A stretch of DNA of 64,000 bases from Flavihumibacter soli (GTDB lineage Bacteria; Bacteroidota; Bacteroidia; Sphingobacteriales; Sphingobacteriaceae): positions 682,001-746,000 of the forward strand of contig NZ_JAAFZB010000096.1 of NCBI RefSeq assembly GCF_010692725.1, read 5' to 3'. Shown in pieces: positions 1 to 64,000 of this stretch. The notes under the pieces were generated by a model, which was given only the letters and a program-made list of their open reading frames with translations, ran no database searches and had not been told where the DNA came from. The translations under genes and the position numbers were made by a program. Each line of letters opens with the position of its first letter. Position 1 is the stretch's first letter.

Positions 1-918
1 ATCCTTGACGACGGCGGAGATTTGACAAACATGGTGTTCGACAGGTTCCCTGAACTGATCGCTGCTATTAAAGGTCTTTCTGAAGAAACTACTACCGGAG
101 TTCATCGCTTATATGAGCGCATGAAAAACGGCACATTACATATTCCTGCAATCAACGTAAATGACTCGGTTACCAAATCGAAGTTTGACAATAAATATGG
201 CTGCCGCGAATCACTGGTAGATGCGATCCGTCGTGCTACCGACGTGATGATGGCCGGTAAAGTAGGTGTTGTTTGTGGTTTTGGTGACGTAGGTAAAGGT
301 TCTGCAGATTCATTGCGTAACGCAGGTGTTCGTGTTATCGTTACTGAAATCGATCCGATCTGTGCTTTACAGGCTGCGATGGAAGGTTTTGAAGTGAAGA
401 AACTGAATACCGCGATCAAAGAAGCGGATATCGTGGTTACTGCTACCGGAAACTGCAATATCGTTCGTGCTGAACATTTCAAAGCTCTGAAAGATAAAGC
501 GATCGTTTGTAATATTGGTCACTTCGACAACGAGATCGATATGGCCTGGTTAAACGGGAACTACGGAAACACGAAAGTAGAGATCAAACCACAGGTAGAT
601 AAGTATACTATCGATGGTGATGATGTGATCGTGCTTGCAGAAGGCCGTTTGGTAAACTTAGGCTGTGCTACCGGACACCCTTCATTCGTGATGTCTAACT
701 CCTTTACTAATCAGACCCTTGCTCAACTGGAACTTTGGATGAATCCGGGCAAATACGAGAATAAGGTTTACACATTGCCTAAACACCTGGACGAAAAAGT
801 TGCCCGTTTACACCTTGCTAAAATTGGTGTGGAACTGGAAGTACTTGACCAAGAACAGGCTGACTACATCGGCGTTACTGTTGACGGGCCGTTCAAGCCT
901 GAGACTTACCGCTACTAG
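1..918 (+). CDS. ahcY: Adenosylhomocysteinase (S-adenosyl-L-homocysteine hydrolase), 5' partial
   Basis: Hydrolyses S-adenosylhomocysteine to adenosine and homocysteine in the cytosolic methyl cycle, using bound NAD. The reading frame is open from the first base, which reads [12 protein letters not shown], so the gene starts upstream of the window and about 305 C-terminal residues are visible. The NAD-binding Rossmann motif [14 protein letters not shown] lies near visible residue 93, ATGNCNIV follows, and the C-terminus ends KPETYRY as is usual in this family. A strong terminator hairpin follows the stop codon. The protein is highly conserved and the call is secure; only the start is missing. 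Confidence 0.97.
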
Positions 919-934
919 TAGCATATACATTGCG

Positions 935-965
935 AAAGCCGATCTTTAAGGTCGGCTTTTTTATT
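935..965 (+). terminator. Rho-independent terminator after ahcY
   Basis: A GC-containing stem (AAAGCCGA... pairing with ...TCGGCTTT, extended by a G-T and a C-G pair) with a five-base loop TTTAA is followed by a T-run. It sits 17 bases after the ahcY stop. Confidence 0.85.
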
Positions 966-982
966 ACCTGATCGTTAAAATT

Positions 983-1333
983 ATGAGATCCATTCTGATC
1001 ATTTTTACCTTTCTATCCCTCACAATAGCTGCCAGCGCCCAGGATAAGGCATCGGCTGAAAAGACAGTCCCTAAAACTGTTTTAAATAAAGTTGTAGAAG
1101 CTTCCTGTGGGCAGTGCCGATTTAATATGGCAGGCAAGAGCTGTGACCTGGCTGTTAAGATTGACGGCAAAGCTTATTTTGTTGACGGAACCGGCATCGA
1201 TGAGCACGGTGATGCACATGCAAAGGATGGTTTCTGTCAAAAGGTAAGGAAGGCACGTGTTTCAGGACATATCGAAGGCAATCGCTTTAAGGCCACTTCC
1301 TTTAAGCTGCTGCCTGAAGAGAATAATAATTAG
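983..1333 (+). CDS. Small secreted cysteine-containing protein (DUF6370-like)
   Basis: A 116-residue protein with a clear signal peptide (hydrophobic residues 4-19, cleavage after ASAQ). The mature part has four cysteines, in the motifs ASCGQCRF and KSCDLAV and in GFCQKV, and reads like a small compact domain with YFVDGTGIDEHGDAHA in the middle. It resembles, from memory, a family of uncharacterised Bacteroidota exported proteins catalogued as DUF6370. The function is unknown; the paired cysteines would suit a disulfide or a metal site. It stands alone between the ahcY terminator and pdxJ. Confidence 0.75.
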   Translation: MRSILIIFTFLSLTIAASAQDKASAEKTVPKTVLNKVVEASCGQCRFNMAGKSCDLAVKIDGKAYFVDGTGIDEHGDAHAKDGFCQKVRKARVSGHIEGNRFKATSFKLLPEENNN

Positions 1334-1433
1334 ATAATTTGGTAATGAATTCGGCAATTTGCTGATTCGATAATTTGCTGATGGTTGCTGATGAAATAGT
1401 AATTTTAGCAAGAAATTTTCGGCCTCAATTATT
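1334..1433 (+). promoter_or_regulatory. Intergenic region with short direct repeats and candidate pdxJ promoter
   Basis: The element AATTTGCTGAT occurs twice, 18 bases apart (about 1354-1364 and 1372-1382), with a third partial copy TTGCTGATG next to it. A candidate Bacteroidota promoter overlaps these: TTTG at 1374-1377 and TAATTTTA at 1400-1407, spacer 22. The promoter assignment is weak because the -7 box deviates in its last base. Confidence 0.35.
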
Positions 1434-2156
1434 ATGACTAAACTTTCCGTCAACATCAATAAGATAGCCACCCTTCGCAATTCCCGCGGTGGCAATAATC
1501 CCGACCTTGTAAAAGTCGCTTTGGACGCCGAGAGGTTTGGTGCGCAGGGAATAACGGTACATCCGCGGCCTGACGAACGTCATATCCGGTACCAGGACGT
1601 TTATGATCTTAAAAAGGTTATCAGTACGGAATTTAATATTGAAGGCAACTGCACCGAACAGAAGTTTGTTGAGCTGGTTCTGGCCAATAAACCCTCACAG
1701 GTTACCCTGGTGCCTGATGCTGAAGGGCAGCTAACCAGCAATCACGGTTGGGACACTGTTAAACATCAGTCCTACCTGAAAGACATAATTTCAGACTTCA
1801 AGAACGCAGGAATACGGGTTTCCATATTTGTTGACCCCGTAGCGGAAATGATTGAAGCGGCCGCAACAACCGGGACAGACCGGATTGAGCTATACACGGA
1901 AGCGTATGCTTCGGGTTATCACCGGGACAAGGAAAAGGCGGTTCGCCCTTATACTGAATCTGCTAAACTCGCAGGCAGGCTGGGTTTAGGCCTGAATGCT
2001 GGTCATGACTTGGATCTCCATAATTTGAAATATTTTGCTGAGAATGTTCCGGGCCTGCTGGAGGTTAGCATTGGCCATGCGCTCATCTGCGATGCGCTTT
2101 ATTATGGTTTGGAAAATACCATACAAATGTATCTAAGGCAGCTCGCCAAAAGCTAA
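1434..2156 (+). CDS. pdxJ: Pyridoxine 5'-phosphate synthase
   Basis: Condenses 3-amino-2-oxopropyl phosphate with 1-deoxyxylulose 5-phosphate to give pyridoxine 5'-phosphate in the DXP-dependent vitamin B6 pathway; a cytosolic TIM barrel. The protein is 240 residues (E. coli PdxJ is about 243). Family signatures include [17 protein letters not shown] at the N-terminus, [23 protein letters not shown], and the C-terminal glycine-rich phosphate site GLNAGHDL with EVSIGHALI. The start ATG at 1434 gives the normal N-terminus. No other vitamin B6 gene is adjacent. Confidence 0.97.
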
Positions 2157-2177
2157 TTCTTCTCCGGCAAGACTTTG

Positions 2178-2185
2178 TATCTTCG
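2178..2185 (+). promoter_or_regulatory. Candidate -7 box upstream of mnmH
   Basis: TATCTTCG matches the Bacteroidota -7 consensus TAnnTTTG at all but one position. No clear -33 TTG lies at the right distance. Its position would put the transcript start near 2192, which supports the ATG at 2217 over the in-frame ATG at 2175. Confidence 0.3.
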
Positions 2186-2216
2186 TGAACAGAAATCCTC
2201 GGATTCGAAATACCAT

Positions 2217-3257
2217 ATGATCAAAACTCTGAGTATTAATGACTTCTTGAAAACTGCCAGGAAGATACCGGTGGTCGATGTGCGGACTCCGCTTGAATAC
2301 GACCATGCTCATATTCCCGGCGCTTTCAACCTTCCGATCTTTTCAAATGAGGAACGTGTAAAAGTTGGAACCACTTATAAGCAAGAGGGGCGTGAAGCTG
2401 CGATCTTATTAGGCTTTGATCTGACCGGACCTAAGTGGTCAGGATTTATCAAAACCGCTCTGGAAATTGCTCCCGATAAAAAGATCGGTGTGCATTGCTG
2501 GCGCGGTGGTATGCGAAGCGGCGCAATGGCCTGGGCCCTGAATCTTTATGGTTTTGAAGTTTACGTGCTCGAAGGCGGTTATAAAAAATTCAGGAACTGG
2601 GCGCTCAGTAAATTCAAAGAACAATTCAATATCCTGATACTTGGCGGAATGACCGGCTCCGGCAAAACGCGTGTTTTGAACGAGCTTAAAAGAAAAGGCC
2701 AGCAGGTAGTAGACCTGGAAAAACTCGCTGAGCACCAGGGATCAAGTTATGGATCAATGGGAAGAACCTCGCAGCCAAGCCAGGAACATTTTGAAAATCT
2801 GATGGCAACCGAGCTGGCGATGGTCGATAAGAATGTGCCGCTGTGGCTGGAGGATGAAAGCCTGACTATCGGCAAACGGTTTATTCCAAACGGCATATGG
2901 CACCAGATGCGCGAAACGACTGTTATCAAAATGGTTGTTCCGCTTGAGGAACGTGTCAGTTCTCTGGCAGCCGAATACGGATGTCTGGATCACAACTTCC
3001 TGATAGAATCCACTGAACGGATTGGTAAACGACTTGGACCCGTTCAGACCCGCGATGCCATTACAGCAATTAAGGAAAATCGTATTCCGGATTTTGTAAG
3101 ACAAGTATTGGTCTACTACGACAAAACGTATGGTACCGGCCAGAGTAAACGTATACCCGCCAGCATTCACGCCGTTGAATGCACAGGCACCGACGCGGCT
3201 AAGAATGCTAATATTGTTCTGAATTACTATAAAAACTTACAACTCTCACCCGCGTGA
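2217..3257 (+). CDS. mnmH: tRNA 2-selenouridine synthase (rhodanese domain plus P-loop domain)
   Basis: Replaces sulfur by selenium at the wobble 2-thiouridine of certain tRNAs, using selenophosphate (also named SelU/YbbB). I chose the ATG at 2217 (MIKTLSINDFL) because homologues start there; an in-frame ATG at 2175 would add 14 unrelated residues. The N-terminal rhodanese domain (about residues 1-130) carries the active cysteine in VHCWRGGMRSG (Cys94). The C-terminal domain begins with a Walker A motif GGMTGSGKT at about 143-151. The length of 346 residues is typical. selD follows after 47 bases, and its product supplies the selenium donor, so the two probably form an operon. Confidence 0.95.
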   Translation: MIKTLSINDFLKTARKIPVVDVRTPLEYDHAHIPGAFNLPIFSNEERVKVGTTYKQEGREAAILLGFDLTGPKWSGFIKTALEIAPDKKIGVHCWRGGMRSGAMAWALNLYGFEVYVLEGGYKKFRNWALSKFKEQFNILILGGMTGSGKTRVLNELKRKGQQVVDLEKLAEHQGSSYGSMGRTSQPSQEHFENLMATELAMVDKNVPLWLEDESLTIGKRFIPNGIWHQMRETTVIKMVVPLEERVSSLAAEYGCLDHNFLIESTERIGKRLGPVQTRDAITAIKENRIPDFVRQVLVYYDKTYGTGQSKRIPASIHAVECTGTDAAKNANIVLNYYKNLQLSPA

Positions 3258-3304
3258 GCTAATTTTCTTAATCCTTATCCCCGCTCCTTCCCATCCCTTC
3301 AAAT

Positions 3305-4354
3305 ATGAGTACTGAAACAATTAAGCTTACACAATATTCACATGGTGCCGGCTGTGGCTGCAAGATCAGTCCCGCTATCCTGGACAAGATTTTACATAGC
3401 CCGATCGTTAATAAGGCGGATCCAAATCTGCTGGTCGGAAATGACACCCGGGATGATGCCGCTGTATATGATCTTGGCAACGGTACCGCTCTTATTTCGA
3501 CGACCGACTTCTTCATGCCTATTGTCGACGATCCTTACGATTTTGGACGTATAGCTTCTGCCAATGCTATCAGTGATGTGTACGCTATGGGCGGAAAGCC
3601 GGTGTTGGCGATCGCTATTTTGGGCTGGCCAATCGACAAACTATCGCCTGAGGTTGCACAAAAAGTGCTGGAAGGATCACGGGCCGTATGTGCAGAGGCG
3701 GGCATCACACTGGCTGGCGGGCACAGTATTGATTGTCCCGAACCGGTTTTTGGTCTTGCAGTAAACGGGATTGTCGATATTAAACATCTTAAGAAAAATT
3801 CCACGGCTGAGTCGGGATGCAAGTTATACCTGACGAAAGCATTAGGCGTGGGAATTCTGACCACTGCCCAAAAGAAAGGCATCCTGCAACCCCGGCATAC
3901 GTTTGTCGCTCCTGAAAGCATGGCCATGCTGAACAAGATAGGCGAAAGTATGGGTGAATTGGACTATGTAAAGGCGATGACCGATGTAACCGGCTTCGGC
4001 TTGTTGGGCCATCTTTCGGAAATGTGTGAAGGAAGTAATTTAGAGGCCGTTATTGAGTTCGACAAAGTCCCGAAGATCAGCATCCTGGATGAATATTTAG
4101 AACAGGGTTCTATTCCCGGAGGAACAAATCGCAATTGGGCGAGTTATGGGCACAAAGTAAAGGAGATCAGTGATCATCAAAAACACATCCTGGCCGACCC
4201 GCAGACAAGCGGCGGATTGCTGGTTGCTATCAGCCCGGACAAAGCCGAAGAATTTGAAGCTATGCTTCATAGCAATGGCATTCCTGAAAAAAATATAGTG
4301 GCTTTCGGCTGGCTGGAAGAAAGAAAAAGCGAAGCGTTGATCCGGATCATTTGA
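3305..4354 (+). CDS. selD: Selenide, water dikinase (selenophosphate synthase)
   Basis: Makes selenophosphate from selenide and ATP. The 349-residue protein carries [10 protein letters not shown] at its N-terminus, with Cys17 and Lys20 in the same positions as the catalytic pair of E. coli SelD. It is a cysteine form, not a selenocysteine form: no in-frame TGA occurs there. Further family motifs are [42 protein letters not shown] and [10 protein letters not shown]. It lies directly behind mnmH. No selA, selB or selC is seen in the window, so tRNA selenation is the visible use of the product. Confidence 0.97.
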
Positions 4355-4435
4355 CATAAAGACCCGGGAAAATAAGGACTCTGTAATATTACGGAACGGC
4401 TATTGGGCTTGCTGTAAAAATATCGGGAAAAACCT

Positions 4436-4443
4436 TACTTTTG
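4436..4443 (+). promoter_or_regulatory. -7 promoter box of gcvP
   Basis: TACTTTTG is an exact match to the Bacteroidota -7 consensus TAnnTTTG, 25 bases before the gcvP start codon. The nearest TTG (4409-4411) is 24 bases upstream, longer than the usual spacer, so the -33 element is uncertain. I see no glycine riboswitch in the 114-base gap. Confidence 0.55.
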
Positions 4444-4468
4444 CAGCACCAAAAACACCCTCATTTTA

Positions 4469-7354
4469 ATGAAGTTAAATATAGATTTCCAGGAAAAATT
4501 TGAGCATCGCCATATTGCTCCTAATGAGCAGGACACTGCTGAAATGCTTCAGACTATCGGCGTCAATACTGTTGATGAATTAATAGATCAAACTGTTCCG
4601 CCGCAGATCAGGTTAAAAGATTCGTTGAACCTGCCGGCTGCCAAGAGTGAGTTCGATTACCTGAACGACCTGAGAGAAACTGCTTCTAAAAACAAGGTTT
4701 TCAAATCGTATATCGGTCAGGGCTATTATGACGTGATCGTCCCGGGTGTTATACAGCGAAATATTCTTGAAAATCCGGGTTGGTATACTCAGTACACTCC
4801 TTACCAGGCGGAGATCGCCCAGGGTCGCTTACAGGCTTTGTTAAATTTCCAAACGATGGTCGTTGACCTTACGGGAATGGAGATTGCCAACGCTTCCTTA
4901 CTTGATGAGGGGACAGCTGCAGCAGAAGCGATGTTCATGCAATACAGCATGCGCAAAAACCAGCAGGCAAACGTTTTCTTCGTTTCGGAAGAACTCTTCC
5001 CTCAAACAATCGACATTTTAAAAACCCGTTCTGCTCCCTACGGCATTGAACTTCAGATAGGCAACCATGAGACTGTTGAACTGACAGATAACATGTTCGG
5101 AGCGATTGTTCAATACCCCGCGGGTAATGGTGCCGTCTATAACTATGCGGAACTAGCCAGACTCGGGCATGAGAAAGGAATTAAGCTTACGGTTGTGGCC
5201 GATATTATGAGCCTCACGCTTTTAACTCCTCCGGGAGAATGGGGCGCTGATATCGTAGTCGGAAGTACCCAACGGTTTGGTGTACCTATGGGATTCGGCG
5301 GTCCGCATGCAGCTTTCTTTGCAACAAAAGAGGAGTATAAACGCTCGATGCCGGGACGTATAATCGGCGTTACTATTGACAGTGCGGGCAACTACGCCCT
5401 GCGTATGGCTCTGCAAACCCGCGAGCAGCATATCCGTCGCGACAAGGCTACTTCCAACATTTGTACAGCGCAGGCGCTCCTGGCTATCATGGCAGGTATG
5501 TACGCCGCTTATCACGGGCCAAAAGGTTTAACGGCTATTGCGAGCCGGATCCATGGACTGGCAGTAGTCTTATCCCGCTCGCTAGAGAACCTTGGCTATA
5601 AACAGGATAACGAATTTTTCTTTGATACACTGAAATTTGAATTAGGAGATCTTGCAAGCCCGATTCATGCAGAAGCGCTGAATAACGAGGCAAACCTGCG
5701 TTATAAGGGACAGTCCGTTTGCATCTCCCTGGATGAAACTACGTCACCAGAAGATGTGAGAACACTTGTTAAAGTTTTTGCGAAGGTTAAAGGCAAAACT
5801 TTGGCTGATTCCAATATTGACAGCATTGTAACTGATGTAAGCTCACAATTGCCGGCTGATCTGAGCCGCACCTCTGAGTTTCTAACCCACCCGGTTTTTA
5901 ATACGCATTATTCCGAGCATGAGATGCTGCGTTACATTAAATCTCTGGAGGCAAAAGACCTTTCTCTTTGTCATTCAATGATCGCCTTAGGATCCTGTAC
6001 GATGAAGTTGAATGCCACTACTGAGATGGTTCCTGTAACATGGCCTGAGTTCAGCAAAATGCATCCCTTTGCACCAACCGACCAGGTGGGTGGTTATATG
6101 CAAATCTTCAACGAACTGAATAACTGGCTCAGCGAGATCACCGGGTTTGCGGCAATGAGCCTCCAGCCCAATTCGGGTGCACAGGGTGAATATGCCGGCC
6201 TGATGGTGATCCGTGCATACCATATGGATCGAGGCGATGAGCACAGAAATGTGGCACTTATCCCATCATCTGCTCATGGAACGAACCCTGCATCGGCGGC
6301 AATGGCTGGAATGAAGATCGTTGTTGTGAAGTGTGATGAACGCGGCAATATCGATGTTGCTGATCTGAAAGCGAAAGCTGAAGAACATAAGGATGACCTT
6401 TCCTGCCTGATGGTAACTTATCCATCTACACACGGCGTATTCGAAGAAAGTATAATTGATATCTGCCAGATCATCCATGATAATGGCGGCCAGGTCTATA
6501 TGGATGGTGCAAATATGAATGCGCAGGTTGGTCTGACCAGTCCGGCAAATATTGGCGCAGACGTCTGTCACCTGAACCTGCACAAAACCTTCTGCATCCC
6601 GCATGGCGGCGGAGGTCCGGGTATGGGGCCGATCGGAGTTGCCAAGCACCTGGTGAAATATCTTCCGGGACACAGTATCGTGGACATTAATCATGAGAAG
6701 TCAATTCATGCAGTTTCTTCGGCTCCTTGGGGCTCATCTTCCATACTCATTATATCGCATGCCTATATCGCGATGATGGGTGGCGAAGGCTTGACGAACG
6801 CAACGAAGTACGCCATCCTGAATGCGAATTATATCAAAACGCGTTTGGAAACTTCATACCCGGTACTTTACTCCGGATCTAAAGGTCGCTGCGCCCATGA
6901 AATGATACTTGATTGCCGGTCATTTAAGTCGTCCGGGATTGAGGTGACCGATATCGCCAAGCGACTGATGGATTATGGTTTCCATGCTCCCACAGTATCC
7001 TTCCCGGTAGCAGGTACGGTGATGGTGGAGCCGACAGAATCGGAGCCTAAGCATGAACTCGATCGTTTCTGCGATGCGATGATCGCCATTCGCCATGAGA
7101 TACACGAGGTTGAATCAGGATCTGTTGACAAAGTAAATAATGCGTTAAAGAATGCACCGCATACATCCGCGGTAGTTACTGCTAACGAGTGGGATCATCC
7201 CTACAGCCGTCAAAAAGCTGCGTTCCCACTTCCTTACGTAGCCGCTTATAAATTCTGGCCATCTGTGGGACGGGTAAATGATACTTTTGGAGATCGTACC
7301 CTTATTTGCTCATGTCCTCCGATCGAGAGCTATGCCGAAGAAGCAGTGAACTAA
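4469..7354 (+). CDS. gcvP: Glycine dehydrogenase (decarboxylating), P-protein of the glycine cleavage system
   Basis: Decarboxylates glycine and passes the aminomethyl group to the lipoyl H-protein; PLP enzyme, cytosolic. At 961 residues it is the long single-chain type that joins both half-domains (N-terminal pseudo-domain to about 450, catalytic domain after that). The PLP lysine is Lys706 in [17 protein letters not shown], the glycine-rich signature of the family. Other motifs are [19 protein letters not shown] and [14 protein letters not shown] terminator follows, so it is monocistronic here; gcvT and gcvH are not in the window. Confidence 0.97.
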
Positions 7355-7375
7355 ATATTCCGCTTTACACGTATA

Positions 7376-7412
7376 AAAGCCTTGTATTATCTGATACAAG
7401 GCTTTATATTTT
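7376..7412 (+). terminator. Rho-independent terminator after gcvP
   Basis: An 11-bp perfect stem (AAAGCCTTGTA with TACAAGGCTTT) and an 8-base loop, followed by a short T-rich tail. It begins 22 bases after the gcvP stop. Confidence 0.8.
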
Positions 7413-7434
7413 CAGCACATTCAACCATTCTGCC

Positions 7435-7860
7435 ATGAGGATCATCTATACCATACTTTTATTATTTTTCCTGGGGCCTGCTTTTTCACAACAGAAAGCC
7501 AAAAAACAGGTCTGGGCATCTTTGGAAGAGCAGGTAAAGGCGTGGAATGAAGGTAAGCTTGAAGATGCGATGGCTTATTACTATAACTCGCCCGATTTGT
7601 TATGGATCAGCAGAGCCGGGATTGAAAAAGGCTTCACGCCCGTTTTTAATAGTTATATTGAAGAATTTCGTGACCGCTCAAAAATGGGTACGTTTACGTA
7701 TCAACCACTGGAGACTCAAGTATTATCGGCAAAAACTGTTTTATATGTTTATCGCTGGAAAATTGAACTGGCCGGTAAAAAGTTAATGGGCGGAGTATCA
7801 TCACAGATCTGGAAAAAAACAGGAAGAAAATGGACCATTCATGCGGAACATGCTTCATAG
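7435..7860 (+). CDS. Secreted NTF2/SnoaL-like protein (DUF4440-type)
   Basis: A 141-residue protein. I start it at the ATG at 7435 because that yields a clean signal peptide (MRIIYTILLLFFLGPAFSQQ); the longer frame runs back through the gcvP terminator. The mature part has the cone-fold pattern: a helix with EEQVKAWNEGKLEDAMAYY, then PDLLWISRAG, then beta-strands ending IWKKTGRKWTIHAEH. This pattern is typical of DUF4440/SnoaL-like proteins, which bind small molecules or act as isomerase-like folds. The substrate is unknown. Confidence 0.75.
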   Translation: MRIIYTILLLFFLGPAFSQQKAKKQVWASLEEQVKAWNEGKLEDAMAYYYNSPDLLWISRAGIEKGFTPVFNSYIEEFRDRSKMGTFTYQPLETQVLSAKTVLYVYRWKIELAGKKLMGGVSSQIWKKTGRKWTIHAEHAS

Positions 7861-7984
7861 ATCGTCAATCTTGCTGTGAATGGGACGTTCTCATCTGTAT
7901 TTTCCCTGCCGACAAAATACATGTCTTAAAATCAAATACTTATATTATTTTAGACGACTTTTAAAAGCTTCGTTACCTTTACCA

Positions 7985-10234
7985 ATGAGCATTAATTTCA
8001 GAAAAAATTTCCTGGTTACGCTACTTTTCCTGATCAGTCTGAGCTATTCAAATGCCAGCTACGGACAATTAGTTAAGGTCAGGCTACAACTTAAATGGAC
8101 ACACCAGTTTCAGTTTGCAGGATATTATGCTGCTCAACTGAAAGGTTACTATAGAGAAGAAGGTTTGGATATCCGGATTTTAGAGGGGAGCAAAGACATT
8201 TCCCCTATCCAAATGGTTACTTCCGGAAAGGCCGAATTTGGCATCTACGATCCTGAAATCCTCATTAAAAGCCCGAAAGACAATCCGCTCACCGCTGTTT
8301 TCGCAACACTTCAAAGTTCTCCTTACGGTGTGCTTTCCCGGCCGGAAAGCGGAATCAGGCGGCCAAGCGATCTTGTAGGAAAGCGGGTGTTATCAGCTGG
8401 GGATCAGGGCTGGAGTATCTTCAAGGCGATCATGCTAAAGGAAGGGATCGCCACCGATAAAACACAGATAATTCCAAGACATAAAGATTCGGAAGAACTG
8501 ATAGATCAAACAGCGGACGCAGTCATTACCTATTATACATCGCAACCGACCCGTCTAAGAAACCTCGGTGTAGATCCCGCCATTATGAAACCGCTGGATT
8601 ATGGTGTTGATTTTTACGGTGATGTCGTTTTTACTTCACGAAAGTTTGCCGAAGAATCTCCTGAAGTTGTCGAAGCTTTTAACAGAGCCACCCGGCGGGG
8701 ATGGGAGTATGCCTTGAGCCATAAAGTTAAAATGGCTGACCATATTCTTGGACTGCCTAATGTAAAGCAGCATGGAATAACCAAGCAAAACCTCCTGGAC
8801 GAAGCGAAGGAACTCGAAAAACTGATCCTTCCCAAGTTTGTGCCAATTGGTCATATGAACGCAGGAAGATGGCAGAACATGCTTTCAATATACCAGGAAC
8901 TTGGACTTGCAGATCAAAGCCTTACATTAGAGGGATTCCTGTTTAGCCCTGATGAGACAGGCGACGGCGGATGGTACGATATCCTTATCTATACACTGAT
9001 GATCGGCGGCTTGTTGTTCATCATAGCGATTGTTTTAAACTGGGAACTTCGTCGGCAGGTAATGACAAAGACCAGTGCACTGATATCTGAGAATGAAGAA
9101 CGACGAAAGGCAGATGAAAGACTTGAACTGGCCATTGAAGCTGCCGGACTTGGCCTATGGGAACTGAACCTTAACAATAAGACCGCTCATCTGAATCAAC
9201 GATGGATACTAAACCAGCTTGGATATGATTGGGATGACACATCGAAAGATCTCAGTAAGTGGGATTCTCTGGTACACCCGGAGGATAAAGGAAGGGTAGA
9301 GAAAGTGAATAAGGACTTCCTGGCTTCAAGTACCTCTTCGAATACCATTAGTTACCGGGTAAAAACAAGCGATGGCGACTGGCGATGGATCCTATCTTTC
9401 CGGAAAATTTCCGGACGTGATGAAAGCGGCCGACCGACTAATATAACCGGCCTGCACCTGGATATCGATTCCATCAAAAGGAAGGAATTCGAATTGCAGC
9501 AGCTAACCAAAGAACTATTAAAGAAGAACGGCGAACTTGAGAAATTTGCTTACATAACTTCTCACAACCTGAGGGCACCTGTGGTTAACCTTAAAAGTCT
9601 TACAGAAATGCATGCAGCGGGCGACCTTCCCGCGGAGCTCGAAGTAGAGATCAACTCAAAGATCCGGCAATCTGTCAAACAGCTGGATAATACGCTGAAC
9701 GACCTCGTAGAAATCGTATCTAGTAAATCGGGAGAGCAGATCAGCCGGGAAAGCCTGAATTTAATGATTGAACTTGATCAGGTAATGGTCAGCATAGAGA
9801 ATCAAATACAGTCCTCAGGAGCATTTATAGAAACTGATTTCACAGAGGTAGAGCATATCAATTTCCCTAAAAGGTATCTTACAAGTATTCTGCTGAACTT
9901 ATTGACCAATGCAATAAAATACCGGTCGCCGGATAGGCCGCTGATAATTAGCGTAAAAACCTATATAGACAAGGACTTTACGGTCTTATCTTTCTCCGAT
10001 AATGGTATTGGTATTAACATGCAAAAATTCGGGCACAAGGTGTTCGGCCTTTATCAGCGGTTTCACAATAACATTGATGGCAAGGGCCTTGGATTATATA
10101 TAATTAAGTCGCAGGTGGAAGCGATGGATGGAAAGATTGAGGTCGAAAGTACTGAAAACGAAGGCACCACTTTTAATATCTCCTTCTATGATCCGCATCA
10201 CCAATCCGCTGAATTGTCTGTCAGCGCTAAGTAA
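7985..10234 (+). CDS. Hybrid sensor histidine kinase with periplasmic NMT1/ThiY-like binding domain, PAS and kinase core
   Basis: A 749-residue membrane sensor kinase. The ATG at 7985 gives a signal peptide ending near NASYGQ. Residues about 30-310 form a substrate-binding-protein-like domain of the NMT1/ThiY type (QLKWTHQFQFAGYYAA, then VTSGKAEFGI). One membrane helix lies at about 330-352 (ILIYTLMIGGLLFIIAIVLN), a PAS/PAC domain at 378-495, the H-box FAYITSHNLRAP with the phospho-accepting histidine near 526, and an ATPase domain at about 630-730 (NLLTNAIKYR, FSDNGIGINM, GKGLGLYIIKSQ). Known NMT1 proteins bind thiamine-precursor pyrimidines, so a related ligand is plausible. No receiver gene is adjacent; the kinase core resembles that of the kinase at 11025. 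Confidence 0.9.
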   Translation: MSINFRKNFLVTLLFLISLSYSNASYGQLVKVRLQLKWTHQFQFAGYYAAQLKGYYREEGLDIRILEGSKDISPIQMVTSGKAEFGIYDPEILIKSPKDNPLTAVFATLQSSPYGVLSRPESGIRRPSDLVGKRVLSAGDQGWSIFKAIMLKEGIATDKTQIIPRHKDSEELIDQTADAVITYYTSQPTRLRNLGVDPAIMKPLDYGVDFYGDVVFTSRKFAEESPEVVEAFNRATRRGWEYALSHKVKMADHILGLPNVKQHGITKQNLLDEAKELEKLILPKFVPIGHMNAGRWQNMLSIYQELGLADQSLTLEGFLFSPDETGDGGWYDILIYTLMIGGLLFIIAIVLNWELRRQVMTKTSALISENEERRKADERLELAIEAAGLGLWELNLNNKTAHLNQRWILNQLGYDWDDTSKDLSKWDSLVHPEDKGRVEKVNKDFLASSTSSNTISYRVKTSDGDWRWILSFRKISGRDESGRPTNITGLHLDIDSIKRKEFELQQLTKELLKKNGELEKFAYITSHNLRAPVVNLKSLTEMHAAGDLPAELEVEINSKIRQSVKQLDNTLNDLVEIVSSKSGEQISRESLNLMIELDQVMVSIENQIQSSGAFIETDFTEVEHINFPKRYLTSILLNLLTNAIKYRSPDRPLIISVKTYIDKDFTVLSFSDNGIGINMQKFGHKVFGLYQRFHNNIDGKGLGLYIIKSQVEAMDGKIEVESTENEGTTFNISFYDPHHQSAELSVSAK

Positions 10235-10258
10235 TATGTCACCAAGATAAATTAGTTG

Positions 10259-10290
10259 TTTAAACATTTATTATCTTACGGATATATTTG
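10259..10290 (+). promoter_or_regulatory. Candidate promoter of the YceI-family gene
   Basis: An exact -7 box TATATTTG (10283-10290) with a TTTA element 20 bases upstream (10259-10262) in place of the usual TTTG. The start codon is 20 bases downstream. Confidence 0.5.
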
Positions 10291-10310
10291 TGTTATAAAA
10301 AAAAATCAAA

Positions 10311-10892
10311 ATGAAGAAATTACTATCAACATTAACCCTTTCTACCGCTGTAGTATTGTTTATGGCGTTTACTAAACCTGTCAAAACAGAAACTTATAAG
10401 GTTGACACCGAACTTTCTTCCATCGATTGGATTGGTCGTAAAGTAACTGGTCAGCATAATGGTAAGATTAAAATAGTTTCCGGCGAACTGGTAACGAATG
10501 GTAACGCTATTAAAGGCGGATCATTCGTAATGGATATGAAATCAATCACTTCTGATTCAGAACGTCTAACCGGGCACTTAAAGACTGATGATTTTTTTGC
10601 AGTTGAAAAAAATCCGACATCTAAGTTTGTTATCACTAAAGTTACAGCTGCAGGTAAAGACCAAATCAATGTAACTGGAGATCTAACGATTAAAGGTATA
10701 ACCGAATCAATAACCTTCCCTGCTGCAGTTAAAAAACAAGATGGGGCGCTTGTTGCTGTTGCAAAAAATGTACTGGTTAACCGCGCGAAATTTGATGTTC
10801 GTTATGGCTCAAAAAGCTTTTTCAACGATATTGGTAATAAAGCTATTGAGGATGATTTTGAGCTTGGAATCAATCTGGTAGCCAAGAAATAA
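10311..10892 (+). CDS. YceI-family lipocalin-like periplasmic protein
   Basis: A 193-residue protein with an N-terminal signal peptide (MKKLLSTLTLSTAVVLFMAF). The mature part is the YceI beta-barrel: YKVDTELSSIDWIGRKVTGQHNG, DMKSITSDSERLTGHLKTDDFF, SKFVITKV and GDLTIKGITESI. Family members bind polyisoprenoid or other long lipids in the periplasm, with roles proposed in stress or quinone handling. It has its own promoter and terminator and is therefore probably monocistronic. Confidence 0.92.
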   Translation: MKKLLSTLTLSTAVVLFMAFTKPVKTETYKVDTELSSIDWIGRKVTGQHNGKIKIVSGELVTNGNAIKGGSFVMDMKSITSDSERLTGHLKTDDFFAVEKNPTSKFVITKVTAAGKDQINVTGDLTIKGITESITFPAAVKKQDGALVAVAKNVLVNRAKFDVRYGSKSFFNDIGNKAIEDDFELGINLVAKK

Positions 10893-10906
10893 ATACACAT
10901 ACACAC

Positions 10907-10940
10907 AAAAAACCTGCGATAATATCGCAGGTTTTTTTTT
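10907..10940. terminator. Terminator after the YceI-family gene
   Basis: A perfect 10-bp stem AACCTGCGAT/ATCGCAGGTT with loop AAT, flanked by A-run and T-run, so it could work on both strands; the convenient use is the plus-strand gene ending 14 bases upstream. Confidence 0.9.
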
Positions 10941-11024
10941 GTCAGAGATTTGAATATTTAAATTAGTCGAAAATTCTATAACTTAAGCTTCTGCAATTCG
11001 TATTATAGGATTCAGCGATCTTCT

Positions 11025-12437
11025 ATGCTTACTAAGGACTATATTACACCTAATACTCTCTACGTAAATAAAAACTTACAACTTTCAAGCAAGAAAATCA
11101 TTCCCTTCACAACACGGCAACGCATCCCAAAACTTCGAACGGTTGGTCTTAGTATCGTTCCCCTGGCATTGACAGCGGATCTAACTGTATTAGTCTATAT
11201 GATTTTACTTTCCGCGGCAACACTAATTTGCAGCTTCTTAATTGTCAGGGCAGGAAAGCTAAAGCAGGAGGTAGAAAGCAAGACCAGGGAACTAGCAGAA
11301 CAAAATAACTATCGCCAACAGGCGGAGGCTCTCGCCGAAGCTAACAAGGTATTGTTCGATGTGGCTGTCGAAGGAGTTGGACTTGGAGTATTCACCTGGA
11401 TACTTGCCACCAGGGAAATAAGCTATAATCAGAAGTGGGCATCGATTATGGGTTATAACTTATCAGAGATTGAGCAAAACTCTACCACCTGGCTAAGTCA
11501 TATACATCCGGAAGAAGTATCGAATGTAAAGTCCAATATAATATTCTTTTTACGCAGTGGTGAGGATCATTACCAGTTCGAGCACCGCGTAAGAACAAAA
11601 TCTGGGGACTGGAAATGGATCATGGCTTACCTGAAAGTGCAGGAGAGAAATGAGGCCGGGAAGGCATTGAAGGTAACAGGAGTTCACCTCGACATTGATG
11701 ATATGAAAGCCAAGCAGCTGGAACTTCACAAGATCACCCGGGAATTGATGCATTCAAATACAGAGCTGCAAAAGTTTGCTTATATCACGTCACACAACCT
11801 TAGGGCGCCTGCGGTAAATTTATTAAGCTTATCTGAATTATTTAATTTCGATAAACCCGATGATGAACTCAATAGAGAGATTATTAATAAGATACACAGA
11901 TCGAGTCGTCTGCTTAATGATACGCTGAATGACCTGATTGAAATAGTCTCCAATAAGCCCGGTTGCACCGAGACGAAAGAAGATCTTGACCTGGCTGAAG
12001 AAACGGATCATGTCTTAAATTCTATAGAGTATCTGTTAAAACAAGAAAAAGCAGAGATCAATGTAAACTTCGACGATGTGCCGCAAATAAAATATTCCCG
12101 CAAAGTATTACACAGCGTTTTACTGAATCTCATATCGAATGCCTTAAAATACAGATCTACTGACCGTCAGCCGGTTATCAACATCAGCTCATACCAACTA
12201 AACGGCCTGAATTACCTTGACGTAAAGGACAACGGTCAGGGGATTGACCTTAACCGGCACCAAACAAAGATCTTTGGTCTTTACCAACGGTTTAGCCGAA
12301 AGCCTGAAGGAAAGGGTCTGGGTTTGTTTATCGTAAAATCACAGATCGAATCCATGAACGGAACCATCTCTGTCGACAGCAAAGTTGATCAGGGAACGAC
12401 ATTTACAATCGGATTTAATAAATTTGAATACAATTAA
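11025..12437 (+). CDS. PAS-domain sensor histidine kinase
   Basis: A 470-residue kinase. A hydrophobic stretch at about residues 40-72 (LVYMILLSAATLICSFLIVR) is the only membrane segment, followed by a short coiled linker (EVESKTRELAEQNNYRQQ). A PAS/PAC domain spans about 108-228, the H-box FAYITSHNLRAPAVNL lies near 248, and the ATPase domain at about 362-465 has NLISNALKYR, VKDNGQGIDL and GKGLGLFIVKSQ. It has no extracellular sensor domain, so the signal is probably cytoplasmic or taken from the membrane. Its kinase core is clearly paralogous to that of the gene at 7985. A receiver gene starts one base after its stop, so the pair is translationally coupled. The exact start is not certain. 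Confidence 0.88.
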   Translation: MLTKDYITPNTLYVNKNLQLSSKKIIPFTTRQRIPKLRTVGLSIVPLALTADLTVLVYMILLSAATLICSFLIVRAGKLKQEVESKTRELAEQNNYRQQAEALAEANKVLFDVAVEGVGLGVFTWILATREISYNQKWASIMGYNLSEIEQNSTTWLSHIHPEEVSNVKSNIIFFLRSGEDHYQFEHRVRTKSGDWKWIMAYLKVQERNEAGKALKVTGVHLDIDDMKAKQLELHKITRELMHSNTELQKFAYITSHNLRAPAVNLLSLSELFNFDKPDDELNREIINKIHRSSRLLNDTLNDLIEIVSNKPGCTETKEDLDLAEETDHVLNSIEYLLKQEKAEINVNFDDVPQIKYSRKVLHSVLLNLISNALKYRSTDRQPVINISSYQLNGLNYLDVKDNGQGIDLNRHQTKIFGLYQRFSRKPEGKGLGLFIVKSQIESMNGTISVDSKVDQGTTFTIGFNKFEYN

Positions 12438-12438
12438 G

Positions 12439-12843
12439 ATGATCCAACTCCTTGTTGTTGATGACGATGACATCAACATTTTTTTACTCAATCACCTGCT
12501 AAAGAAAAGTGGCTATCCTGTAGAAACAGTTTCCTTTACCAACCCGGTAGAGGCGCTTCAATATATTAACTCGTGTGTCGCCGACGATAAGAAAATAGAC
12601 CTGCTGTTCCTTGACATTAACATGCCTCAAATGACAGGCTGGGATGTATTGCATGAATTACGAATTGAAAATATCAGCAAGATACCGGAGAGCCGAATCT
12701 ACATGCTGTCTTCATCAGTTCATGCCACAGACAGTGAGAAGGCGGCTCAGTTCCCGGAAGTCTCCGGCTTTATTTCAAAACCCGTCACACCCGAGTTTTT
12801 ATCCGAAGTTTTCAGCACAATCATGTTGGCTAAACAGCTATAA
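12439..12843 (+). CDS. Single-domain response regulator
   Basis: A 134-residue CheY-like receiver without an output domain. The acidic pocket is VVDDDDIN at the N-terminus, the phospho-acceptor Asp is in LLFLDINMPQMTGWD, and the conserved lysine is in FISKPVTPEFL. I take the ATG at 12439; the frame extends further upstream only inside the kinase gene. It follows the kinase with a one-base gap and is its likely partner. The kinase at 7985 has no receiver of its own and could also use it. The 3' end overlaps the convergent MBL gene by 14 bases. Confidence 0.92.
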   Translation: MIQLLVVDDDDINIFLLNHLLKKSGYPVETVSFTNPVEALQYINSCVADDKKIDLLFLDINMPQMTGWDVLHELRIENISKIPESRIYMLSSSVHATDSEKAAQFPEVSGFISKPVTPEFLSEVFSTIMLAKQL

Positions 12844-13600
12844 TATTGAAGTGCTCACCGTCAAAGCCGACTTTACCCATGGCCTTCGACTTAGCATGAT
12901 AAAACAAACAGGTCCAGCTTTCCGCGGCCGCCCGTTTCCCGTACTCTATTCGGAGCTCCATTGCGCGGCGGCCGTCGAAGTCATATTTCGCCATGAACTT
13001 GCGAAGTAACTGTTCAGGCTCCGGTAAAATATCACCGCCAAACAATACGGTTTCACCATCTTCTTCAATAAGGAATACCTGGTGAAATTCAGTATGCCCG
13101 CCGGTAAGCTCGTAACTTATCTCCTTGTTAAGTCTCCCGGATCCTTCGACAAAATGAACACTGTTACTTCTCTGAAGAACATCGAATATCTCAGTTTTAT
13201 AAGACTTGGACGGTTTGCTATAGGCTGTTTCCCATTCGCCTCTCTGAATTACATATTCCGCATTGGGAAAGCTTAATTGAAGATTACTGTTCTCTGCGAA
13301 TACCATCCCGCCAGCATGGTCGAAATGCAAATGCGACATTAGTACCAGTGTTACGTCTTCCGGAGTATAACCTGCCTTTCGGATATTCTCATGTAAAATA
13401 AATCTATCCTGCGCATCCCTGAAGCCTAAGCCTGTATCCAGTATTATGAGATCATTTTTAGTTTTAACAATAAAAGGCTGCACATAAACGAACAGTGATG
13501 CAGGCCGATCTTTAGTGTGATGAACAGCAGGATCAAAAGGAAGGAATTTTTTAGAAACATCAACGGAGTAAGATCCTTCGTAAAGAGCGGTAGCTTTCAA
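12830..13600 (-). CDS. MBL-fold metallo-hydrolase
   Basis: A 256-residue metallo-beta-lactamase-fold protein with the zinc motif SHLHFDHAGG, an upstream LDTGLG strand, GGHTEFHQ and FGGDI in the expected order. This arrangement is that of the AttM/quorum-quenching-like and general MBL hydrolases; no substrate can be named from sequence. It is divergent from recJ, with 81 bases between the start codons, and its end overlaps the receiver gene by 14 bases. Confidence 0.88.
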   Translation of the reverse strand: MKATALYEGSYSVDVSKKFLPFDPAVHHTKDRPASLFVYVQPFIVKTKNDLIILDTGLGFRDAQDRFILHENIRKAGYTPEDVTLVLMSHLHFDHAGGMVFAENSNLQLSFPNAEYVIQRGEWETAYSKPSKSYKTEIFDVLQRSNSVHFVEGSGRLNKEISYELTGGHTEFHQVFLIEEDGETVLFGGDILPEPEQLLRKFMAKYDFDGRRAMELRIEYGKRAAAESWTCLFYHAKSKAMGKVGFDGEHFNIIAV

Positions 13601-13681
13601 TGTTTGTTATGTTTATTGCCTTAATTGGTTATTTTTACGATTCGGATGCGGCCCCTAAGCCAGCTTCAAAGAGCCAAATAT

Positions 13682-15385
13682 ATGCAAAAAAGATGGGTGG
13701 AACGGGAACTTGAAGTCCCGGAAACAGTAGCCGTATTGCAATCAGCATTGAATATCGATGAGGTTCTTGCCACTTTGCTGGTGAAACGGGGAGTGCACAA
13801 TTTCGAAGAAGCCCGCAACTTTTTCAGACCAGACTTACGACATCTTCACGATCCCTTCCTGATGAAGGACATGGAAAAAGCCATCTACCGGATCGAAAAA
13901 GCTATCGCCTCAGATGAGAAGATTCTGGTATATGGTGATTACGATGTGGATGGAACTACCTCGGTTGCGCTCGTTTACAGCTTCCTGAAAAAATATCATT
14001 CCCAAATTGAATACTATATACCGGACAGGTATAAAGAAGGCTACGGAATATCGAGCCAGGGGATTGATTACGCAGCCGAAAACAATTTTACACTGATCAT
14101 CGCATTAGACTGTGGAATAAAGTCGGTTGATAAGATCGATTATGCCAATAGCAAGGGTGTTGACTTCATCATTTGCGACCATCATTTGCCAGGTGAAGTC
14201 ATTCCAGCCGCGGTTGCAGTACTGGACCCGAAACGTCCAGATTGCGAGTATCCTTACAAAGAACTTTCCGGTTGTGGAATTGGCTTCAAGCTGGTTCAGG
14301 CATATGCGACTAAGAATGGAGTTTCCTTCGAAGAAATCATTTGTTATCTTGACCTGGTGATGGTCAGTATAGCTTCGGATATTGTACCCATTACCGGAGA
14401 AAACCGGGTTCTTGCGTGGCATGGATTGAAACGATTAAATTCAGAACCATGTAAGGGACTCTCAGCACTTATTGATATCGCAGGTCGAAAGGATGGTTAT
14501 ACGATTACTGATGTGGTTTTCATGATCGGCCCGCGAATTAATGCGGCGGGGCGTATTGACGATGCTAAACATGCGGTGAGTTTACTGATATCGGATACAA
14601 TTGAAACAGCATATGCCCGGGGACAGGAAATCAACCTGAAGAATACCGAACGAAAACTTCACGACTCCTCCATTACCGAGCAGGCACTTGCTATGATAGA
14701 CTGCGATGAGCGGCTTATCTCTCAAAAAACCACAGTAGTTTATAACGAGGAATGGCATAAGGGGGTTATTGGCATTGTTGCATCACGCCTGACAGAAAAA
14801 TACTACCGGCCAACCATTGTCTTAACCAAATCAAACGGGCATATCGCCGGTTCTGCAAGATCCGTTCTGGACTTCGATCTTTATGAAGCTCTGAGCGAAT
14901 GCAGTGATCTTCTGCTGCAGTTTGGAGGTCATAAATATGCTGCAGGTTTAACTATGAAGCCTGAAAACCTGGAGGCCTTTCAACACAAGTTTGAGACGGT
15001 AGTTTCCGGTTCCATCCCCGACGAACTCCTTGTGCAATCTATACATATTGACGCGGTATTAAACTTAAAGCAGATCGACGGCCGCTTTTTCAGAATATTA
15101 AATCAGTTTGCACCTTTTGGTCCCCAAAACATGGCACCAGTATTTCTAAGCCGGAATGTATTTGTACAGGGAAAGGCTTCACTGGCAGGTAATAGTCATA
15201 TTAAAATGTGCATCCGCCAGAACGATTCTACTTTTTTCGAGAGTATTGGTTTTGGACTGGGAGAATATATGGATGCGCTGAACAAAGGTGCACACTTTGA
15301 CGTTTGCTACACAATTGAAGAAAACGTATTTAAAAACAAGCGATCCCTTCAGTTAAATATCAAAGCAATTAAGCTCACACACTAG
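13682..15385 (+). CDS. recJ: Single-stranded-DNA-specific exonuclease RecJ
   Basis: 5'-3' single-strand exonuclease used in recombination and mismatch repair. I use the ATG at 13682 (MQKRWVERE), the usual RecJ start; an ATG at 13625 would add 19 unrelated residues. Motifs: YGDYDVDGTTS near residue 84, CDHHLPGE (the DHH signature) near 165, PRINAAGRIDDA, and the DHHA1 motif FGGHKYAAGLTM near 413. The length is 567 residues, normal for the family. lptB follows after 45 bases. Confidence 0.96.
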   Translation: MQKRWVERELEVPETVAVLQSALNIDEVLATLLVKRGVHNFEEARNFFRPDLRHLHDPFLMKDMEKAIYRIEKAIASDEKILVYGDYDVDGTTSVALVYSFLKKYHSQIEYYIPDRYKEGYGISSQGIDYAAENNFTLIIALDCGIKSVDKIDYANSKGVDFIICDHHLPGEVIPAAVAVLDPKRPDCEYPYKELSGCGIGFKLVQAYATKNGVSFEEIICYLDLVMVSIASDIVPITGENRVLAWHGLKRLNSEPCKGLSALIDIAGRKDGYTITDVVFMIGPRINAAGRIDDAKHAVSLLISDTIETAYARGQEINLKNTERKLHDSSITEQALAMIDCDERLISQKTTVVYNEEWHKGVIGIVASRLTEKYYRPTIVLTKSNGHIAGSARSVLDFDLYEALSECSDLLLQFGGHKYAAGLTMKPENLEAFQHKFETVVSGSIPDELLVQSIHIDAVLNLKQIDGRFFRILNQFAPFGPQNMAPVFLSRNVFVQGKASLAGNSHIKMCIRQNDSTFFESIGFGLGEYMDALNKGAHFDVCYTIEENVFKNKRSLQLNIKAIKLTH

Positions 15386-15430
15386 GTCCGCGGCCTCTTT
15401 TTACAACCAACGAATTAACGATTAACGTAA

Positions 15431-16171
15431 ATGATCTTAAAGGCAGAGAACCTCGTAAAAAAATATAAGCAGCGTACCGTTGTTAACAATGTATCATTCC
15501 ATGTTTCGCAGGGAGAGATAGTCGGGTTACTCGGTCCGAACGGAGCCGGGAAAACCACTTCGTTCTATATGATCGTCGGACTTATTAAACCCAATGAGGG
15601 TCATGTTTACCTGGAAGATGAAGATATAACTTCTAACCCGATGTATCGGCGAGCTAAAAAAGGAATAGGATATCTCGCACAGGAAGCCTCTGTATTCCGT
15701 AAATTATCTGTAGAGGATAATATTAAGGCGGTACTTGAAATGACCAGCCTGAATAAGAATGACCAGAGAGAGAAGCTTGAACAACTGATCACAGAATTCA
15801 GCCTGCAAAAGGTGCGTAAGAATCGGGGCGACCTGCTTTCCGGTGGTGAAAGAAGACGTACAGAAATCGCAAGAGCTCTGGCTGCAGATCCGAATTTCAT
15901 TCTCCTGGATGAACCTTTCGCAGGTGTGGACCCTATTGCAGTGGAAGAGATCCAGGCGATTGTGGCCAAGCTGAAAAACAGAAATATCGGCATCCTGATC
16001 ACGGACCACAATGTTCAGGAAACCCTTTCAATTACAGACAGGGCATATTTGCTCGCGGAGGGAAAGATCATGCTGACAGGCACTCCAATAGAGATTGCGA
16101 ATAATGAAATGGCCAAAAAATTCTACCTTGGTCAGAATTTTGAACTTCGTAAGAAGAAAATAATAATTTAA
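15431..16171 (+). CDS. lptB: LPS export ABC transporter ATP-binding protein
   Basis: ATPase of the Lpt machine that extracts lipopolysaccharide from the inner membrane. The 246-residue protein has Walker [10 protein letters not shown] near residue 36, the Q-loop region [18 protein letters not shown], signature LLSGGERRR near 136, Walker [14 protein letters not shown] near 156, and the switch histidine in ITDHNVQ. The SVEDN and DHNVQETL motifs are characteristic of LptB among ABC ATPases. The GH3-like gene follows after 11 bases, so the two are co-transcribed. Confidence 0.95.
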
Positions 16172-16182
16172 AACAGCACACA

Positions 16183-17697
16183 ATGGCGATAGTAAATTCC
16201 ATTTTTACATGGATCATGAAAAAACGGATGCATCAGATCGAGCTGTTTATCAAGTATCCGCATGATGTCCAGGAAGAATGGTTTCAAACACTCATATCTT
16301 CTGCACAACATACCGAATGGGGTAAAGAATACGATTATTCTTCTATCTACACGCAAAAGCAATACAAGGAGCGGGTTCCATTGCAGAACTATGATACGCT
16401 GAAGCCGTACATTGAACGCATGCTTAAAGGCGAACACAACGTACTTTGGCCCTCAGAAATCAAATGGTTTGCTAAATCATCGGGCACTACCAGTGACCGC
16501 AGCAAGTTTATCCCGGTAAGTGAGGAATCACTTGAAGAATGCCATTATAAAGGAGGCAAAGACCTTCTCTCACTCTATTGCAACAACCGGCCGGATGCAC
16601 GCATTTTTACCGGTAAATGTCTTGTTCTGGGAGGAAGCCACCAGATCAATCAACTAAATTCAGAATCATCGTATGGTGACCTTTCAGCGGTGCTGATCAA
16701 AAATCTTCCTTTCTGGGCCGAGTTCTATCGAACCCCGGAAATGTCTATCACCTTAATGGATAACTTCGAGGAGAAGGTTGAGAAAATGGCAAGGGCTACC
16801 ATTGATGTGAATGTTACAAATATTTCCGGAGTTCCTACCTGGAATATTGTACTAGCCAAGCGGATCCTGGAGATCACCGGCAAGAATAATCTCCTGGAAG
16901 TCTGGCCAAACCTCGAACTATACTTTCACGGTGCTGTGAACTTCCGGCCTTACCGCGACCAGTTCAAGAAGCTGATCCCTTCCGATGACATGTATTACCT
17001 CGAGACTTATAACGCGTCAGAAGGCTTCTTCGGGATACAGGATCTGCCGGATTCTGAAGAGATGCTCCTCATGCTGGATTACGGTATCTATTATGAGTTC
17101 CTTCCTATGGAAAGGTTTGGCGAAGAAAACCCGGAAACCTTGGGTCTTGACCAGGTGGAACTTAATAAGAACTACGCCATCATCATTTCAACGAATGCGG
17201 GATTGTGGAGGTACATGATCGGCGATACCGTGAAATTCACGTCTTTATCACCTTACAGGATACAGATCACAGGACGTACTAAACATTTTATCAATGCTTT
17301 CGGCGAAGAGCTCATCATAGATAATGCTGAGAAAGCTCTTGATAAGGCTTGTCATGAAACCGGTGCCGTGATCCGTGATTATACCGCGGGGCCCATCTAC
17401 TTCCAGGGAGACGAAGCGGGTGGACATGAGTGGATCATTGAATTTGAGAAACATCCGGAGCATGTTGAGCAATTCACCGACATAATGGATCAAACCCTAA
17501 GGGAAGTAAACTCCGACTATGATGCCAAACGATTTAAAGACATGGCACTTCGCAGGCCATTAGTACATGTCGCTCCCCAGGGCACTTTCTATACCTGGAT
17601 GAAAAACCGCGGCAAGCTGGGCGGACAGCATAAAGTTCCGCGCCTGGCAAATGAAAGGATCTATCTGGATGATATTTTAAAGTTGCTTTCACGATAA
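16183..17697 (+). CDS. GH3-family protein (auxin-responsive-promoter-like, acyl-adenylate fold)
   Basis: A 504-residue member of the GH3 family. In plants GH3 enzymes adenylate acids and join them to amino acids; bacterial members have no proven general role. Seen here: WFAKSSGTTSDRSKFIPVS (ATP-binding SSGTT), LELYFHGAVNFRPY, TYNASEGFFGIQD (the YxASE adenylation motif), GLWRYMIGDTVKF and GRTKHFINAFGEEL. All adenylation motifs are present, so it is probably active. It forms a two-gene unit with lptB and ends at a bidirectional terminator. Confidence 0.9.
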   Translation: MAIVNSIFTWIMKKRMHQIELFIKYPHDVQEEWFQTLISSAQHTEWGKEYDYSSIYTQKQYKERVPLQNYDTLKPYIERMLKGEHNVLWPSEIKWFAKSSGTTSDRSKFIPVSEESLEECHYKGGKDLLSLYCNNRPDARIFTGKCLVLGGSHQINQLNSESSYGDLSAVLIKNLPFWAEFYRTPEMSITLMDNFEEKVEKMARATIDVNVTNISGVPTWNIVLAKRILEITGKNNLLEVWPNLELYFHGAVNFRPYRDQFKKLIPSDDMYYLETYNASEGFFGIQDLPDSEEMLLMLDYGIYYEFLPMERFGEENPETLGLDQVELNKNYAIIISTNAGLWRYMIGDTVKFTSLSPYRIQITGRTKHFINAFGEELIIDNAEKALDKACHETGAVIRDYTAGPIYFQGDEAGGHEWIIEFEKHPEHVEQFTDIMDQTLREVNSDYDAKRFKDMALRRPLVHVAPQGTFYTWMKNRGKLGGQHKVPRLANERIYLDDILKLLSR

Positions 17698-17707
17698 GTC
17701 CTAAAAT

Positions 17708-17747
17708 AAAAAAAGGGGATTTGACCAGTTCAAATCCCCTTTTTTTA
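17708..17747. terminator. Bidirectional terminator between the GH3-like gene and the convergent peptidase gene
   Basis: A long stem AAAAGGGGATTTGA pairing with TCAAATCCCCTTTT around a short loop, with A-run and T-run on the two sides. It touches the stop codon of the minus-strand peptidase. Confidence 0.92.
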
Positions 17748-19211
17748 TTCGGCATCTTTCCAACGCCACTCCCCCGCAATCTCCAGCGGCTCTTTTAAAT
17801 TGTTCTTCAGCAGGAAGTCGCGCGTTTGGCTATCTGTCAATCGCTGAGCTGCAATTATTTCAGAATCCGCCAGTCCATAGATCAGCATAGAATTAAACCG
17901 GACGGTATTTTTCATTCCCTGTTCATCTACAAGGTCGAAGGCATCGCAATCAGCGTGATAACAGCGGCCGGAATTATTTGGCAGCCTTCCGCCACCTGCC
18001 CCACCGGTTGGAATTCCCTGCAGCATGAACGGCTGATGGTCACTGTGCAATCCCGCACCAGCCGAAAAAGTATTCTTAAAATTTGTGTCTATTTCGGATG
18101 CTAGATTTCCGATCGACTGGAATAGCTCCTTCGAAGCACTGTTAGTCGAGCTAAAGCCTTTCGGGTCATTCGTCATATCGTAATTAAGCATATACCTGAT
18201 CCTGCCAATCGAGCCATCCTTAGCCGCCTTTTCTACATAAGCTTTAGAGCCCAGTAAGCCCTGCTCCTCGCCCATGAACATAACGAATTCGATACTTCTC
18301 TTTGGCTTTAACTTAAGCGCCGAAAAGGTCCGCGCCATATCCAGGACAGAAAAAGATCCAATACCGTTATCTATCGCCCCGGTAGCCAGGTCCCAGCTAT
18401 CAAGGTGCCCCCCAACAACAACCTTTTCATTCGGAAGATCGCTGCCCTTCAGGGTGGCAATTACATTTCGCGCTTTTATCATACCTGAAAAATTGCTCAT
18501 TAAAATACGGCTTCTGACATCCTGAGTCTTTAACTGTTCCTTTAATTTCATCCCATCTTCAAGGCTAATGCAGACTGCAGGAATAGGTATTAACTTCCCG
18601 GTAACCGACGCCGTACCGGTCAGCAGGACGCCATTGGGTACGGTGTTAAAAATAATGATTCCCGAAGCACCATACCTGATAGCCAGCGCTGTTTTCTCTG
18701 ACCGATGAAGATTTTTCAGACCCGCTTTCGAGCCCGGAAGGATACCAAGGTAAACCAGGGCTATCTTACCTTTAATTCTGTCTGAATTAGCAAGATAATC
18801 TTCTTCGAGTCCATTGCCCATATCTACCAATGACCCCTCGATCTCTGCTTTAACGGGTGAATGAGCAAGGGATACTGATTTGATCTCAGCCAGACCAGTA
18901 CCATTCTGTATCTTAGTGCTGATGGTGCCTCTGCTCCAGCTTTCCACCTGGAAAGGCTGGTATTTCACCTGGTAGCCGTATGACTTTAACAGCTTATATG
19001 CGTACTCCTCCGCCTTTTTTCCGTTTGCTGAGCCCGTAAGGCGATGTCCGATCGTTTCAGTCGCCTCTTTAAGGCTGGTATACGCACGGGAATTTGTCTG
19101 AACCTCATCGTTGATCTTCCTGAAGGTCGATGACCATTGGGGATTCGGCTGGGCTATCGAAACATGCGCTGTGACGATACAACATACTAAGGACAAAAGG
19201 AATCTGTTCAT
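17745..19211 (-). CDS. Secreted M28-family metallopeptidase with PA domain
   Basis: A 488-residue exported protein with a signal peptide (MNRFLLSLVCCIVTAHVSIAQ). A protease-associated (PA) insert is seen around IKGKIALVYLG to GIIIFNTVPNG. The zinc-binding motifs of family M28 follow: VVGGHLDSWD, GAIDNGIGS and MFMGEEQGLLGS, then a late aspartate in NYDMTND and the final histidine in GAGLHSDHQPF. The overall plan resembles carboxypeptidase Q-like M28 enzymes. It would act on peptides in the periplasm or outside. Confidence 0.9.
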   Translation of the reverse strand: MNRFLLSLVCCIVTAHVSIAQPNPQWSSTFRKINDEVQTNSRAYTSLKEATETIGHRLTGSANGKKAEEYAYKLLKSYGYQVKYQPFQVESWSRGTISTKIQNGTGLAEIKSVSLAHSPVKAEIEGSLVDMGNGLEEDYLANSDRIKGKIALVYLGILPGSKAGLKNLHRSEKTALAIRYGASGIIIFNTVPNGVLLTGTASVTGKLIPIPAVCISLEDGMKLKEQLKTQDVRSRILMSNFSGMIKARNVIATLKGSDLPNEKVVVGGHLDSWDLATGAIDNGIGSFSVLDMARTFSALKLKPKRSIEFVMFMGEEQGLLGSKAYVEKAAKDGSIGRIRYMLNYDMTNDPKGFSSTNSASKELFQSIGNLASEIDTNFKNTFSAGAGLHSDHQPFMLQGIPTGGAGGGRLPNNSGRCYHADCDAFDLVDEQGMKNTVRFNSMLIYGLADSEIIAAQRLTDSQTRDFLLKNNLKEPLEIAGEWRWKDAE

Positions 19212-19261
19212 GCTTTGCTAAAAATAATTTGTTACTCTTATAGCTGTTACTCTTAATTAAA

Positions 19262-20314
19262 TTAATGCGACTTGTCTGCTTTCTTGGGGAAGAGCAGCGA
19301 GGCCACAACGCTTACGGTCAAAATAGCCAGGATTATGAATAAACTGTGCATTGTTTTAAAACCCCACATCGCCAGCCAGTGATGCCCCAGCATCTTCACT
19401 CCAATAAAGATCAGTAGTATAGAGAGCCCGATCTTCAAATAATGAAACTTGTGAATTACGTTGACTAACAGAAAAAACATAGAACGTAATCCGAGGATCG
19501 CAAAAATATTCGAAAAGAACACAATGTAGGGATCCTTCGTAATCGAAAAAATAGCCGGAATAGAGTCAACCGCAAAGATCAGATCGGTGAACTCTACAAT
19601 CAGAAGCACGACGAATAGTGGAGTTACAAATCTCTTACCATCTCGCCTGACAAAAAATTTGTTCCCCACATAATCCGGAAATACGGAAAAGAAGCGTGAA
19701 GCAAAGCGCACGACCTTGTGATTCTGCGTATCAATTTTGTCGTCCTCATCGCGCTTAATAAACATCATGAAACCTGTATATACCAGGAATGCGCCGAAAA
19801 CGTACAATATCCAGCTGAACTTAGTGATCAGCGTCGCACCAACGAAAATAAAGGTGAACCGCATAAGAATGGCGCCGATAATGCCCCAGACCAGCACCCT
19901 GTGATAATACTTCTCCTCTACCCCGAAGGCGCTGAAAATAAGAACCATTACAAATATGTTATCCACTGACAATGCATACTCGATGACATAGCCTGTTAAG
20001 AATTCCAGCGCAAGGTTTTGATTATACAAATGCAGGCTGGCAACAAAATTATCCGGGATAAGCGTGATGTTATGAAGGTGCTTTTTAGTGATGTTTTCAA
20101 GCTGGGTATAATTCTCAATACCGTGTAGTATCTGCCCTTCAGTCAGGAGAAGGAAATAAAATCCAAGGGCGAAGGACACCCAAATAAAGCTCATTACTGC
20201 CGCTTCCCTAAACTTCACCACATGATCTTTTTTGTTGAACACGCCCAGATCGATAGAAAGCATCAGGATAATGAAAAGCAGGAAGCAACCAAAAAAGAGG
20301 AATTCGTTTGACAT
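19262..20314 (-). CDS. TerC/Alx-family integral membrane protein
   Basis: A 350-residue polytopic membrane protein with seven or more hydrophobic segments. Family motifs are EFLTGYVIEYALSVDNIFVM and IVEFTDLIFAVDSIPAIF, each with the conserved acidic residues of TerC/Alx proteins. Family members have been linked to manganese export and tellurite or alkaline stress. No manganese riboswitch is near, because the gene follows the polyprenyl synthase with a two-base gap and is transcribed with it. A duplicated TGTTACTCTTA lies just downstream (19230 and 19245). Confidence 0.92.
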   Translation of the reverse strand: MSNEFLFFGCFLLFIILMLSIDLGVFNKKDHVVKFREAAVMSFIWVSFALGFYFLLLTEGQILHGIENYTQLENITKKHLHNITLIPDNFVASLHLYNQNLALEFLTGYVIEYALSVDNIFVMVLIFSAFGVEEKYYHRVLVWGIIGAILMRFTFIFVGATLITKFSWILYVFGAFLVYTGFMMFIKRDEDDKIDTQNHKVVRFASRFFSVFPDYVGNKFFVRRDGKRFVTPLFVVLLIVEFTDLIFAVDSIPAIFSITKDPYIVFFSNIFAILGLRSMFFLLVNVIHKFHYLKIGLSILLIFIGVKMLGHHWLAMWGFKTMHSLFIILAILTVSVVASLLFPKKADKSH

Positions 20315-20316
20315 TA

Positions 20317-21288
20317 TTATTTTTTTCGTTCAGTTGTAAAACGTACCAATTGTTCAAGACCGGTACGAGATGAATGATCAGGAAAGGTTTTCAATATTTC
20401 AAATGCCTGGTCCTGATACCGAAGCATTTGTGCGCATGCATAATCCAGTCCGCCGCTGTTCCTGACAAAGCCAATAACCTCCGAAATTTTATCTGGTTTC
20501 TCGTTATGGTTTTTCACAAGGTTAATAATATGCCTTTTCTCAGAGCCGCCCGCTTTGCTCAAAGCATAGATTAGCGGCAGCGTCATCTTTTTCTCCTTGA
20601 TGTCGATCCCTAGAGGCTTGCCGATGTCATCGGTGCCGAAATCAAACAAATCATCCTTTATCTGAAATGCAAGGCCGATATTTTCACCGAATAACCTCAT
20701 CCGCTCAATGGTTTCAGCATCAGCCCCCGCTGAGGCAGCGCCGCAGGAGCAGCATGAGGCGATCAAGGAAGCTGTTTTCTGCCTTATCACTTCATAGTAT
20801 ACCTTTTCATCTATGTCGAGGTGGCGAGCTTTCTCTATCTGGAGCAGTTCGCCTTCGCTCATCTGCTCTACGGCTTGTGATACGATCTTTAAAAGATCAA
20901 AATCCCCATTGTTTATAGATAACAGAAGTCCCTTAGACAAAAGATAGTCACCGACCAACACTGCGATCTTATTTTTCCATAAAGCGTTAACAGAGAAAAA
21001 GCCCCGTCTTTCATAGGAGTTGTCCACCACATCATCGTGTACCAGCGTCGCCGTGTGAAGGAGTTCAACAAGAGCCGCTCCCCGATGGGTAGCTTCAGTT
21101 ATACCACCGCACAGGCTTGCGGAAAAAAAAACGAACATTGGCCGGATCTGCTTGCCTTTTCTCTTGACAATATAATGAGTGATGCGATCGAGAAGAGGAA
21201 CTGAACTATGCATAGAAGCCTTAAACTTCTTTTCAAAAGCGTCGAGTTCTGCAGAAATAGGTTGTTTAATCTCGTTTAGGCCAGGCAT
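20317..21288 (-). CDS. Trans-polyprenyl diphosphate synthase (octaprenyl/solanesyl type)
   Basis: Condenses isopentenyl diphosphate units into a long-chain polyprenyl diphosphate, the side-chain precursor of quinones. I start at 21288 (MPGLNEIKQ), because a promoter -7 box lies between this ATG and the longer in-frame ATG at 21363. The 323-residue protein has the first Asp-rich motif LVHDDVVDNSYERRG and the second QIKDDLFDFG, plus KGKQIRP. The residue upstream of the first motif controls chain length; I cannot assign it. In Bacteroidota the product is usually for menaquinone. Confidence 0.92.
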   Translation of the reverse strand: MPGLNEIKQPISAELDAFEKKFKASMHSSVPLLDRITHYIVKRKGKQIRPMFVFFSASLCGGITEATHRGAALVELLHTATLVHDDVVDNSYERRGFFSVNALWKNKIAVLVGDYLLSKGLLLSINNGDFDLLKIVSQAVEQMSEGELLQIEKARHLDIDEKVYYEVIRQKTASLIASCCSCGAASAGADAETIERMRLFGENIGLAFQIKDDLFDFGTDDIGKPLGIDIKEKKMTLPLIYALSKAGGSEKRHIINLVKNHNEKPDKISEVIGFVRNSGGLDYACAQMLRYQDQAFEILKTFPDHSSRTGLEQLVRFTTERKK

Positions 21289-21327
21289 TAAAGCTGAATG
21301 CGATTTTTGTAATTTAAAACAATGTTG

Positions 21328-21335
21328 CAAACATA
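21328..21335 (-). promoter_or_regulatory. -7 promoter box of the polyprenyl synthase/TerC operon
   Basis: Read on the minus strand, TATGTTTG exactly matches TAnnTTTG and lies 39 bases upstream of the chosen start. A -33 TTTG is only found at a 25-base spacing, so that element is uncertain. Confidence 0.5.
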
Positions 21336-21424
21336 TTGAAAAAGGCGGATTTAAATGCATCAAAGGCAGGCCGGACGGTCATTTTAGGAATTTGAATTAA
21401 AATGTAGAAGTTCTGAAATTTTAA

Positions 21425-21432
21425 TACTTTTG
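21425..21432 (+). promoter_or_regulatory. -7 promoter box of tRNA-Ser
   Basis: TACTTTTG, identical to the gcvP box, lies 9 bases upstream of the mature tRNA 5' end. No TTG at the expected -33 distance. Confidence 0.5.
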
Positions 21433-21441
21433 TAGCCCTCC

Positions 21442-21528
21442 GGAGAGGTGTCAGAGTGGTCGAATGAGCCAGCTTGGAAAGCTGGTGTACTCGCAAGGGT
21501 ACCGAGGGTTCGAATCCCTCCTTCTCCG
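21442..21528 (+). tRNA. tRNA-Ser (anticodon GGA)
   Basis: Cloverleaf visible: acceptor GGAGAGG with CTTCTCC (one G-T pair), anticodon arm CCAGC-TTGGAAA-GCTGG giving anticodon GGA (codons UCC/UCU), a long variable arm, and the T-arm GAGGGTTCGAATCCCTC. The 87-base length and long variable arm suit serine. The 3' CCA is not encoded. Confidence 0.97.
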
Positions 21529-21552
21529 CAAGTTTTAACAACAAAGTAAACT

Positions 21553-21587
21553 AGCCTGCAAATAATCAATTGCAGGCTTTTGTGTTT
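21553..21587 (+). terminator. Terminator after tRNA-Ser
   Basis: A 9-bp stem AGCCTGCAA/TTGCAGGCT with an 8-base loop and a T-rich tail, 24 bases behind the tRNA. Confidence 0.8.
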
Positions 21588-21693
21588 TAGTCGACACCCC
21601 AGTTTATGCACCTTTCGCACCGAAAAGGTGAGTGATTCGGCGAGTAGATTTTAAGCTTCTTCCCAACGCTTCAAATTGCTTATAAGAGCCTTC

Positions 21694-24018
21694 CTAAAAT
21701 TCGATTTTGTAACTAAGATTCGGAATAAAAACAGCTTCTCTTTTCTCGTCAACGCTATGCTTTGTAAAGTTGTACCGGAAGCCCTGGAACTCTTTGTACA
21801 TCGTTGTATTTATGAGTTTTAGCGAGATCTCCTGGGTTGACTTCCTTTTGTTGATTTTATAAGTTGCAGTGAAATGGTTTGTAAAGGCAGGCGATAATTG
21901 CTGGCTAAATGCGCTATTTTCAACGAAAACAGGTTCTTTCTCTGCAATTGACTCAGCCAGGTTTACAGGCGAATACCGATCTCCTCCCTGAAAGCTAAGC
22001 CTTGTATTTAATCCAACGACCTTGCTTTTGTTTTTGCCCACTTGCCATTCTTTACCAGCGAGAAAATTCAGGGCAAAGTTCCTGTTGTACCTCGTATTTC
22101 TCCACTGATTGTCGTCCCCTTTATATTTTGAACTAAAGAGAGAGGCAGTACTCATAAAATAATACCCCTGGGACAGGTATTTTTCAAATGTAAAGTCAAC
22201 TCCATAGTTTCTTCCTTTGCCTTTATTTTCTAAATGCTCGTCGAGAAACCAGTCGTTTTGCTGGTTAATCATAGAGAAGGATGTGTTTGCTATTACTGGT
22301 ACATCAAATAGATTCTGGTAATAGGCTTCGATCTTAAGATAGCTTAGTTCCCATGGGCTAAAATCATAACCCAAAATAAGATGATGAGCCTTTGTAAAGC
22401 TCAAATCATTATTAATAATCCGATCTGAAGCATCTTTAATGAAGTAATAATTCAACCGCTCTAACCGGCTATGCAGACCATAGGCTAAGCTTAACGATTG
22501 ATTAGGGTTGAAATTATATTTCAGGCCTGCCCGGGGTTCTATAGAATAACTGTTATTGAAGGTAAAAAACTGAGCATTTAAACCAAAATTAGCTATCATT
22601 TTTTCGCTAACCTGCAGACTAGAGCTGCTATATACATTTACCAGATTACTATTGTCATTTTCGTCTACAATTGTTCGCAAGGAGGCTCCGCCTGCGTTTC
22701 TTAACAGTAACTGGTAGTTTAAGCTGGTTACAACAACACCTGTTTTATTAGTATGACTAGCATTAAACTTAGTATTTAGATATGTAGAAAAAGTCAGGTT
22801 GTAAGTCTTATTGTTTATTACATTTTCCTGCGAAGCCACTAGATTTCCATCAACTCTTTCAGTATCCATGTCAATACTATTAATTGTTGCTGCCAAAGTC
22901 GTTCTTAGAAATTGCTTCTTGTTTAGAGAAACTCCGTAATTAATGCCCCCTGCGCCCATATACTGTTTAACATCCGAATTTTCTCTATCCTCATAATACT
23001 GCCAGTTGTCAATATTTTCTTTCGCAGTAGCTCCTGAGCGGTCAATAAGACCGATGCCCCAAACTGAAAAAGTACCCCTTTTTTGCGTAGGGAAATTCAT
23101 TTTAAAAGACAAGTCCTGATAGTTTGTACCTCCAGCATTCTCCCCTAAAAATGGTTCAAGCAAGCCCAAAGTAGAATAGCGATAATTGAACAAATAAGAC
23201 GAATGTCTTCCCCTTTTAAACGGACCCTCGGAAGCTATATCCACACCTATCGCCCCTACCTGCAATGTATGCTCCCGCTTTTGGCTGTTGCCGCTTCTCA
23301 TAAAAATATCGAATACTCCTGAAAGGGCATTGCTATACTCCGCGGGCATTGCCCCAGATAAAAAATCTGAATTTGCCAAAAGCTGAGCACTTAAAGCAGT
23401 CAGTCCACCACCTCCAAAAGCGGCAAGGTCCGCAAAGTGGTTAGGATTCGGTATTTCAACACCTTCTAATTTCCATTGCAGAGATTGAGGACTGTTTCCT
23501 CTTACCACAATAGCATTGCTGCCAACGCCACTACTAGTCACTCCAGCAAAAGCAGAAACCAATCTGGCAGGATCGTCAAAGCCTCCAGCATAGCGTTTAG
23601 CTTCTTCCACGCTTAACATCTTTGCACTTACAGTAGCCATCGGATTAAGTGCTTGCTGTTTATCAATTTTTGGACGAACAACTACCTCGTCAAGCGAGGT
23701 AGCCATTTCTTTCATCGAAATATTTACAAAAACCTCTTTACCTGATGTAAGCAATATTTCTCTTAAAACCAGTGGTTCATAACCAACCAGGGATACCTGA
23801 ATGCTATATCTGCCTATTGCTACATTTTGGATGATAAAGTTCCCATTGTTATCAGTTGCGGTAGCTCGGGATGTATTCTCAAGGCTCAAAGTTACATATG
23901 CGAGGGGATGACCCGATGATACATCGCTTACTTTTCCCCGGATAGTTTGAGTAGGTTGCTGAGCAAAAAGCCTAGAAGTGAAACAAAAAATCAAAAAGAA
24001 AAAGACTATGCGTATCAT
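21694..24018 (-). CDS. TonB-dependent outer membrane receptor with carboxypeptidase-like domain
   Basis: A 774-residue outer membrane receptor. It has a signal peptide (MIRIVFFFLIFCFTSRLFAQ), an N-terminal carboxypeptidase-regulatory-like domain at about 25-110 (IRGKVSDVSSGHPLAYVTL ... GRYSIQVSLVGYEP), a plug domain (VVRGNSPQSLQWKLEGVEI, FGGGGLTALSAQLL), and a beta-barrel ending in aromatic NLSYKIEF. It lacks a SusD partner next door, so it is probably not a glycan SusC. The substrate is unknown. The PAS-LuxR gene lies just upstream on the same strand and may control it. Confidence 0.92.
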   Translation of the reverse strand: MIRIVFFFLIFCFTSRLFAQQPTQTIRGKVSDVSSGHPLAYVTLSLENTSRATATDNNGNFIIQNVAIGRYSIQVSLVGYEPLVLREILLTSGKEVFVNISMKEMATSLDEVVVRPKIDKQQALNPMATVSAKMLSVEEAKRYAGGFDDPARLVSAFAGVTSSGVGSNAIVVRGNSPQSLQWKLEGVEIPNPNHFADLAAFGGGGLTALSAQLLANSDFLSGAMPAEYSNALSGVFDIFMRSGNSQKREHTLQVGAIGVDIASEGPFKRGRHSSYLFNYRYSTLGLLEPFLGENAGGTNYQDLSFKMNFPTQKRGTFSVWGIGLIDRSGATAKENIDNWQYYEDRENSDVKQYMGAGGINYGVSLNKKQFLRTTLAATINSIDMDTERVDGNLVASQENVINNKTYNLTFSTYLNTKFNASHTNKTGVVVTSLNYQLLLRNAGGASLRTIVDENDNSNLVNVYSSSSLQVSEKMIANFGLNAQFFTFNNSYSIEPRAGLKYNFNPNQSLSLAYGLHSRLERLNYYFIKDASDRIINNDLSFTKAHHLILGYDFSPWELSYLKIEAYYQNLFDVPVIANTSFSMINQQNDWFLDEHLENKGKGRNYGVDFTFEKYLSQGYYFMSTASLFSSKYKGDDNQWRNTRYNRNFALNFLAGKEWQVGKNKSKVVGLNTRLSFQGGDRYSPVNLAESIAEKEPVFVENSAFSQQLSPAFTNHFTATYKINKRKSTQEISLKLINTTMYKEFQGFRYNFTKHSVDEKREAVFIPNLSYKIEF

Positions 24019-24076
24019 ACTTCCAGGTGTCAGGTGTTTGATACTGCAAAAGTCTTTGGCAGAGAGCCGTGGTGCA

Positions 24077-24094
24077 ATACTGATTTATCAGTAT
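24077..24094. promoter_or_regulatory. 18-bp palindrome between the LuxR gene and the TonB receptor gene
   Basis: ATACTGAT-TT-ATCAGTAT, a perfect inverted repeat with 8-bp arms, lies 59 bases upstream of the receptor start. There is no T-run on the minus strand, so an operator is more likely than a terminator. Confidence 0.4.
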
Positions 24095-24100
24095 AATTAA

Positions 24101-24871
24101 TTACACTAATCCCAATTTCGAAGAGAACACCACAGCTTCCATTGAATTATTTGCTCCCAGTTTTTCTAATACCCGCTGCCGGTGCGTATTGACGGTATGT
24201 ATACTGATCGAGAGCCTATCCGAGATTTCTTTACTTAAAAAACCCTCTTTTACTAGTTTAAGAATTTCTGCTTCCCGTTTGGTGAGAGAGAGTTTAAATT
24301 CCGGAGCGCCTGGTATGACCGATAAAAACTTACCCGTTCTGAAATTAAGCAACTGGCTTTTCAATCCTTCACTTAAATCCTGATTAGGGGAAATATCCAG
24401 GATGCTTAAAGCGAGCCATAAATTACCCCGTTTATCTAATTCCAATGTCTGATGTTGCTCGATCACGCGAATGTATTGGTTCGAGGCATTTAGAATTCGA
24501 AACTCATTGATCATTTTGTAATTTACTTTTTCCTCTTTTGAGAAGTTAAGGTAGAGTTTAAAGCCCGTTAGCCCGTTTTCCATCAACAACAGGAGGTCTT
24601 CAGGATGTACCTTAGCATTCATAAAATGATCACCGTACTGCTCGACTTCGTGCGAACTATACCCCAATACTGCACCAAAATTAGACGAATAAAAAACATG
24701 TTGCTTTTTGTAAACGTCCAACACACTTACAATGGAATTGCCGGTATCGGCCAGGTTTTGCAAGAGAGGTCTATGGTTATCCAGAATGGAATAATCTAAT
24801 TCCGCCTCAACAAACGTTTGTTGCTCAAATAAGTCAAAAAAAATATTTTGGATGTCTTCGGTATTGTCCAT
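24101..24871 (-). CDS. LuxR-family transcription regulator with PAS-like sensor domain
   Basis: A 256-residue regulator. The N-terminal two thirds resemble a PAS fold (HVFYSSNFGAVLGYSSHEVE, then DHFMNAKVHPEDLLLLMENG). The C-terminal helix-turn-helix of the LuxR/GerE type reads LTKREAEILKLVKEGFLSKE, then SIHTVNTHRQRVLEKLG. It has no receiver aspartate, so it probably senses a ligand or redox state directly or works without phosphorylation. It lies 82 bases upstream of the TonB receptor on the same strand. Confidence 0.9.
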   Translation of the reverse strand: MDNTEDIQNIFFDLFEQQTFVEAELDYSILDNHRPLLQNLADTGNSIVSVLDVYKKQHVFYSSNFGAVLGYSSHEVEQYGDHFMNAKVHPEDLLLLMENGLTGFKLYLNFSKEEKVNYKMINEFRILNASNQYIRVIEQHQTLELDKRGNLWLALSILDISPNQDLSEGLKSQLLNFRTGKFLSVIPGAPEFKLSLTKREAEILKLVKEGFLSKEISDRLSISIHTVNTHRQRVLEKLGANNSMEAVVFSSKLGLV

Positions 24872-24956
24872 TACTTGTTTTTCCGATTGTGGTTTTAGAT
24901 GTAAATTACGGGCAGGGATATTAGGTCGTTAAAAGCAGCTTCTCGTGTTCGGTGCC

Positions 24957-25327
24957 CTAATGTAACGGAAAACACCGAATTAACTTATACACTTCAAAGC
25001 TCAGGTCAAATAATGCTACCATGATATGCGCCCAGGAATTTGATTTGCCATAGGAAGCACCGCCCTGTAATATCCCCAGGCCTCTGGTCGTCAGGTTTTT
25101 CCTGTGCTTTAAGATTCGAAGGCTTCGAAATAGAAAACCGGCGGAGATGGCTGCTCGTCGTAGCCTTCAAAATGGCCTAATCTCGGAAGATAAGTGTAGT
25201 ACTCGCTAGCACTGGGTCGGGCGTTCCAATTATCGATAGTGTCCGCGTAAAGGCGGCTCATTTCGTGCCTTTCGGCAAGTATGCAGACACCAATCCCTGG
25301 CCTACCACCTTCACCACGGCTGGCATT
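24957..25327 (-). pseudogene. Frameshifted gene remnant of unknown family
   Basis: Two minus-strand segments look protein-coding but are in different frames. Segment 1 (25327-25109) is a 73-codon open stretch that includes GGRPGIGVCILAERHEMSRL and PPVFYFEAFES before a stop. Segment 2 (25106-24957) continues in another frame for 49 codons with TTRGLGILQGGASYGKSNSW and LFDLSFEVYKLIR. No start codon is seen for segment 1; a TAA precedes it. The composition is typical of real protein, so I read this as the 3' part of a decayed gene. I do not recognise the family. Confidence 0.5.
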
Positions 25328-25362
25328 TTATATCAGTATGCTGGCTTGCTTATAGCAGCCTA

Positions 25363-25617
25363 TTAGTTAAGCAAGTGCCCGATATCGGCAAAACATACAT
25401 TTGAAAGGTAAGGCTCTAATAACTCCGTGGATTTAAAGGCTATTAATCTTTCAATTTTCTTCGTGTTAGGCTCCAGGTGAACTTCCACAAAGAAATTGTT
25501 AATTTGATACAAGAGAATGGTTTTGGTAAATTCTACCCGTTTGAATAAATGTTCTTTGCGGGATACGACCTCAGCTCTTTGCCTGGTAGTTAAAAGTAGA
25601 AATTGAAAAATATCCAT
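25363..25617 (-). CDS. Small protein of unknown function
   Basis: An 84-residue open frame, MDIFQFLLLTTRQRAEVV ..., with FFVEVHLEPNTKKIERLIAF and a C-terminal LSNVCFADIGHLLN. The amphipathic, charge-balanced composition and the lack of a competing frame on the other strand make it plausible. It lies just upstream of the frameshifted remnant on the same strand and could belong to the same former locus. No family is recognised and no signal peptide is seen. Confidence 0.4.
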   Translation of the reverse strand: MDIFQFLLLTTRQRAEVVSRKEHLFKRVEFTKTILLYQINNFFVEVHLEPNTKKIERLIAFKSTELLEPYLSNVCFADIGHLLN

Positions 25618-25795
25618 TTTATTTAGTCGGTTTCGGCAATAACAAACAAACTCATTAAGCTGGAACCTAATATCAAAAAAAATCTTATATTAAAAGAATA
25701 CAAATTAAATATTAAGCAATTTATTTCTCGTCTATCGTTCGCGGGGCTGATAATCTAACCTTATATAGCAAGTCAATCCTTTATTACTGCTTTCA

Positions 25796-26359
25796 TTAGC
25801 GCCAGGAAGAGTTTTTATTGATAAGGGAGTAGATCACAGTATCCAGGAACCTGCCGTCGTAAAACTCATTTTCTTTAAGGTGCCCCTCTTTTATGAAGTT
25901 ATTTCTTAACAATACTTTCTCGGAAGCGGAATTCGCAGGATCAATAACCGCTTCAATAGAATGAAACTTTAAAGTGTTGAAGGCATAATTAATCACCTCT
26001 TTAATTGCTGCATCCATAATTCCCTTCCCGTGAAAGTCCGGATGGAGAATATAGCCTATTTCCGTCCGAAAGTTCTTAAGCTGCATCCTTAACAGGCAAA
26101 TCATACCGATCAACTTATTGTCTTCCTTAAGCGCTATAGCCCAATTAATGAATTCATTGTCGGAAACGCCCTTAGAGATCATGCTAATATGATCGCGGGC
26201 GTCCTGTTGGGTCTTTGCCAGCGGGCGGGGTATATACCGCATCGTCGCGGGATCGGACCTTAACGCGAAAACTTCATTCACATCCTGGTCTGTGATCTCT
26301 CTTAGATATAATCGTTCTGACTCTAGTACTGGGAATGGGGTGAAAGACACCTGGAGCAT
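25796..26359 (-). CDS. GNAT-family N-acetyltransferase (RimJ/RimL type)
   Basis: A 187-residue acetyltransferase. The N-terminus LESERLYLREITDQDVNEVF and the acetyl-CoA-binding region EIGYILHPDFHGKGIMDAAI followed by EAVIDPANSASEKVL are typical of the RimJ/RimL group, which acetylates protein N-termini or small amines. The substrate is not known. It is the last gene of a probable three-gene unit with the DUF3037 and HipA-like genes, with a 25-base gap. Confidence 0.88.
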   Translation of the reverse strand: MLQVSFTPFPVLESERLYLREITDQDVNEVFALRSDPATMRYIPRPLAKTQQDARDHISMISKGVSDNEFINWAIALKEDNKLIGMICLLRMQLKNFRTEIGYILHPDFHGKGIMDAAIKEVINYAFNTLKFHSIEAVIDPANSASEKVLLRNNFIKEGHLKENEFYDGRFLDTVIYSLINKNSSWR

Positions 26360-26384
26360 GAGCGGGTTTTTAGTTTTAATTTTA

Positions 26385-26771
26385 TTAAAGCACGAGTTGC
26401 GAATACAGCCGGTTCAATGTTTCGCCGGCATCACTGCAAAAACCCGGATGAACCTTCGAGGTCTGCACTACGGTGCTCCGGGTGGCGGTAAGCCATCGAA
26501 AGCGGGAAGGCATATCCAGTTCGCCGATTGGCCCACCTGCCTTTCCGCCTTCAGCGATCTTTATGATGGAACGAAGGTTATGTTTTATTTCTTCCACATC
26601 CGCATCCTTCCCGGATAAGGCATATAGTCTCGATACATCCAGTTCGCATATGGCTTGTAAAAACTTCTGCCTGGCACAATACAAGATGACCCCAACATTC
26701 AGGAATTCCTCACGTTCAACCCTTGGTACAACGCGGATCACAGCATATTCAAATAAGTCTTTCTCTTGCAT
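26385..26771 (-). CDS. DUF3037 family protein
   Basis: A 128-residue protein matching the DUF3037 pattern YAVIRVVPRVEREEFLNVGV followed by FLQAICELDVSRL. The family has no established function, but from memory it is often coded next to a HipA-like kinase gene, as here: its start overlaps the 3' end of the HipA-like gene by 23 bases. That overlap implies translational coupling and a shared role. Confidence 0.82.
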   Translation of the reverse strand: MQEKDLFEYAVIRVVPRVEREEFLNVGVILYCARQKFLQAICELDVSRLYALSGKDADVEEIKHNLRSIIKIAEGGKAGGPIGELDMPSRFRWLTATRSTVVQTSKVHPGFCSDAGETLNRLYSQLVL

Positions 26772-27540
26772 TTTTAGCTTCGGTTACAAAAATAGTTGAA
26801 CTAGCAATCCTGTTATTCAAAAACCGGGCGTAAGCCTGGCGATGCTCGCCACTTGTTTCAAAAACGCCGGTCAGCCATTCGTCCGGTATTAAATTTACAA
26901 CTGAATTAATGCGATCAGGCGTTAAAATAGAAGTGAATTCTTCGTTAACGGCGGTCAATTCGCCGGCACGGCTGAGCAATACGTGATCCTTGATCAATGC
27001 AAAGGGCCGAAGAGCCTGCTCCTCCCAATTTTGCCAGGAATGGTGGAAGTAAAGTGATGCACCATGATCGATAAGCCATAATTCCTTATGCCAGAGAAGC
27101 ATGTTGGTGTTCCGGCAGGTTCGGTCCATGTTCGTGAGGAGGCAATCCAGCCATACGATCTGCGAAGCAAGTCTGGAATCAACACTGGTCACTGTTGGAT
27201 CAAATGTAATGGATCCCGAAAGGTAATGCAGCGCCAGGTTAAGGCCAACGCTAAACTTCAGGAGGTCCTGTATCTCTTCGTCAGGCTCTGTTCTCCCGAA
27301 GGCTTCATCCAGGTTTGCAAACACTATCTCCGGAACGCGGAATCCCAGTATCCTTGCGATCTCGCCCCCAATAAGTTCGGCTATAAGTGCCTTCACACCC
27401 TGTCCTGCACCCCTGAATTTCAGTACGTACAGGAATTCATCATCAGCTTCCGCAATGGCAGGCATAGAACCGCCCTCACGCAAAGGTGTGACGTAACGTG
27501 TAACGTTCACTGTTCTTAGTTCCGAAGAATCAATGTTCAT
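26749..27540 (-). CDS. HipA-like kinase-fold protein (HipA_2 type)
   Basis: A 263-residue protein resembling short HipA-family kinases. Seen: the ATP-anchoring VLKFRGAGQG with AELIGGEIARILG, a catalytic-loop-like NMDRTCRNTNML, and LWLIDHGASLYFHHSW, where IDHG sits in the place of the metal-binding DxG. The classical HipA N-terminal domain that contacts HipB is absent, and no HipB-like helix-turn-helix gene is adjacent. It is therefore unlikely to be a normal HipAB toxin-antitoxin pair. The DUF3037 gene overlaps its end. Confidence 0.75.
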   Translation of the reverse strand: MNIDSSELRTVNVTRYVTPLREGGSMPAIAEADDEFLYVLKFRGAGQGVKALIAELIGGEIARILGFRVPEIVFANLDEAFGRTEPDEEIQDLLKFSVGLNLALHYLSGSITFDPTVTSVDSRLASQIVWLDCLLTNMDRTCRNTNMLLWHKELWLIDHGASLYFHHSWQNWEEQALRPFALIKDHVLLSRAGELTAVNEEFTSILTPDRINSVVNLIPDEWLTGVFETSGEHRQAYARFLNNRIASSTIFVTEAKNARERLI

Positions 27541-27747
27541 AATTAATTTATTAGCACAATTTCACATCGCCAGATCTACAGTCGTCAAATATCTGATAAT
27601 TGATCGGATTTTATCCGACAGAGTAGATTTTGCCTGCAGACTCAAATTCACTTTCCTATTCCTATTGATTTTGTCGTTCTCCATCAGCCTGACCCCTGGC
27701 CAAACAACTACCACATCTATTTACCGACTTTAGGAGTCATGCAGCAC

Positions 27748-27795
27748 TCAAGTCAAGGTCATGTCCATGAATTCATGGACATGACCTTGACTTGA
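27748..27795. repeat. 48-bp perfect palindrome, no loop
   Basis: Two 24-base arms are exact reverse complements with no spacer, centred on GAATTC at 27769-27774; the core reads GGTCATGTCCATGAATTC and its mirror. It has no T-run, so it is not an ordinary terminator. It lies between the HipA-like gene and the polysaccharide locus. Possible roles are a protein-binding or recombination site, or a remnant of a mobile element end; none can be shown from sequence. Confidence 0.9.
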
Positions 27796-27964
27796 ACCGA
27801 ACAGGTCCTAAGGAAAGCGCCTTCTGTTTCGTTCTGGAATAGCTACATAAGTTGCCATTTTTTGCAAATCGACTATCCACACTACGAATTATAACGGGAT
27901 CAAATCTACAGGTGTCATGTCGCTAGATGGGGCTGGCGGCAGAGGAATATTCCCGATCGGCCAC

Positions 27965-27996
27965 AAAAAAAGCCCTGCAGCAGTTTGCAGAGCTTT
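27965..27996 (-). terminator. Terminator at the end of the polysaccharide locus
   Basis: On the minus strand AAAAGCTCTGCA pairs with TGCAGGGCTTTT (one T-G pair), loop AACTGC, followed by a run of seven T. It lies 82 bases behind the stop codon of the sugar-phosphate transferase gene. Confidence 0.8.
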
Positions 27997-28077
27997 TCTA
28001 ACCTTTAATAATATCCTTAATGAATTGTAAATTTTCGCATTGACAGTTTTGCAGAAGATCCGTCTGACCGGCGCGGA

Positions 28078-29472
28078 TCAGTAAGCATTCGTCTCACCGC
28101 GAACAATATTGATAACGGTCAAAAATATGATCTTAATGTCAAGCATAATAGACCAGTTATTCAGATACCATATATCATGTTCCACTCTTTTCTCCATCAG
28201 TTCCCTGCGATCGGTCTGGCCACGAAGTCCGTTTATCTGGGCCCAGCCGGTAATGCCTGGCTTTAGATGGTGCCGAACCATATACTTATCGATAATTGCC
28301 CGGTATTCTTCCGTATGCCTGAGCATATGGGGACGTGGACCGACTACGCTCATATTGCCAATCAGTACATTAAAGAACTGAGGCAGTTCATCCATGCTTG
28401 TTTTCCTCATGAACCTTCCAAAGTAGGTAACCCGTTCGTCACCTTTGGATGCCTGCCTGCTGTCAGACTCGCGATTGATACTCATGCTCCGGAATTTATA
28501 ACAGAAAAACTTAGAGTTATCCCGTCCGCTTCTGAGTTGCTTGAACATGATCGGCCCGCGACTCTCCAATTTGATGATCAGGGCGATCAGCGGAAACAGC
28601 CAGCTCAACAAAAATACGATGACAAATAAACTGAATACGATGTCAACCAGCCGCTTTTTAAAACGATTGTCGATACTTTCGAGAGGTTCATTTCGAACAC
28701 TAAAAACGGGGAATTCGCCGACATAATCGATTGTAAAGGGAGTGTCTAATAAGTGGCTGAAGTCAGGAACGAATTTTAACCTGACACACTGTTTTTCCGC
28801 TTCAACAATTAAAGAACCCGCTTCATTCATCCGATCCGCTCTTAATGAGACATATACATCTTTGATATTTCTTTCAGATGCCATTCTGATTTGCTCACAT
28901 GTACCAGGCAATAGCTGGCCAGACGGGTCAACCAGGATAGAGTCATCGTCGGAATCAAGAAAACCCTGGAAAGAATATTGCTTTTTATTAGACTCAAAAA
29001 AAGCGGCCAAACGAAGACCCATTTGATTTAACCCTAAAACAGCTACGGACCTGCCCGTTTTATAGCGGCGGATAAATTCGATTTCCAATACTGTGCAAAG
29101 GAAACGGCTTACAATAAAAGCTCCGATGCAAAGAGAGTAAAAGAGAAATATAAAATAATTGGAGATTTTCAACTCCTGATAGAAAGCAAAATAGAAGACA
29201 AACAAACCCGCATGCAGTGCTACACTTTTCCACGTACTGCGGAAAATCTGCTCAATATTCTCAATGTTAGCCTTATTGTACAACTGAAAAACGTTAGCGG
29301 AGATCAGCCAAATGAAATTAACACTAATTAAATTTTGTTTGTAATAGTCAAAAGACTGATCGCCCAGCGTGATATTATTTAAATAGTGCGCAACGAAGTA
29401 AGCACTATTAATTAGTAACAAATCGGAAAGTATCAATATTATTCTTAAAGAATATAAAAATCGATTTTCCAT
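28078..29472 (-). CDS. Undecaprenyl-phosphate sugar phosphotransferase (WbaP/WcaJ-like initiating transferase)
   Basis: Transfers a sugar-1-phosphate to undecaprenyl phosphate, the first step of the repeat unit at the inner membrane. The 464-residue protein has four to five N-terminal membrane helices, a central nucleotide-binding-like domain (GRSVAVLGLNQMGLRLAAFF), a re-entrant helix after FKKRLVDIVFSL, and the catalytic bacterial sugar transferase domain: FKQLRSGRDNSKFFCYKFRS, DELPQFFNVLIGNMSVVGPR and KPGITGWAQINGLRGQT. It is separated from the rest of the minus-strand locus by two inverted lyase genes and has its own 3' terminator. Confidence 0.93.
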   Translation of the reverse strand: MENRFLYSLRIILILSDLLLINSAYFVAHYLNNITLGDQSFDYYKQNLISVNFIWLISANVFQLYNKANIENIEQIFRSTWKSVALHAGLFVFYFAFYQELKISNYFIFLFYSLCIGAFIVSRFLCTVLEIEFIRRYKTGRSVAVLGLNQMGLRLAAFFESNKKQYSFQGFLDSDDDSILVDPSGQLLPGTCEQIRMASERNIKDVYVSLRADRMNEAGSLIVEAEKQCVRLKFVPDFSHLLDTPFTIDYVGEFPVFSVRNEPLESIDNRFKKRLVDIVFSLFVIVFLLSWLFPLIALIIKLESRGPIMFKQLRSGRDNSKFFCYKFRSMSINRESDSRQASKGDERVTYFGRFMRKTSMDELPQFFNVLIGNMSVVGPRPHMLRHTEEYRAIIDKYMVRHHLKPGITGWAQINGLRGQTDRRELMEKRVEHDIWYLNNWSIMLDIKIIFLTVINIVRGETNAY

Positions 29473-29787
29473 AACAATTTAATTAATTAGATAGATTCAA
29501 TTAACTAGTTTTCATATGGTTAGCGTCACAGATAATTCAACATTTACCGCTTTATCCAGAATTACCTGGAATAGCCTTTTCCGGTAGCAAAAGACATCGT
29601 CAAACGTATTATTTTTTAACTATAGGTATTTTTATTTTCAGAATAAAATAAGAAAAAATTAATTTATTTTTTTTCAACACTTCAACTACTTGATTATCAG
29701 TTAAATATAAGAAAATAAAACCCCGGGATTTTTTCTTTAAAAGTAGTGTCTGTAACATTTTTAGAAGAACACCCGTTTGTGGTGGTT
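29473..29787. other. AT-rich divergent intergenic region
   Basis: Lies between the initiating transferase (minus) and the first lyase lipoprotein (plus). It is very rich in A and T, most strongly at about 29600-29740. It must hold both promoters, but I find no exact TAnnTTTG box that I would assign with confidence. Confidence 0.4.
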
Positions 29788-31644
29788 ATGAATGTAAAAC
29801 ATACACTTACTACCAAGGGCTTAACTGCCCTCCTATTTGGAGCTATAGTATTGGCTTCAAGTTGTAAAAAAGATGAATCATTGAATCTTAACAATGAAAT
29901 CCTAAATCAACCGGGTGCAAGAACGATGGCTACAGGAACTGTATCAAGTGGCAGTTTATTAAATAGTAGCACTTTCGAGGAATCTAACGCTATAAGCTTA
30001 TGGCAGTCTGAAGCTAATCCAGGGGCGATCACACGGTCGAACACTGTTGCGAGAGAAGGAAGCTATTCCGCAAAATTTTCAATAAACAAAACCGATGCAC
30101 TTATCTCCGGCAGCTACCGTGCAGAGATAAAAACTGACCTAATGCCGATAAATTCGGAGCGCTGGTACGGGATGAGCGTGTTTTTACCGTCGACATACGT
30201 CAAGGACCCCATTCCTGAAAGCATCTTTCAATGGCATAATGTTCCTAACTTCAAAGCAGGCGAAACCTGGAGCAGCTATAAATTTCAAAACCCATGGCGC
30301 CTGGAGACCAATAACGGAAGGTTAGTTTTCGTTCACCAATATGGTACGCAATCCGGCTCTTTTGCAGGAAGTAAATCCTATGATCTGGGTGAGTATCAGG
30401 TTGGAGTTTGGACAGACTTCGTTGTGCATTTTAAAGCAACATTCGCTTCCGACGGAATATTTGAACTTTGGAAAAATGGAAGTAAAGTGCTGACCATAAA
30501 CGGGCCAGGGGTTTACTACAATGACGAATCAGGCCCCTATATGAAAATGGGTATCTATAAGTGGGGTTGGTCTGGAACAGGTTCAACTGTCAGCAACAGA
30601 ACCCTGTATTTTGATCAGATAAAAATAGGCGACCAGACTTCCTCTTACAATGACGTAGCACCCAGTTCAGCCTCTACTCCCGCGCCAGCGCCAGCACCGG
30701 AACCTGCTCCTGCACCTGCTCCTGCTGGTCCAGTCGTATTAGCGGTGAATTCCGGCGGAAGTGCATTTACAGCTTCAAATGGCATAACCTATCAGGCTGA
30801 CAAAGCATACAGCGGAGGCAAAACCTATTCTACCAGTTCCGCAATTGCTAATACAACTGACGATGTCTTATACCAGACAGAACGCAGTGGAGGTAACTTC
30901 AGCTATAATATTCCTGTAACCAACGGTACTTATGAAGTTACCTTGAAGTTCGGGGAAATTTATTTCGCATCATCCAACCAACGAGTGTTCGATATCATGC
31001 TAGAAGGCAATGAAGTTGTCAGCAACCTGGATCTTGTAAAAACGGTCGGCAGCAAAACGGCATATGACGTTGTAAAAACTATTACTGTGACTGATGGAAC
31101 TTTGAACATAACTTCAAGAAATGACATTAATAATGCACAACTTGCGGCTTTCCATATCATCAATAAATCCACAACAACAGCTCCTGCTCCAGTGCCGGCC
31201 GGTAAATTAGTATCAGCGGTGAACGCGGGCGGAGGCTCATTTACGGCCTCAAACGGAATAACATATCAGGCAGACCAGAAATATTCCGGAGGCAATGTAT
31301 ACTCTACGAGTTCTGCAATTGCTAACACTACTGATGATGTTTTATATCAGACAGAACGCAGCGGAGGTAGCTTCGGATATAACATTCCTGTTAGCAACGG
31401 TACATACGAAGTAACGCTCAGGTTTGCAGAAATTAATTTTGTGTCAGCATCTCAAAGAGTATTTGATATACTGCTCGAAGGAAATGAAGTAATCAGCAAC
31501 TTGGATCTTGTAAGAACCGCGGGCACTAAAACGGCGCATGACATCGTCAAAACTGTTACTGTCACCGACGGAGTTTTAAACATCAAATCGAGAAACGACA
31601 TTGATAATGCACAGCTTGCAGCTTTTCATATTGTAAGTAAATAA
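29788..31644 (+). CDS. Polysaccharide-lyase-like lipoprotein with two malectin domains
   Basis: A 618-residue lipoprotein. The ATG at 29788 gives a lipobox LASSC with acidic CKKDESLN after it. Residues about 45-290 are a heparin-lyase-I-like jelly roll: YRAEIKTDLMPINSERWYGM, ESIFQWHNVPNFKAGETW, NPWRLETNNGRLVFVHQYG and YMKMGIYKWGWSG. A proline/alanine linker (coded at 30678-30727) leads to two near-identical malectin domains at about 317-460 and 473-617. The catalytic part resembles lyases that cleave uronic-acid polymers by beta-elimination; malectin domains bind glycans. The next gene is a paralogue with one malectin domain. It is probably displayed on the cell surface. Confidence 0.82.
   Translation: MNVKHTLTTKGLTALLFGAIVLASSCKKDESLNLNNEILNQPGARTMATGTVSSGSLLNSSTFEESNAISLWQSEANPGAITRSNTVAREGSYSAKFSINKTDALISGSYRAEIKTDLMPINSERWYGMSVFLPSTYVKDPIPESIFQWHNVPNFKAGETWSSYKFQNPWRLETNNGRLVFVHQYGTQSGSFAGSKSYDLGEYQVGVWTDFVVHFKATFASDGIFELWKNGSKVLTINGPGVYYNDESGPYMKMGIYKWGWSGTGSTVSNRTLYFDQIKIGDQTSSYNDVAPSSASTPAPAPAPEPAPAPAPAGPVVLAVNSGGSAFTASNGITYQADKAYSGGKTYSTSSAIANTTDDVLYQTERSGGNFSYNIPVTNGTYEVTLKFGEIYFASSNQRVFDIMLEGNEVVSNLDLVKTVGSKTAYDVVKTITVTDGTLNITSRNDINNAQLAAFHIINKSTTTAPAPVPAGKLVSAVNAGGGSFTASNGITYQADQKYSGGNVYSTSSAIANTTDDVLYQTERSGGSFGYNIPVSNGTYEVTLRFAEINFVSASQRVFDILLEGNEVISNLDLVRTAGTKTAHDIVKTVTVTDGVLNIKSRNDIDNAQLAAFHIVSK
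30736..31640 (+). repeat. Tandem malectin-domain duplication
   Basis: Two copies of about 430 bases (roughly 30736-31164 and 31207-31640) lie in one gene. The shared core TTDDVLYQTERSGG is identical in both, and substitutions are spread evenly, so the duplication is fairly recent. Confidence 0.85.
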
Positions 31645-31665
31645 ACTCACCAGTAATCCAATAAA

Positions 31666-31714
31666 ATGTTCAAAATACCAGTTCTTAGGTGCTGGTGTTT
31701 TGAACATTTTTTTT
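31666..31714 (+). terminator. Terminator between the two lyase-like genes
   Basis: A 16-bp stem (ATGTTCAAAATACCAG pairing with CTGGTGTTTTGAACAT, one G-T pair) with a T-run behind it. The second lyase gene must therefore have its own promoter or depend on readthrough. Confidence 0.85.
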
Positions 31715-31864
31715 GCAAATTCAAAATGCATATCCCTTATTTCTTTGTCCACTGCTATTTTTGTCCACTGCCATAAAAATGAATAATTATATGAGCTAGC
31801 ATAACAATTCAACGCTTCAAGCGTTTTTAATTGCACGCGATGTAATCACCTAAATGTCAGCAAT

Positions 31865-33193
31865 ATGCCACTATTAGCTTTCATATTATTATTATTCCTT
31901 GCAATTACAACCAGTTGTAACAAGGATGATTCCAAACGCTTAATTTCTAATAGCGTTGATAGGGACGAACTTAAAATGATGGATGGATCTGCAGCATCTC
32001 ATGGTGTGCTTTTAACTAGTTCATTTGAAGAAGAAAATGATTTACGCAGTTGGCAATTTGAAGCTAACCCCGGGGCACTTACACGATCATCGGAAGTTGC
32101 AAAATCGGGCAACTATTCGGCAAAATTCTCGATTAGCAAGAAGGACGCCCTCGTTTCAGGTAGTCACCGGGCTGAAATTAAGACCGCCCATTTACCTAAA
32201 GAGGCCGAACGCTGGTATAGTTTAAGCGTTTACCTTCCTTCTTCTTATTCTAACGATCCGGTTCCGGAAAGTATTTTTCAATGGCACAACGTTCCAAACT
32301 TTAAGTCTGGCGAAAGCTGGGGAAAGTATAAGTTTCAAAATCCCTGGCGGCTGGAAACCAATAATGGCAGATTAGTTTTCGTTCACCAATATAACACTGT
32401 AGCGTCTAATCCAAATTCACCTGTAAACAGCAAAGCATACGACCTGGGCGAGTACAAATTGAACGAATGGATGGATTTCGTAATTCATTTTAAAGCTACC
32501 CATACGGCTGAGGGAATATTCGAGCTATGGAAGAATGGCACTAAAATGATGACGATAACAGGCCCGGGAGTTTATTACAATGATGAAACCGGACCTTATA
32601 TGAAATTGGGCATTTACAAGTGGGGGTGGTCAGGCACTGGCTCGCGTGTAAACAACCGTACTCTTTATATCGATGATATTAAGATAGGCGACGAAAATTC
32701 GTCGTATAATGATATTGCGCCGTTGAATTCCCGAAAAGCAGATGGAGCTCTGTTGCCTGTCGTATTTGCGTTATATACAGGTGAACATGCGTATACGGCC
32801 AAGAATGGAATTACATATCAGGCGGACGATTATTATTCCGGGGGAAACATATTCCGGACATCTGATACCATAGGCGGAACTTCAGATGATGTCCTTTACC
32901 AAAATGAGCGTTATGGCTCCTTTAGTTATGCAGTCCCTTTGAAAAACGGCACTTACGAAATTACCTTCAAGTTTGCAGAGATTTATCATAACCGAACTAA
33001 AGCCAGGCAGTTTGATTTGTCGTTAGAAGGGTTGGAAGTGATCAGCAACCTTGATATAGTAGAAACTGCGGGATCTAAGGAAGCATTGGATATCATTAAA
33101 ACCGTGACTGTGAATGACGGTGTTTTAAATATAGATTCTCACACTGATATTGATAATGCTAAACTTTCAGCTTTTCATATCATCAAGAAATAA
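31865..33193 (+). CDS. Polysaccharide-lyase-like lipoprotein with one malectin domain
   Basis: A 442-residue paralogue of the preceding protein. The lipobox is TTSC followed by NKDD. The lyase-like domain covers about residues 45-285 (HRAEIKTAHLPKEAERWYSL, ESIFQWHNVPNFKSGESW, HQYNTVASNPNSPVNSK, LGIYKWGWSGTGSRVNNRT), and one malectin domain about 297-440 (NGITYQADDYYSGGN, DDVLYQNERYGSFSYAVP). It lacks the proline/alanine linker. The conserved residues Arg, Trp, His and Asn in the lyase region suggest it keeps the same activity. Convergent with the glycosyltransferase at 33235. Confidence 0.82.
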   Translation: MPLLAFILLLFLAITTSCNKDDSKRLISNSVDRDELKMMDGSAASHGVLLTSSFEEENDLRSWQFEANPGALTRSSEVAKSGNYSAKFSISKKDALVSGSHRAEIKTAHLPKEAERWYSLSVYLPSSYSNDPVPESIFQWHNVPNFKSGESWGKYKFQNPWRLETNNGRLVFVHQYNTVASNPNSPVNSKAYDLGEYKLNEWMDFVIHFKATHTAEGIFELWKNGTKMMTITGPGVYYNDETGPYMKLGIYKWGWSGTGSRVNNRTLYIDDIKIGDENSSYNDIAPLNSRKADGALLPVVFALYTGEHAYTAKNGITYQADDYYSGGNIFRTSDTIGGTSDDVLYQNERYGSFSYAVPLKNGTYEITFKFAEIYHNRTKARQFDLSLEGLEVISNLDIVETAGSKEALDIIKTVTVNDGVLNIDSHTDIDNAKLSAFHIIKK

Positions 33194-33234
33194 CTGTTTT
33201 TTTCATTGAGCATCTCATTCTGATTAATCAAGCG

Positions 33235-34209
33235 TCAATTAATACTTTTTGAAAGTATTTGAATAATAGTATCAGATCGATGAGCCCACGTATGGCAGTT
33301 TTTTACTGTGATGTAATTTTTTTCAATAAGGGGTACATAGTCATCATAGCTATTTAGGATTGATAATAATTGTCCAACGGGGTCTTCAAAGTTAACTTCA
33401 ATTATCGGTGTATAGTTAAACAACTCTATCATATCCTCAGGCATTGTGCCTACAACCAGACATTTAGAAGCCATTGACTGTAAATATCGAACTGTCATTG
33501 TGCTGATTTCTCCAGACCTGGCTGGATGGGTTAAGCTTGAAGGGAAGCAGATTGAAATCTTGGTTTTGGCTAGACCGTCCAGGAAATCTTCCTGGCTATT
33601 AAATATCACCCTACCCTTGGTTTGTTCATACAGATAGTTAACCCCCCGTTCCTTCAAGGGAAGCGATATTTTGTCGTGATACAGGTCATATTTCCTTCCA
33701 AATTGTAAAACATCAATACTCTTCCTGTTAAAACCATCAAACCGGTATTTGGAAATATTTATAGCTTCTGGAATCCAAAACGCCTTAAACTTAGATGATT
33801 TTAGTTGAAATGTCTCAGCCGCTCTTTTCGAGGAAAAGAAAACATACTTAACATTAAAGGATTCTAAAAATTTTAGTATTTTGAAATGATGAGCAGGCCA
33901 TGCATCAAAAAAATAAGCTGCATTTTCACGGCTCAAAAGGAAGTTAATTAGACACTTTTCGAATTCCTCACCCATCAAAATCGCCAGGGAAGATTCCGAC
34001 TTTTTGTGGAGAGCTATATTTGAATTCAAACCAACCTTAAGGAAGAATATTTTAAGAAATTTATTAACGAATTTTTTGCCAAATGTCGGCTTATTATATA
34101 CGGTTTTAATAAACGAGCTAGATTGCAGAACCTCTTCGAAATCAATAATTGTTTCCTGCGAGACATGTTTACAGGTATTACCCCATTTCACTAAAGAGAT
34201 TTTCTCCAT
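33235..34209 (-). CDS. Glycosyltransferase (GT4-like)
   Basis: A 324-residue protein. The C-terminal half has the pattern of GT-B enzymes: DVLQFGRKYDLYH, KISICFPSSLTHPARSG, and MTVRYLQSMASKCLVVG followed by an acidic stretch. The N-terminal half is divergent (KWGNTCKHVSQE). It probably adds one sugar to the lipid-linked repeat. It is the last gene of the minus-strand block before the inverted lyase genes; the neighbouring GT4 gene ends 54 bases upstream. Confidence 0.7.
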   Translation of the reverse strand: MEKISLVKWGNTCKHVSQETIIDFEEVLQSSSFIKTVYNKPTFGKKFVNKFLKIFFLKVGLNSNIALHKKSESSLAILMGEEFEKCLINFLLSRENAAYFFDAWPAHHFKILKFLESFNVKYVFFSSKRAAETFQLKSSKFKAFWIPEAINISKYRFDGFNRKSIDVLQFGRKYDLYHDKISLPLKERGVNYLYEQTKGRVIFNSQEDFLDGLAKTKISICFPSSLTHPARSGEISTMTVRYLQSMASKCLVVGTMPEDMIELFNYTPIIEVNFEDPVGQLLSILNSYDDYVPLIEKNYITVKNCHTWAHRSDTIIQILSKSIN

Positions 34210-34263
34210 CTATTTTAGAATAAAGTCAAACCTACTGCAATGCTTTACAGCTCGATTATTAAA

Positions 34264-35499
34264 TCAATCTGTGCTTGAGAGAACAGAAGGCGAGACAGTC
34301 TCATTTAATGAGAATCTATCGTCCCTTTCGAGTATTCTGTTATAAAAAGCAATCAACCGCTTACTCTCATATTCCCATGATAGTTCATTCACAACCCTCC
34401 GATAACCATATTCACCCATCTCATTTCTCAAATCAACATTGTCAATTAAATAAACCACCTTATTAGCAAAGTCTTCCGGATCAGTATTAGACGCATATAA
34501 AGACGCCTTTTGCGCTGAAAACTGTCCTTCCTTCAAACTATATTGCACAATAGGCTTCCTCAGCGCCATATACTCCATAATCTTATTCATTGTCGACAAA
34601 TTATTCATAATAGTCGGTCTGTCAGGATTCACGCAAACATCAGCTGTATTTAAGATTTCAATCAAGATTGTGTCATCAACTCTTCCATAAAAATCCACAA
34701 ATTCTGAAACTTCCAATTCCTTAGCAAGACTTTTAATTTTAAGAAGCTCTGTACCCCCTCCTACAATTGCAAATTGAATATCCTGTCTGACTTTTATGAT
34801 AGATTGAACTGATTTCAATAACAAATCAAGACCTTCCTGTTCACCGATCACCCCTACATATCCCACCAGGAACCGCCGTCCTTTTTTATATTTATTATCA
34901 CCCTGACTAATCTTTAACCTGTTCAAATTTGGGCCGCTTCTAATAACTTGAACTCTGTCCTCCGGCATGTTACCTCTGGTTAAGGCTATGTGCTTATAAC
35001 TTTCATTTGTAGCTATGCTATAATCCGCTACCTTGAAAGTCAGTTTCTCCACAAAGAGCAAAAGTCTATAAAACAGGCCTTTCTTTGAATATTTGGCGAT
35101 ATACAATTCCGGGTTGATATCATGATGATCAAAAACAAATTTTACACCGAAGACCTTAAAGAACAGTGCTACAAGAAATATTAGATCCGGAGGATTACAT
35201 CCATGGATTACGTCAAATTTTCGCTTAAAAAAAATTTTCCAACTAAGATAAAGTTGCCAAAAAAACGCAATCAAATATTCGATTATATATCCGGCTGCCC
35301 CTTTGGCTTCGATAGGAAGAGAGTGTCTATAGATATCAATGTTGTCAATACATTCAAATGATTTAGTGTACCCTTTCATCCGGGGACAAATAATAGAGAC
35401 TTTTATCCCGCTTGATGCCAAACTGCCTGCCTCCTGCCATACTCTTCTGTCAAACGGAACAGGCAGGTTTTCTACAATGATCAGTACATGTTTCATCAC
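34264..35499 (-). CDS. Glycosyltransferase family 4
   Basis: A 411-residue GT-B enzyme: N-terminal LIIVENLPVPFDRRVWQEAG with VIHGCNPPDLIF and FVFDHHDINPELY, then the C-terminal sugar-nucleotide site VGYVGVIGEQEGLDLL, NTADVCVNPD and MEYMALRKPIVQY. The DRRVWQEA and HGCNPPD motifs are those of WcaL/GumH-like capsule transferases. The start codon directly abuts the stop of the dehydrogenase gene upstream (35500). Confidence 0.9.
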   Translation of the reverse strand: MMKHVLIIVENLPVPFDRRVWQEAGSLASSGIKVSIICPRMKGYTKSFECIDNIDIYRHSLPIEAKGAAGYIIEYLIAFFWQLYLSWKIFFKRKFDVIHGCNPPDLIFLVALFFKVFGVKFVFDHHDINPELYIAKYSKKGLFYRLLLFVEKLTFKVADYSIATNESYKHIALTRGNMPEDRVQVIRSGPNLNRLKISQGDNKYKKGRRFLVGYVGVIGEQEGLDLLLKSVQSIIKVRQDIQFAIVGGGTELLKIKSLAKELEVSEFVDFYGRVDDTILIEILNTADVCVNPDRPTIMNNLSTMNKIMEYMALRKPIVQYSLKEGQFSAQKASLYASNTDPEDFANKVVYLIDNVDLRNEMGEYGYRRVVNELSWEYESKRLIAFYNRILERDDRFSLNETVSPSVLSSTD

Positions 35500-36810
35500 T
35501 TACCAATTAATTCCGATGTAATTCTTTCTCTTTCGCACTACTTCCGGCAACCGAATCATATCAATGAGATAGGCACCCGATTCGGTTTCTGTCAAAATAT
35601 CCAAATATTCCTTTTCCCGATTATTGATCACTATTACCTCAGAACCTTCAACCATCTCCTCCATATGATTGACCATGAGTCTGGAGAGATGGGGAATATG
35701 ATTATCGATGTAATCCTTATTGGTACCGGTAAGCTTGGAGAGATTGACATTCTTATCATAAATTTTAATTTCAAAACCCTTTCCAAGAAGAGCTTCGATC
35801 ACAGCGACTGCGGGTGAGTTCCGTAAATCATCAGTTCCTTGTTTAAAACTGAGCCCTAGAAATCCCAGTTTCCGCTTACCTAACTGCCTTATCAATGCGA
35901 TCGCTCGATCTATTTGCAACTGATTGGTTTTATCAATACACTGAATTAAAGGAGCTTCAACATATAAGTCATGAGCCAAGGTTTGCAAACCTTTTAAATC
36001 TTTAGGAAGACAAGACCCACCATAAGCAAACCCTGGTTTCAAATAATAGGATGAAATATTAAGCAATTTATCCATACAAAAGATTTCCATAACTTTATGA
36101 GAATCAATCTTTGCTGCTGAACATATATTACCAACTTCGTTTGCGAATGATATTTTTAAAGCATGAAAAGTATTATTTACATATTTCATCAACTCAGCAA
36201 CTTTTAAATCAGTGAAAATAATCTGAGCAGGTAACTGGTCATATAAGCAAGCGACCTGTTCTGCAGCACCTTTATTAAAGGATCCTATTAAAGTAAGGGG
36301 AGGGTGATAATAATCGTATACAGCCGTACCTTCACGAAGAAATTCAGGATTTGATACAATCGCAAAGTCTTTACCCTCTTTTTTACCAGAATGTTTTTCA
36401 ATAATTTTCGCACATTTATCTCCAGTGCCTGGAAGAACTGTCGATCTAATTACGATTATGTGGAAGGTTTCTTTCTTCCGAATCCCCTCTGCTATGTCAT
36501 GAGCTACCTTAAATATATAGGTCAAGTTTAAGTGCCCTGTGCTTGTTGAAGGCGTACCTACAGCAATAATTGACAAGTCGGTTTTTTCGACCGCATATAA
36601 AAAATCAGTGGTTGCAGAAATTGTCCCTTTCAGATGTTCATCCTGAATAATAACATCGATTTCATTTTCAATAATAGTAGGAAGTCCACTATTTATTTGA
36701 CGTACTTTTGTTTCGCTTACATCAACTCCGATCACCGAATGACCGTTTTTAGCCAGACAACCTAAACTAACGCATCCCACGTAACCTAGACCGAAAATAC
36801 TTATGTGCAT
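35500..36810 (-). CDS. Nucleotide-sugar dehydrogenase, GDP-mannose 6-dehydrogenase-like
   Basis: Oxidises a nucleotide sugar to the uronate with two NAD. The 436-residue protein has the Rossmann GLGYVGCVSLGCLAKNGHSV, IAVGTPSTSTGHLN, SNPEFLREGTAV, and the catalytic cysteine near residue 266 in GFAYGGSCLPKDLK. The run FHALKISFANEVGNIC with DSHKVMEIFCMDKLLNIS matches GDP-mannose dehydrogenases of the AlgD type better than UDP-glucose dehydrogenases. The product would be GDP-mannuronate, which fits the lyase and heparinase-like genes in the locus. The gene ends at 35500, directly next to the following start. Confidence 0.85.
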   Translation of the reverse strand: MHISIFGLGYVGCVSLGCLAKNGHSVIGVDVSETKVRQINSGLPTIIENEIDVIIQDEHLKGTISATTDFLYAVEKTDLSIIAVGTPSTSTGHLNLTYIFKVAHDIAEGIRKKETFHIIVIRSTVLPGTGDKCAKIIEKHSGKKEGKDFAIVSNPEFLREGTAVYDYYHPPLTLIGSFNKGAAEQVACLYDQLPAQIIFTDLKVAELMKYVNNTFHALKISFANEVGNICSAAKIDSHKVMEIFCMDKLLNISSYYLKPGFAYGGSCLPKDLKGLQTLAHDLYVEAPLIQCIDKTNQLQIDRAIALIRQLGKRKLGFLGLSFKQGTDDLRNSPAVAVIEALLGKGFEIKIYDKNVNLSKLTGTNKDYIDNHIPHLSRLMVNHMEEMVEGSEVIVINNREKEYLDILTETESGAYLIDMIRLPEVVRKRKNYIGINW

Positions 36811-36816
36811 ATGAAT

Positions 36817-38679
36817 TCAATTTAGTTTTTGATTGAAGAAATGCTTGTACCAAAGCTCCAGGGACAGAATTATAAAGAGCTGCCGTTCGTAATCACACTT
36901 TTTATTCCTATGATAACTTACCATAGTTTTAATAAAATCAATATTCAGATATTGCCTGCTTAGAGAATCCTGGCTTTCTACCAAATCAATCAGCAGCTTT
37001 GACAAATCGGATTTTAGCCATTCATCAATTGGTGTAGAAAATCCACGTTTTTTACGATTTATGATAGAAAGCGGCAGCCAATCTTGAGCAGCTTTTCGAT
37101 GGAGATACTTTCCTACTTTCCCTCTTATTTTTAAATCAATTGGTAAGGTTTCGAGGAAGTTAACCAAATCCAAATCCAGATACGGGACACGATTTTCAAG
37201 AGAGTTCGCCATTGTCAACTTATCATTAAAAAGCAGTAAATTATCAGGCAGCATTGTTCTAGTGTCCAGATACAGCAGTTTCGATAATGAATCAGTTAAA
37301 AACTCAGTCCGTGCAAAATTCTTTTCAAAGAGGAATCTTTGATCCTGCTGATAAGCCGAAAAATAATCGTCCTTATATAATCTCCGCTTTAATTCCGGCG
37401 TGAACAAGGTATATATCCCTATAAATCGATCAAGATTCTCGTTAAATCTCGAGGCATAAAGGCCACGTGCAAGCGTGCCATTTGCAGGGAGAAGCCTAGA
37501 AACCATATTAACTGGCATAAACGGGAGAAACCATTTGTATTTAGAAAGGATTTGTTCGCCTACATATCGCTTATAACCTGCCATGGGTTCATCGGCACCC
37601 TGACCGCTTAAAACAACCTTAACATGTTTGGAAGCTAACTGAGAAACATAAAATAAAGCGGGGATTGTGGGCTCGGCAATCGGCTCTTCTGTATGATAAA
37701 ACGATTTATAAAAGAAATCCAGATACTCCCTTTTTTCAACAAGCACCTCGTAATGCTCTGATTTTATTAATGAGGACGTCTCCCTGGCATCAGCTAATTC
37801 ATTGTAATCGCCATTACCATGAAATCCGATAGTAAAAGTTTTAATAGGTTTATCTGAAATCTCACTCATTAAATGTCCAAGCACCGCCGAATCGATCCCG
37901 CCGCTTAAAAGAAGCCCGACAGGGACATCACTTAACAACTGCCTTTTTACTGCTTTTACAAGTAAAAATTTGTATTGTTCAATTGCATCGGCGTCAGAAA
38001 TCCTTTTAATTACAGGAGAGCTTACCCAGTAAGGTACAATTTCTGTTTCCCCATCTTTCAAACAGTATTTAAGATAATGGGCCGGCTCTAACTTCTTTAT
38101 CCCTTTGATCAGAGTTTGGGGAGCGGGGTTATATCGAAAAGTCAGAAATGAATTTAACGCCGTCAGGTCAAGCTCCTTAGCAAACGCTTCATTATTTAAT
38201 ATAATCTTCAGCTCTGAAGCGAACAGCAACTGATTATTCTTCTTATAGTAATATAATGGTTTAACACCGAAATGGTCTCGTACGAGAAATAATTGATGTT
38301 TGCGCTTGTCTAAAAAAGCAAAGGCAAAAATTCCTATGAAATCCTTTACAGATTCTATTCCAAACTCCCGAAGATAATAAAGTATGGTTTCCGTGTCAGA
38401 GTGTCCTGAGAATTCAATTCCATTTAACTTCCGTCGTAGTTCTAAGTGATTGTAAATCTCGCCGTTGAAAACTATGCAATAGTTTTTGCATTCGCTGAAC
38501 ATAGGCTGATTTCCCGCTGGAGACAAATCGAGAATTGCCAAACGGGTATGTCCAAAAAATATTTTATTTGATTCGACATCTAACTCGATTAGCTCCTGAT
38601 TATCAGGCCCACGATGACTAATACTACAAAGATCCTTGGGCGTTAAAACGCAATTCACTGCACCCGCGACTCCGCACAT
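36817..38679 (-). CDS. Asparagine-synthase-like glutamine amidotransferase, second copy
   Basis: A 620-residue glutamine-hydrolysing enzyme. The N-terminal class II glutaminase domain begins MCGVAGAVN (Cys2 nucleophile), with SHRGPDNQELIE and FNGEIYNHLELR. The C-terminal synthase domain has the PP-loop LLLSGGIDSAVLGHL and SGQGADEPMAGYKRY. In polysaccharide loci such enzymes are thought to amidate a uronic or amino-acid carboxyl instead of making free asparagine. It lies 18 bases behind the heparinase-like gene and 6 bases ahead of the dehydrogenase, so uronate amidation is a plausible reading. Confidence 0.9.
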   Translation of the reverse strand: MCGVAGAVNCVLTPKDLCSISHRGPDNQELIELDVESNKIFFGHTRLAILDLSPAGNQPMFSECKNYCIVFNGEIYNHLELRRKLNGIEFSGHSDTETILYYLREFGIESVKDFIGIFAFAFLDKRKHQLFLVRDHFGVKPLYYYKKNNQLLFASELKIILNNEAFAKELDLTALNSFLTFRYNPAPQTLIKGIKKLEPAHYLKYCLKDGETEIVPYWVSSPVIKRISDADAIEQYKFLLVKAVKRQLLSDVPVGLLLSGGIDSAVLGHLMSEISDKPIKTFTIGFHGNGDYNELADARETSSLIKSEHYEVLVEKREYLDFFYKSFYHTEEPIAEPTIPALFYVSQLASKHVKVVLSGQGADEPMAGYKRYVGEQILSKYKWFLPFMPVNMVSRLLPANGTLARGLYASRFNENLDRFIGIYTLFTPELKRRLYKDDYFSAYQQDQRFLFEKNFARTEFLTDSLSKLLYLDTRTMLPDNLLLFNDKLTMANSLENRVPYLDLDLVNFLETLPIDLKIRGKVGKYLHRKAAQDWLPLSIINRKKRGFSTPIDEWLKSDLSKLLIDLVESQDSLSRQYLNIDFIKTMVSYHRNKKCDYERQLFIILSLELWYKHFFNQKLN

Positions 38680-38697
38680 AAATAGCTACTTTTTAAA

Positions 38698-40635
38698 CTA
38701 ATAAATATTAATTACAGTATTTAATTTTAAAGATGAACCTGTCTGCACGGAGCCTAAGCAAACAGGGGATGGAGTCTTTGAATAAAAGGATTCGGAATAC
38801 CAGCCCAAAATTGGGGAGGTCTCGCCTTTATGAATATTCCAGGTCAATTGTCCATCGAGCTTAAGTTGAACTGTGTTTTTAGCGTTCGAACTCAATAAAA
38901 GGGTGTCTCGAAATAGCTGGTATTCTATTTTTGGATGAATATGGAAAGGCATTTTTATTTGCAGCGTCCTATTACTGTTATTAAAGATCTGGTCAGTAAT
39001 AATGAACTGCTTTTTATGTCTGAAAAATTCAACCTTTCTCTGATGATATACATTGTAATTCTTATAGCCATTATGCTCGGCGATAACATAATCGTACTTA
39101 TCCGAAACCCCGAAGTCCTTAATGCGAACGTCATAATGATTCAACCACAATGTGGGTCCAACATATGTCGCCTGACTTTCATTATTAACAGTAATTGTAT
39201 TATGGGCTTTTGTACTCAAGAAATATTGCCGCCATTCCGGATGGGTGTGGTAGCAGTATGTTCCAGGATCAACTAAATATGGCGATCCGTCAACATGCAG
39301 AATGAACGATAAGGCGTCTGAATGTCCATGGGCAGCGATAGCAAGATATCCCAATGGTGCCGCATCAAAGTGAAAAAGTATCTCCTTCTTTGCGTCTTCC
39401 TGCAATCGAAAAATGAAGTGCCCTTCTTCCGAATAGGCCTTCGATGTTTTCAACTCTGAATTAGTATTTAATGATTGAAAAATTCCCTCTCCGTTACTTC
39501 CAAATAAAAGTAAATTTTTTAAATCTACAGTAACATTTGCCTTGCGGAAAAACGAATCCCTAAAATAGATAGCCCCGCTGGTTAACAGGGAATAAAAGGT
39601 ATTTACTTCACTGTGGGAATCCAAATTGAATACTCGGCCATCGTCTTCATCACCATAATTAAGAACTTTGCCATCCACATTTAATAAGTCATCTATATAA
39701 CCAAGAATCTTATAAAATCGGTTATTAAAAACGGAAGAAAATGGGATATTAACTTTTTCGCCAAATACGATGCAGATTAAAAAAAAGTCAGTGATAAACT
39801 GAATATACTTTGCGGTTTCTTCTCTATTGATACCATTCTCCGAATGCTGTAGAACGATCTGCTTTTCCAGACCATTTTTGGAATACTTTAGCCATTTCAC
39901 GGATTCTGGAAATGTCCACTTACAATTCGCGATAAAAAGCCCTGCATATTCGGAGATCAAGTGATTATTAGCAGAAGAATGAAGTGACGGATTGTCAAAA
40001 GAAAACTTACAATGAGCATAAATAGAGGGCCCCCATTTTTTTTCTACAAAATTGTTAAGATCTTCATTACCGTATTTTAACTCATCGATATTTAAAATAT
40101 CCCAGGTTAAAACCCAATTAATAAGCCGAATGTTAACTTCAATATTACTGTACCAATTAATTCCTTTCAAATAAAGATTTTGATCTATCCAGGAAGATAA
40201 TAGAGCGACGATGAGATCTAAGGTTTCTTGCTGCCTATATTTTTGATACTGTAAAGCTAATTTTGGCAAAAACAGCATTCGATTCAACTCCCAGACATGC
40301 TTGGCACTACCGTACTGGCTATTCCGCATATTTATTGATGGGGAGTAATCGTCAGGAAATTTTTTGCCAGAACTTACATCAACACTCCAGTCCCTAATTT
40401 CAGTCGGCTTTAAGGTAATGCCAAAAATCCGGATTGCAGGATCACCTAACACATCCTCTAAATTCTCAGTATAGAGAAGTCTTGCAGCGTGAGTCTTGAA
40501 AAAACCTGGCGTGAACTTTCTGCCAATGTTTCTTTTTAAAATTATGTGTTTACAGATTTGCCAGATACGGAAAATTAAATCTCGAACTGTCAAAGTTTTA
40601 AAACGGTTAACATACCATCTTAATCCACCAGACAT
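38698..40635 (-). CDS. Heparinase II/III-like and alginate-lyase-like protein
   Basis: A 645-residue protein. The N-terminal helical part (about 90-330) resembles the alginate-lyase toroid (WELNRMLFLPKLALQYQKY, LHSSANNHLISEYAGL), and the C-terminal beta part has the heparinase II/III signature (AIAAHGHSDALSFILHVDG, PYLVDPGTYCYH, KAHNTITVNNESQ). No signal peptide is seen, so it is probably cytoplasmic or inner-face. Such genes often sit in EPS loci beside an AsnB gene; their role there is not settled (editing or lyase). The start abuts the stop of the upstream transferase. Confidence 0.85.
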   Translation of the reverse strand: MSGGLRWYVNRFKTLTVRDLIFRIWQICKHIILKRNIGRKFTPGFFKTHAARLLYTENLEDVLGDPAIRIFGITLKPTEIRDWSVDVSSGKKFPDDYSPSINMRNSQYGSAKHVWELNRMLFLPKLALQYQKYRQQETLDLIVALLSSWIDQNLYLKGINWYSNIEVNIRLINWVLTWDILNIDELKYGNEDLNNFVEKKWGPSIYAHCKFSFDNPSLHSSANNHLISEYAGLFIANCKWTFPESVKWLKYSKNGLEKQIVLQHSENGINREETAKYIQFITDFFLICIVFGEKVNIPFSSVFNNRFYKILGYIDDLLNVDGKVLNYGDEDDGRVFNLDSHSEVNTFYSLLTSGAIYFRDSFFRKANVTVDLKNLLLFGSNGEGIFQSLNTNSELKTSKAYSEEGHFIFRLQEDAKKEILFHFDAAPLGYLAIAAHGHSDALSFILHVDGSPYLVDPGTYCYHTHPEWRQYFLSTKAHNTITVNNESQATYVGPTLWLNHYDVRIKDFGVSDKYDYVIAEHNGYKNYNVYHQRKVEFFRHKKQFIITDQIFNNSNRTLQIKMPFHIHPKIEYQLFRDTLLLSSNAKNTVQLKLDGQLTWNIHKGETSPILGWYSESFYSKTPSPVCLGSVQTGSSLKLNTVINIY

Positions 40636-41745
40636 TTAAATAAGCGATTTATAAAGAGCTTCAACTTTGGGCATTACAGTTTCAGGAGAATATTCCTGTA
40701 TAATCCGCAATGATACCTCTCCATGTTCTTGAATTCTATTAGGAAAAACCAAATAATAATTAATGGCCTGATAAAGTGCCATTAAATCACCGGGGCGTAC
40801 TAATCTTCCATTCAGATCATGTTTTACTATTTGAGGAATCCCTCCGACTTGGGTTGCTATAATAGGCATTCCGTAGCTCATAGCTTCTAAAATAGAGATC
40901 GGCATTCCCTCACTGTAAGACGGCAAAATAAAGATATCTGCCTCAAGTAATAACTTTTGTTTGCTTTGGCCAGAAACCCAACCCTTGAATTCAACAATTT
41001 CCTCTAAGCCGTTCTCCTTGATTGTGCTGATTAACCTGTCTAGTTCTCCATTGCCACCAATTATTAGCCTAATTTTCGATTTGAAATATTCCCTATGATC
41101 CCCTAGTACTTCGAGCAGATCAAAAATCCCTTTATTGTTACCAACCAATCCTAAAAAAAGAAGAGATATAATACTGGGTCTTATTTCATTCCGCTTTGCA
41201 AAGGCCTTTGCAATTACATTATTTATTACGTGTATGTTAGCTATAGAGAATTGAGAAGAAACATAATCTTTTACTGGATGTGAAACAGTAATGATCGCGT
41301 CACTCAGTTCAAAATATCTTCGGATAACGTTCTTCCCAACAATTGTACTATTATTATAAAAACTGTCGTAAGCTCCGGAATGGAGATGATTGACAATCTT
41401 TTTTCCAAACACACTTTTGGCAATGAGGCCAATGAGAAATTTCCTATAGAGACTTCCATACACCGAACCATGAATATGAATTAATTCTACCTGTTTGTTT
41501 GTTACAAGATAACGAATGACTTTGAAGAGTTGCAACCCAAAAAAAAGCGCTTTTTTTAAATTATTAGTGTCATATCGGTAGGTTGGAATAAAATTAAATA
41601 CTTGATAAAAATCCTTTTGAACATCGATAACAGCACCTATACCCCCCCTATGATTTTTATAATGAGGGCCAATCACCAGTATCTTATTTGATATTTCTGC
41701 CGCAATTATCGACTGACAGTAATCAACCATGATAACTCCGGACAT
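40636..41745 (-). CDS. Glycosyltransferase family 4
   Basis: A 369-residue GT-B enzyme: NKILVIGPHYKNHRGGIGAV, IHIHGSVYGSLYRKF, ISLLFLGLVGNNKGIFDLL, EEIVEFKGWVSG, and the acceptor/nucleotide site ADIFILPSYSEGMPISILEA. It overlaps the end of the upstream transferase gene by 23 bases; the in-frame ATG a few codons in (41730) would shorten the overlap. Part of the repeat-unit assembly set. Confidence 0.92.
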   Translation of the reverse strand: MSGVIMVDYCQSIIAAEISNKILVIGPHYKNHRGGIGAVIDVQKDFYQVFNFIPTYRYDTNNLKKALFFGLQLFKVIRYLVTNKQVELIHIHGSVYGSLYRKFLIGLIAKSVFGKKIVNHLHSGAYDSFYNNSTIVGKNVIRRYFELSDAIITVSHPVKDYVSSQFSIANIHVINNVIAKAFAKRNEIRPSIISLLFLGLVGNNKGIFDLLEVLGDHREYFKSKIRLIIGGNGELDRLISTIKENGLEEIVEFKGWVSGQSKQKLLLEADIFILPSYSEGMPISILEAMSYGMPIIATQVGGIPQIVKHDLNGRLVRPGDLMALYQAINYYLVFPNRIQEHGEVSLRIIQEYSPETVMPKVEALYKSLI

Positions 41746-42766
41746 AATTATGCGCCGTTTTAACTATTGAGAATTTGTTTCGGGCGGTTAAGTAGCTCAA
41801 ATGACAGCGGGTTTCAATCTTTCCGAGCCTATATAGCTCAATTATTTCAACAATATGGTCAGCCAAAGTCCAAACATCTGTTAACTCAAATCTCCAGGCG
41901 CTTGGTAAACCCTCAATAATTTCCGCAGGTCCATCCACATTGGAAACAATTACTGGTAATCCCGCAGCAATGCCCTCTATCACGGTCAATCCAAATCCTT
42001 CATAATAGGACGGTTGGACCAACAAATGGTAATCTCTCAAATCGTTATATATCTGCTCCCTGGTTTTAACACCTAAGAAAGCGACCTGCCCGGATATTTT
42101 TAATTCAGTAGAAAGCTCCTGTAATTGCGCCAAAGAGGGGCCGTCACCAATGAAATCAAGTCGAATGTTCGAGATATGACGCTCGTTAATTAACAATCCT
42201 AAGGCATGCAATAAAATATTTTGACCTTTTTTTTCAGAATGCAGTCTGCCAACTTGAACTATTTTAAAAACAGGCTTAAAGTCATAATTCTTGCGTCTTT
42301 TTACCTTATTGAAATCAATTCCATTATAGATCCGGGTCGACTTTGATAAACTACGGCGCAAAATATCATTCTTAACCGCATCTGAGATAGAATATAAGCG
42401 ATCATATTTTTTAAAATTTACGATAGGCTTATTTACGTCATGAACCGTCAGGCAGGTTTTCGCTGTCCCTTTAAACCTTACTAAACGAATAGCGTTATGA
42501 TCATGGAAATGAATTATATCTGGCTGAATTTTGAATACCAAATAGTTTAACTGAAGTATCTTTAAGATATTTAAACTTCCAACTGGTCGTTTCACAAAGT
42601 ACACCAGAATATCAGGCTTAATACCATCAATTAGTTCGGAGCTGAAGGAGTTGTTAATAACAATTAAGTGCACTTGGTCCGTTTCCGCCTGCCTGTTCAC
42701 AATATCCACCAACATTGTTTCAGCACCACCCACATTCAACGAAAAAATAATATGTAAAATTTTCAT
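41723..42766 (-). CDS. Glycosyltransferase family 4
   Basis: A 347-residue GT-B enzyme with LHIIFSLNVGGAETMLVDIV at the N-terminus, DIIHFHDHNAIRLVRF, ARLHSEKKGQNILLHA-type VGRLHSEKKGQ, and YHLLVQPSYYEGFGLTVIEG, the EX7E motif of GT4. It follows the GT2 gene after 11 bases and overlaps the next by 23 bases. The donor sugar cannot be told from sequence. Confidence 0.92.
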   Translation of the reverse strand: MKILHIIFSLNVGGAETMLVDIVNRQAETDQVHLIVINNSFSSELIDGIKPDILVYFVKRPVGSLNILKILQLNYLVFKIQPDIIHFHDHNAIRLVRFKGTAKTCLTVHDVNKPIVNFKKYDRLYSISDAVKNDILRRSLSKSTRIYNGIDFNKVKRRKNYDFKPVFKIVQVGRLHSEKKGQNILLHALGLLINERHISNIRLDFIGDGPSLAQLQELSTELKISGQVAFLGVKTREQIYNDLRDYHLLVQPSYYEGFGLTVIEGIAAGLPVIVSNVDGPAEIIEGLPSAWRFELTDVWTLADHIVEIIELYRLGKIETRCHLSYLTARNKFSIVKTAHNYVRSYHG

Positions 42767-42777
42767 CTGAATTCAAC

Positions 42778-43719
42778 CTAAAAGCGGCTAAATAAATTTC
42801 TTCCAATTTTATTCTGATATGTCTTAGGTAGAGAGTACTTAATGAATCGAAGGGTATCTAAGGGAAGATTCGATATCGAAATGAAAATCAAGGGCAATTT
42901 TGACCAAACACGTCGGGCATCACCATTTGACCAACTTCTTATATCGTGGTATGCATCATACCATTTGTATTTAGATATTTTTACCTTCTTCAAAGAACCG
43001 AACAAATAAGGCAGATGAAGCAAATCAAAATTACTATATCGAGTATTTAAAGCAGTTCTCTCCATACGTTGAAGTTTTCTGTTACTGCTGAGATTGCTTG
43101 GAGTATTTTCCAAGTAATATCCTAACATAGTGTTCACCTTAACGAGCGGATATTTTAAGGATACGCGGATCTGAAAGTCCAAGTCGGCAACAAGTCTGAA
43201 TTGCTCATCAAAGTATCCAACAGATTTGTGAATCTCCTTCCGCCACATGGGAAAACAGCCGATATGATGTTCCCTCAAAAAAGCCTTTGAATTATCCTTA
43301 AACCTAGGTTCCATTACAGGTCTGCCTTCCCGATCGCCATATTTGCCAACTATTATAAAGTCACCATATGACATGGCTGCATCCAGATCTTCATCCAAAG
43401 CAATAGCCTGGTCCGAAAGTGAGCACGGCATCCGGATATCATCTGTATTCCAGATGGCAATATATTTACCCCTAGCCAATTGAATACCCTTATTCCAGCT
43501 TGTATACAAACCCTCTAGCTCCGGTATAATTATATGCTTTATAAACGGAAAACGCTCAACATATTCGCTAATAATAACGACCTCCGCTTGTTGAGGCGCA
43601 TTATGCATTAACAAAATTTCAATTTCATGTTTATTTGTTATCTTCTCTACTGCCCGGAAGTATCCTTCTAAAAAAGGAGAGCAATTGTATACTGAAGTAA
43701 TGACAGTTATTTTGCACAT
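42778..43719 (-). CDS. Glycosyltransferase family 2
   Basis: A 313-residue GT-A enzyme: ITVITSVYNCSPFLEGYFRA, GLYTSWNKGIQLARGKYIAI followed by WNTDDIRMP (the DxD-like NTDD), then the acceptor loop GCFPMWRKEIHKSVGYFDE and FRLVADLDFQIRVSL. The C-terminal 60 residues are basic and probably contact the membrane. It lies 51 bases behind the Wzy-like gene. Confidence 0.9.
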   Translation of the reverse strand: MCKITVITSVYNCSPFLEGYFRAVEKITNKHEIEILLMHNAPQQAEVVIISEYVERFPFIKHIIIPELEGLYTSWNKGIQLARGKYIAIWNTDDIRMPCSLSDQAIALDEDLDAAMSYGDFIIVGKYGDREGRPVMEPRFKDNSKAFLREHHIGCFPMWRKEIHKSVGYFDEQFRLVADLDFQIRVSLKYPLVKVNTMLGYYLENTPSNLSSNRKLQRMERTALNTRYSNFDLLHLPYLFGSLKKVKISKYKWYDAYHDIRSWSNGDARRVWSKLPLIFISISNLPLDTLRFIKYSLPKTYQNKIGRNLFSRF

Positions 43720-43770
43720 GCTTAGTGGCAGCTTTTACAATAGAACACATGGAAATGTTTTGCGTAAAAA

Positions 43771-45159
43771 CTATTTTCCGCTTTGAACCATGATTTTTAG
43801 GGGGAACTCATTTCTAACAAGGATCAAAGTTGGGCGCTTCCAAAATTTCGCTCTTATAGTAATGTATAAAGCAAAATTTATAAATGACCACATTGAACCG
43901 TAGAGAGGCCCACCCATAATCAGTGAAGAGATTGTAGTCGATATAAAGAACGATGCTAAATAGGCTACAAGCCAATCTCTCGTTCTAAAGAAATGAATCA
44001 CACTGCTTATCGAAAAGTAAAGCAATATCGAATATAAAAGCATAAGACCTAACCAGCCTGTATGATATAGAAAAAACGGAATGGTTGAATCAGCTTTCCA
44101 CGCCCCAACATCGTTCATTCCCCTATAATATTTTCGATTCATTCCAGCACCGATAAGCGGATTAGTGTGATTAGTAATATCGATCGCTTTATCTAGATAT
44201 CTCAATCTGATATCGACATTTTGATCATTTTTTCCTTCTACTGAGGCCGATGAAAATCTACTATTAAAATAGGTCATCGGACCCGGGAACATCTTATTTG
44301 CAATCAGATAAATCGGCCCAAAGCAGGCGCAAAATACTAAAGTAAATTTCAGGGCATAAAAAATCCCCTTCCAACCGTCAACACAACATTTTAAAATAAC
44401 AATCACTGCTATTTGAATGGCAACCGTAATAATAATCGATCGGGTAAATGTAAAGAGGAGTGCGCCCGAAAGACAAATTAAATTTATGAAAATTATATAT
44501 TTCGAAACCTTTAGAATGGGCATTAACAGTGATTGAATGCACAATACAATTATCGTAGTTAAAAAAAACGGAATCGTTGCGAAATCCCTCAGGAAGTGTG
44601 ACGATTCATGATCAACCTCGCTGTAAATAATTTCTTTCGGAAAAATGGGTAATATATTACTTGAATTTAAGACATAGAGAATAGCTGAAACAGGAGTTAT
44701 GTAAAACATTAGCCGCAAAAAATCTTCATATTGAACTCTGGTTACAACGTGAAATACCGATAACCACAATATAAAATTTACACCAATATAGAAGAAGTCT
44801 CGCGCGGTGAGGAATACTTCAGTTCTATCTTCATCTGAGAAAAAATCACCTATAAACAGTGTAAGTAAATAGAAAGAGTAAATAATAATCAGGCTTGATC
44901 CAACATTATTCAGTCTGGGAAACTTAACTTTAATGAAGAAAATCGCTATAAATAACAATACAAAGAATAGCACATCGTTAAAAATGTTATCAGTTACTGA
45001 AAAAATTTTTTTATTCCCGAGAGAAACCGTCTGATCGATAAACGCCCCCGGCCCTTGTTGAAGAGCAAGCGGAAACAACAGGTAGAATAAAGGATTTCTC
45101 CGTCCTAAGTATATACTTATTATTAAATAAAATATAACTGCCATGATCCAGAATACCAA
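43771..45159 (-). CDS. wzy: O-antigen/capsule polymerase-like membrane protein (Wzy)
   Basis: A 462-residue polytopic protein with about 11 hydrophobic segments and a larger loop containing FNSRFSSASVEGKNDQNVD and RYLDKAIDITNHTNPLIGAG. The loop GAGMNRKYYRGM ahead of the last helices resembles the Wzy_C loop. Sequence is poorly conserved in this family; the call depends on topology and on the Wzx, Wza, Wzc context. It would join repeat units on the periplasmic side. Confidence 0.75.
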   Translation of the reverse strand: MVFWIMAVIFYLIISIYLGRRNPLFYLLFPLALQQGPGAFIDQTVSLGNKKIFSVTDNIFNDVLFFVLLFIAIFFIKVKFPRLNNVGSSLIIIYSFYLLTLFIGDFFSDEDRTEVFLTARDFFYIGVNFILWLSVFHVVTRVQYEDFLRLMFYITPVSAILYVLNSSNILPIFPKEIIYSEVDHESSHFLRDFATIPFFLTTIIVLCIQSLLMPILKVSKYIIFINLICLSGALLFTFTRSIIITVAIQIAVIVILKCCVDGWKGIFYALKFTLVFCACFGPIYLIANKMFPGPMTYFNSRFSSASVEGKNDQNVDIRLRYLDKAIDITNHTNPLIGAGMNRKYYRGMNDVGAWKADSTIPFFLYHTGWLGLMLLYSILLYFSISSVIHFFRTRDWLVAYLASFFISTTISSLIMGGPLYGSMWSFINFALYITIRAKFWKRPTLILVRNEFPLKIMVQSGK

Positions 45160-45177
45160 TCACACATCTGCTTTATA

Positions 45178-46263
45178 TTAAGAAGAAGCCCATGTTTCTC
45201 TCTTTTCAAACTTGTCTTTAACTAAACTCATCAAAGCACTCGTTCTAAGATTTTTTACAAAAAAATTTAAACAAACCTTTCTTTTGGGTCCCTCAATTAT
45301 TAACAGTAATAGTTCAACCGCCAATTTGAAACGACTTCTTTTTTCTGCCAGAGAAATTATCATTTTATTCATAACAACATTCTGTTTCAATAACAGTATC
45401 ATCAAATTACGTTTGCTAGACAAAGGCTTGGCTATCCCCTTGGTTTTTAAGAAGTTAATTTTCTCATACTCAACCAAATTAGTCCACCTCAAGAACTTCG
45501 CTTCCTGAGCAACTATCTCATCTTCATTCTGATATTTTTGTATTGACGATATATTATTTCCAGTCCTGCGATATTGCAACAATTTTTTACTTGTATACAT
45601 AACGCCGCCCTGTACAATTCCCAGAAAAGATAACAGATAATCTTCGTAGGGCAAATGTTCAGGTATCTGATATTCAAAATCTTTAAGAATACGCTTTCTG
45701 ATCGCCATCCCGAATCCACCAAAATTTATACCCGCTGCAAAGCGATAATTCCTGTTTGAAAAAACATAATCCTCATCATCGACACTCGAGGCATCCGAAC
45801 CAAAGGAGGCGACATTGAAATTATAGAAGGATTCTTTTAACAATTTTCCGTTAGAATCGATAACCTCAGCATCACTTAAAAATAGATCAATCTCTTTATA
45901 TCGATTACTTTTTGCTACAACATACGACAATCTAAAAGGCTTAAGTACGTCATCGGAAGAACAGGAAAATATAATTTCGCCCTTTGCCAAACTTATTAAC
46001 TTGTTTACACTTCTTACCATTCCTATATTCTCGATCCCAAAGTCTACGACATAAGGTATATTTTTTACATTTTGCAAAGAACTCAGGAATTCTTTAATTT
46101 TTTCGGCTGAATCATCAGTAGAGAAATCATCTCTAATAATTACCTCAAAATTTGAGTAATCTTGATCAAAAGCAGACTGTAATGCTTGCACCACATAAGA
46201 TTGATGATTATAACACGGTATTATAACTGATACCAACGGCTTCATTGATTGTTGAAATTGCAT
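45178..46263 (-). CDS. Glycosyltransferase family 2
   Basis: A 361-residue GT-A enzyme: PLVSVIIPCYNHQSYVVQAL, FEVIIRDDFSTDDSAEKIKE, IFSCSSDDVLKP (the DxD-equivalent SDDV) and HLPYEDYLLSFLGI. An internal methionine at residue 7 (MKPLVSV) is the likelier start of the domain. The C-terminus is long and basic. It follows the flippase gene after 5 bases. Confidence 0.9.
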   Translation of the reverse strand: MQFQQSMKPLVSVIIPCYNHQSYVVQALQSAFDQDYSNFEVIIRDDFSTDDSAEKIKEFLSSLQNVKNIPYVVDFGIENIGMVRSVNKLISLAKGEIIFSCSSDDVLKPFRLSYVVAKSNRYKEIDLFLSDAEVIDSNGKLLKESFYNFNVASFGSDASSVDDEDYVFSNRNYRFAAGINFGGFGMAIRKRILKDFEYQIPEHLPYEDYLLSFLGIVQGGVMYTSKKLLQYRRTGNNISSIQKYQNEDEIVAQEAKFLRWTNLVEYEKINFLKTKGIAKPLSSKRNLMILLLKQNVVMNKMIISLAEKRSRFKLAVELLLLIIEGPKRKVCLNFFVKNLRTSALMSLVKDKFEKRETWASS

Positions 46264-46268
46264 ATCGT

Positions 46269-47543
46269 TTATCCTCTAAGCACCCTCCGGAAAATTACCA
46301 GCATCACTATAAAATAAATTATGTAGGCTATTGCATAACCTATGTTTGCTCCGATATTGCCATAAATCCGGATTAGAAACATAGCAAGCGTCACCGACAG
46401 AATGCTTCCCAAAATTTCCGTCACAATATAATACTTGGTCATCGACCGAGCGACCATCTGATAGGCCAGGATCCAGCTGCTTATCTTAAAAAAATCACCG
46501 ATCAATTGAAAACCAAACAATCTTTCCATACCAATAAATCGTTCGTTGAATACAAAATTTATTATCGCATCCCTCATTACAAAAATCATCAAGATAAAAA
46601 CTAGTAATGGTGGCAAAATAATCTTGTAGATGCTTATAATTTCACTCCGCAACTCCGTATCAGCACTAATCTGGGAAAGTCTGGGCAGGTAATATACGCT
46701 TAAGGATGAGGTGATAACAAGTAAGTACATGGATGACAATCTATTCATTGCTTCCCATAAGCCCGCATCGCCAAGCGATGTGTACTTAACGATACTACTG
46801 CGGATTATTAGCTGGCTTACCGGAACGGTTGCAGCTGTTACCAGAGCCATCAAGGAATAATTTGCAAGCTTTTTACCTGCGTCTCTCCGAAATTTACCAA
46901 AAAATTCTTGTTGCCTGATAAGAGTGCTTTTAGATATAACTAGCAGGATAATGACGAAGACAACTAGTTCAAAGGTTACGGCGGCTGTAAGAGCACCGCG
47001 AATACCAAAAATAAACGTTAGAATGCTGCTAAATAACAGGCCAATCAGACTGCTAATAATAGTAACAAATACAAACTTCTTGAATTCCCGGTATCCGTTT
47101 AAGATTGATAGAAACAACGAATTAAATGAATAAAAGATAATGGTAAACCCGAAAATCATTAACACCGAGGAATACTTCTCATCATCTAATATAAACCTTG
47201 CAAAGAAAGATGATCCAATTATCAGTGTGAATCCGCACAGAATAGACATTATACCAACAATCCAGACTGCTGATATTATAAACAGCCTTATCTTATTTCT
47301 CGATTCTGAGTATTGAGCAATGTATTTGGTAACACCTGTATTGATACCACCAGATGAAATTGTCAAAAAAATATTAGAAAAATTATTAAGCTGCCCGAGT
47401 AATGCAATACCTGCTGGACCTATCAGTGATGCAACGATTTTGATACTAATAAAGCCCGTGAACATTTTAACTAGTGTCGAAACAGCAGTCAAAGAGAATA
47501 CTTTGATTATATCTTTTTTAAGAATTCTATTCAATAAAAACAT
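46269..47543 (-). CDS. wzx: Lipid-linked repeat-unit flippase (Wzx-like, MOP superfamily)
   Basis: A 424-residue protein with about 12 membrane helices spread along its length. The N-terminus (DIIKVFSLTAVSTLVKMFTG, IASLIGPAGIALLGQLNNF) matches the polysaccharide-biosynthesis flippase pattern of WzxE/RfbX-like proteins. It would move undecaprenyl-linked repeats across the inner membrane. The acyltransferase pseudogene ends 59 bases upstream. Confidence 0.88.
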   Translation of the reverse strand: MFLLNRILKKDIIKVFSLTAVSTLVKMFTGFISIKIVASLIGPAGIALLGQLNNFSNIFLTISSGGINTGVTKYIAQYSESRNKIRLFIISAVWIVGIMSILCGFTLIIGSSFFARFILDDEKYSSVLMIFGFTIIFYSFNSLFLSILNGYREFKKFVFVTIISSLIGLLFSSILTFIFGIRGALTAAVTFELVVFVIILLVISKSTLIRQQEFFGKFRRDAGKKLANYSLMALVTAATVPVSQLIIRSSIVKYTSLGDAGLWEAMNRLSSMYLLVITSSLSVYYLPRLSQISADTELRSEIISIYKIILPPLLVFILMIFVMRDAIINFVFNERFIGMERLFGFQLIGDFFKISSWILAYQMVARSMTKYYIVTEILGSILSVTLAMFLIRIYGNIGANIGYAIAYIIYFIVMLVIFRRVLRG

Positions 47544-47602
47544 CAGTTTTCCTGTTTCTCAATCGAATTGCAATGGATGCCTCTTAGAACTGCCTCTTCT
47601 AG

Positions 47603-48254
47603 TCATATTCCCTGGCTTTCTAAACCGTGCCAGATCAAATTTCTTCCGGCATCCACATCGAAAGCATCATAACTTGATTTGAGGGCAGGCTTTGCAGGAG
47701 ATCCAAGCATAACATTTCCTATTTCACTGCGTTTCACTACAAATATCCCACTGCCAATTCTGTTGTCTTTCGCTATAATAGAATAATCATTATATGTGCT
47801 GTTAACTCTCAATAACGAATATTCTCCGATTTCACAAAATCCTGAAATTACACAATGAGAAGAAACATACATAATTGGCTGTAACGGTACAATGACCTAT
47901 GAGATTGCTGCTCTATAGAATAACATTATCACCCATTTTTACATGGAGCTGCAGAACGTTATTTTCAAAATGAACACACATTTAACATCCCAGACAATGG
48001 CCTTACTACTTACATATGTGGCGCACGTAAAACCTTTAGATTTGACTTGCACAGTCATAGTTTGAAGTTGAAATAGTGCTCTCTAAATTTCAAAGTTATA
48101 AATGGGCAGCCCTAAAATGTTGAATCTTGATAGTGCTTCTTTGTAACGCTAAAGCTACAACGTCGTATGGTCATCATGAAATATTCGTAAGCTATTCTGC
48201 AGTTTCACCTGTTCCAATTATTATCGGTTTTCTCGTCTTTTCCTTGATATGCAA
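47603..48254 (-). pseudogene. Frameshifted PglD/NeuD-like sugar O- or N-acyltransferase
   Basis: Most of a normal acyltransferase can be read, but across several frames. N-terminal nucleotide-binding-like part: KPIIIGTGETAE near 48225, then a stop; AYEYFMMT and HYQDSTF in a second frame near 48195-48110; REHYFNFK in a third near 48080. Left-handed beta-helix part: YVSSKAIVWDVKCVHFENN and VKMGDNVIL, then a stop and SSNLIGHCTVTA. After another shift comes the only intact stretch (89 codons, 47872-47603): YVSSHCVISGFCEIGEY, then LGSPAKPALKSS. The order matches PglD/NeuD-like proteins. At least two stops and three frame changes make it inactive. Confidence 0.85.
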
Positions 48255-48280
48255 CTTTAGGAAAAAAAACGATGGTCATT

Positions 48281-49282
48281 TTACAATGTTAAATGCATAG
48301 TTTCTCTAAGCACTCCTCTGGCTCCAAAATGCTCTTTAAAACTAAACAGACCATAATTAGCACTTCGGCCTTCATCTTCATTAGCCATTCCCAGATTGAA
48401 GTATTGAAATCCATTATTACAACCGTATTCAACTATGTGATCGATAAGAGCATGATTCGACATCAGATGGGCATATTCCTTATCAGCCGCTATATATTGT
48501 CCATGAAGAACCCTGTTATTTGCCAGAAACACTATGCAGCCGCCAATAAGCTTATGCCTGTAATATGACCCCAGACAAAGGAATTTTTCTTTCCCAACAT
48601 TTTCAATTAGTCTTTTTATCGATTCATAATCATGAACAGGTTTGACGCCATGTTTCTCTAAAAGACTCCTTTCTAAGAGAATCCAAAGTCCTTTAAGATC
48701 ATTCAATCCATATACAGTTAGGGATTGGGATTTCCTTAAATTTTTAACAACATCAGAATGATATTGCATTCTGGTTTGTCGTATGTCGGCATTTAAAGGA
48801 ATTGCCATTTCAAGTTCCCTGCTTTTTATCTTAAACCCATAAAACCACATAGCATAATTCGTTTCATCGCAAAAATACTCCTGAAATATGCGGAAGGGAT
48901 TTCGAATAATAACCTGGTTGACCTTCTTCTCTCTTGCAAATAAAATAATGAGTCTTACTAACTCAAGTGCAGTTTCTACATTGACATGCTTACTTACTAT
49001 TATACCTCCATAGGTAGATCGTAAATGGGAATGCAGAATTTTTTTGCCATCCTCAACATATAACACTGCTGGAAAAACAGCTACAATTCGATTACCTTTA
49101 AAAAACATCAAAGAGGCATCATCTAGTGAGTTCAAGGAGTTATGATCATAAAATTTCCTTGAGTGAAGAAATGTAGAGTTGATCGCTTCTACCTCGATAA
49201 AGGTATTCCATCGCTCTTTAAGGTCTTCACAAAAGGGTACAGCGATTATTGGCTTGGTAGTTGTCACCGATAAATTTTCCAT
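48281..49282 (-). CDS. GNAT/FemAB-like acyltransferase
   Basis: A 333-residue protein with the double-GNAT layout of FemAB-related and BioF2-like (PF13480-type) proteins: RWNTFIEVEAINSTFLHSR, STYGGIIVSKHVN, RMQYHSDVVKNLRKS, then YRHKLIGGCIVFLANNRVL and FNLGMANEDEGRSA. Relatives add amino acids or acyl groups to cell-wall or surface glycans, or act in exosortase-type EPS loci. The acceptor here is unknown. It lies between an aminotransferase gene and the acyltransferase pseudogene, so an amino-sugar acylation is possible. Confidence 0.75.
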   Translation of the reverse strand: MENLSVTTTKPIIAVPFCEDLKERWNTFIEVEAINSTFLHSRKFYDHNSLNSLDDASLMFFKGNRIVAVFPAVLYVEDGKKILHSHLRSTYGGIIVSKHVNVETALELVRLIILFAREKKVNQVIIRNPFRIFQEYFCDETNYAMWFYGFKIKSRELEMAIPLNADIRQTRMQYHSDVVKNLRKSQSLTVYGLNDLKGLWILLERSLLEKHGVKPVHDYESIKRLIENVGKEKFLCLGSYYRHKLIGGCIVFLANNRVLHGQYIAADKEYAHLMSNHALIDHIVEYGCNNGFQYFNLGMANEDEGRSANYGLFSFKEHFGARGVLRETMHLTL

Positions 49283-49333
49283 ATTTTCTCACGTTACTGA
49301 TATTTCGAACAAAAATATCATGGTAAGAATCGA

Positions 49334-50437
49334 TTAAGGCTTGAACCGATTAATTGTCGAGACCACCTGATCCAGTTCATAATCCGCTATCACCGGGCTT
49401 ATCGGCAGGCTTAATATTTCATTATGAATTTTATCGGTTAAAGGGAAGTTTAAACAATTTAAGGCACAATAGGCCTTTTGCTTGTGCGGTGGAATAGGAT
49501 AATGTATGATTGTTTGAATGTCATTATCTGAAAGATATTGCTGTAACTTAGTCCGGGACTTAGTCCGTACCACAAATAAATGCCAGACATGACCTTCTTC
49601 ATTAATAGCAGTAGGTAACATAACTTCAGAGTTTAATATGTTTTGTCTGTAAAAATGTGATGCAGCCCGCCTTTTCCTGGTATCCTCATTCAGATATTTG
49701 AGTTTAACATTTAATACCGCTGCTTGTATTTCATCCATACGGCTATTCAAGCCTGCATATTCATTAACATATTTTACCGACGAACCATAATTAGATAGTT
49801 TTCTTACTACATCCGCTAAATTAGGGTCGTCGGTCGTAACGGCCCCTGCATCTCCAAAAGCGCCAAGGTTTTTGCCAGGATAGAAACTAGTTCCCGCTGC
49901 ATCTCCCAAACAACCAGTATATCTGCCATTGTATATAGCGCCTTGCGCCTGGGCATTATCCTCAATTAATTTTAAATTATACTTATTGCAAATAGTTTGA
50001 ATTTTTTCGTTGTAGGCGCATTGCCCGTACAGATGGACAATCATAACAGCCTTTGTTTTTGGCGTTATAGCAGCCTCTATTTTGTCCGCATCAATATTAT
50101 AAGAATCTAATTCTGGTTCCACCAAAACCGGCCTCAACCGATTTTCAGTAATTGCCAGGATGGACGCGATGTAGGTGTTTGCGGGAACGACAACTTCATC
50201 CCCGTACGCCATTATTCCCATTTCAATATACGCTCTCAGGATTAATCGTAATGCATCGAGCCCGTTACCAACGCCGATCGTATGCTTTACTCCGCAAAAA
50301 GCAGAAAAATTATCTTCGAAACTTCTAACTTCATCACCTAATAAAAACCATCCCGAATCAATAACCCGGCCTACTGCTTGCTTAAATTCATCAGCATTCT
50401 TTTGAGTTATCTTTTGTATATCAAGAAATTTTATCAT
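49334..50437 (-). CDS. DegT/DnrJ/EryC1/StrS-type sugar aminotransferase (FdtB-like)
   Basis: A PLP-dependent enzyme that aminates a keto-sugar nucleotide. I start at 50437 (MIKFLDIQK); an ATG two codons earlier (50443) is also possible. Motifs: [65 protein letters not shown] and the PLP lysine Lys189 in [15 protein letters not shown]. The sequence resembles FdtB/QdtB, which make 3-amino-3,6-dideoxy sugars from the product of an FdtA ketoisomerase. An FdtA relic lies 1.4 kb upstream and an acyltransferase relic 1.1 kb downstream. Confidence 0.92.
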
Positions 50438-50469
50438 GGTCATCAGATGCGTTTCGCGACTTAAATTTT

Positions 50470-51825
50470 CTACCTGGCGGCTAGGGGACTTCTCAATGCA
50501 GGAATTCTTTTAGGAGTATCCTTACCGGACACAATACTTCTGGAGCTTAATTCAATAGCTTTAATAATATTTGCAATATGAGTTATGTTCAGCGTGACGT
50601 ATTCATCTTTAACAGTATGATAATACCTGTCAACATCAATCTGATCTGTAGATATGGTATGGGCAGGTATGCCCAGCGCCGCAAAATTTGCATTGTCACT
50701 TCGATAAAACAGGTTGAGTTCGGGGTAAGGATCCGGATAGAATTTGAAATCGGAATGAATTAAATTAGCTTGTAAAATTTTCCCAAAATCTGTTTTATCA
50801 TAACCAGTAATGAAAGCACTATTCTCCCCAAATTTTGATTGTTTACCTATCATTTCAATATTGAACACGGCTACTACATCTGAGGGATCAATTTCTTCTA
50901 TAAAATGGCGAGAACCATAACCACCAATTTCCTCTGCAGTAAAAGCTGCAAAAATCAAAGTGCGTTCATTGTTGTTAAGATTTTTGAAATATCGGGCTAA
51001 AGCAATCATGGCGGTAACACCAGACGCATTATCATCTGCCCCATTGGCGATGGAATCAATCCCCAGAATTTTAAAACGCCATGCCTTGAAATATGCCTTT
51101 AATGACCCGGGCTTGATAATCCCAAGGTGGTCATAATGGGCCGAGAAAATTACAGATTCCTTAGCCTTCGATTTTCCCGGAATGATTCCAACAACATTCG
51201 ACAATAACGAATCTTCTATTTGATTTTTGAAATCTATTGCAAAGGTATGGACTTTCCTCAGTCCTAATACAAATACCGCAACTCCCGATTTCGCCTTTCC
51301 CGGTTCGATTGTGCGGGCACTCAGACTCTTATTGCGCAAGTCTTTAAAAGCCTTTGTATGAGATTCGTCCACCAACACCAATACCAGACTGTCTGATTTT
51401 AGGATCTCCTGATATCTCTTAATCAAATGCTGGCCACGTTCAATTGACATGACCCTAACCGGGGATTTTTGATTCGCTGATACTTTTTGAAGATCAGTTA
51501 TAACCATAACTGAAATAGCAGCAAGTTTCTTCCCATTTATAGTTACGCACAATTCTTCCGGTTTTATGTGCCTGATTGGAAACTGTTGCAAAAAATTATC
51601 ATTGTCTAGAAATGCCTTTAATCCGATCGCCCGAAATTCTTCATCAATAAATTTAGATGCCTTCTCTAATCCGAGAGAAGGTGTTGCACGTCCCTGCATA
51701 TCATCAGCAGAAAGAATACGAATAATTCTTTCAACTTCCTGCTCGCCTTTTGTCCTTTGTGTTTGTGTGTCTGAACATGAAAGCAAACAGAAGACAGGCA
51801 ATAAAACAACTTGCAGGCCTTTCAT
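50470..51825 (-). CDS. M28-family metallopeptidase lipoprotein
   Basis: A 451-residue protein with a lipobox CLLSC followed by SDTQTQ. Zinc-binding motifs of family M28 are [50 protein letters not shown], and the last histidine in [10 protein letters not shown]. It is separate from the M28 protein at 17745 and lacks that protein's long PA-type insert. Its place inside a polysaccharide locus is unusual. No role in polymer synthesis is apparent; it may be a passenger gene or process a surface peptide. Confidence 0.88.
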
Positions 51826-51857
51826 AAAGTTTAAAACATTGCGGCATTAAATGATGA

Positions 51858-52157
51858 TTACGTGAAAATTGGGCTATGAGCCTTTGTAAACGTTGAGTCT
51901 TTAGATGCACTAATAATACAGACCCTGATGAGAAATAGATAATTCCCTCCAGGTTCCCAACTTAATGTTTCGTTCATATTTCGGCAATTGAGGCTAATAG
52001 TCGCGGCAACTTTTGATTGTTGGAGTTCCGACTGGGCATGACTTCTTCTCTTTTCACCGCTGGGAGTATCATATAAATAATAAACGCTTTTCACGCTAAG
52101 TGGAACCTCCCTATTCGCTACGGCGGCGATATTGCCCGAAATGATGATTCTCCTCAA
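51858..52157 (-). pseudogene. Decayed FdtA/WxcM-like cupin gene
   Basis: The open frame begins like an FdtA/WxcM cupin: SGNIAAVANREVPLSVKSVY, then YLYDTPSGEKRRSHAQSELQ, which parallels YLYDIPAGESRGAHAHKE of the intact copy at 61148. After that the frame stops resembling the family, while the expected pieces appear in the other two frames of the same strand: TWREL near 51955 and YFSSGSVLLV near 51935, parallel to NFSSGSICLVL. So frame changes have destroyed the C-terminal half, and the second active-site histidine (HAH) is also replaced by HAQ. Confidence 0.8.
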
Positions 52158-52238
52158 TGAAAGTCATGAAAGACAAGGGCATCTAAAATTTCAGGTAATA
52201 TTGTTACAACTGCGGCTGATAACTATGTTGTCTGCGAA

Positions 52239-54608
52239 TTAGAACCTCTTTCCTAAGCTTCTAATAGTGGAAGCCAATGACATCTTTTTTTGAATATTAT
52301 CATTCGCATAGTAAGCGTAATCAACATCTGTTTTATAACTATTTCTTCCGCTGATTTCAACTCCATTAAATACTACATGAAGATTATTTAGTTTTTTATC
52401 CTGGTAAAGCTGTTTCAAGTACTCCAGATGAGACTTGTAGGTAATCCCCTGCCTGATCACATATAGATGAATATCACAGTATTGAGATATAATCATACCA
52501 TCCGTAACCAACTGCACCGGGGGGGTATCGATCAATATTTCATCAAATGATAAGCGTAATTTCTCTATCAGAACCTTAATTGCCGGCTCTTCCAAAACCT
52601 CTGAAGGATTAGAAGGCAGTTCCCCAACCCTAATTATAAAAAGATTAGGAAGCCCTTCAGCAGGTTGAATAATATCTTCTATCTCAGCAGTTCCATTTAG
52701 ATAACTGGTTAATCCGGGAGCTTTCTCTAAACCGAAATATTTATAGATGGTAGGTTTACGCAGATCCATCTCCAGAATTATCGTTTTCCGGCCAGACACG
52801 GAGAAGGCGGCACCTAAATTACTGGCAATAAAACTTTTGCCTTCCCCTGACATGCTGGATGTTAACATGGTTACCCTGCCATTGCTCTCATTCCTGGGAA
52901 CAAATTGAAGATTAGTCCGAAGAGATCTGAACTGTTCTGCGAGTATCCTGCAATTCGGCTCTTTCATTACAATCACCTTGGGACCTTCCTGGTACATTAA
53001 CTCACCAAGTAATGGTACCAGTGTTGTATTCACTATTTCCTTACTATCAAGAACCTTGTTATTCAATATATCTCTGCCATAGATAAACCCGGCCGGAATA
53101 ATGAAGCCCATCAATAGAGCAAAAGCATAGGTCAAGGAAGTTCTCGGAGATATTGGGGCACCATAAAAGGCCTTTTGCACTATCCTGGTATTAGACAATG
53201 TTGAGGCGTAACTCAGAGAGGCTTCCTCCCGCTTTTTTAATAGGTACACATATAGATCTGCTTTAATTTCTTGCTGCCGCTGCAAGATAATATGCTGCCT
53301 TTCCTGGGACGGAAGATCCCGGATAGAAGACATAAATTTTGAGTCATACGACTGCAATTTCCGCCTTGTAGATAAAAGTGAGGTATTAACACCTTTGATG
53401 ATATCTTTAATCGATTCCCTGGTGGTATACAGCTGCCTGTTGATTGGCTCAAACATCGGATGACTTTCAGGTGTATTGGCTAGCAGACGATCACGTTGAG
53501 ATTCCAGGTTAATTAGCTGGTTAACTAAAGTAGCCAGGGCAGGATCAGAGATACCGGTTGTTGCTGGTGGTCTGCTTGTTTTAGGGGAGTTTATATATTG
53601 ACTAATACCGCGTAAAACTTCAATTTCAACATTGACGCCGTTTAATTGCCGGTCATTATCAGTAACATTCTGAAGGTAAAAATTCGATTGAGCCGAAATA
53701 TCCGTTAGTCCCTTACTGCTCTTAAATGACTCCACTTCCTTTTCTACGCCAGTGAGTTCAACAGTAACCTCAGCCAGCCGCTCATTTAAAAACTTCAAAG
53801 TGCTTTCATTCGCCCGATTGTTGTCCTGAATAGCGGCAAGACTATACACTTCGATTAATCTATCAAGGATGTCTTTACCCCGTTCAGGGACTGTCTCTTT
53901 TAAAGCCAACTCCACGACAGTAGCCTGTTTACCAATAACAGCAGTATTAAAATTCGCTAAAATACCCTGAGCTACTAAATCCGGTTCGTTTACTGTAATT
54001 ATGATTGTCTCTCCAATGAAATTCTTTAAGTCCTCCGTTGGTTGGAGAGACCATATCCCTGAACCGGTCTTTAATTTCGAAGAAAAAAAGAATTCAGACT
54101 CTTGATCACCTTGCTTGAGGAGATATTTCTTATCATCCAATATGCGAATTACAAACTTTGTATCTGCAAAATAACCTGTTTGTTTCAGAAGCACCAGTCC
54201 AACTGGATACTGACCGTACAGGTCCTGATCGGCTATCAATCCAACTTTTTTGTATGCAGTCCATAATTGAAGATCGTTAACAACCTTTGTCATCAATATT
54301 CTGGACTTTAATATCTCCATCTCATTCTCCACTACTTTGCTGCTCGAAACCATGTCCAATTCCTGAAGCGCAGATTCTCTGTGTCCGCTTCCTGTTTGTT
54401 CATCTTTGAAAAGAAGCTGGGCTCTGACATTGAAAATTCTGTCAGCATATCGAACATAGAGAAATGCAAGCAGGAGGCACGTAGCTATAGCTGAGCCGAA
54501 TAAGGGCCAATGAAAGAAATACTTTTTCAGAGTCACCCTAAGACTACCATTTTCTTCTTCCTTAGGCAGTTCATTATAGGAGACAAATTGAACCATCTGT
54601 GAATCCAT
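52239..54608 (-). CDS. wzc: Wzc-like chain-length regulator and tyrosine autokinase
   Basis: A 789-residue inner membrane protein. Wzz-type N-terminal part with a first helix near residues 34-52 (LFGSAIATCLLLAFLYVRY) and a periplasmic coiled coil (VEVELTGVEKEVESFK-like, TVELTGVEKEVESFKSSKG), a GNVR-like region and a second helix (SLTYAFALLMGFIIPAGFIY). The cytoplasmic BY-kinase domain has Walker A SSMSGEGKSF near 584, Walker A' ILEMDLRKP near 609 and Walker B ILIDTPPV near 693. A tyrosine cluster YKTDVDYAYYAND lies near the C-terminus and is the likely autophosphorylation site. It follows wza after 4 bases. Confidence 0.94.
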   Translation of the reverse strand: MDSQMVQFVSYNELPKEEENGSLRVTLKKYFFHWPLFGSAIATCLLLAFLYVRYADRIFNVRAQLLFKDEQTGSGHRESALQELDMVSSSKVVENEMEILKSRILMTKVVNDLQLWTAYKKVGLIADQDLYGQYPVGLVLLKQTGYFADTKFVIRILDDKKYLLKQGDQESEFFFSSKLKTGSGIWSLQPTEDLKNFIGETIIITVNEPDLVAQGILANFNTAVIGKQATVVELALKETVPERGKDILDRLIEVYSLAAIQDNNRANESTLKFLNERLAEVTVELTGVEKEVESFKSSKGLTDISAQSNFYLQNVTDNDRQLNGVNVEIEVLRGISQYINSPKTSRPPATTGISDPALATLVNQLINLESQRDRLLANTPESHPMFEPINRQLYTTRESIKDIIKGVNTSLLSTRRKLQSYDSKFMSSIRDLPSQERQHIILQRQQEIKADLYVYLLKKREEASLSYASTLSNTRIVQKAFYGAPISPRTSLTYAFALLMGFIIPAGFIYGRDILNNKVLDSKEIVNTTLVPLLGELMYQEGPKVIVMKEPNCRILAEQFRSLRTNLQFVPRNESNGRVTMLTSSMSGEGKSFIASNLGAAFSVSGRKTIILEMDLRKPTIYKYFGLEKAPGLTSYLNGTAEIEDIIQPAEGLPNLFIIRVGELPSNPSEVLEEPAIKVLIEKLRLSFDEILIDTPPVQLVTDGMIISQYCDIHLYVIRQGITYKSHLEYLKQLYQDKKLNNLHVVFNGVEISGRNSYKTDVDYAYYANDNIQKKMSLASTIRSLGKRF

Positions 54609-54612
54609 GATA

Positions 54613-55380
54613 TCAATTACTAGTTATAACAATAGCCACTATCGAGAGAACAGAGAGGAATATTCCCAAAATCTGATAGGTGTTGGAGACTGAGGAATAT
54701 TTAGCTTTACCAGGCTGTATATAAAGCAAATCATTATTTTTGAGATAAAAATAAGGAGACTTAAAGATATCTTTGGATGTCAGATCAATGGGTATATATT
54801 CCCGTTGACTATCTCGCTCTCGTATTAGCCACAAATTATTCCTGTCCGCAGTAACGTTTAAATCACCAGCTAAGGTAACTGCTTCCGGTAAGGTGATCCG
54901 TTCATTTTCCACATTATAGACGCCAGGTTTACCGACATCTCCCATCACAGAAACTTTAAAGTTTAAGATCCGAACATTTACTATAGGCTCTTTTAAATAC
55001 TTCTGCAGTTTTTGTTTTATCTGGTCACGTAATTCGGTAGTACTTAACCCTGCCACCTTAAAAGTTCCTAATAATGGAATCTCTATAGCTCCATTGGTGT
55101 CGACCTGGTAACCCAGCGACTGGCCCTGTGTATTGCCATTACTTGCAAAATTGACGTTAAAAAGCGCTGAAGCCTCCGAACTTAAGCTGCTTATATTTAT
55201 CCCCAAGATATCGTCATTCTGAATCGTGACTGCCGTAAAATTTTCTATATTTTCCTTGAACGGGCGGGAATGATCCAGATTCTGAAAATAAAGAAGTTCT
55301 CTATATGAACCACAGGATGTCAACAATAGGAACAAAGTAAGCACAAAAGAATACGATAGATAAATTTGTAATATTCTCAT
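54613..55380 (-). CDS. wza: Polysaccharide export outer membrane lipoprotein (Wza-like)
   Basis: A 255-residue protein with a lipobox LLTSCGSY. The poly-export domain (FTAVTIQNDDILGINISSLS) and an SLBB-like domain (VSVMGDVGKPGVYNVENERI, TLPEAVTLAGDLN) follow, with DLLYIQPGKAKYS and a single C-terminal membrane helix (ILGIFLSVLSIVAIVITS). The C-terminal helix is common in Bacteroidota Wza proteins. With Wzc it forms the export channel across the envelope. Confidence 0.93.
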   Translation of the reverse strand: MRILQIYLSYSFVLTLFLLLTSCGSYRELLYFQNLDHSRPFKENIENFTAVTIQNDDILGINISSLSSEASALFNVNFASNGNTQGQSLGYQVDTNGAIEIPLLGTFKVAGLSTTELRDQIKQKLQKYLKEPIVNVRILNFKVSVMGDVGKPGVYNVENERITLPEAVTLAGDLNVTADRNNLWLIRERDSQREYIPIDLTSKDIFKSPYFYLKNNDLLYIQPGKAKYSSVSNTYQILGIFLSVLSIVAIVITSN

Positions 55381-55485
55381 CCAATATTAGGTTAGTAAGG
55401 CTTATAAATATATTTATCACTCATCTTGACAATACGGCAAGGTGTTCATTTCCAATTTCCGCGGCCACTACCGTGTTCAGAACAA

Positions 55486-55517
55486 GAAAATTATATTTGC
55501 CGAGGTAATTTCAAAAA
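55486..55517 (-). promoter_or_regulatory. Candidate promoter of wza-wzc
   Basis: Read on the minus strand, TTTTTG (55517-55512), an 18-base spacer and TAATTTTC (55493-55486) fit the Bacteroidota promoter plan with one mismatch in the -7 box. It lies in the 209-base gap, the largest between intact genes in this minus-strand block, and would give a leader of about 100 bases. Confidence 0.35.
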
Positions 55518-55589
55518 GATAGCTGATAGGCGAATACTAAAAATTGCTCCCTCTCATATCGAAATAATCACTTTCAATTATATATATAC

Positions 55590-56372
55590 TTAAACGTAAA
55601 GTCTTCCCTCTTTTGAAACCGCCCATTCATCGAAGTTTTGTTTCTCCCAGGGGAGGCCCTTATCGTAATTATAAGGCCAGGGATAGTGTGATCCACTCTT
55701 CTCTTTGGATAAAATAAAATTGAGGTTACAAATCTTAACACCAGGGTTCCCGGAATGCAATTCAAAATCCCCAACATTCTTGTTTATTACTGAATTAGCC
55801 CCAACCAAACTCTGTTTTCCAATTTTTACACCTGGTAGAATCACAGATGCAGCAGCTATCTGAGAAAAGTCGCCAACAGAGACACCTACTAAATAGTTTG
55901 AAGGAGGATGAGGGTCATTTGCAAAAACCACGAATGGATAGATAAAAACAAAATTGCCAAATATACATTTGGCGGAAACTTGCACATGACTATTGAGTCT
56001 GCAATAGTCACCAAAAACGGCATTGCCCTGGATATCTGACAAGGTTCCTACCACACATCTCTTTCCGAATACTGTGTTTTCTCTGATAGAAACCATGTTA
56101 CCTGTTTGAAAATATTCGCCAAACTGGCTTCCCGCATATAAAATACTGCCACTCCGTACTAATGAGTTAGCTCCGATAAGAGTCTGAGGGTTTTCGTAAT
56201 TTTCATTATTGTAGGAATCATCAGATGGTTCACCTATAATGCAATTCTCACAAATAATTGAATTATCGCCAATCACTACATTGTCATGTATAAATGCATT
56301 CTGGCCAATGCGTACATTGTTACCAATTCTGGCAGATTTACTAACTGAAAATTTTCCTTGAAACCGTTGCAT
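55590..56372 (-). CDS. Hexapeptide-repeat acyltransferase
   Basis: A 260-residue left-handed beta-helix protein. Repeats of the [LIV]-G-x4 type run from about residue 10 to 205 (ARIGNNVRIGQNAFIHDNVV, ENTVFGKRCVVGTLSDIQGN, VILPGVKIGKQSLVGANSVI). The C-terminal 50 residues (HYPWPYNYDKGLPW) are an extra tail. It resembles nucleotide-sugar N-acyltransferases of the VioB/WlbB class. It lies 10 bases behind the AMP-ligase gene and is a natural candidate for the acyl-transfer step of the ACP module. Confidence 0.88.
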   Translation of the reverse strand: MQRFQGKFSVSKSARIGNNVRIGQNAFIHDNVVIGDNSIICENCIIGEPSDDSYNNENYENPQTLIGANSLVRSGSILYAGSQFGEYFQTGNMVSIRENTVFGKRCVVGTLSDIQGNAVFGDYCRLNSHVQVSAKCIFGNFVFIYPFVVFANDPHPPSNYLVGVSVGDFSQIAAASVILPGVKIGKQSLVGANSVINKNVGDFELHSGNPGVKICNLNFILSKEKSGSHYPWPYNYDKGLPWEKQNFDEWAVSKEGRLYV

Positions 56373-56382
56373 GCTGGAACTT

Positions 56383-57855
56383 CTATCGACCTACCGAAAC
56401 ATTTTTAATTTTCTTTCCTGACGTATTTACATTAAGTGAATTTTCGAAGCAGATCACCTGAGGAATTTTAAAAGATGAAAGATTTTTGTTGCAGGCTTTG
56501 AGAATCTCGTCCTTGGCATTTAGTTCATCCGACCCCGCTTTAAGTACTACACTTGCTTTTATCCCTTCGCCTAATATTTCATCATAAATACCCTCAACGG
56601 TACAATCTACTGTTTGCTGAACAGTCAATATAACTTCTTCGATTTCCTTCGGACTTACACGTCGGCCTCCTACCTTAATAATTTCCTTTTTCCGACCCAC
56701 CAGGAATATAAATCCATCTTCGTCTCTCATCGCCAGGTCTCCGGTCATTAGCCACCCATTCATCAGTACTTCCCCGGTTGCATCAGGATCGCCGTAATAG
56801 CCTTTCATTATATTATCACCCTTTGCAGCTATTTCCCCCACCTCTCCGACTTTTACCTCACAGAGTTGGTCATCTACAATAGCCAAAGTCACACCTGGTA
56901 TTTCTTTGCCTATTGACCCCAATTTTGCATGCAACATCTCAGATGGTAAATAAGCAAGCCGCGCTGTAGCTTCCGTCTGGCCGTACATAACAACAAATGC
57001 TATATCCGGGAATGCTTCCTTAAACTCTTTAATAAAAACATCGTGAAGCTTCCCTCCTGCCTGAGTAACATATCTCAGATGTGGAAAATCAGTTTTAGTA
57101 AACGTTAGAAATTTTCTTAACAAAATTTGGAAATGACTAGGCACTCCTGCAAAGCCTGTACAATTGAAATTCTTCAAGTCCTTAATAACTGATGCCAGAA
57201 AAATAAAGTTATTAATTAGAACAAGTGATCCGCCAACCTTCAAATGGGTATGAAGTAAGGATAATCCGTAACAATAATGGAATGGCAGCACCACACCCAT
57301 AGTATCGGTGGCGGTAAGGTTCAGGTATTTAACAATGGATTCGGTGTTGCTGGTTAAATTTAAATGACTAAGCATCACTCCTTTCGGGCGATCTGTTGAT
57401 CCTGATGTGAATAGTACTAATGCTGTCCGGTCATTATCAAAATTATCATTGAAAAGATCCTCCGGTAGATCCTGAATTGCCAATAGATTATCGACGAATG
57501 AGTTTTGAATAAAGTGAATTTCGGGATTTTTTATGAGCTGGGTCTTATCTTCCACAAATACCGTTTTGCATCCCGTGCTATTCACTATATAGTCAAAATT
57601 AGATTGCTCTATTGAGGGACTTATAGGAATACAAGTATTTCCTGATTTAAGGATTGCCAGGTAGGTGACAACAAAAAATACAGAGTTCTGGCTCACTAAT
57701 ATGATATTCTGCCTTTCGCCTACATTGATTTTTAAATAGGCCGCTATCTTTAAACTAGCTATAAAAAGTTGATTGAAAGAAATTCCAGCTGAACCTAGAA
57801 CAAAGTCTTTGGACAAATTTTTAGAATCGCTGAAAAAAAAATCGAACGCATTCAT
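56383..57855 (-). CDS. AMP-forming acyl ligase (ANL superfamily)
   Basis: A 490-residue adenylating enzyme. Motifs in order: VLFTSGSTDRPKGVMLSH (P-loop near 150; the usual Gly after SGST is Asp), VVMYGQTEATARL, LMTGDLAMRDEDGFIFLVGR, KKEIIKVGGRRVSPKEIE, and the catalytic C-terminal lysine in NTSGKKIKN. It would activate a carboxylic acid as the adenylate and load it onto CoA or the ACP encoded three genes upstream. It lies 3 bases behind the NAD-synthase-like gene. The acid is not predictable from sequence. Confidence 0.9.
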   Translation of the reverse strand: MNAFDFFFSDSKNLSKDFVLGSAGISFNQLFIASLKIAAYLKINVGERQNIILVSQNSVFFVVTYLAILKSGNTCIPISPSIEQSNFDYIVNSTGCKTVFVEDKTQLIKNPEIHFIQNSFVDNLLAIQDLPEDLFNDNFDNDRTALVLFTSGSTDRPKGVMLSHLNLTSNTESIVKYLNLTATDTMGVVLPFHYCYGLSLLHTHLKVGGSLVLINNFIFLASVIKDLKNFNCTGFAGVPSHFQILLRKFLTFTKTDFPHLRYVTQAGGKLHDVFIKEFKEAFPDIAFVVMYGQTEATARLAYLPSEMLHAKLGSIGKEIPGVTLAIVDDQLCEVKVGEVGEIAAKGDNIMKGYYGDPDATGEVLMNGWLMTGDLAMRDEDGFIFLVGRKKEIIKVGGRRVSPKEIEEVILTVQQTVDCTVEGIYDEILGEGIKASVVLKAGSDELNAKDEILKACNKNLSSFKIPQVICFENSLNVNTSGKKIKNVSVGR

Positions 57856-57858
57856 AAC

Positions 57859-58851
57859 TTACATGTTATGATCATAAAATATGGGGGGCATTCTTAAGTA
57901 ATCAGTAGTTTTTCTCTTACGTTCAAAACTGTTATAGATGTTTCTAATCTCGTCCGTCGACTTATCCAGTTCATGGGCAAGTTCTTCAGGCGGACATTTA
58001 TTTTCCCAGCCATGCCAGATCAGATCCATAGTTTCAAACGGCAACTGATAAAAAAATTCTTCTTGCGTTTGCTCGGCCGTATAAGTATCTGTAGTAGGAG
58101 TTCTCTGAATAATCTCGTCCGGTATTCCCAGAAATTCCGCCAGTTGATATACCTGGGTTTTGTACAAACCTCCAATAGGCATAACATCCGCGCCTCCATC
58201 ACCATATTTGACAAAAAAACCCTGGTCAACTTCCGCCTTATTAGGCGTTCCGATTACCGCGTAATGAAGTCTTTCCGCATGATAATACAGCATTGACATT
58301 CGGCTTCGTTGCTTAAAATTAGTTGATGCTACAATTTGCAAGTATTCACTGACGGGAAGGAGTTTACTGTGCTTTTTTCCATCGGCTGAAATTATCATTA
58401 CGGAAAATACAGATGGTATTGCTTTCCCAATATTTTGATTAATTACGATCTTAGCTTTATCTGTCGCCGGATTGAAAGAGGGAAATACTCTTGAGATTGC
58501 CTCATCACGGCGTTTATAACAACCGAACCCTTGTAGCGCTTCAGTAAGATCCTCAACAAGAGCCTTAACACCAAATGTTTTTGCCAATTCATTGCCTAAT
58601 CTTAGACTATCAGGACTCGAATCCCTTTCCGGAAGCATTATTGCTACAACATTTTTAGCTCCAAAGGCCCTCACAGCCAATGCTAATGTTACCGACGAAT
58701 CAATTCCTCCACTTATTCCGACTACAGCACCTCTACGATTGAGTTGATAGATCACATCGTTGCGGAGTTTGTCAGTAAGTTTATCGCAAAGACTTTCAAC
58801 ATCTTCAATGCGTAATCTTTCCAGTGAATGAAGTTTGGTTTTTGATTCCAT
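57859..58851 (-). CDS. NAD-synthase-like ATP-pyrophosphatase (NadE family)
   Basis: A 330-residue ammonia-dependent enzyme of the N-type ATP pyrophosphatase fold. The PP-loop is SGGIDSS at residues 47-53, with a GTPNKAE motif and VDQGFFVKYGDGGADVMPIG, as in NadE. It lacks a glutaminase domain. The C-terminal tail (RKRKTTDYLRMPP) is of the kind seen in NadE-like proteins of secondary loci. Location between an AsnB gene and an acyl ligase gene suggests a pathway role, using ammonia to amidate an activated acid, though ordinary NAD synthesis cannot be excluded. Confidence 0.82.
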   Translation of the reverse strand: MESKTKLHSLERLRIEDVESLCDKLTDKLRNDVIYQLNRRGAVVGISGGIDSSVTLALAVRAFGAKNVVAIMLPERDSSPDSLRLGNELAKTFGVKALVEDLTEALQGFGCYKRRDEAISRVFPSFNPATDKAKIVINQNIGKAIPSVFSVMIISADGKKHSKLLPVSEYLQIVASTNFKQRSRMSMLYYHAERLHYAVIGTPNKAEVDQGFFVKYGDGGADVMPIGGLYKTQVYQLAEFLGIPDEIIQRTPTTDTYTAEQTQEEFFYQLPFETMDLIWHGWENKCPPEELAHELDKSTDEIRNIYNSFERKRKTTDYLRMPPIFYDHNM

Positions 58852-58873
58852 AATGCTTGTTTTTGAATTTTGG

Positions 58874-60853
58874 TTAATTATCCCGGATTACGCATATATC
58901 AAAATCGACTAAATCTGACTCCAACAAACTCCCCTTTGATTTTTTGGTAAAAAGGCTATGCAAAATTTGCGTCGATAAAATTCCGGTTATTGCCATATTG
59001 TCAATTTCCGATACCGTCTTCCCTGAGCATATCTTCCCAAGAAGCCTGGACACCGAATCAGGTTCAAATATTCCGGCAGAATTAACTTGCTCCCGGCTAA
59101 GCATTTCATGAACATAGGAAGGAGCCTTGTTTGAGAAAAAGCTTTCCAAGACAGGAGCCCGATAAGGCTGCTTTGTCCTGTTTATAATAGGCTCCGGAAG
59201 CTTTCCACTCATCATTTTTTTTAAGAGAACCTTTTCGTTCAACCCCTGCAACTTATGCTCCGAAGATAGTTTCATACAAAATTCTATTACCCGGTAATCC
59301 AAAAAGGGGTATCTGCCTTCGACTGAGTTCGCCATAGCCATGCGATCGCCCTGTGAAGACAATAAATAGCCTGACATAAAAAGATTTACTTCAAGCCATT
59401 GGGCACGCTTCAACAACTTAATGTCCTGAAATTTCACCCTGACCTTATCCTCCATTTCGCGGATCGGGTCATACGAAGAAATTGCCTGTTTAAGATCCTC
59501 CGAAAAGTAGTTTTTAATCCTTGAGGTATTATTCCATCTTAACAAGTGTGAATAGACGGGCGAGGCGGTTTCGTTTAATTTATATCCATAAAACATCTTC
59601 AATGCTGTCATATTAGCATTGTCCATTTGAGGTAAATAAGAATACAGTTTTTTCAACAGCAAGGGTCTCAACTTAGATGCGGGTTGCCTGGACCAGAATT
59701 CCCGGATTATTGTCTCTTTGAATATATCATACCCCCCTAACAACTCATCTGCTCCTTCCCCGGTTAGCACAACCTTAAACTTGTTACCATTGACCACTTT
59801 CGATAATAAATACATCGGGCATGGAGCTGTTCTTAACAGTGGGATTTCTGAATGCCATACAACATCAGAAAAAGTATTAGCAATTTCATTCGAACAACAT
59901 TTCATATAGGTATGATCTGTTTTCAAATAGTTGACTGCGATACTTTGATATGCCGTCTCATCAAATTCCTTATCTGCAAAACCAATAGAAAATGTTCGAA
60001 GATTGTCGGGCGAAATATCCCGGATTAAAGAAGTAATAACACTTGAATCAATTCCGCCGCTTAAGTAGGCCCCTACAGGAACATCAGCCCGTAGTCTGAT
60101 TCTTACCGCGTCCGTTAAAAGATCTCTAAACTCCGGAATTATAGATGAAACACTTCTTTTATCAATTCCTTCGGAGGGAATCAATGGAAGTTCCCAGTAG
60201 CATGTTGCTAAAATTCCTTTGGAGTTTACAGTTAAGAAATGCCCTGGTGGCACTTCGAAGATATTTTCGAATGCTGTTTTTGGACTAATCGTTGTCCACA
60301 GAGTAAAGACTTGTGATAACGATTCCGGACAAATTTTAAATTCAACTCCCGGAAACTCTGACAAAGCTTTTATTTCGGAACCAAAAACGAAAAAGCCATT
60401 GATTCTTGTATAAAATATTGGCCGGATGCCGACCCGGTCCCTGGCAATAAATAATTCGTTTTTCTTTTCATCCCAAATAGCGATCGCGAACTGGCCGTTA
60501 AGTTTTTGTAAAAATCCGGAGCCATACTCCTCATATAAGTGCAGAATTACTTCGGTATCACTATTTGTTTTAAAAACGTGACCTTTTCGTTGCAATTCCC
60601 GCCTCAGTTCAACATAATTAAATATCTCCCCGTTAAAAACGATCCATAAAGAGTCATCCTGATTTGACAAAGGCATTCCGCCGCTCGCTACATCGATAAT
60701 ACTAAGTCGAACACTACCAATACCAACCGCTTTGTTCAAATAAATGCCACTTTGATCGGGACCTCTATGCTTAATCCTTGTCAGCATTCGCTTTAAGACA
60801 CTGATAGACGCTTCCTTTTCAAGCCGTGGATAAAATCCCGCAATTCCGCACAT
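58874..60853 (-). CDS. Asparagine-synthase-like glutamine amidotransferase, first copy
   Basis: A 659-residue enzyme with the N-terminal glutaminase domain MCGIAGFYP (Cys2), KHRGPDQSGIYL and FNGEIFNYVELR, and the synthase domain with PP-loop GAYLSGGIDSSVITSLI and LTGEGADELLGGYDIF. It is paralogous to, but clearly different from, the copy at 36817. It starts one base after the ACP stop codon, a spacing that argues for a joint function with the ACP. The possible acceptor is an ACP-bound acid or a sugar. Confidence 0.9.
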   Translation of the reverse strand: MCGIAGFYPRLEKEASISVLKRMLTRIKHRGPDQSGIYLNKAVGIGSVRLSIIDVASGGMPLSNQDDSLWIVFNGEIFNYVELRRELQRKGHVFKTNSDTEVILHLYEEYGSGFLQKLNGQFAIAIWDEKKNELFIARDRVGIRPIFYTRINGFFVFGSEIKALSEFPGVEFKICPESLSQVFTLWTTISPKTAFENIFEVPPGHFLTVNSKGILATCYWELPLIPSEGIDKRSVSSIIPEFRDLLTDAVRIRLRADVPVGAYLSGGIDSSVITSLIRDISPDNLRTFSIGFADKEFDETAYQSIAVNYLKTDHTYMKCCSNEIANTFSDVVWHSEIPLLRTAPCPMYLLSKVVNGNKFKVVLTGEGADELLGGYDIFKETIIREFWSRQPASKLRPLLLKKLYSYLPQMDNANMTALKMFYGYKLNETASPVYSHLLRWNNTSRIKNYFSEDLKQAISSYDPIREMEDKVRVKFQDIKLLKRAQWLEVNLFMSGYLLSSQGDRMAMANSVEGRYPFLDYRVIEFCMKLSSEHKLQGLNEKVLLKKMMSGKLPEPIINRTKQPYRAPVLESFFSNKAPSYVHEMLSREQVNSAGIFEPDSVSRLLGKICSGKTVSEIDNMAITGILSTQILHSLFTKKSKGSLLESDLVDFDICVIRDN

Positions 60854-60854
60854 A

Positions 60855-61130
60855 TTACAAGGGCATTTGCTCGGCTGGCAAGGACTTTTTCTCTTCTAAC
60901 TTTCCGGCAACGAAGGACGCTATGGCGTTGACCGATTCGAAATTTTCTTTGATCAGTTCCTGATCATTCACTACTACTTTAAATTCATCATTAAGGAACT
61001 GCACCAAATAAAGTAATCCCATAGAATCCAAAAGCCCTTGATCAAAAATTAAAGTATCATCCGAAAGTTTATCCGGATCGCACATGGATTCCTCAATAAG
61101 GTATTGTCTTACTTTTTCAAAGATTTTCAT
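60855..61130 (-). CDS. Acyl carrier protein
   Basis: A 91-residue acidic helical protein with the phosphopantetheine attachment serine Ser36 in GLLDSMGLLYLV and the downstream VNDQELIKENFESVNAI helix. It is a dedicated ACP rather than the fatty-acid AcpP, which has a different surrounding and a DSL motif. It carries the acid activated by the AMP ligase, I infer. It lies 17 bases behind the second cupin gene and overlaps no other gene. Confidence 0.9.
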   Translation of the reverse strand: MKIFEKVRQYLIEESMCDPDKLSDDTLIFDQGLLDSMGLLYLVQFLNDEFKVVVNDQELIKENFESVNAIASFVAGKLEEKKSLPAEQMPL

Positions 61131-61147
61131 AATAGCTCATTTAAATT

Positions 61148-61597
61148 TCAATTTGTACTTCCCGATAAACTGGATATCCCTACCATTAAGTTCATTGCCA
61201 GAAATTCATCATAATCCCTTATGTAGTCATTCGGGTCATAACTATGTGAAGTTAGAACCAGGCAAATGGAACCAGATGAAAAATTAATTTCAGATGCCCA
61301 TATCCCTGGTGGAATATGAAGACCGTAAAACGGCCGATTAAGCTGAATGATTCGCTCAGTCCTACCATCATTCAATAGCACCTCAAAACTACCGCTAGCT
61401 GCAACTAAAAATTGATGACATTCCTTATGAGCATGAGCTCCCCTTGATTCTCCAGCAGGAATATCGTATAAATAAAAAACTCTCTTGATATCAAATGGTA
61501 GTTCCTGATTACAGGTTAACGATGTGATATTTCCAGACCGATTTTTTATTTGCTTGAGCCTGATGATGTCGCAATCATACACTGCGGTTGCTTCCAT
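61148..61597 (-). CDS. FdtA/WxcM-like cupin (sugar 3,4-ketoisomerase family), second of tandem
   Basis: A 149-residue cupin. The active-site region reads YLYDIPAGESRGAHAHKE, with the histidine pair His55 and His57 kept as in the FdtA/QdtA ketoisomerases, followed by LNRPFYGLHIPPGIW, NFSSGSICLVL and DPNDYIRDYDEFL. Characterised relatives turn TDP-4-keto-6-deoxyglucose into the 3-keto isomer. It overlaps the first cupin gene by 23 bases. The catalytic residues are present, so it is likely active. Confidence 0.9.
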   Translation of the reverse strand: MEATAVYDCDIIRLKQIKNRSGNITSLTCNQELPFDIKRVFYLYDIPAGESRGAHAHKECHQFLVAASGSFEVLLNDGRTERIIQLNRPFYGLHIPPGIWASEINFSSGSICLVLTSHSYDPNDYIRDYDEFLAMNLMVGISSLSGSTN

Positions 61598-62036
61598 TTT
61601 TATTCGCTTTTAAGGTTAAAAAATGATCATAATCGCGTATATAGTCGTTTTCGTCATATACAGTTGAGGAAAGAACTAAGGCTAAAGAATTTGTAGAAAA
61701 ATTTTCCAACTTTCTCCAAAGCATTTCCGGGACGTACAATCCGTAATAGGATCGGTTCAATGGAATTTTCCTTTCACTGAAACCATCATTTAGGCACACA
61801 TCAAAGCTTCCCGATAACGCTACTATCAACTCACAATTATTCTTAAAAGCATGACTCCCTCGTATCTCGCCTCCGGGCACATCATATATCCAGTAAGTCC
61901 TTTCAATTTTGAAGGGTACTGATGCGTTTTCCTCGAGAAAGGATAAATTTCCGCGAGGATCCAGGATCTTAGGAAAATCAATGATTTTCACATTATCAAG
62001 CGTTGATCTACGAATTAAAGGATTGACGATCTCCAT
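61575..62036 (-). CDS. FdtA/WxcM-like cupin, first of tandem, with altered active site
   Basis: A 153-residue paralogue of the next gene. The domain is intact (YWIYDVPGGEIRGSHAFKNN, LNRSYYGLYVPEMLW, DENDYIRDYDHFL), but the motif HAHKE is changed to HAFKN, so the second histidine is a phenylalanine (Phe64; His62 is kept). This may leave it with a binding or different isomerase role, or make it an inactive partner in a heterodimer with the neighbouring copy. It is the first gene behind the antiterminator. Confidence 0.88.
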   Translation of the reverse strand: MEIVNPLIRRSTLDNVKIIDFPKILDPRGNLSFLEENASVPFKIERTYWIYDVPGGEIRGSHAFKNNCELIVALSGSFDVCLNDGFSERKIPLNRSYYGLYVPEMLWRKLENFSTNSLALVLSSTVYDENDYIRDYDHFLTLKANKNGSNRSV

Positions 62037-62096
62037 AACGATAGTTTTATTTTACTAGTTATCAGATGCAACTGTGGCAGTTTGGATGCTTTTTAT

Positions 62097-62588
62097 TTAA
62101 ATTACGATTACATCCTGCCTTTCAATTTCCGCCGTTAAGAAATAGCCTAAAGAAGGCAAATTGACCTTTACAGTATTTCGCTTAACTGAAATAATGATTC
62201 CTTGCATTTGCATTAATGGCCCACTAATAATTTTAACACGTTCGTTTACAAACAATTGCGCTTTTTCAAGGCGCACATTCCTGTGCGTATTTAAAAATTC
62301 CTTAATCAAATCGATCTCTTCATCCCGGATCACGGCCGGTTTGCCCAGCCAATACACCAGATTTAATATTCCGTCTACCTTTCGTAAGGCAGCCTGCTCT
62401 TTTGGGCTAACCCTTACAAATACATACGAGGTAAAAAGTGGTTCCTCAACAGTCTTTTTCCGGTCGCTCCACTGCTTTAAAACCTTATTTAGCGGGCAAT
62501 AATTTTCAATTCCCTCCCTGGTTAAAAGCTCAGCCACTTTTTTTTCCCATCGAGGCCTTGTGTAAACAGCGAACCATTTCAATTCCAT
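62097..62588 (-). CDS. NusG/RfaH-like transcription antiterminator (UpxY type)
   Basis: A 163-residue protein with the NusG N-terminal domain: LKWFAVYTRPRWEKKVAELL, YCPLNKVLKQWSDRKK, EEPLFTSYVFVRVSPKEQ. A short KOW-like C-terminal part follows (KIISGPLMQMQGIIISVKRN). In Bacteroides, UpxY proteins are the first genes of capsule operons and bind the 5' leader to let polymerase read through. As the first gene of this locus, it presumably does the same here. The ~420 bases upstream would contain the leader. Confidence 0.9.
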   Translation of the reverse strand: MELKWFAVYTRPRWEKKVAELLTREGIENYCPLNKVLKQWSDRKKTVEEPLFTSYVFVRVSPKEQAALRKVDGILNLVYWLGKPAVIRDEEIDLIKEFLNTHRNVRLEKAQLFVNERVKIISGPLMQMQGIIISVKRNTVKVNLPSLGYFLTAEIERQDVIVI

Positions 62589-63010
62589 TGCTATAATTCT
62601 TCAATTTTACCCGCATTCGTATACGGCTTCGCCTCTCTCAGTCCCAGGGGCAGAAAAAATAAACTACGGTATCACAAAAAAATAAGTAACAGCTAGTACG
62701 AGTATGACCTAATAAGAAAAGTGCAAATTTTTATAAGGAAGAGCAAGTCTGAAAATCCTATTAATAAAATTTAATAACTTCTATTAACTAATTTAAATAA
62801 ATTTTCGGTGAGCAGACTTTGAATTTCGCAATTGTGCAAACTGTGGCCCAGTTTACCATATTATATGATAAAGTGTGTAATAAGGTCCAAAAGTATATGG
62901 TGAAGGTGGGAATCACGCCTCAGAATGGTATTGAAATAATTACATCAGAACGCGAAATAGAGCCATTATGCTATGGGGACTATCTGAACTTTTAAAACAG
63001 TTTTAATGAC
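62589..63010. other. Intergenic region upstream of the antiterminator gene
   Basis: This 422-base gap is AT-rich and has to hold the promoter and leader of the polysaccharide operon on the minus strand, but I could not place an exact -7 box. A small plus-strand open frame at 62819-62995 is listed separately. A short inverted repeat TTAAAAC-A-GTTTTAA lies at about 62992-63006, near the end of the asparaginase gene. Confidence 0.5.
62819..62995 (+). CDS. Possible small protein, TTG start, unknown function
   Basis: A 58-codon frame with a TTG start six bases behind GGTGAG, which could be a ribosome-binding site. The translation includes TVAQFTILYDKVCNKVQKYM and ends LCYGDYLNF. No ATG lies near its 5' end (the first in-frame one is at 62897), and no family is recognised. 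The stretch has no stops for 58 codons in AT-rich DNA, which is only weak evidence. Confidence 0.25.
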   Translation: MNFAIVQTVAQFTILYDKVCNKVQKYMVKVGITPQNGIEIITSEREIEPLCYGDYLNF

Positions 63011-64000
63011 TTACTGTTTACTGAGCTCACCTCTTAGGTCGGTCTCGAGCAAATTAACAATCTCTTCTTTAGAGTTGCCACTTCCCAACAGAAACATGAG
63101 CTTGGTAACGGCGGCTTCAAAGCTCATATCATAGCCACTCACAACCCCCATATCCTTTAGTTCTTTACTGGTCTGATATCTGCCAAGCTCGACGGATCCT
63201 ACCTTACATTGAGATATATCGAGGATGATTTTTCCCGCGTTGATAGCTTTCCTAAGAAGCCCGATGAACCAGGGTTTCGTGGAAGTATTTCCTGAACCAA
63301 AAGTTTCCATGATGATCGCTTCGCAATCGGAAGTTAGAACTGCCTCCACTACCTGGCATCCCATTCCGGGATACAGCTTCAATATGGCGATCGCACGGTT
63401 CATATTTGAATGAACTTTTAAAGGTACCTGTCCGGGAGTTCTTATAGCTTTGTGGTTAAATTTAAGATATACGCCAGCCTCGGCGAGTTTGGGATAATTT
63501 GGGGTTCGGAAGGCATCGAAATTGGTAGAGTTATACTTGATTGTCCGGTTACCCCGGAAAAGTTGATAATCAAAATAAATGCAGACCTCCGGAACGATGG
63601 ATTCGCCATTGTGCTTTGCGGCAGCAATCTGTAACGCTGTGATCATGTTCTCTTTGGCATCCGTACGAATCTCGTTGATCGGCAGTTGCGAACCCGTGAG
63701 GACAACGGGTTTTTGCAGATTTTCCAGCATAAAGCTTAAGGCGGAAGCGGTAAACGCCATGGTATCAGACCCATGCAGCACTACGAATCCGTCATACTTA
63801 TCATACTCTTTTTCGATCAATCCGGCAATGCCGATCCATATTTCAGGATCCATGTTTGATGAATCGATCAGCGGGTCGAAGGAATGCACCGTCAGCTTAT
63901 AGTCGAGCCGCTTTAACTCAGGCACATTGTCAGTGATCTGCTCGAAATTGAACGGCATCAAAGTTCCTGTTTCAGGATCTGTGATCATGCCTATGGTTCC
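63011..64000 (-). CDS. ansA: Type I L-asparaginase, 5' partial
   Basis: Hydrolyses asparagine to aspartate and ammonia in the cytosol. The frame is open to the window edge, where it reads GTIGMITDPETG, so the first codons lie outside; about 329 residues are visible (E. coli AnsA has 338). Motifs include the TGGTIG nucleophile region (partly visible), VVLHGSDTMAFTASALSFML, VVLTGSQLPINEIRTDAKEN and IIMETFGSGNT. It lies in the opposite housekeeping flank of the polysaccharide locus and shares the minus strand. Confidence 0.95.
   Translation of the reverse strand, partial: GTIGMITDPETGTLMPFNFEQITDNVPELKRLDYKLTVHSFDPLIDSSNMDPEIWIGIAGLIEKEYDKYDGFVVLHGSDTMAFTASALSFMLENLQKPVVLTGSQLPINEIRTDAKENMITALQIAAAKHNGESIVPEVCIYFDYQLFRGNRTIKYNSTNFDAFRTPNYPKLAEAGVYLKFNHKAIRTPGQVPLKVHSNMNRAIAILKLYPGMGCQVVEAVLTSDCEAIIMETFGSGNTSTKPWFIGLLRKAINAGKIILDISQCKVGSVELGRYQTSKELKDMGVVSGYDMSFEAAVTKLMFLLGSGNSKEEIVNLLETDLRGELSKQ

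Follow-up and report, generated by a model that had tools for sequence, protein, structure and literature searches.

A Co-conserved ACP, AsnB, NadE-like and AMP-Ligase Gene Cassette in a Polysaccharide Locus of Flavihumibacter soli

Introduction

Seven tightly packed genes in a polysaccharide locus of Flavihumibacter soli encode two cupins, an acyl carrier protein (ACP), an AsnB-type and a NadE-like enzyme, an AMP-forming ligase, and a hexapeptide acyltransferase, and the question is whether they serve one pathway. The original prediction, drawn from the window (the whole stretch of 64,000 nucleotides that was analyzed), read all seven as a single, possibly undescribed module for polysaccharide decoration. 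Here we ask which of these genes are kept together in other genomes and what each group may do.

Seven Genes between upxY and wza

At positions 55590-62036 of the window, seven minus-strand ORFs occur in the predicted order: cupin, cupin, ACP, AsnB, NadE-like, AMP ligase, and hexapeptide enzyme (Table 1). The packing is as tight as had been predicted, with a 23-base overlap of the two cupin genes and gaps of 17 bases (cupin to ACP), 1 base (ACP to AsnB), 22 bases (AsnB to NadE-like), 3 bases (NadE-like to ligase), and 10 bases (ligase to hexapeptide enzyme). The UpxY gene lies 60 bases upstream of the run, and wza follows 209 bases downstream with wzc next, which agrees with the proposed placement between UpxY and wza-wzc. 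The gene identities also stand, because the Pfam scores of the run (FdtA, PP-binding, Asn_synthase, NAD_synthase, AMP-binding, and Hexapep) all exceed the curated cut-offs.

Table 1. Features of the locus, with positions in the window
Feature	Position	Strand	Evidence
UpxY antiterminator	62097..62588	-	NF033644 149.6 bits (cut-off 100)
Cupin, FdtA/QdtA-type 3,4-ketoisomerase	61575..62036	-	PF05523 168.9 bits; PDB 5tpu 113.9, 2pa7 113.2 bits
Second cupin, FdtA/QdtA-type 3,4-ketoisomerase	61148..61597	-	PF05523 174.9 bits; PDB 5tpu 120.1, QdtA 4zu7 105.2 bits
ACP, Ppant Ser36, cassette core	60855..61130	-	PF00550 29.3 bits
AsnB-type glutamine amidotransferase, cassette core	58874..60853	-	Asn_synthase 294.9 bits; TIGR01536 506 bits (cut-off 267)
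NadE-like PP-loop amide synthetase without glutaminase domain, cassette core	57859..58851	-	NAD_synthase 175.1 bits; NF002048 435.5 (cut-off 313)
AMP-forming acyl ligase, type A (Cys195 at A4 position), cassette core	56383..57855	-	PF00501 224.9 bits
Hexapeptide N-acyltransferase, QdtC-like	55590..56372	-	PDB 3fs8 QdtC 199.1 bits, E 8.6e-58, residues 10-251; Hexapep 80.2 bits
Wza-like polysaccharide export protein	54613..55380	-	PF02563 63.1 bits
DegT/QdtB-type sugar aminotransferase, partner of cupins and hexapeptide enzyme	49334..50443	-	PDB 5u1z 462.8 bits (best); QdtB 3frk 368.9
GNAT/FemAB-like transferase, candidate recipient of ACP cargo	48281..49282	-	PF13480 28.4 bits (cut-off 22); PF02388 19.9 (under cut-off 24)

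Ser36 of the ACP, singled out in the original prediction, is invariant together with G32 and D35 in all 42 aligned ACPs, and the genome has one PPTase-domain match. All NCBIfam ACP models score under cut-off on this protein: OlsHI ACP 47.6 (130), AmcB 32.9 (80), and DltC (NF003464) 28.7 (68). The AsnB starts with MCG, as in 41 of 52 aligned sequences, and bears a PP-loop SGGIDSS at 265, in which S265, G266, G267, D269, and S270 are invariant in 52/52; it is under cut-off with both TIGR03108 (428.2 vs. 817) and TIGR03104 (348.6 vs. 570).

Four of the Seven Genes Are Kept Together

Using the NadE-like gene as bait, we considered 69 loci, of which 31 without full flanks were left out; each of the 38 fully flanked loci extends 5 kb or more to either side of this gene, and in 34 of them both flanks measure 8.9 kb or more. 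The genes for ACP, AsnB, NadE-like protein, and ligase occur together in 33 of the 38, and in the other 5 one or two of them are missing. Within 6 kb of the NadE-like gene, AsnB is found in 37, the ACP in 36, and the ligase in 35 of the 38 loci, and the zone from 6 to 9.1 kb holds one AsnB, one ACP, and no ligase. With strict scores, all four are present in 52 of 77 loci (including the window and seven chosen plasmid loci), always on one strand (52/52), in nine gene orders, and with a median span of 4.85 kb; L089 (S. meliloti ml56), whose ligase is split over two frames, was left out of the strict-score, correlation, and type counts. These results support a co-conserved autonomous unit, hereafter the cassette.

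The same does not hold for the seven families. Apart from the window, only one of the 38 fully flanked loci combines FdtA cupins with the cassette, so seven-gene co-conservation is rejected and the single module of the original prediction shrinks to its four central genes. In that one locus (L056), the cassette stands in one run with DegT, a pair of cupins, and a hexapeptide enzyme; the hexapeptide subfamilies differ, being of QdtC type in the window and of 7s43/WxcM type in L056.

Hosts of the cassette belong to Bacteroidota, Chloroflexota, Zixibacteria, Ignavibacteria, Acidobacteria, and Alphaproteobacteria. The NadE-like gene occurs in 11 of 296 genomes of the phylum, and reciprocal searches found ligase relatives (E 1e-80) in 5 and AsnB relatives (E 1e-150) in 9 of the 296, all among the 11 with the NadE-like gene. 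Among 201 genomes of the family, F. soli alone carries the cassette, and its nearest relatives lie in other groups (69% in Ancylomarina). From this distribution we infer that the cassette may have been horizontally transferred.

Two Ligase Types

The best PDB matches of the window ligase are oxalate-CoA ligase (202 bits) and malonyl-CoA synthetase (160 bits), which at most hint at dicarboxylate specificity. Two types of cassette ligase exist: in type A, that of the window, Cys occupies the place of the amino-acid-binding Asp, and type B is NRPS-like. All 32 ligases that share 42% identity or more with the window ligase have Cys195. An Arg after the TE motif was tried as a dicarboxylate marker and rejected: Arg299 occurs in those 32 and in all 25 farther ligases, and it thus cannot separate the ligase types. 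HemK-like (PrmC-like) methyltransferase genes are found in 11 of 25 type B loci versus none of 32 type A loci. These two counts rest on distinct sets of 57 ligases, the Arg299/Cys195 set being split by identity (32 + 25) and the HemK set by the residue in the Cys195 column (32 + 25) after the 20 of 77 loci failing a three-gene score filter were left out; L042, one of those 20, is among the farther ligases of the identity-split set. The accessory HemK of L066 exceeds the cut-off for N5-glutamine methyltransferases (TIGR03534 216.5 vs. 199), which, with HemK-like genes beside type B ligases, would make an amide nitrogen a natural target.

NadE-like and AsnB distances are correlated across 57 loci (rho 0.85; maximum of 200 permutations 0.24), a value that is descriptive, like all our correlation and Fisher values, as phylogenetic dependence is ignored. 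Within the ligase types, the AsnB-ligase correlations (0.71 and 0.74) are nearly equal to those between AsnB and NadE-like protein (0.78 and 0.75); the overall closeness of AsnB and NadE-like protein therefore mainly mirrors the two ligase types.

A Paralogue of NAD Synthetase

The AF2 model of the NadE-like protein (pLDDT 92) matches 2e18 in Foldseek (E 8.1e-19; TM-score 0.84 by target and 0.66 by query), and S47, G48, G49, D51, and S52 of its PP-loop are invariant in 38 sequences. Another NadE is encoded in the same genome (G000:C91:162924), and all 18 other genomes tested likewise have a further NAD_synthase-domain gene; the cassette protein is thus a paralogue, and its reading as the housekeeping NAD synthetase is rejected as the main one. 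The segment P(S/T)A.L...D of NAD synthetases, which we take to contact the substrate, is found in 2e18, 3p52, 3fiu, 1xng, and the genome's own canonical NadE. In its place the cassette family has P252, T253, D255, T256, Q263, and F266, invariant in 64/64. Because K215, G217, D218, and D222 are also invariant in 64/64, and in part common to NAD synthetases, the substrate may still be nucleotide-like.

The Amino-Sugar Genes

The 12 PDB matches of each cupin include FdtA, QdtA, and WlaRA structures, and both cupins far exceed the PF05523 cut-off of 23. The DegT gene lies in the same locus, 5 kb downstream and beyond the seven genes of the original prediction; no NCBIfam aminotransferase model reaches its cut-off on the product. 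RmlB, for the supply of dTDP-4-keto-6-deoxyglucose, is encoded outside the window (C96:1080931; TIGR01181 471 bits, cut-off 365). Together, the cupins, DegT, and the QdtC-like enzyme, with RmlB from elsewhere, would yield a dTDP-3-acylamino-3,6-dideoxyhexose for the polymer. QdtC takes its acyl group from acetyl-CoA. Since cupins stand with the cassette in one of 38 loci and the hexapeptide enzyme of L056 is of another subfamily, that of the window may be an ordinary N-acetyltransferase with no need of the ACP.

Proposed Mechanism and Alternatives

The cassette probably assembles a group that carries an amide, and in many hosts it lies near sugar-polymer genes. The following account of loading, amidation targets, step order, and acceptor is inferred. 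The ligase would adenylate a carboxylic acid and load it onto the Ppant of Ser36; AsnB would use glutamine nitrogen to turn the free carboxylate of the ACP-held acid into a carboxamide; the NadE-like protein would carry out a further ATP-using, ammonia-dependent step on the same substrate; and a genome-variable acyltransferase (MBOAT, GNAT or FemAB-like, perhaps hexapeptide) would deliver the amidated moiety to its acceptor, often a surface glycan but possibly something else. Taken jointly with the division of the run into an amino-sugar pathway and the cassette, this is the reading toward which we lean, by a little more than an even chance. A bolder and rather doubtful extension is a cross-phylum carrier-protein amidation system, in which a neofunctionalized NAD-synthetase paralogue and AsnB act in turn on one ACP-held acid (acid to amide, then to second amide, amidine, or nitrile), exchangeable ligases setting the acid and exchangeable acyltransferases the acceptor. 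Conversion of amides to amidines or nitriles is within reach of other PP-loop enzymes. Under this extension, the annotation "NAD(+) synthase, PRK00876" would be a misnomer for proteins of this kind.

The acyltransferase also bears on an alternative that is possible, if well short of even odds, namely that all seven genes form one decoration module, in which the cupins and DegT supply a Qui3N/Fuc3N sugar and the QdtC-like enzyme acylates its 3-amino group with the amidated cargo of the ACP. The gene order in a single run and the arrangement in L056 speak for it, and LpxA/LpxD-type hexapeptide enzymes use acyl-ACP as donor. The QdtC profile matched nine loci besides the window, eight of them weakly (19-31 bits) at 1.9-5.8 kb from the NadE-like gene; a simple hexapeptide pattern, which was too strict, found three loci, window included. 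However, the scarcity of cupins beside the cassette argues against one module, as do the differing hexapeptide subfamilies, as if each had arrived with its own amino-sugar pathway. Against the favored mechanism, MBOAT, GNAT, and QdtC profile models detect no acyltransferase in 28 of the 38 fully flanked loci; some cassette loci carry an MBOAT and proteins without Pfam match that look SGNH-like by eye.

A diffusible or lipid-linked amide as the product, such as a small metabolite comparable to that of the N-acetylglutaminylglutamine amide pathway, with the position in glycan loci due to frequent co-transfer, seems unlikely. It would fit S. meliloti pSymB, where the cassette adjoins minCDE and no glycan gene is annotated among the genes listed, and the copies in Shinella WSD5-1, Mesorhizobium, and Rhizobium, beside which none appears either; the TIGR03104 score of AsnB is counted for it, though under cut-off. 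On the other hand, the neighborhood within 6 kb includes MBOAT in 7 of the 38 loci, Wzc in 13, and Wza in 9, and glycosyltransferases or an EPS transporter are encoded no more than about 5 kb from asnB in Roseateles sp. XES5 and Shinella zoogloeoides. In a Pfam scan of 98 of 128 listed neighbor proteins (9 of 137 had already been excluded as too long), 9 belong to glycosyltransferase family 2 and 8 to group 1. It is less probable still that AsnB and the NadE-like protein turn uronic acids into uronamides independently of ACP and ligase. The locus has a nucleotide-sugar dehydrogenase, and P. gingivalis WbpS offers a precedent (PMC7468200), but a second AsnB (36817-38679) adjoins that dehydrogenase and is the better candidate, and the four genes stay together in 33 of 38 loci and also where no such dehydrogenase is annotated. 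Least probable of all is that the NadE-like gene simply encodes a surplus NAD synthetase that travels with the others: its NF002048 score and fold would agree, but each of the 19 genomes has another NAD_synthase-domain gene, the canonical segment is replaced, and the linkage to ACP, AsnB, and ligase crosses phyla.

If the amidation reading is true, proteins now labeled NAD synthase include a family with a different function. The four genes would then serve as a marker for a so far unrecorded modification of a glycan (or metabolite) across several phyla, among whose members is the tractable Sinorhizobium meliloti, and the occurrence of two ligase types beside the same conserved AsnB-NadE pair would offer a direct route to testing the role of the pair.

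Comparison with Known Systems

Our searches of an open-access library, in which most subscription journals are missing, gave no description of the four-gene cassette; to this extent the novelty suggested in the original prediction stands for these four genes, whereas the cupins and the hexapeptide enzyme match a known pathway (see below). Dlt D-alanylation also has an AMP ligase and a carrier protein, and some cassette loci add an MBOAT. Membership of the window is rejected, as its ACP stays under the DltC cut-off and the MBOAT profile has no match in the window; the sole MBOAT tested, that of L048, scores 170.9 with DltB (cut-off 375). We know of no Dlt system with AsnB and a NadE-like protein. 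The exosortase A (XrtA) EPS system shares an AMP ligase and an AsnB-type enzyme, and for three type B ligases TIGR03098 is the best-scoring model (441-472 bits, cut-off 592). It is rejected as well: the window ligase reaches 269.8 with TIGR03098, AsnB is under cut-off with TIGR03108, and PF09721 has no match across the genome, in agreement with the exosortase reported missing at the outset. The NadE-like partner is absent from the two TIGR models.

The Porphyromonas Wbp/Vim linking-sugar pathway decorates a surface sugar with amino-acyl and uronamide groups; its AsnB homologue WbpS is required for the uronamide, and VimA is related to N-acetyltransferases and FemAB. It differs in that the term "acyl carrier" is absent from PMC7468200, which is also the source of these statements. 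The glutarimide polyketides have malonamyl starters with an ACP-AsnB gene pair (SmdG/SmdH, ChxC/ChxD, and LtmC/LtmD), in which the AsnB homologue is hypothesized to amidate malonyl-ACP, an ACP-held dicarboxylate (PMC7756379). There, however, loading is by an acyltransferase rather than an AMP ligase, the passage concerned names no NadE-like protein, and the product is a polyketide, not a glycan. The amino-sugar genes resemble the QdtABC/FdtABC pathway to dTDP-3-amino-3,6-dideoxyhexoses, with both cupins, DegT, and the hexapeptide enzyme matching and RmlB present, and differ from it in that the cupin of the window is duplicated.

Co-conservation and spread of the cassette

With the NadE-like gene as bait, we found homologs (E 1e-30) in 11 of 296 genomes of the phylum, the window's own genome included, and at least 59 loci in a collection holding one genome per species. 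The record titles of the listed loci name Bacteroidota, Chloroflexota, Zixibacteria, Acidobacteria, Ignavibacteria, Deferribacteres, Microvirga and others, many being metagenome bins whose taxon labels may be wrong. Plasmid matches came to 117 records, of which 76 are from Sinorhizobium. The laboratory strain S. meliloti Rm41 has a NadE-like match on a plasmid, and L096 is the copy of Shinella zoogloeoides ATCC 19623. Profiles were scanned over 69 loci, namely ten wider stretches from the phylum genomes and the 59 listed loci (L-numbers below); 38 of them are fully flanked, with 5 kb or more to either side of the NadE-like gene (8.9 kb or more in 34 of the 38). Within 6 kb of the NadE-like gene, the 38 fully flanked loci carry AsnB in 37 cases, the ACP in 36, the AMP-forming ligase in 35 and all four genes in 33, counts that are not independent of the profiles, which were derived from the same loci; the zone from 6 to 9.1 kb, an internal control, holds AsnB once, the ACP once and the ligase never. 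The five loci short of the full set are L018, L024, L036, L053 and L084; for L024 (genome G243), an AsnB relative sits on another contig.

Reciprocal searches gave ligase relatives in 5 (E 1e-80) and AsnB relatives in 9 (E 1e-150) of the 296 genomes, all within the 11 with the NadE-like gene, and outside the window's own genome they adjoin that gene by coordinates in 4 of 4 and 7 of 8 cases, respectively. No ligase relative was found at the strict E 1e-80 in six of the 11 genomes, in part because the ligases there are of a farther kind. By strict scores all four genes are present in 52 of 77 loci, a set that counts the window itself and seven selected plasmid loci. They share one strand in all 52 but occur in nine orders, so what is kept is the unit and not the order. 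Among 201 genomes of the host's family the host is the sole carrier; the cassette is thus an accessory island, and was probably acquired by transfer.

Broken copies were also seen. In L089 (S. meliloti ml56 pSymB; coordinates 10394-11965 and 23403-24936), the ligase is split over two frames with no annotated gene, and GNAT-like and HemK-like genes of the cassette's kind lie about 10 kb off. The cassette AsnB of L019 and L051 is in pieces in different frames, reflecting either sequencing errors or decay.

Two ligase types

In NRPS adenylation domains a conserved Asp holds the substrate amino group. We typed the ligases of 57 loci at this position, which was located in type B by aligning the FD motif of one ligase to gramicidin synthetase A and in type A by MAFFT. 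Cys marks type A (32 loci), to which the window ligase belongs; the 25 type B ligases carry Asp in 18 cases, Gly in 5, and Thr and Ser in one each. When the split is made by overall identity instead, every one of the 32 ligases with 42% or more identity to that of the window has Cys. Type A would be expected to take non-amino or dicarboxylic acids, and type B ligases with Asp to take amino acids. The top PDB match of the window ligase is an oxalate-CoA ligase (202 bits). Three type B ligases have TIGR03098 as best model (441-472 bits, below cut-off), and for one of them the top PDB match is an NRPS (284 bits).

Mean identity between the types is 30% for the ligase, 49% for the NadE-like protein and 46% for AsnB, compared with 51%, 59% and 50% within type A and 46%, 49% and 47% within type B. 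Because the NadE-like proteins and AsnB differ no more between the types than within type B, and the ligases do, the ligase seems, from these sequence comparisons, to have been exchanged around a kept NadE-like and AsnB pair. Distances correlate at rho 0.85 for NadE-like/AsnB, 0.37 for NadE-like/ligase and 0.33 for AsnB/ligase; within types, the values with the ligase climb to 0.65-0.74, against 0.75-0.78 for NadE-like with AsnB.

A diverged NAD synthetase

The NadE-like protein is a paralogue of NAD synthetase. The host holds another NadE (a 551-residue frame on a different contig), and all 18 other cassette genomes have a further NAD_synthase match, above 230 bits in 16; the weakest, in G109 (102 bits) and G496 (92 bits), are partial profile matches, the frames being 647 and 708 residues long. 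The AF2 model of the NadE-like protein (pLDDT 92) has the NadE fold by structure search, and two-part profile matches indicate an extra stretch at about 110-165. The P-loop is invariant in the family, as are K215, G217, D218 and D222 in all 64 proteins. The canonical P(S/T)A.L...D segment, present in four solved structures and in the host's own NadE, is replaced in the family, where P252, T253, D255, T256, Q263 and F266 are invariant (64 of 64). Substrate change is known among NadE relatives, for example in 3fiu, a structure-search match titled NMN synthetase.

Accessory genes and candidate acyltransferases

HemK/PrmC-like methyltransferases were found only with type B ligases (11 of 25 loci, against 0 of 32 of type A), with NPPY in 9 of 10 proteins inspected. 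Methylation of an amide nitrogen fits an amide-making cassette; since the L066 protein scores above the cut-off of the release-factor N5-glutamine methyltransferase model (216.5 versus 199 bits), a second ordinary PrmC is also a possible reading. MBOAT proteins lie within 6 kb of the NadE-like gene in 7 of 38 fully flanked loci and occur with either ligase type (6/32 type A, 3/25 type B); the one scored fits DltB best (171 bits, below cut-off). Of the nine alphaproteobacterial or Roseateles copies, seven come with a GNAT-like protein whose Pfam matches are all sub-threshold (L075, L089, L091-L094 and L096; absent from L090 and L095); L023 has one too. The MBOAT, GNAT and QdtC models detected no acyltransferase in 28 of the 38 fully flanked loci. 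In a Pfam scan of 98 same-strand neighbours, glycosyltransferases were most frequent, and Acetyltransf_6 (3), FemAB (3) and Acyl_transf_3 (2) were also found. The window's GNAT/FemAB-like protein may transfer aminoacyl or acyl groups, and we consider it no weaker a candidate for the ACP cargo than the hexapeptide enzyme.

The glycan locus and its amino-sugar genes

ORF coordinates and profile matches bear out the original prediction of seven tightly packed minus-strand genes between the UpxY antiterminator and wza-wzc. The glycan locus runs on for about 25 kb past them, with Wzx, Wzy and glycosyltransferases (read from the sequence, only some being profile-scanned) and a nucleotide-sugar dehydrogenase; further features are collected below. 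The second AsnB and the dehydrogenase would likely form a uronamide pair, by analogy with WbpS, and the lyase/malectin proteins possibly serve polymer degradation.

Additional features in the window
Feature	Position	Strand	Remarks
HipA-like kinase domain protein (PF20613)	26749-27540	-	just downstream of glycan locus
Phosphoglycosyl transferase	28078		in glycan locus
Two proteins, each polysaccharide lyase (PF14099) plus malectin domains	29746-33193	+	rest of glycan locus on minus strand
Second AsnB (TIGR01536, 438 bits) and nucleotide-sugar dehydrogenase (TIGR03026)	35500-38679	-	AsnB directly upstream of dehydrogenase
Heparinase II/III-like protein	38698-40635	-	amid genes read as glycosyltransferases
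GNAT/FemAB-like protein	48281-49282	-	beside DegT
Third FdtA-type cupin, remnant (39 bits)	51858-52157	-	between wzc and M28 gene

Both cupins match FdtA/QdtA ketoisomerases in Pfam and PDB searches. In PDB searches the hexapeptide enzyme matches QdtC over almost its full length; for the DegT aminotransferase, located 5 kb downstream, the matches include 5u1z and QdtB. Judged by these matches, the four genes represent the known route to dTDP-3-acylamino-3,6-dideoxyhexoses; RmlB is found elsewhere in the 4.44 Mb host genome. The Campylobacter WlaRA/WlaRB pair is a precedent for tandem ketoisomerases, and WlaRA (5tpv) is among the PDB matches of both cupins. The cupin remnant is a sign of rearranged amino-sugar genes.

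Proposed mechanism and relation to known systems

From family and linkage, the ligase would load the ACP, and AsnB may then amidate a carboxylate held on it, for which PMC7756379 offers a precedent, itself a hypothesis; in PMC7468200, a P. gingivalis mutant supports uronamide formation by an AsnB-type enzyme. The NadE-like step is a candidate for a second amide, an amidine or another ammonia ligation. S. meliloti pSymB, where asnB-ACP-ligase-nadE adjoins minCDE, and three other plasmid copies have no annotated glycan gene in the stretch covered, whereas in Roseateles and Shinella zoogloeoides glycosyltransferases or an EPS transporter stand close to the cassette. We consider a product other than a glycan possible but unlikely.

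A literature search by gene-family names, judged on titles and abstracts and with most subscription journals outside its reach, returned nothing relevant to the cassette. The parts are of known kinds; as far as searched, their pairing with a diverged NAD synthetase is unrecorded.
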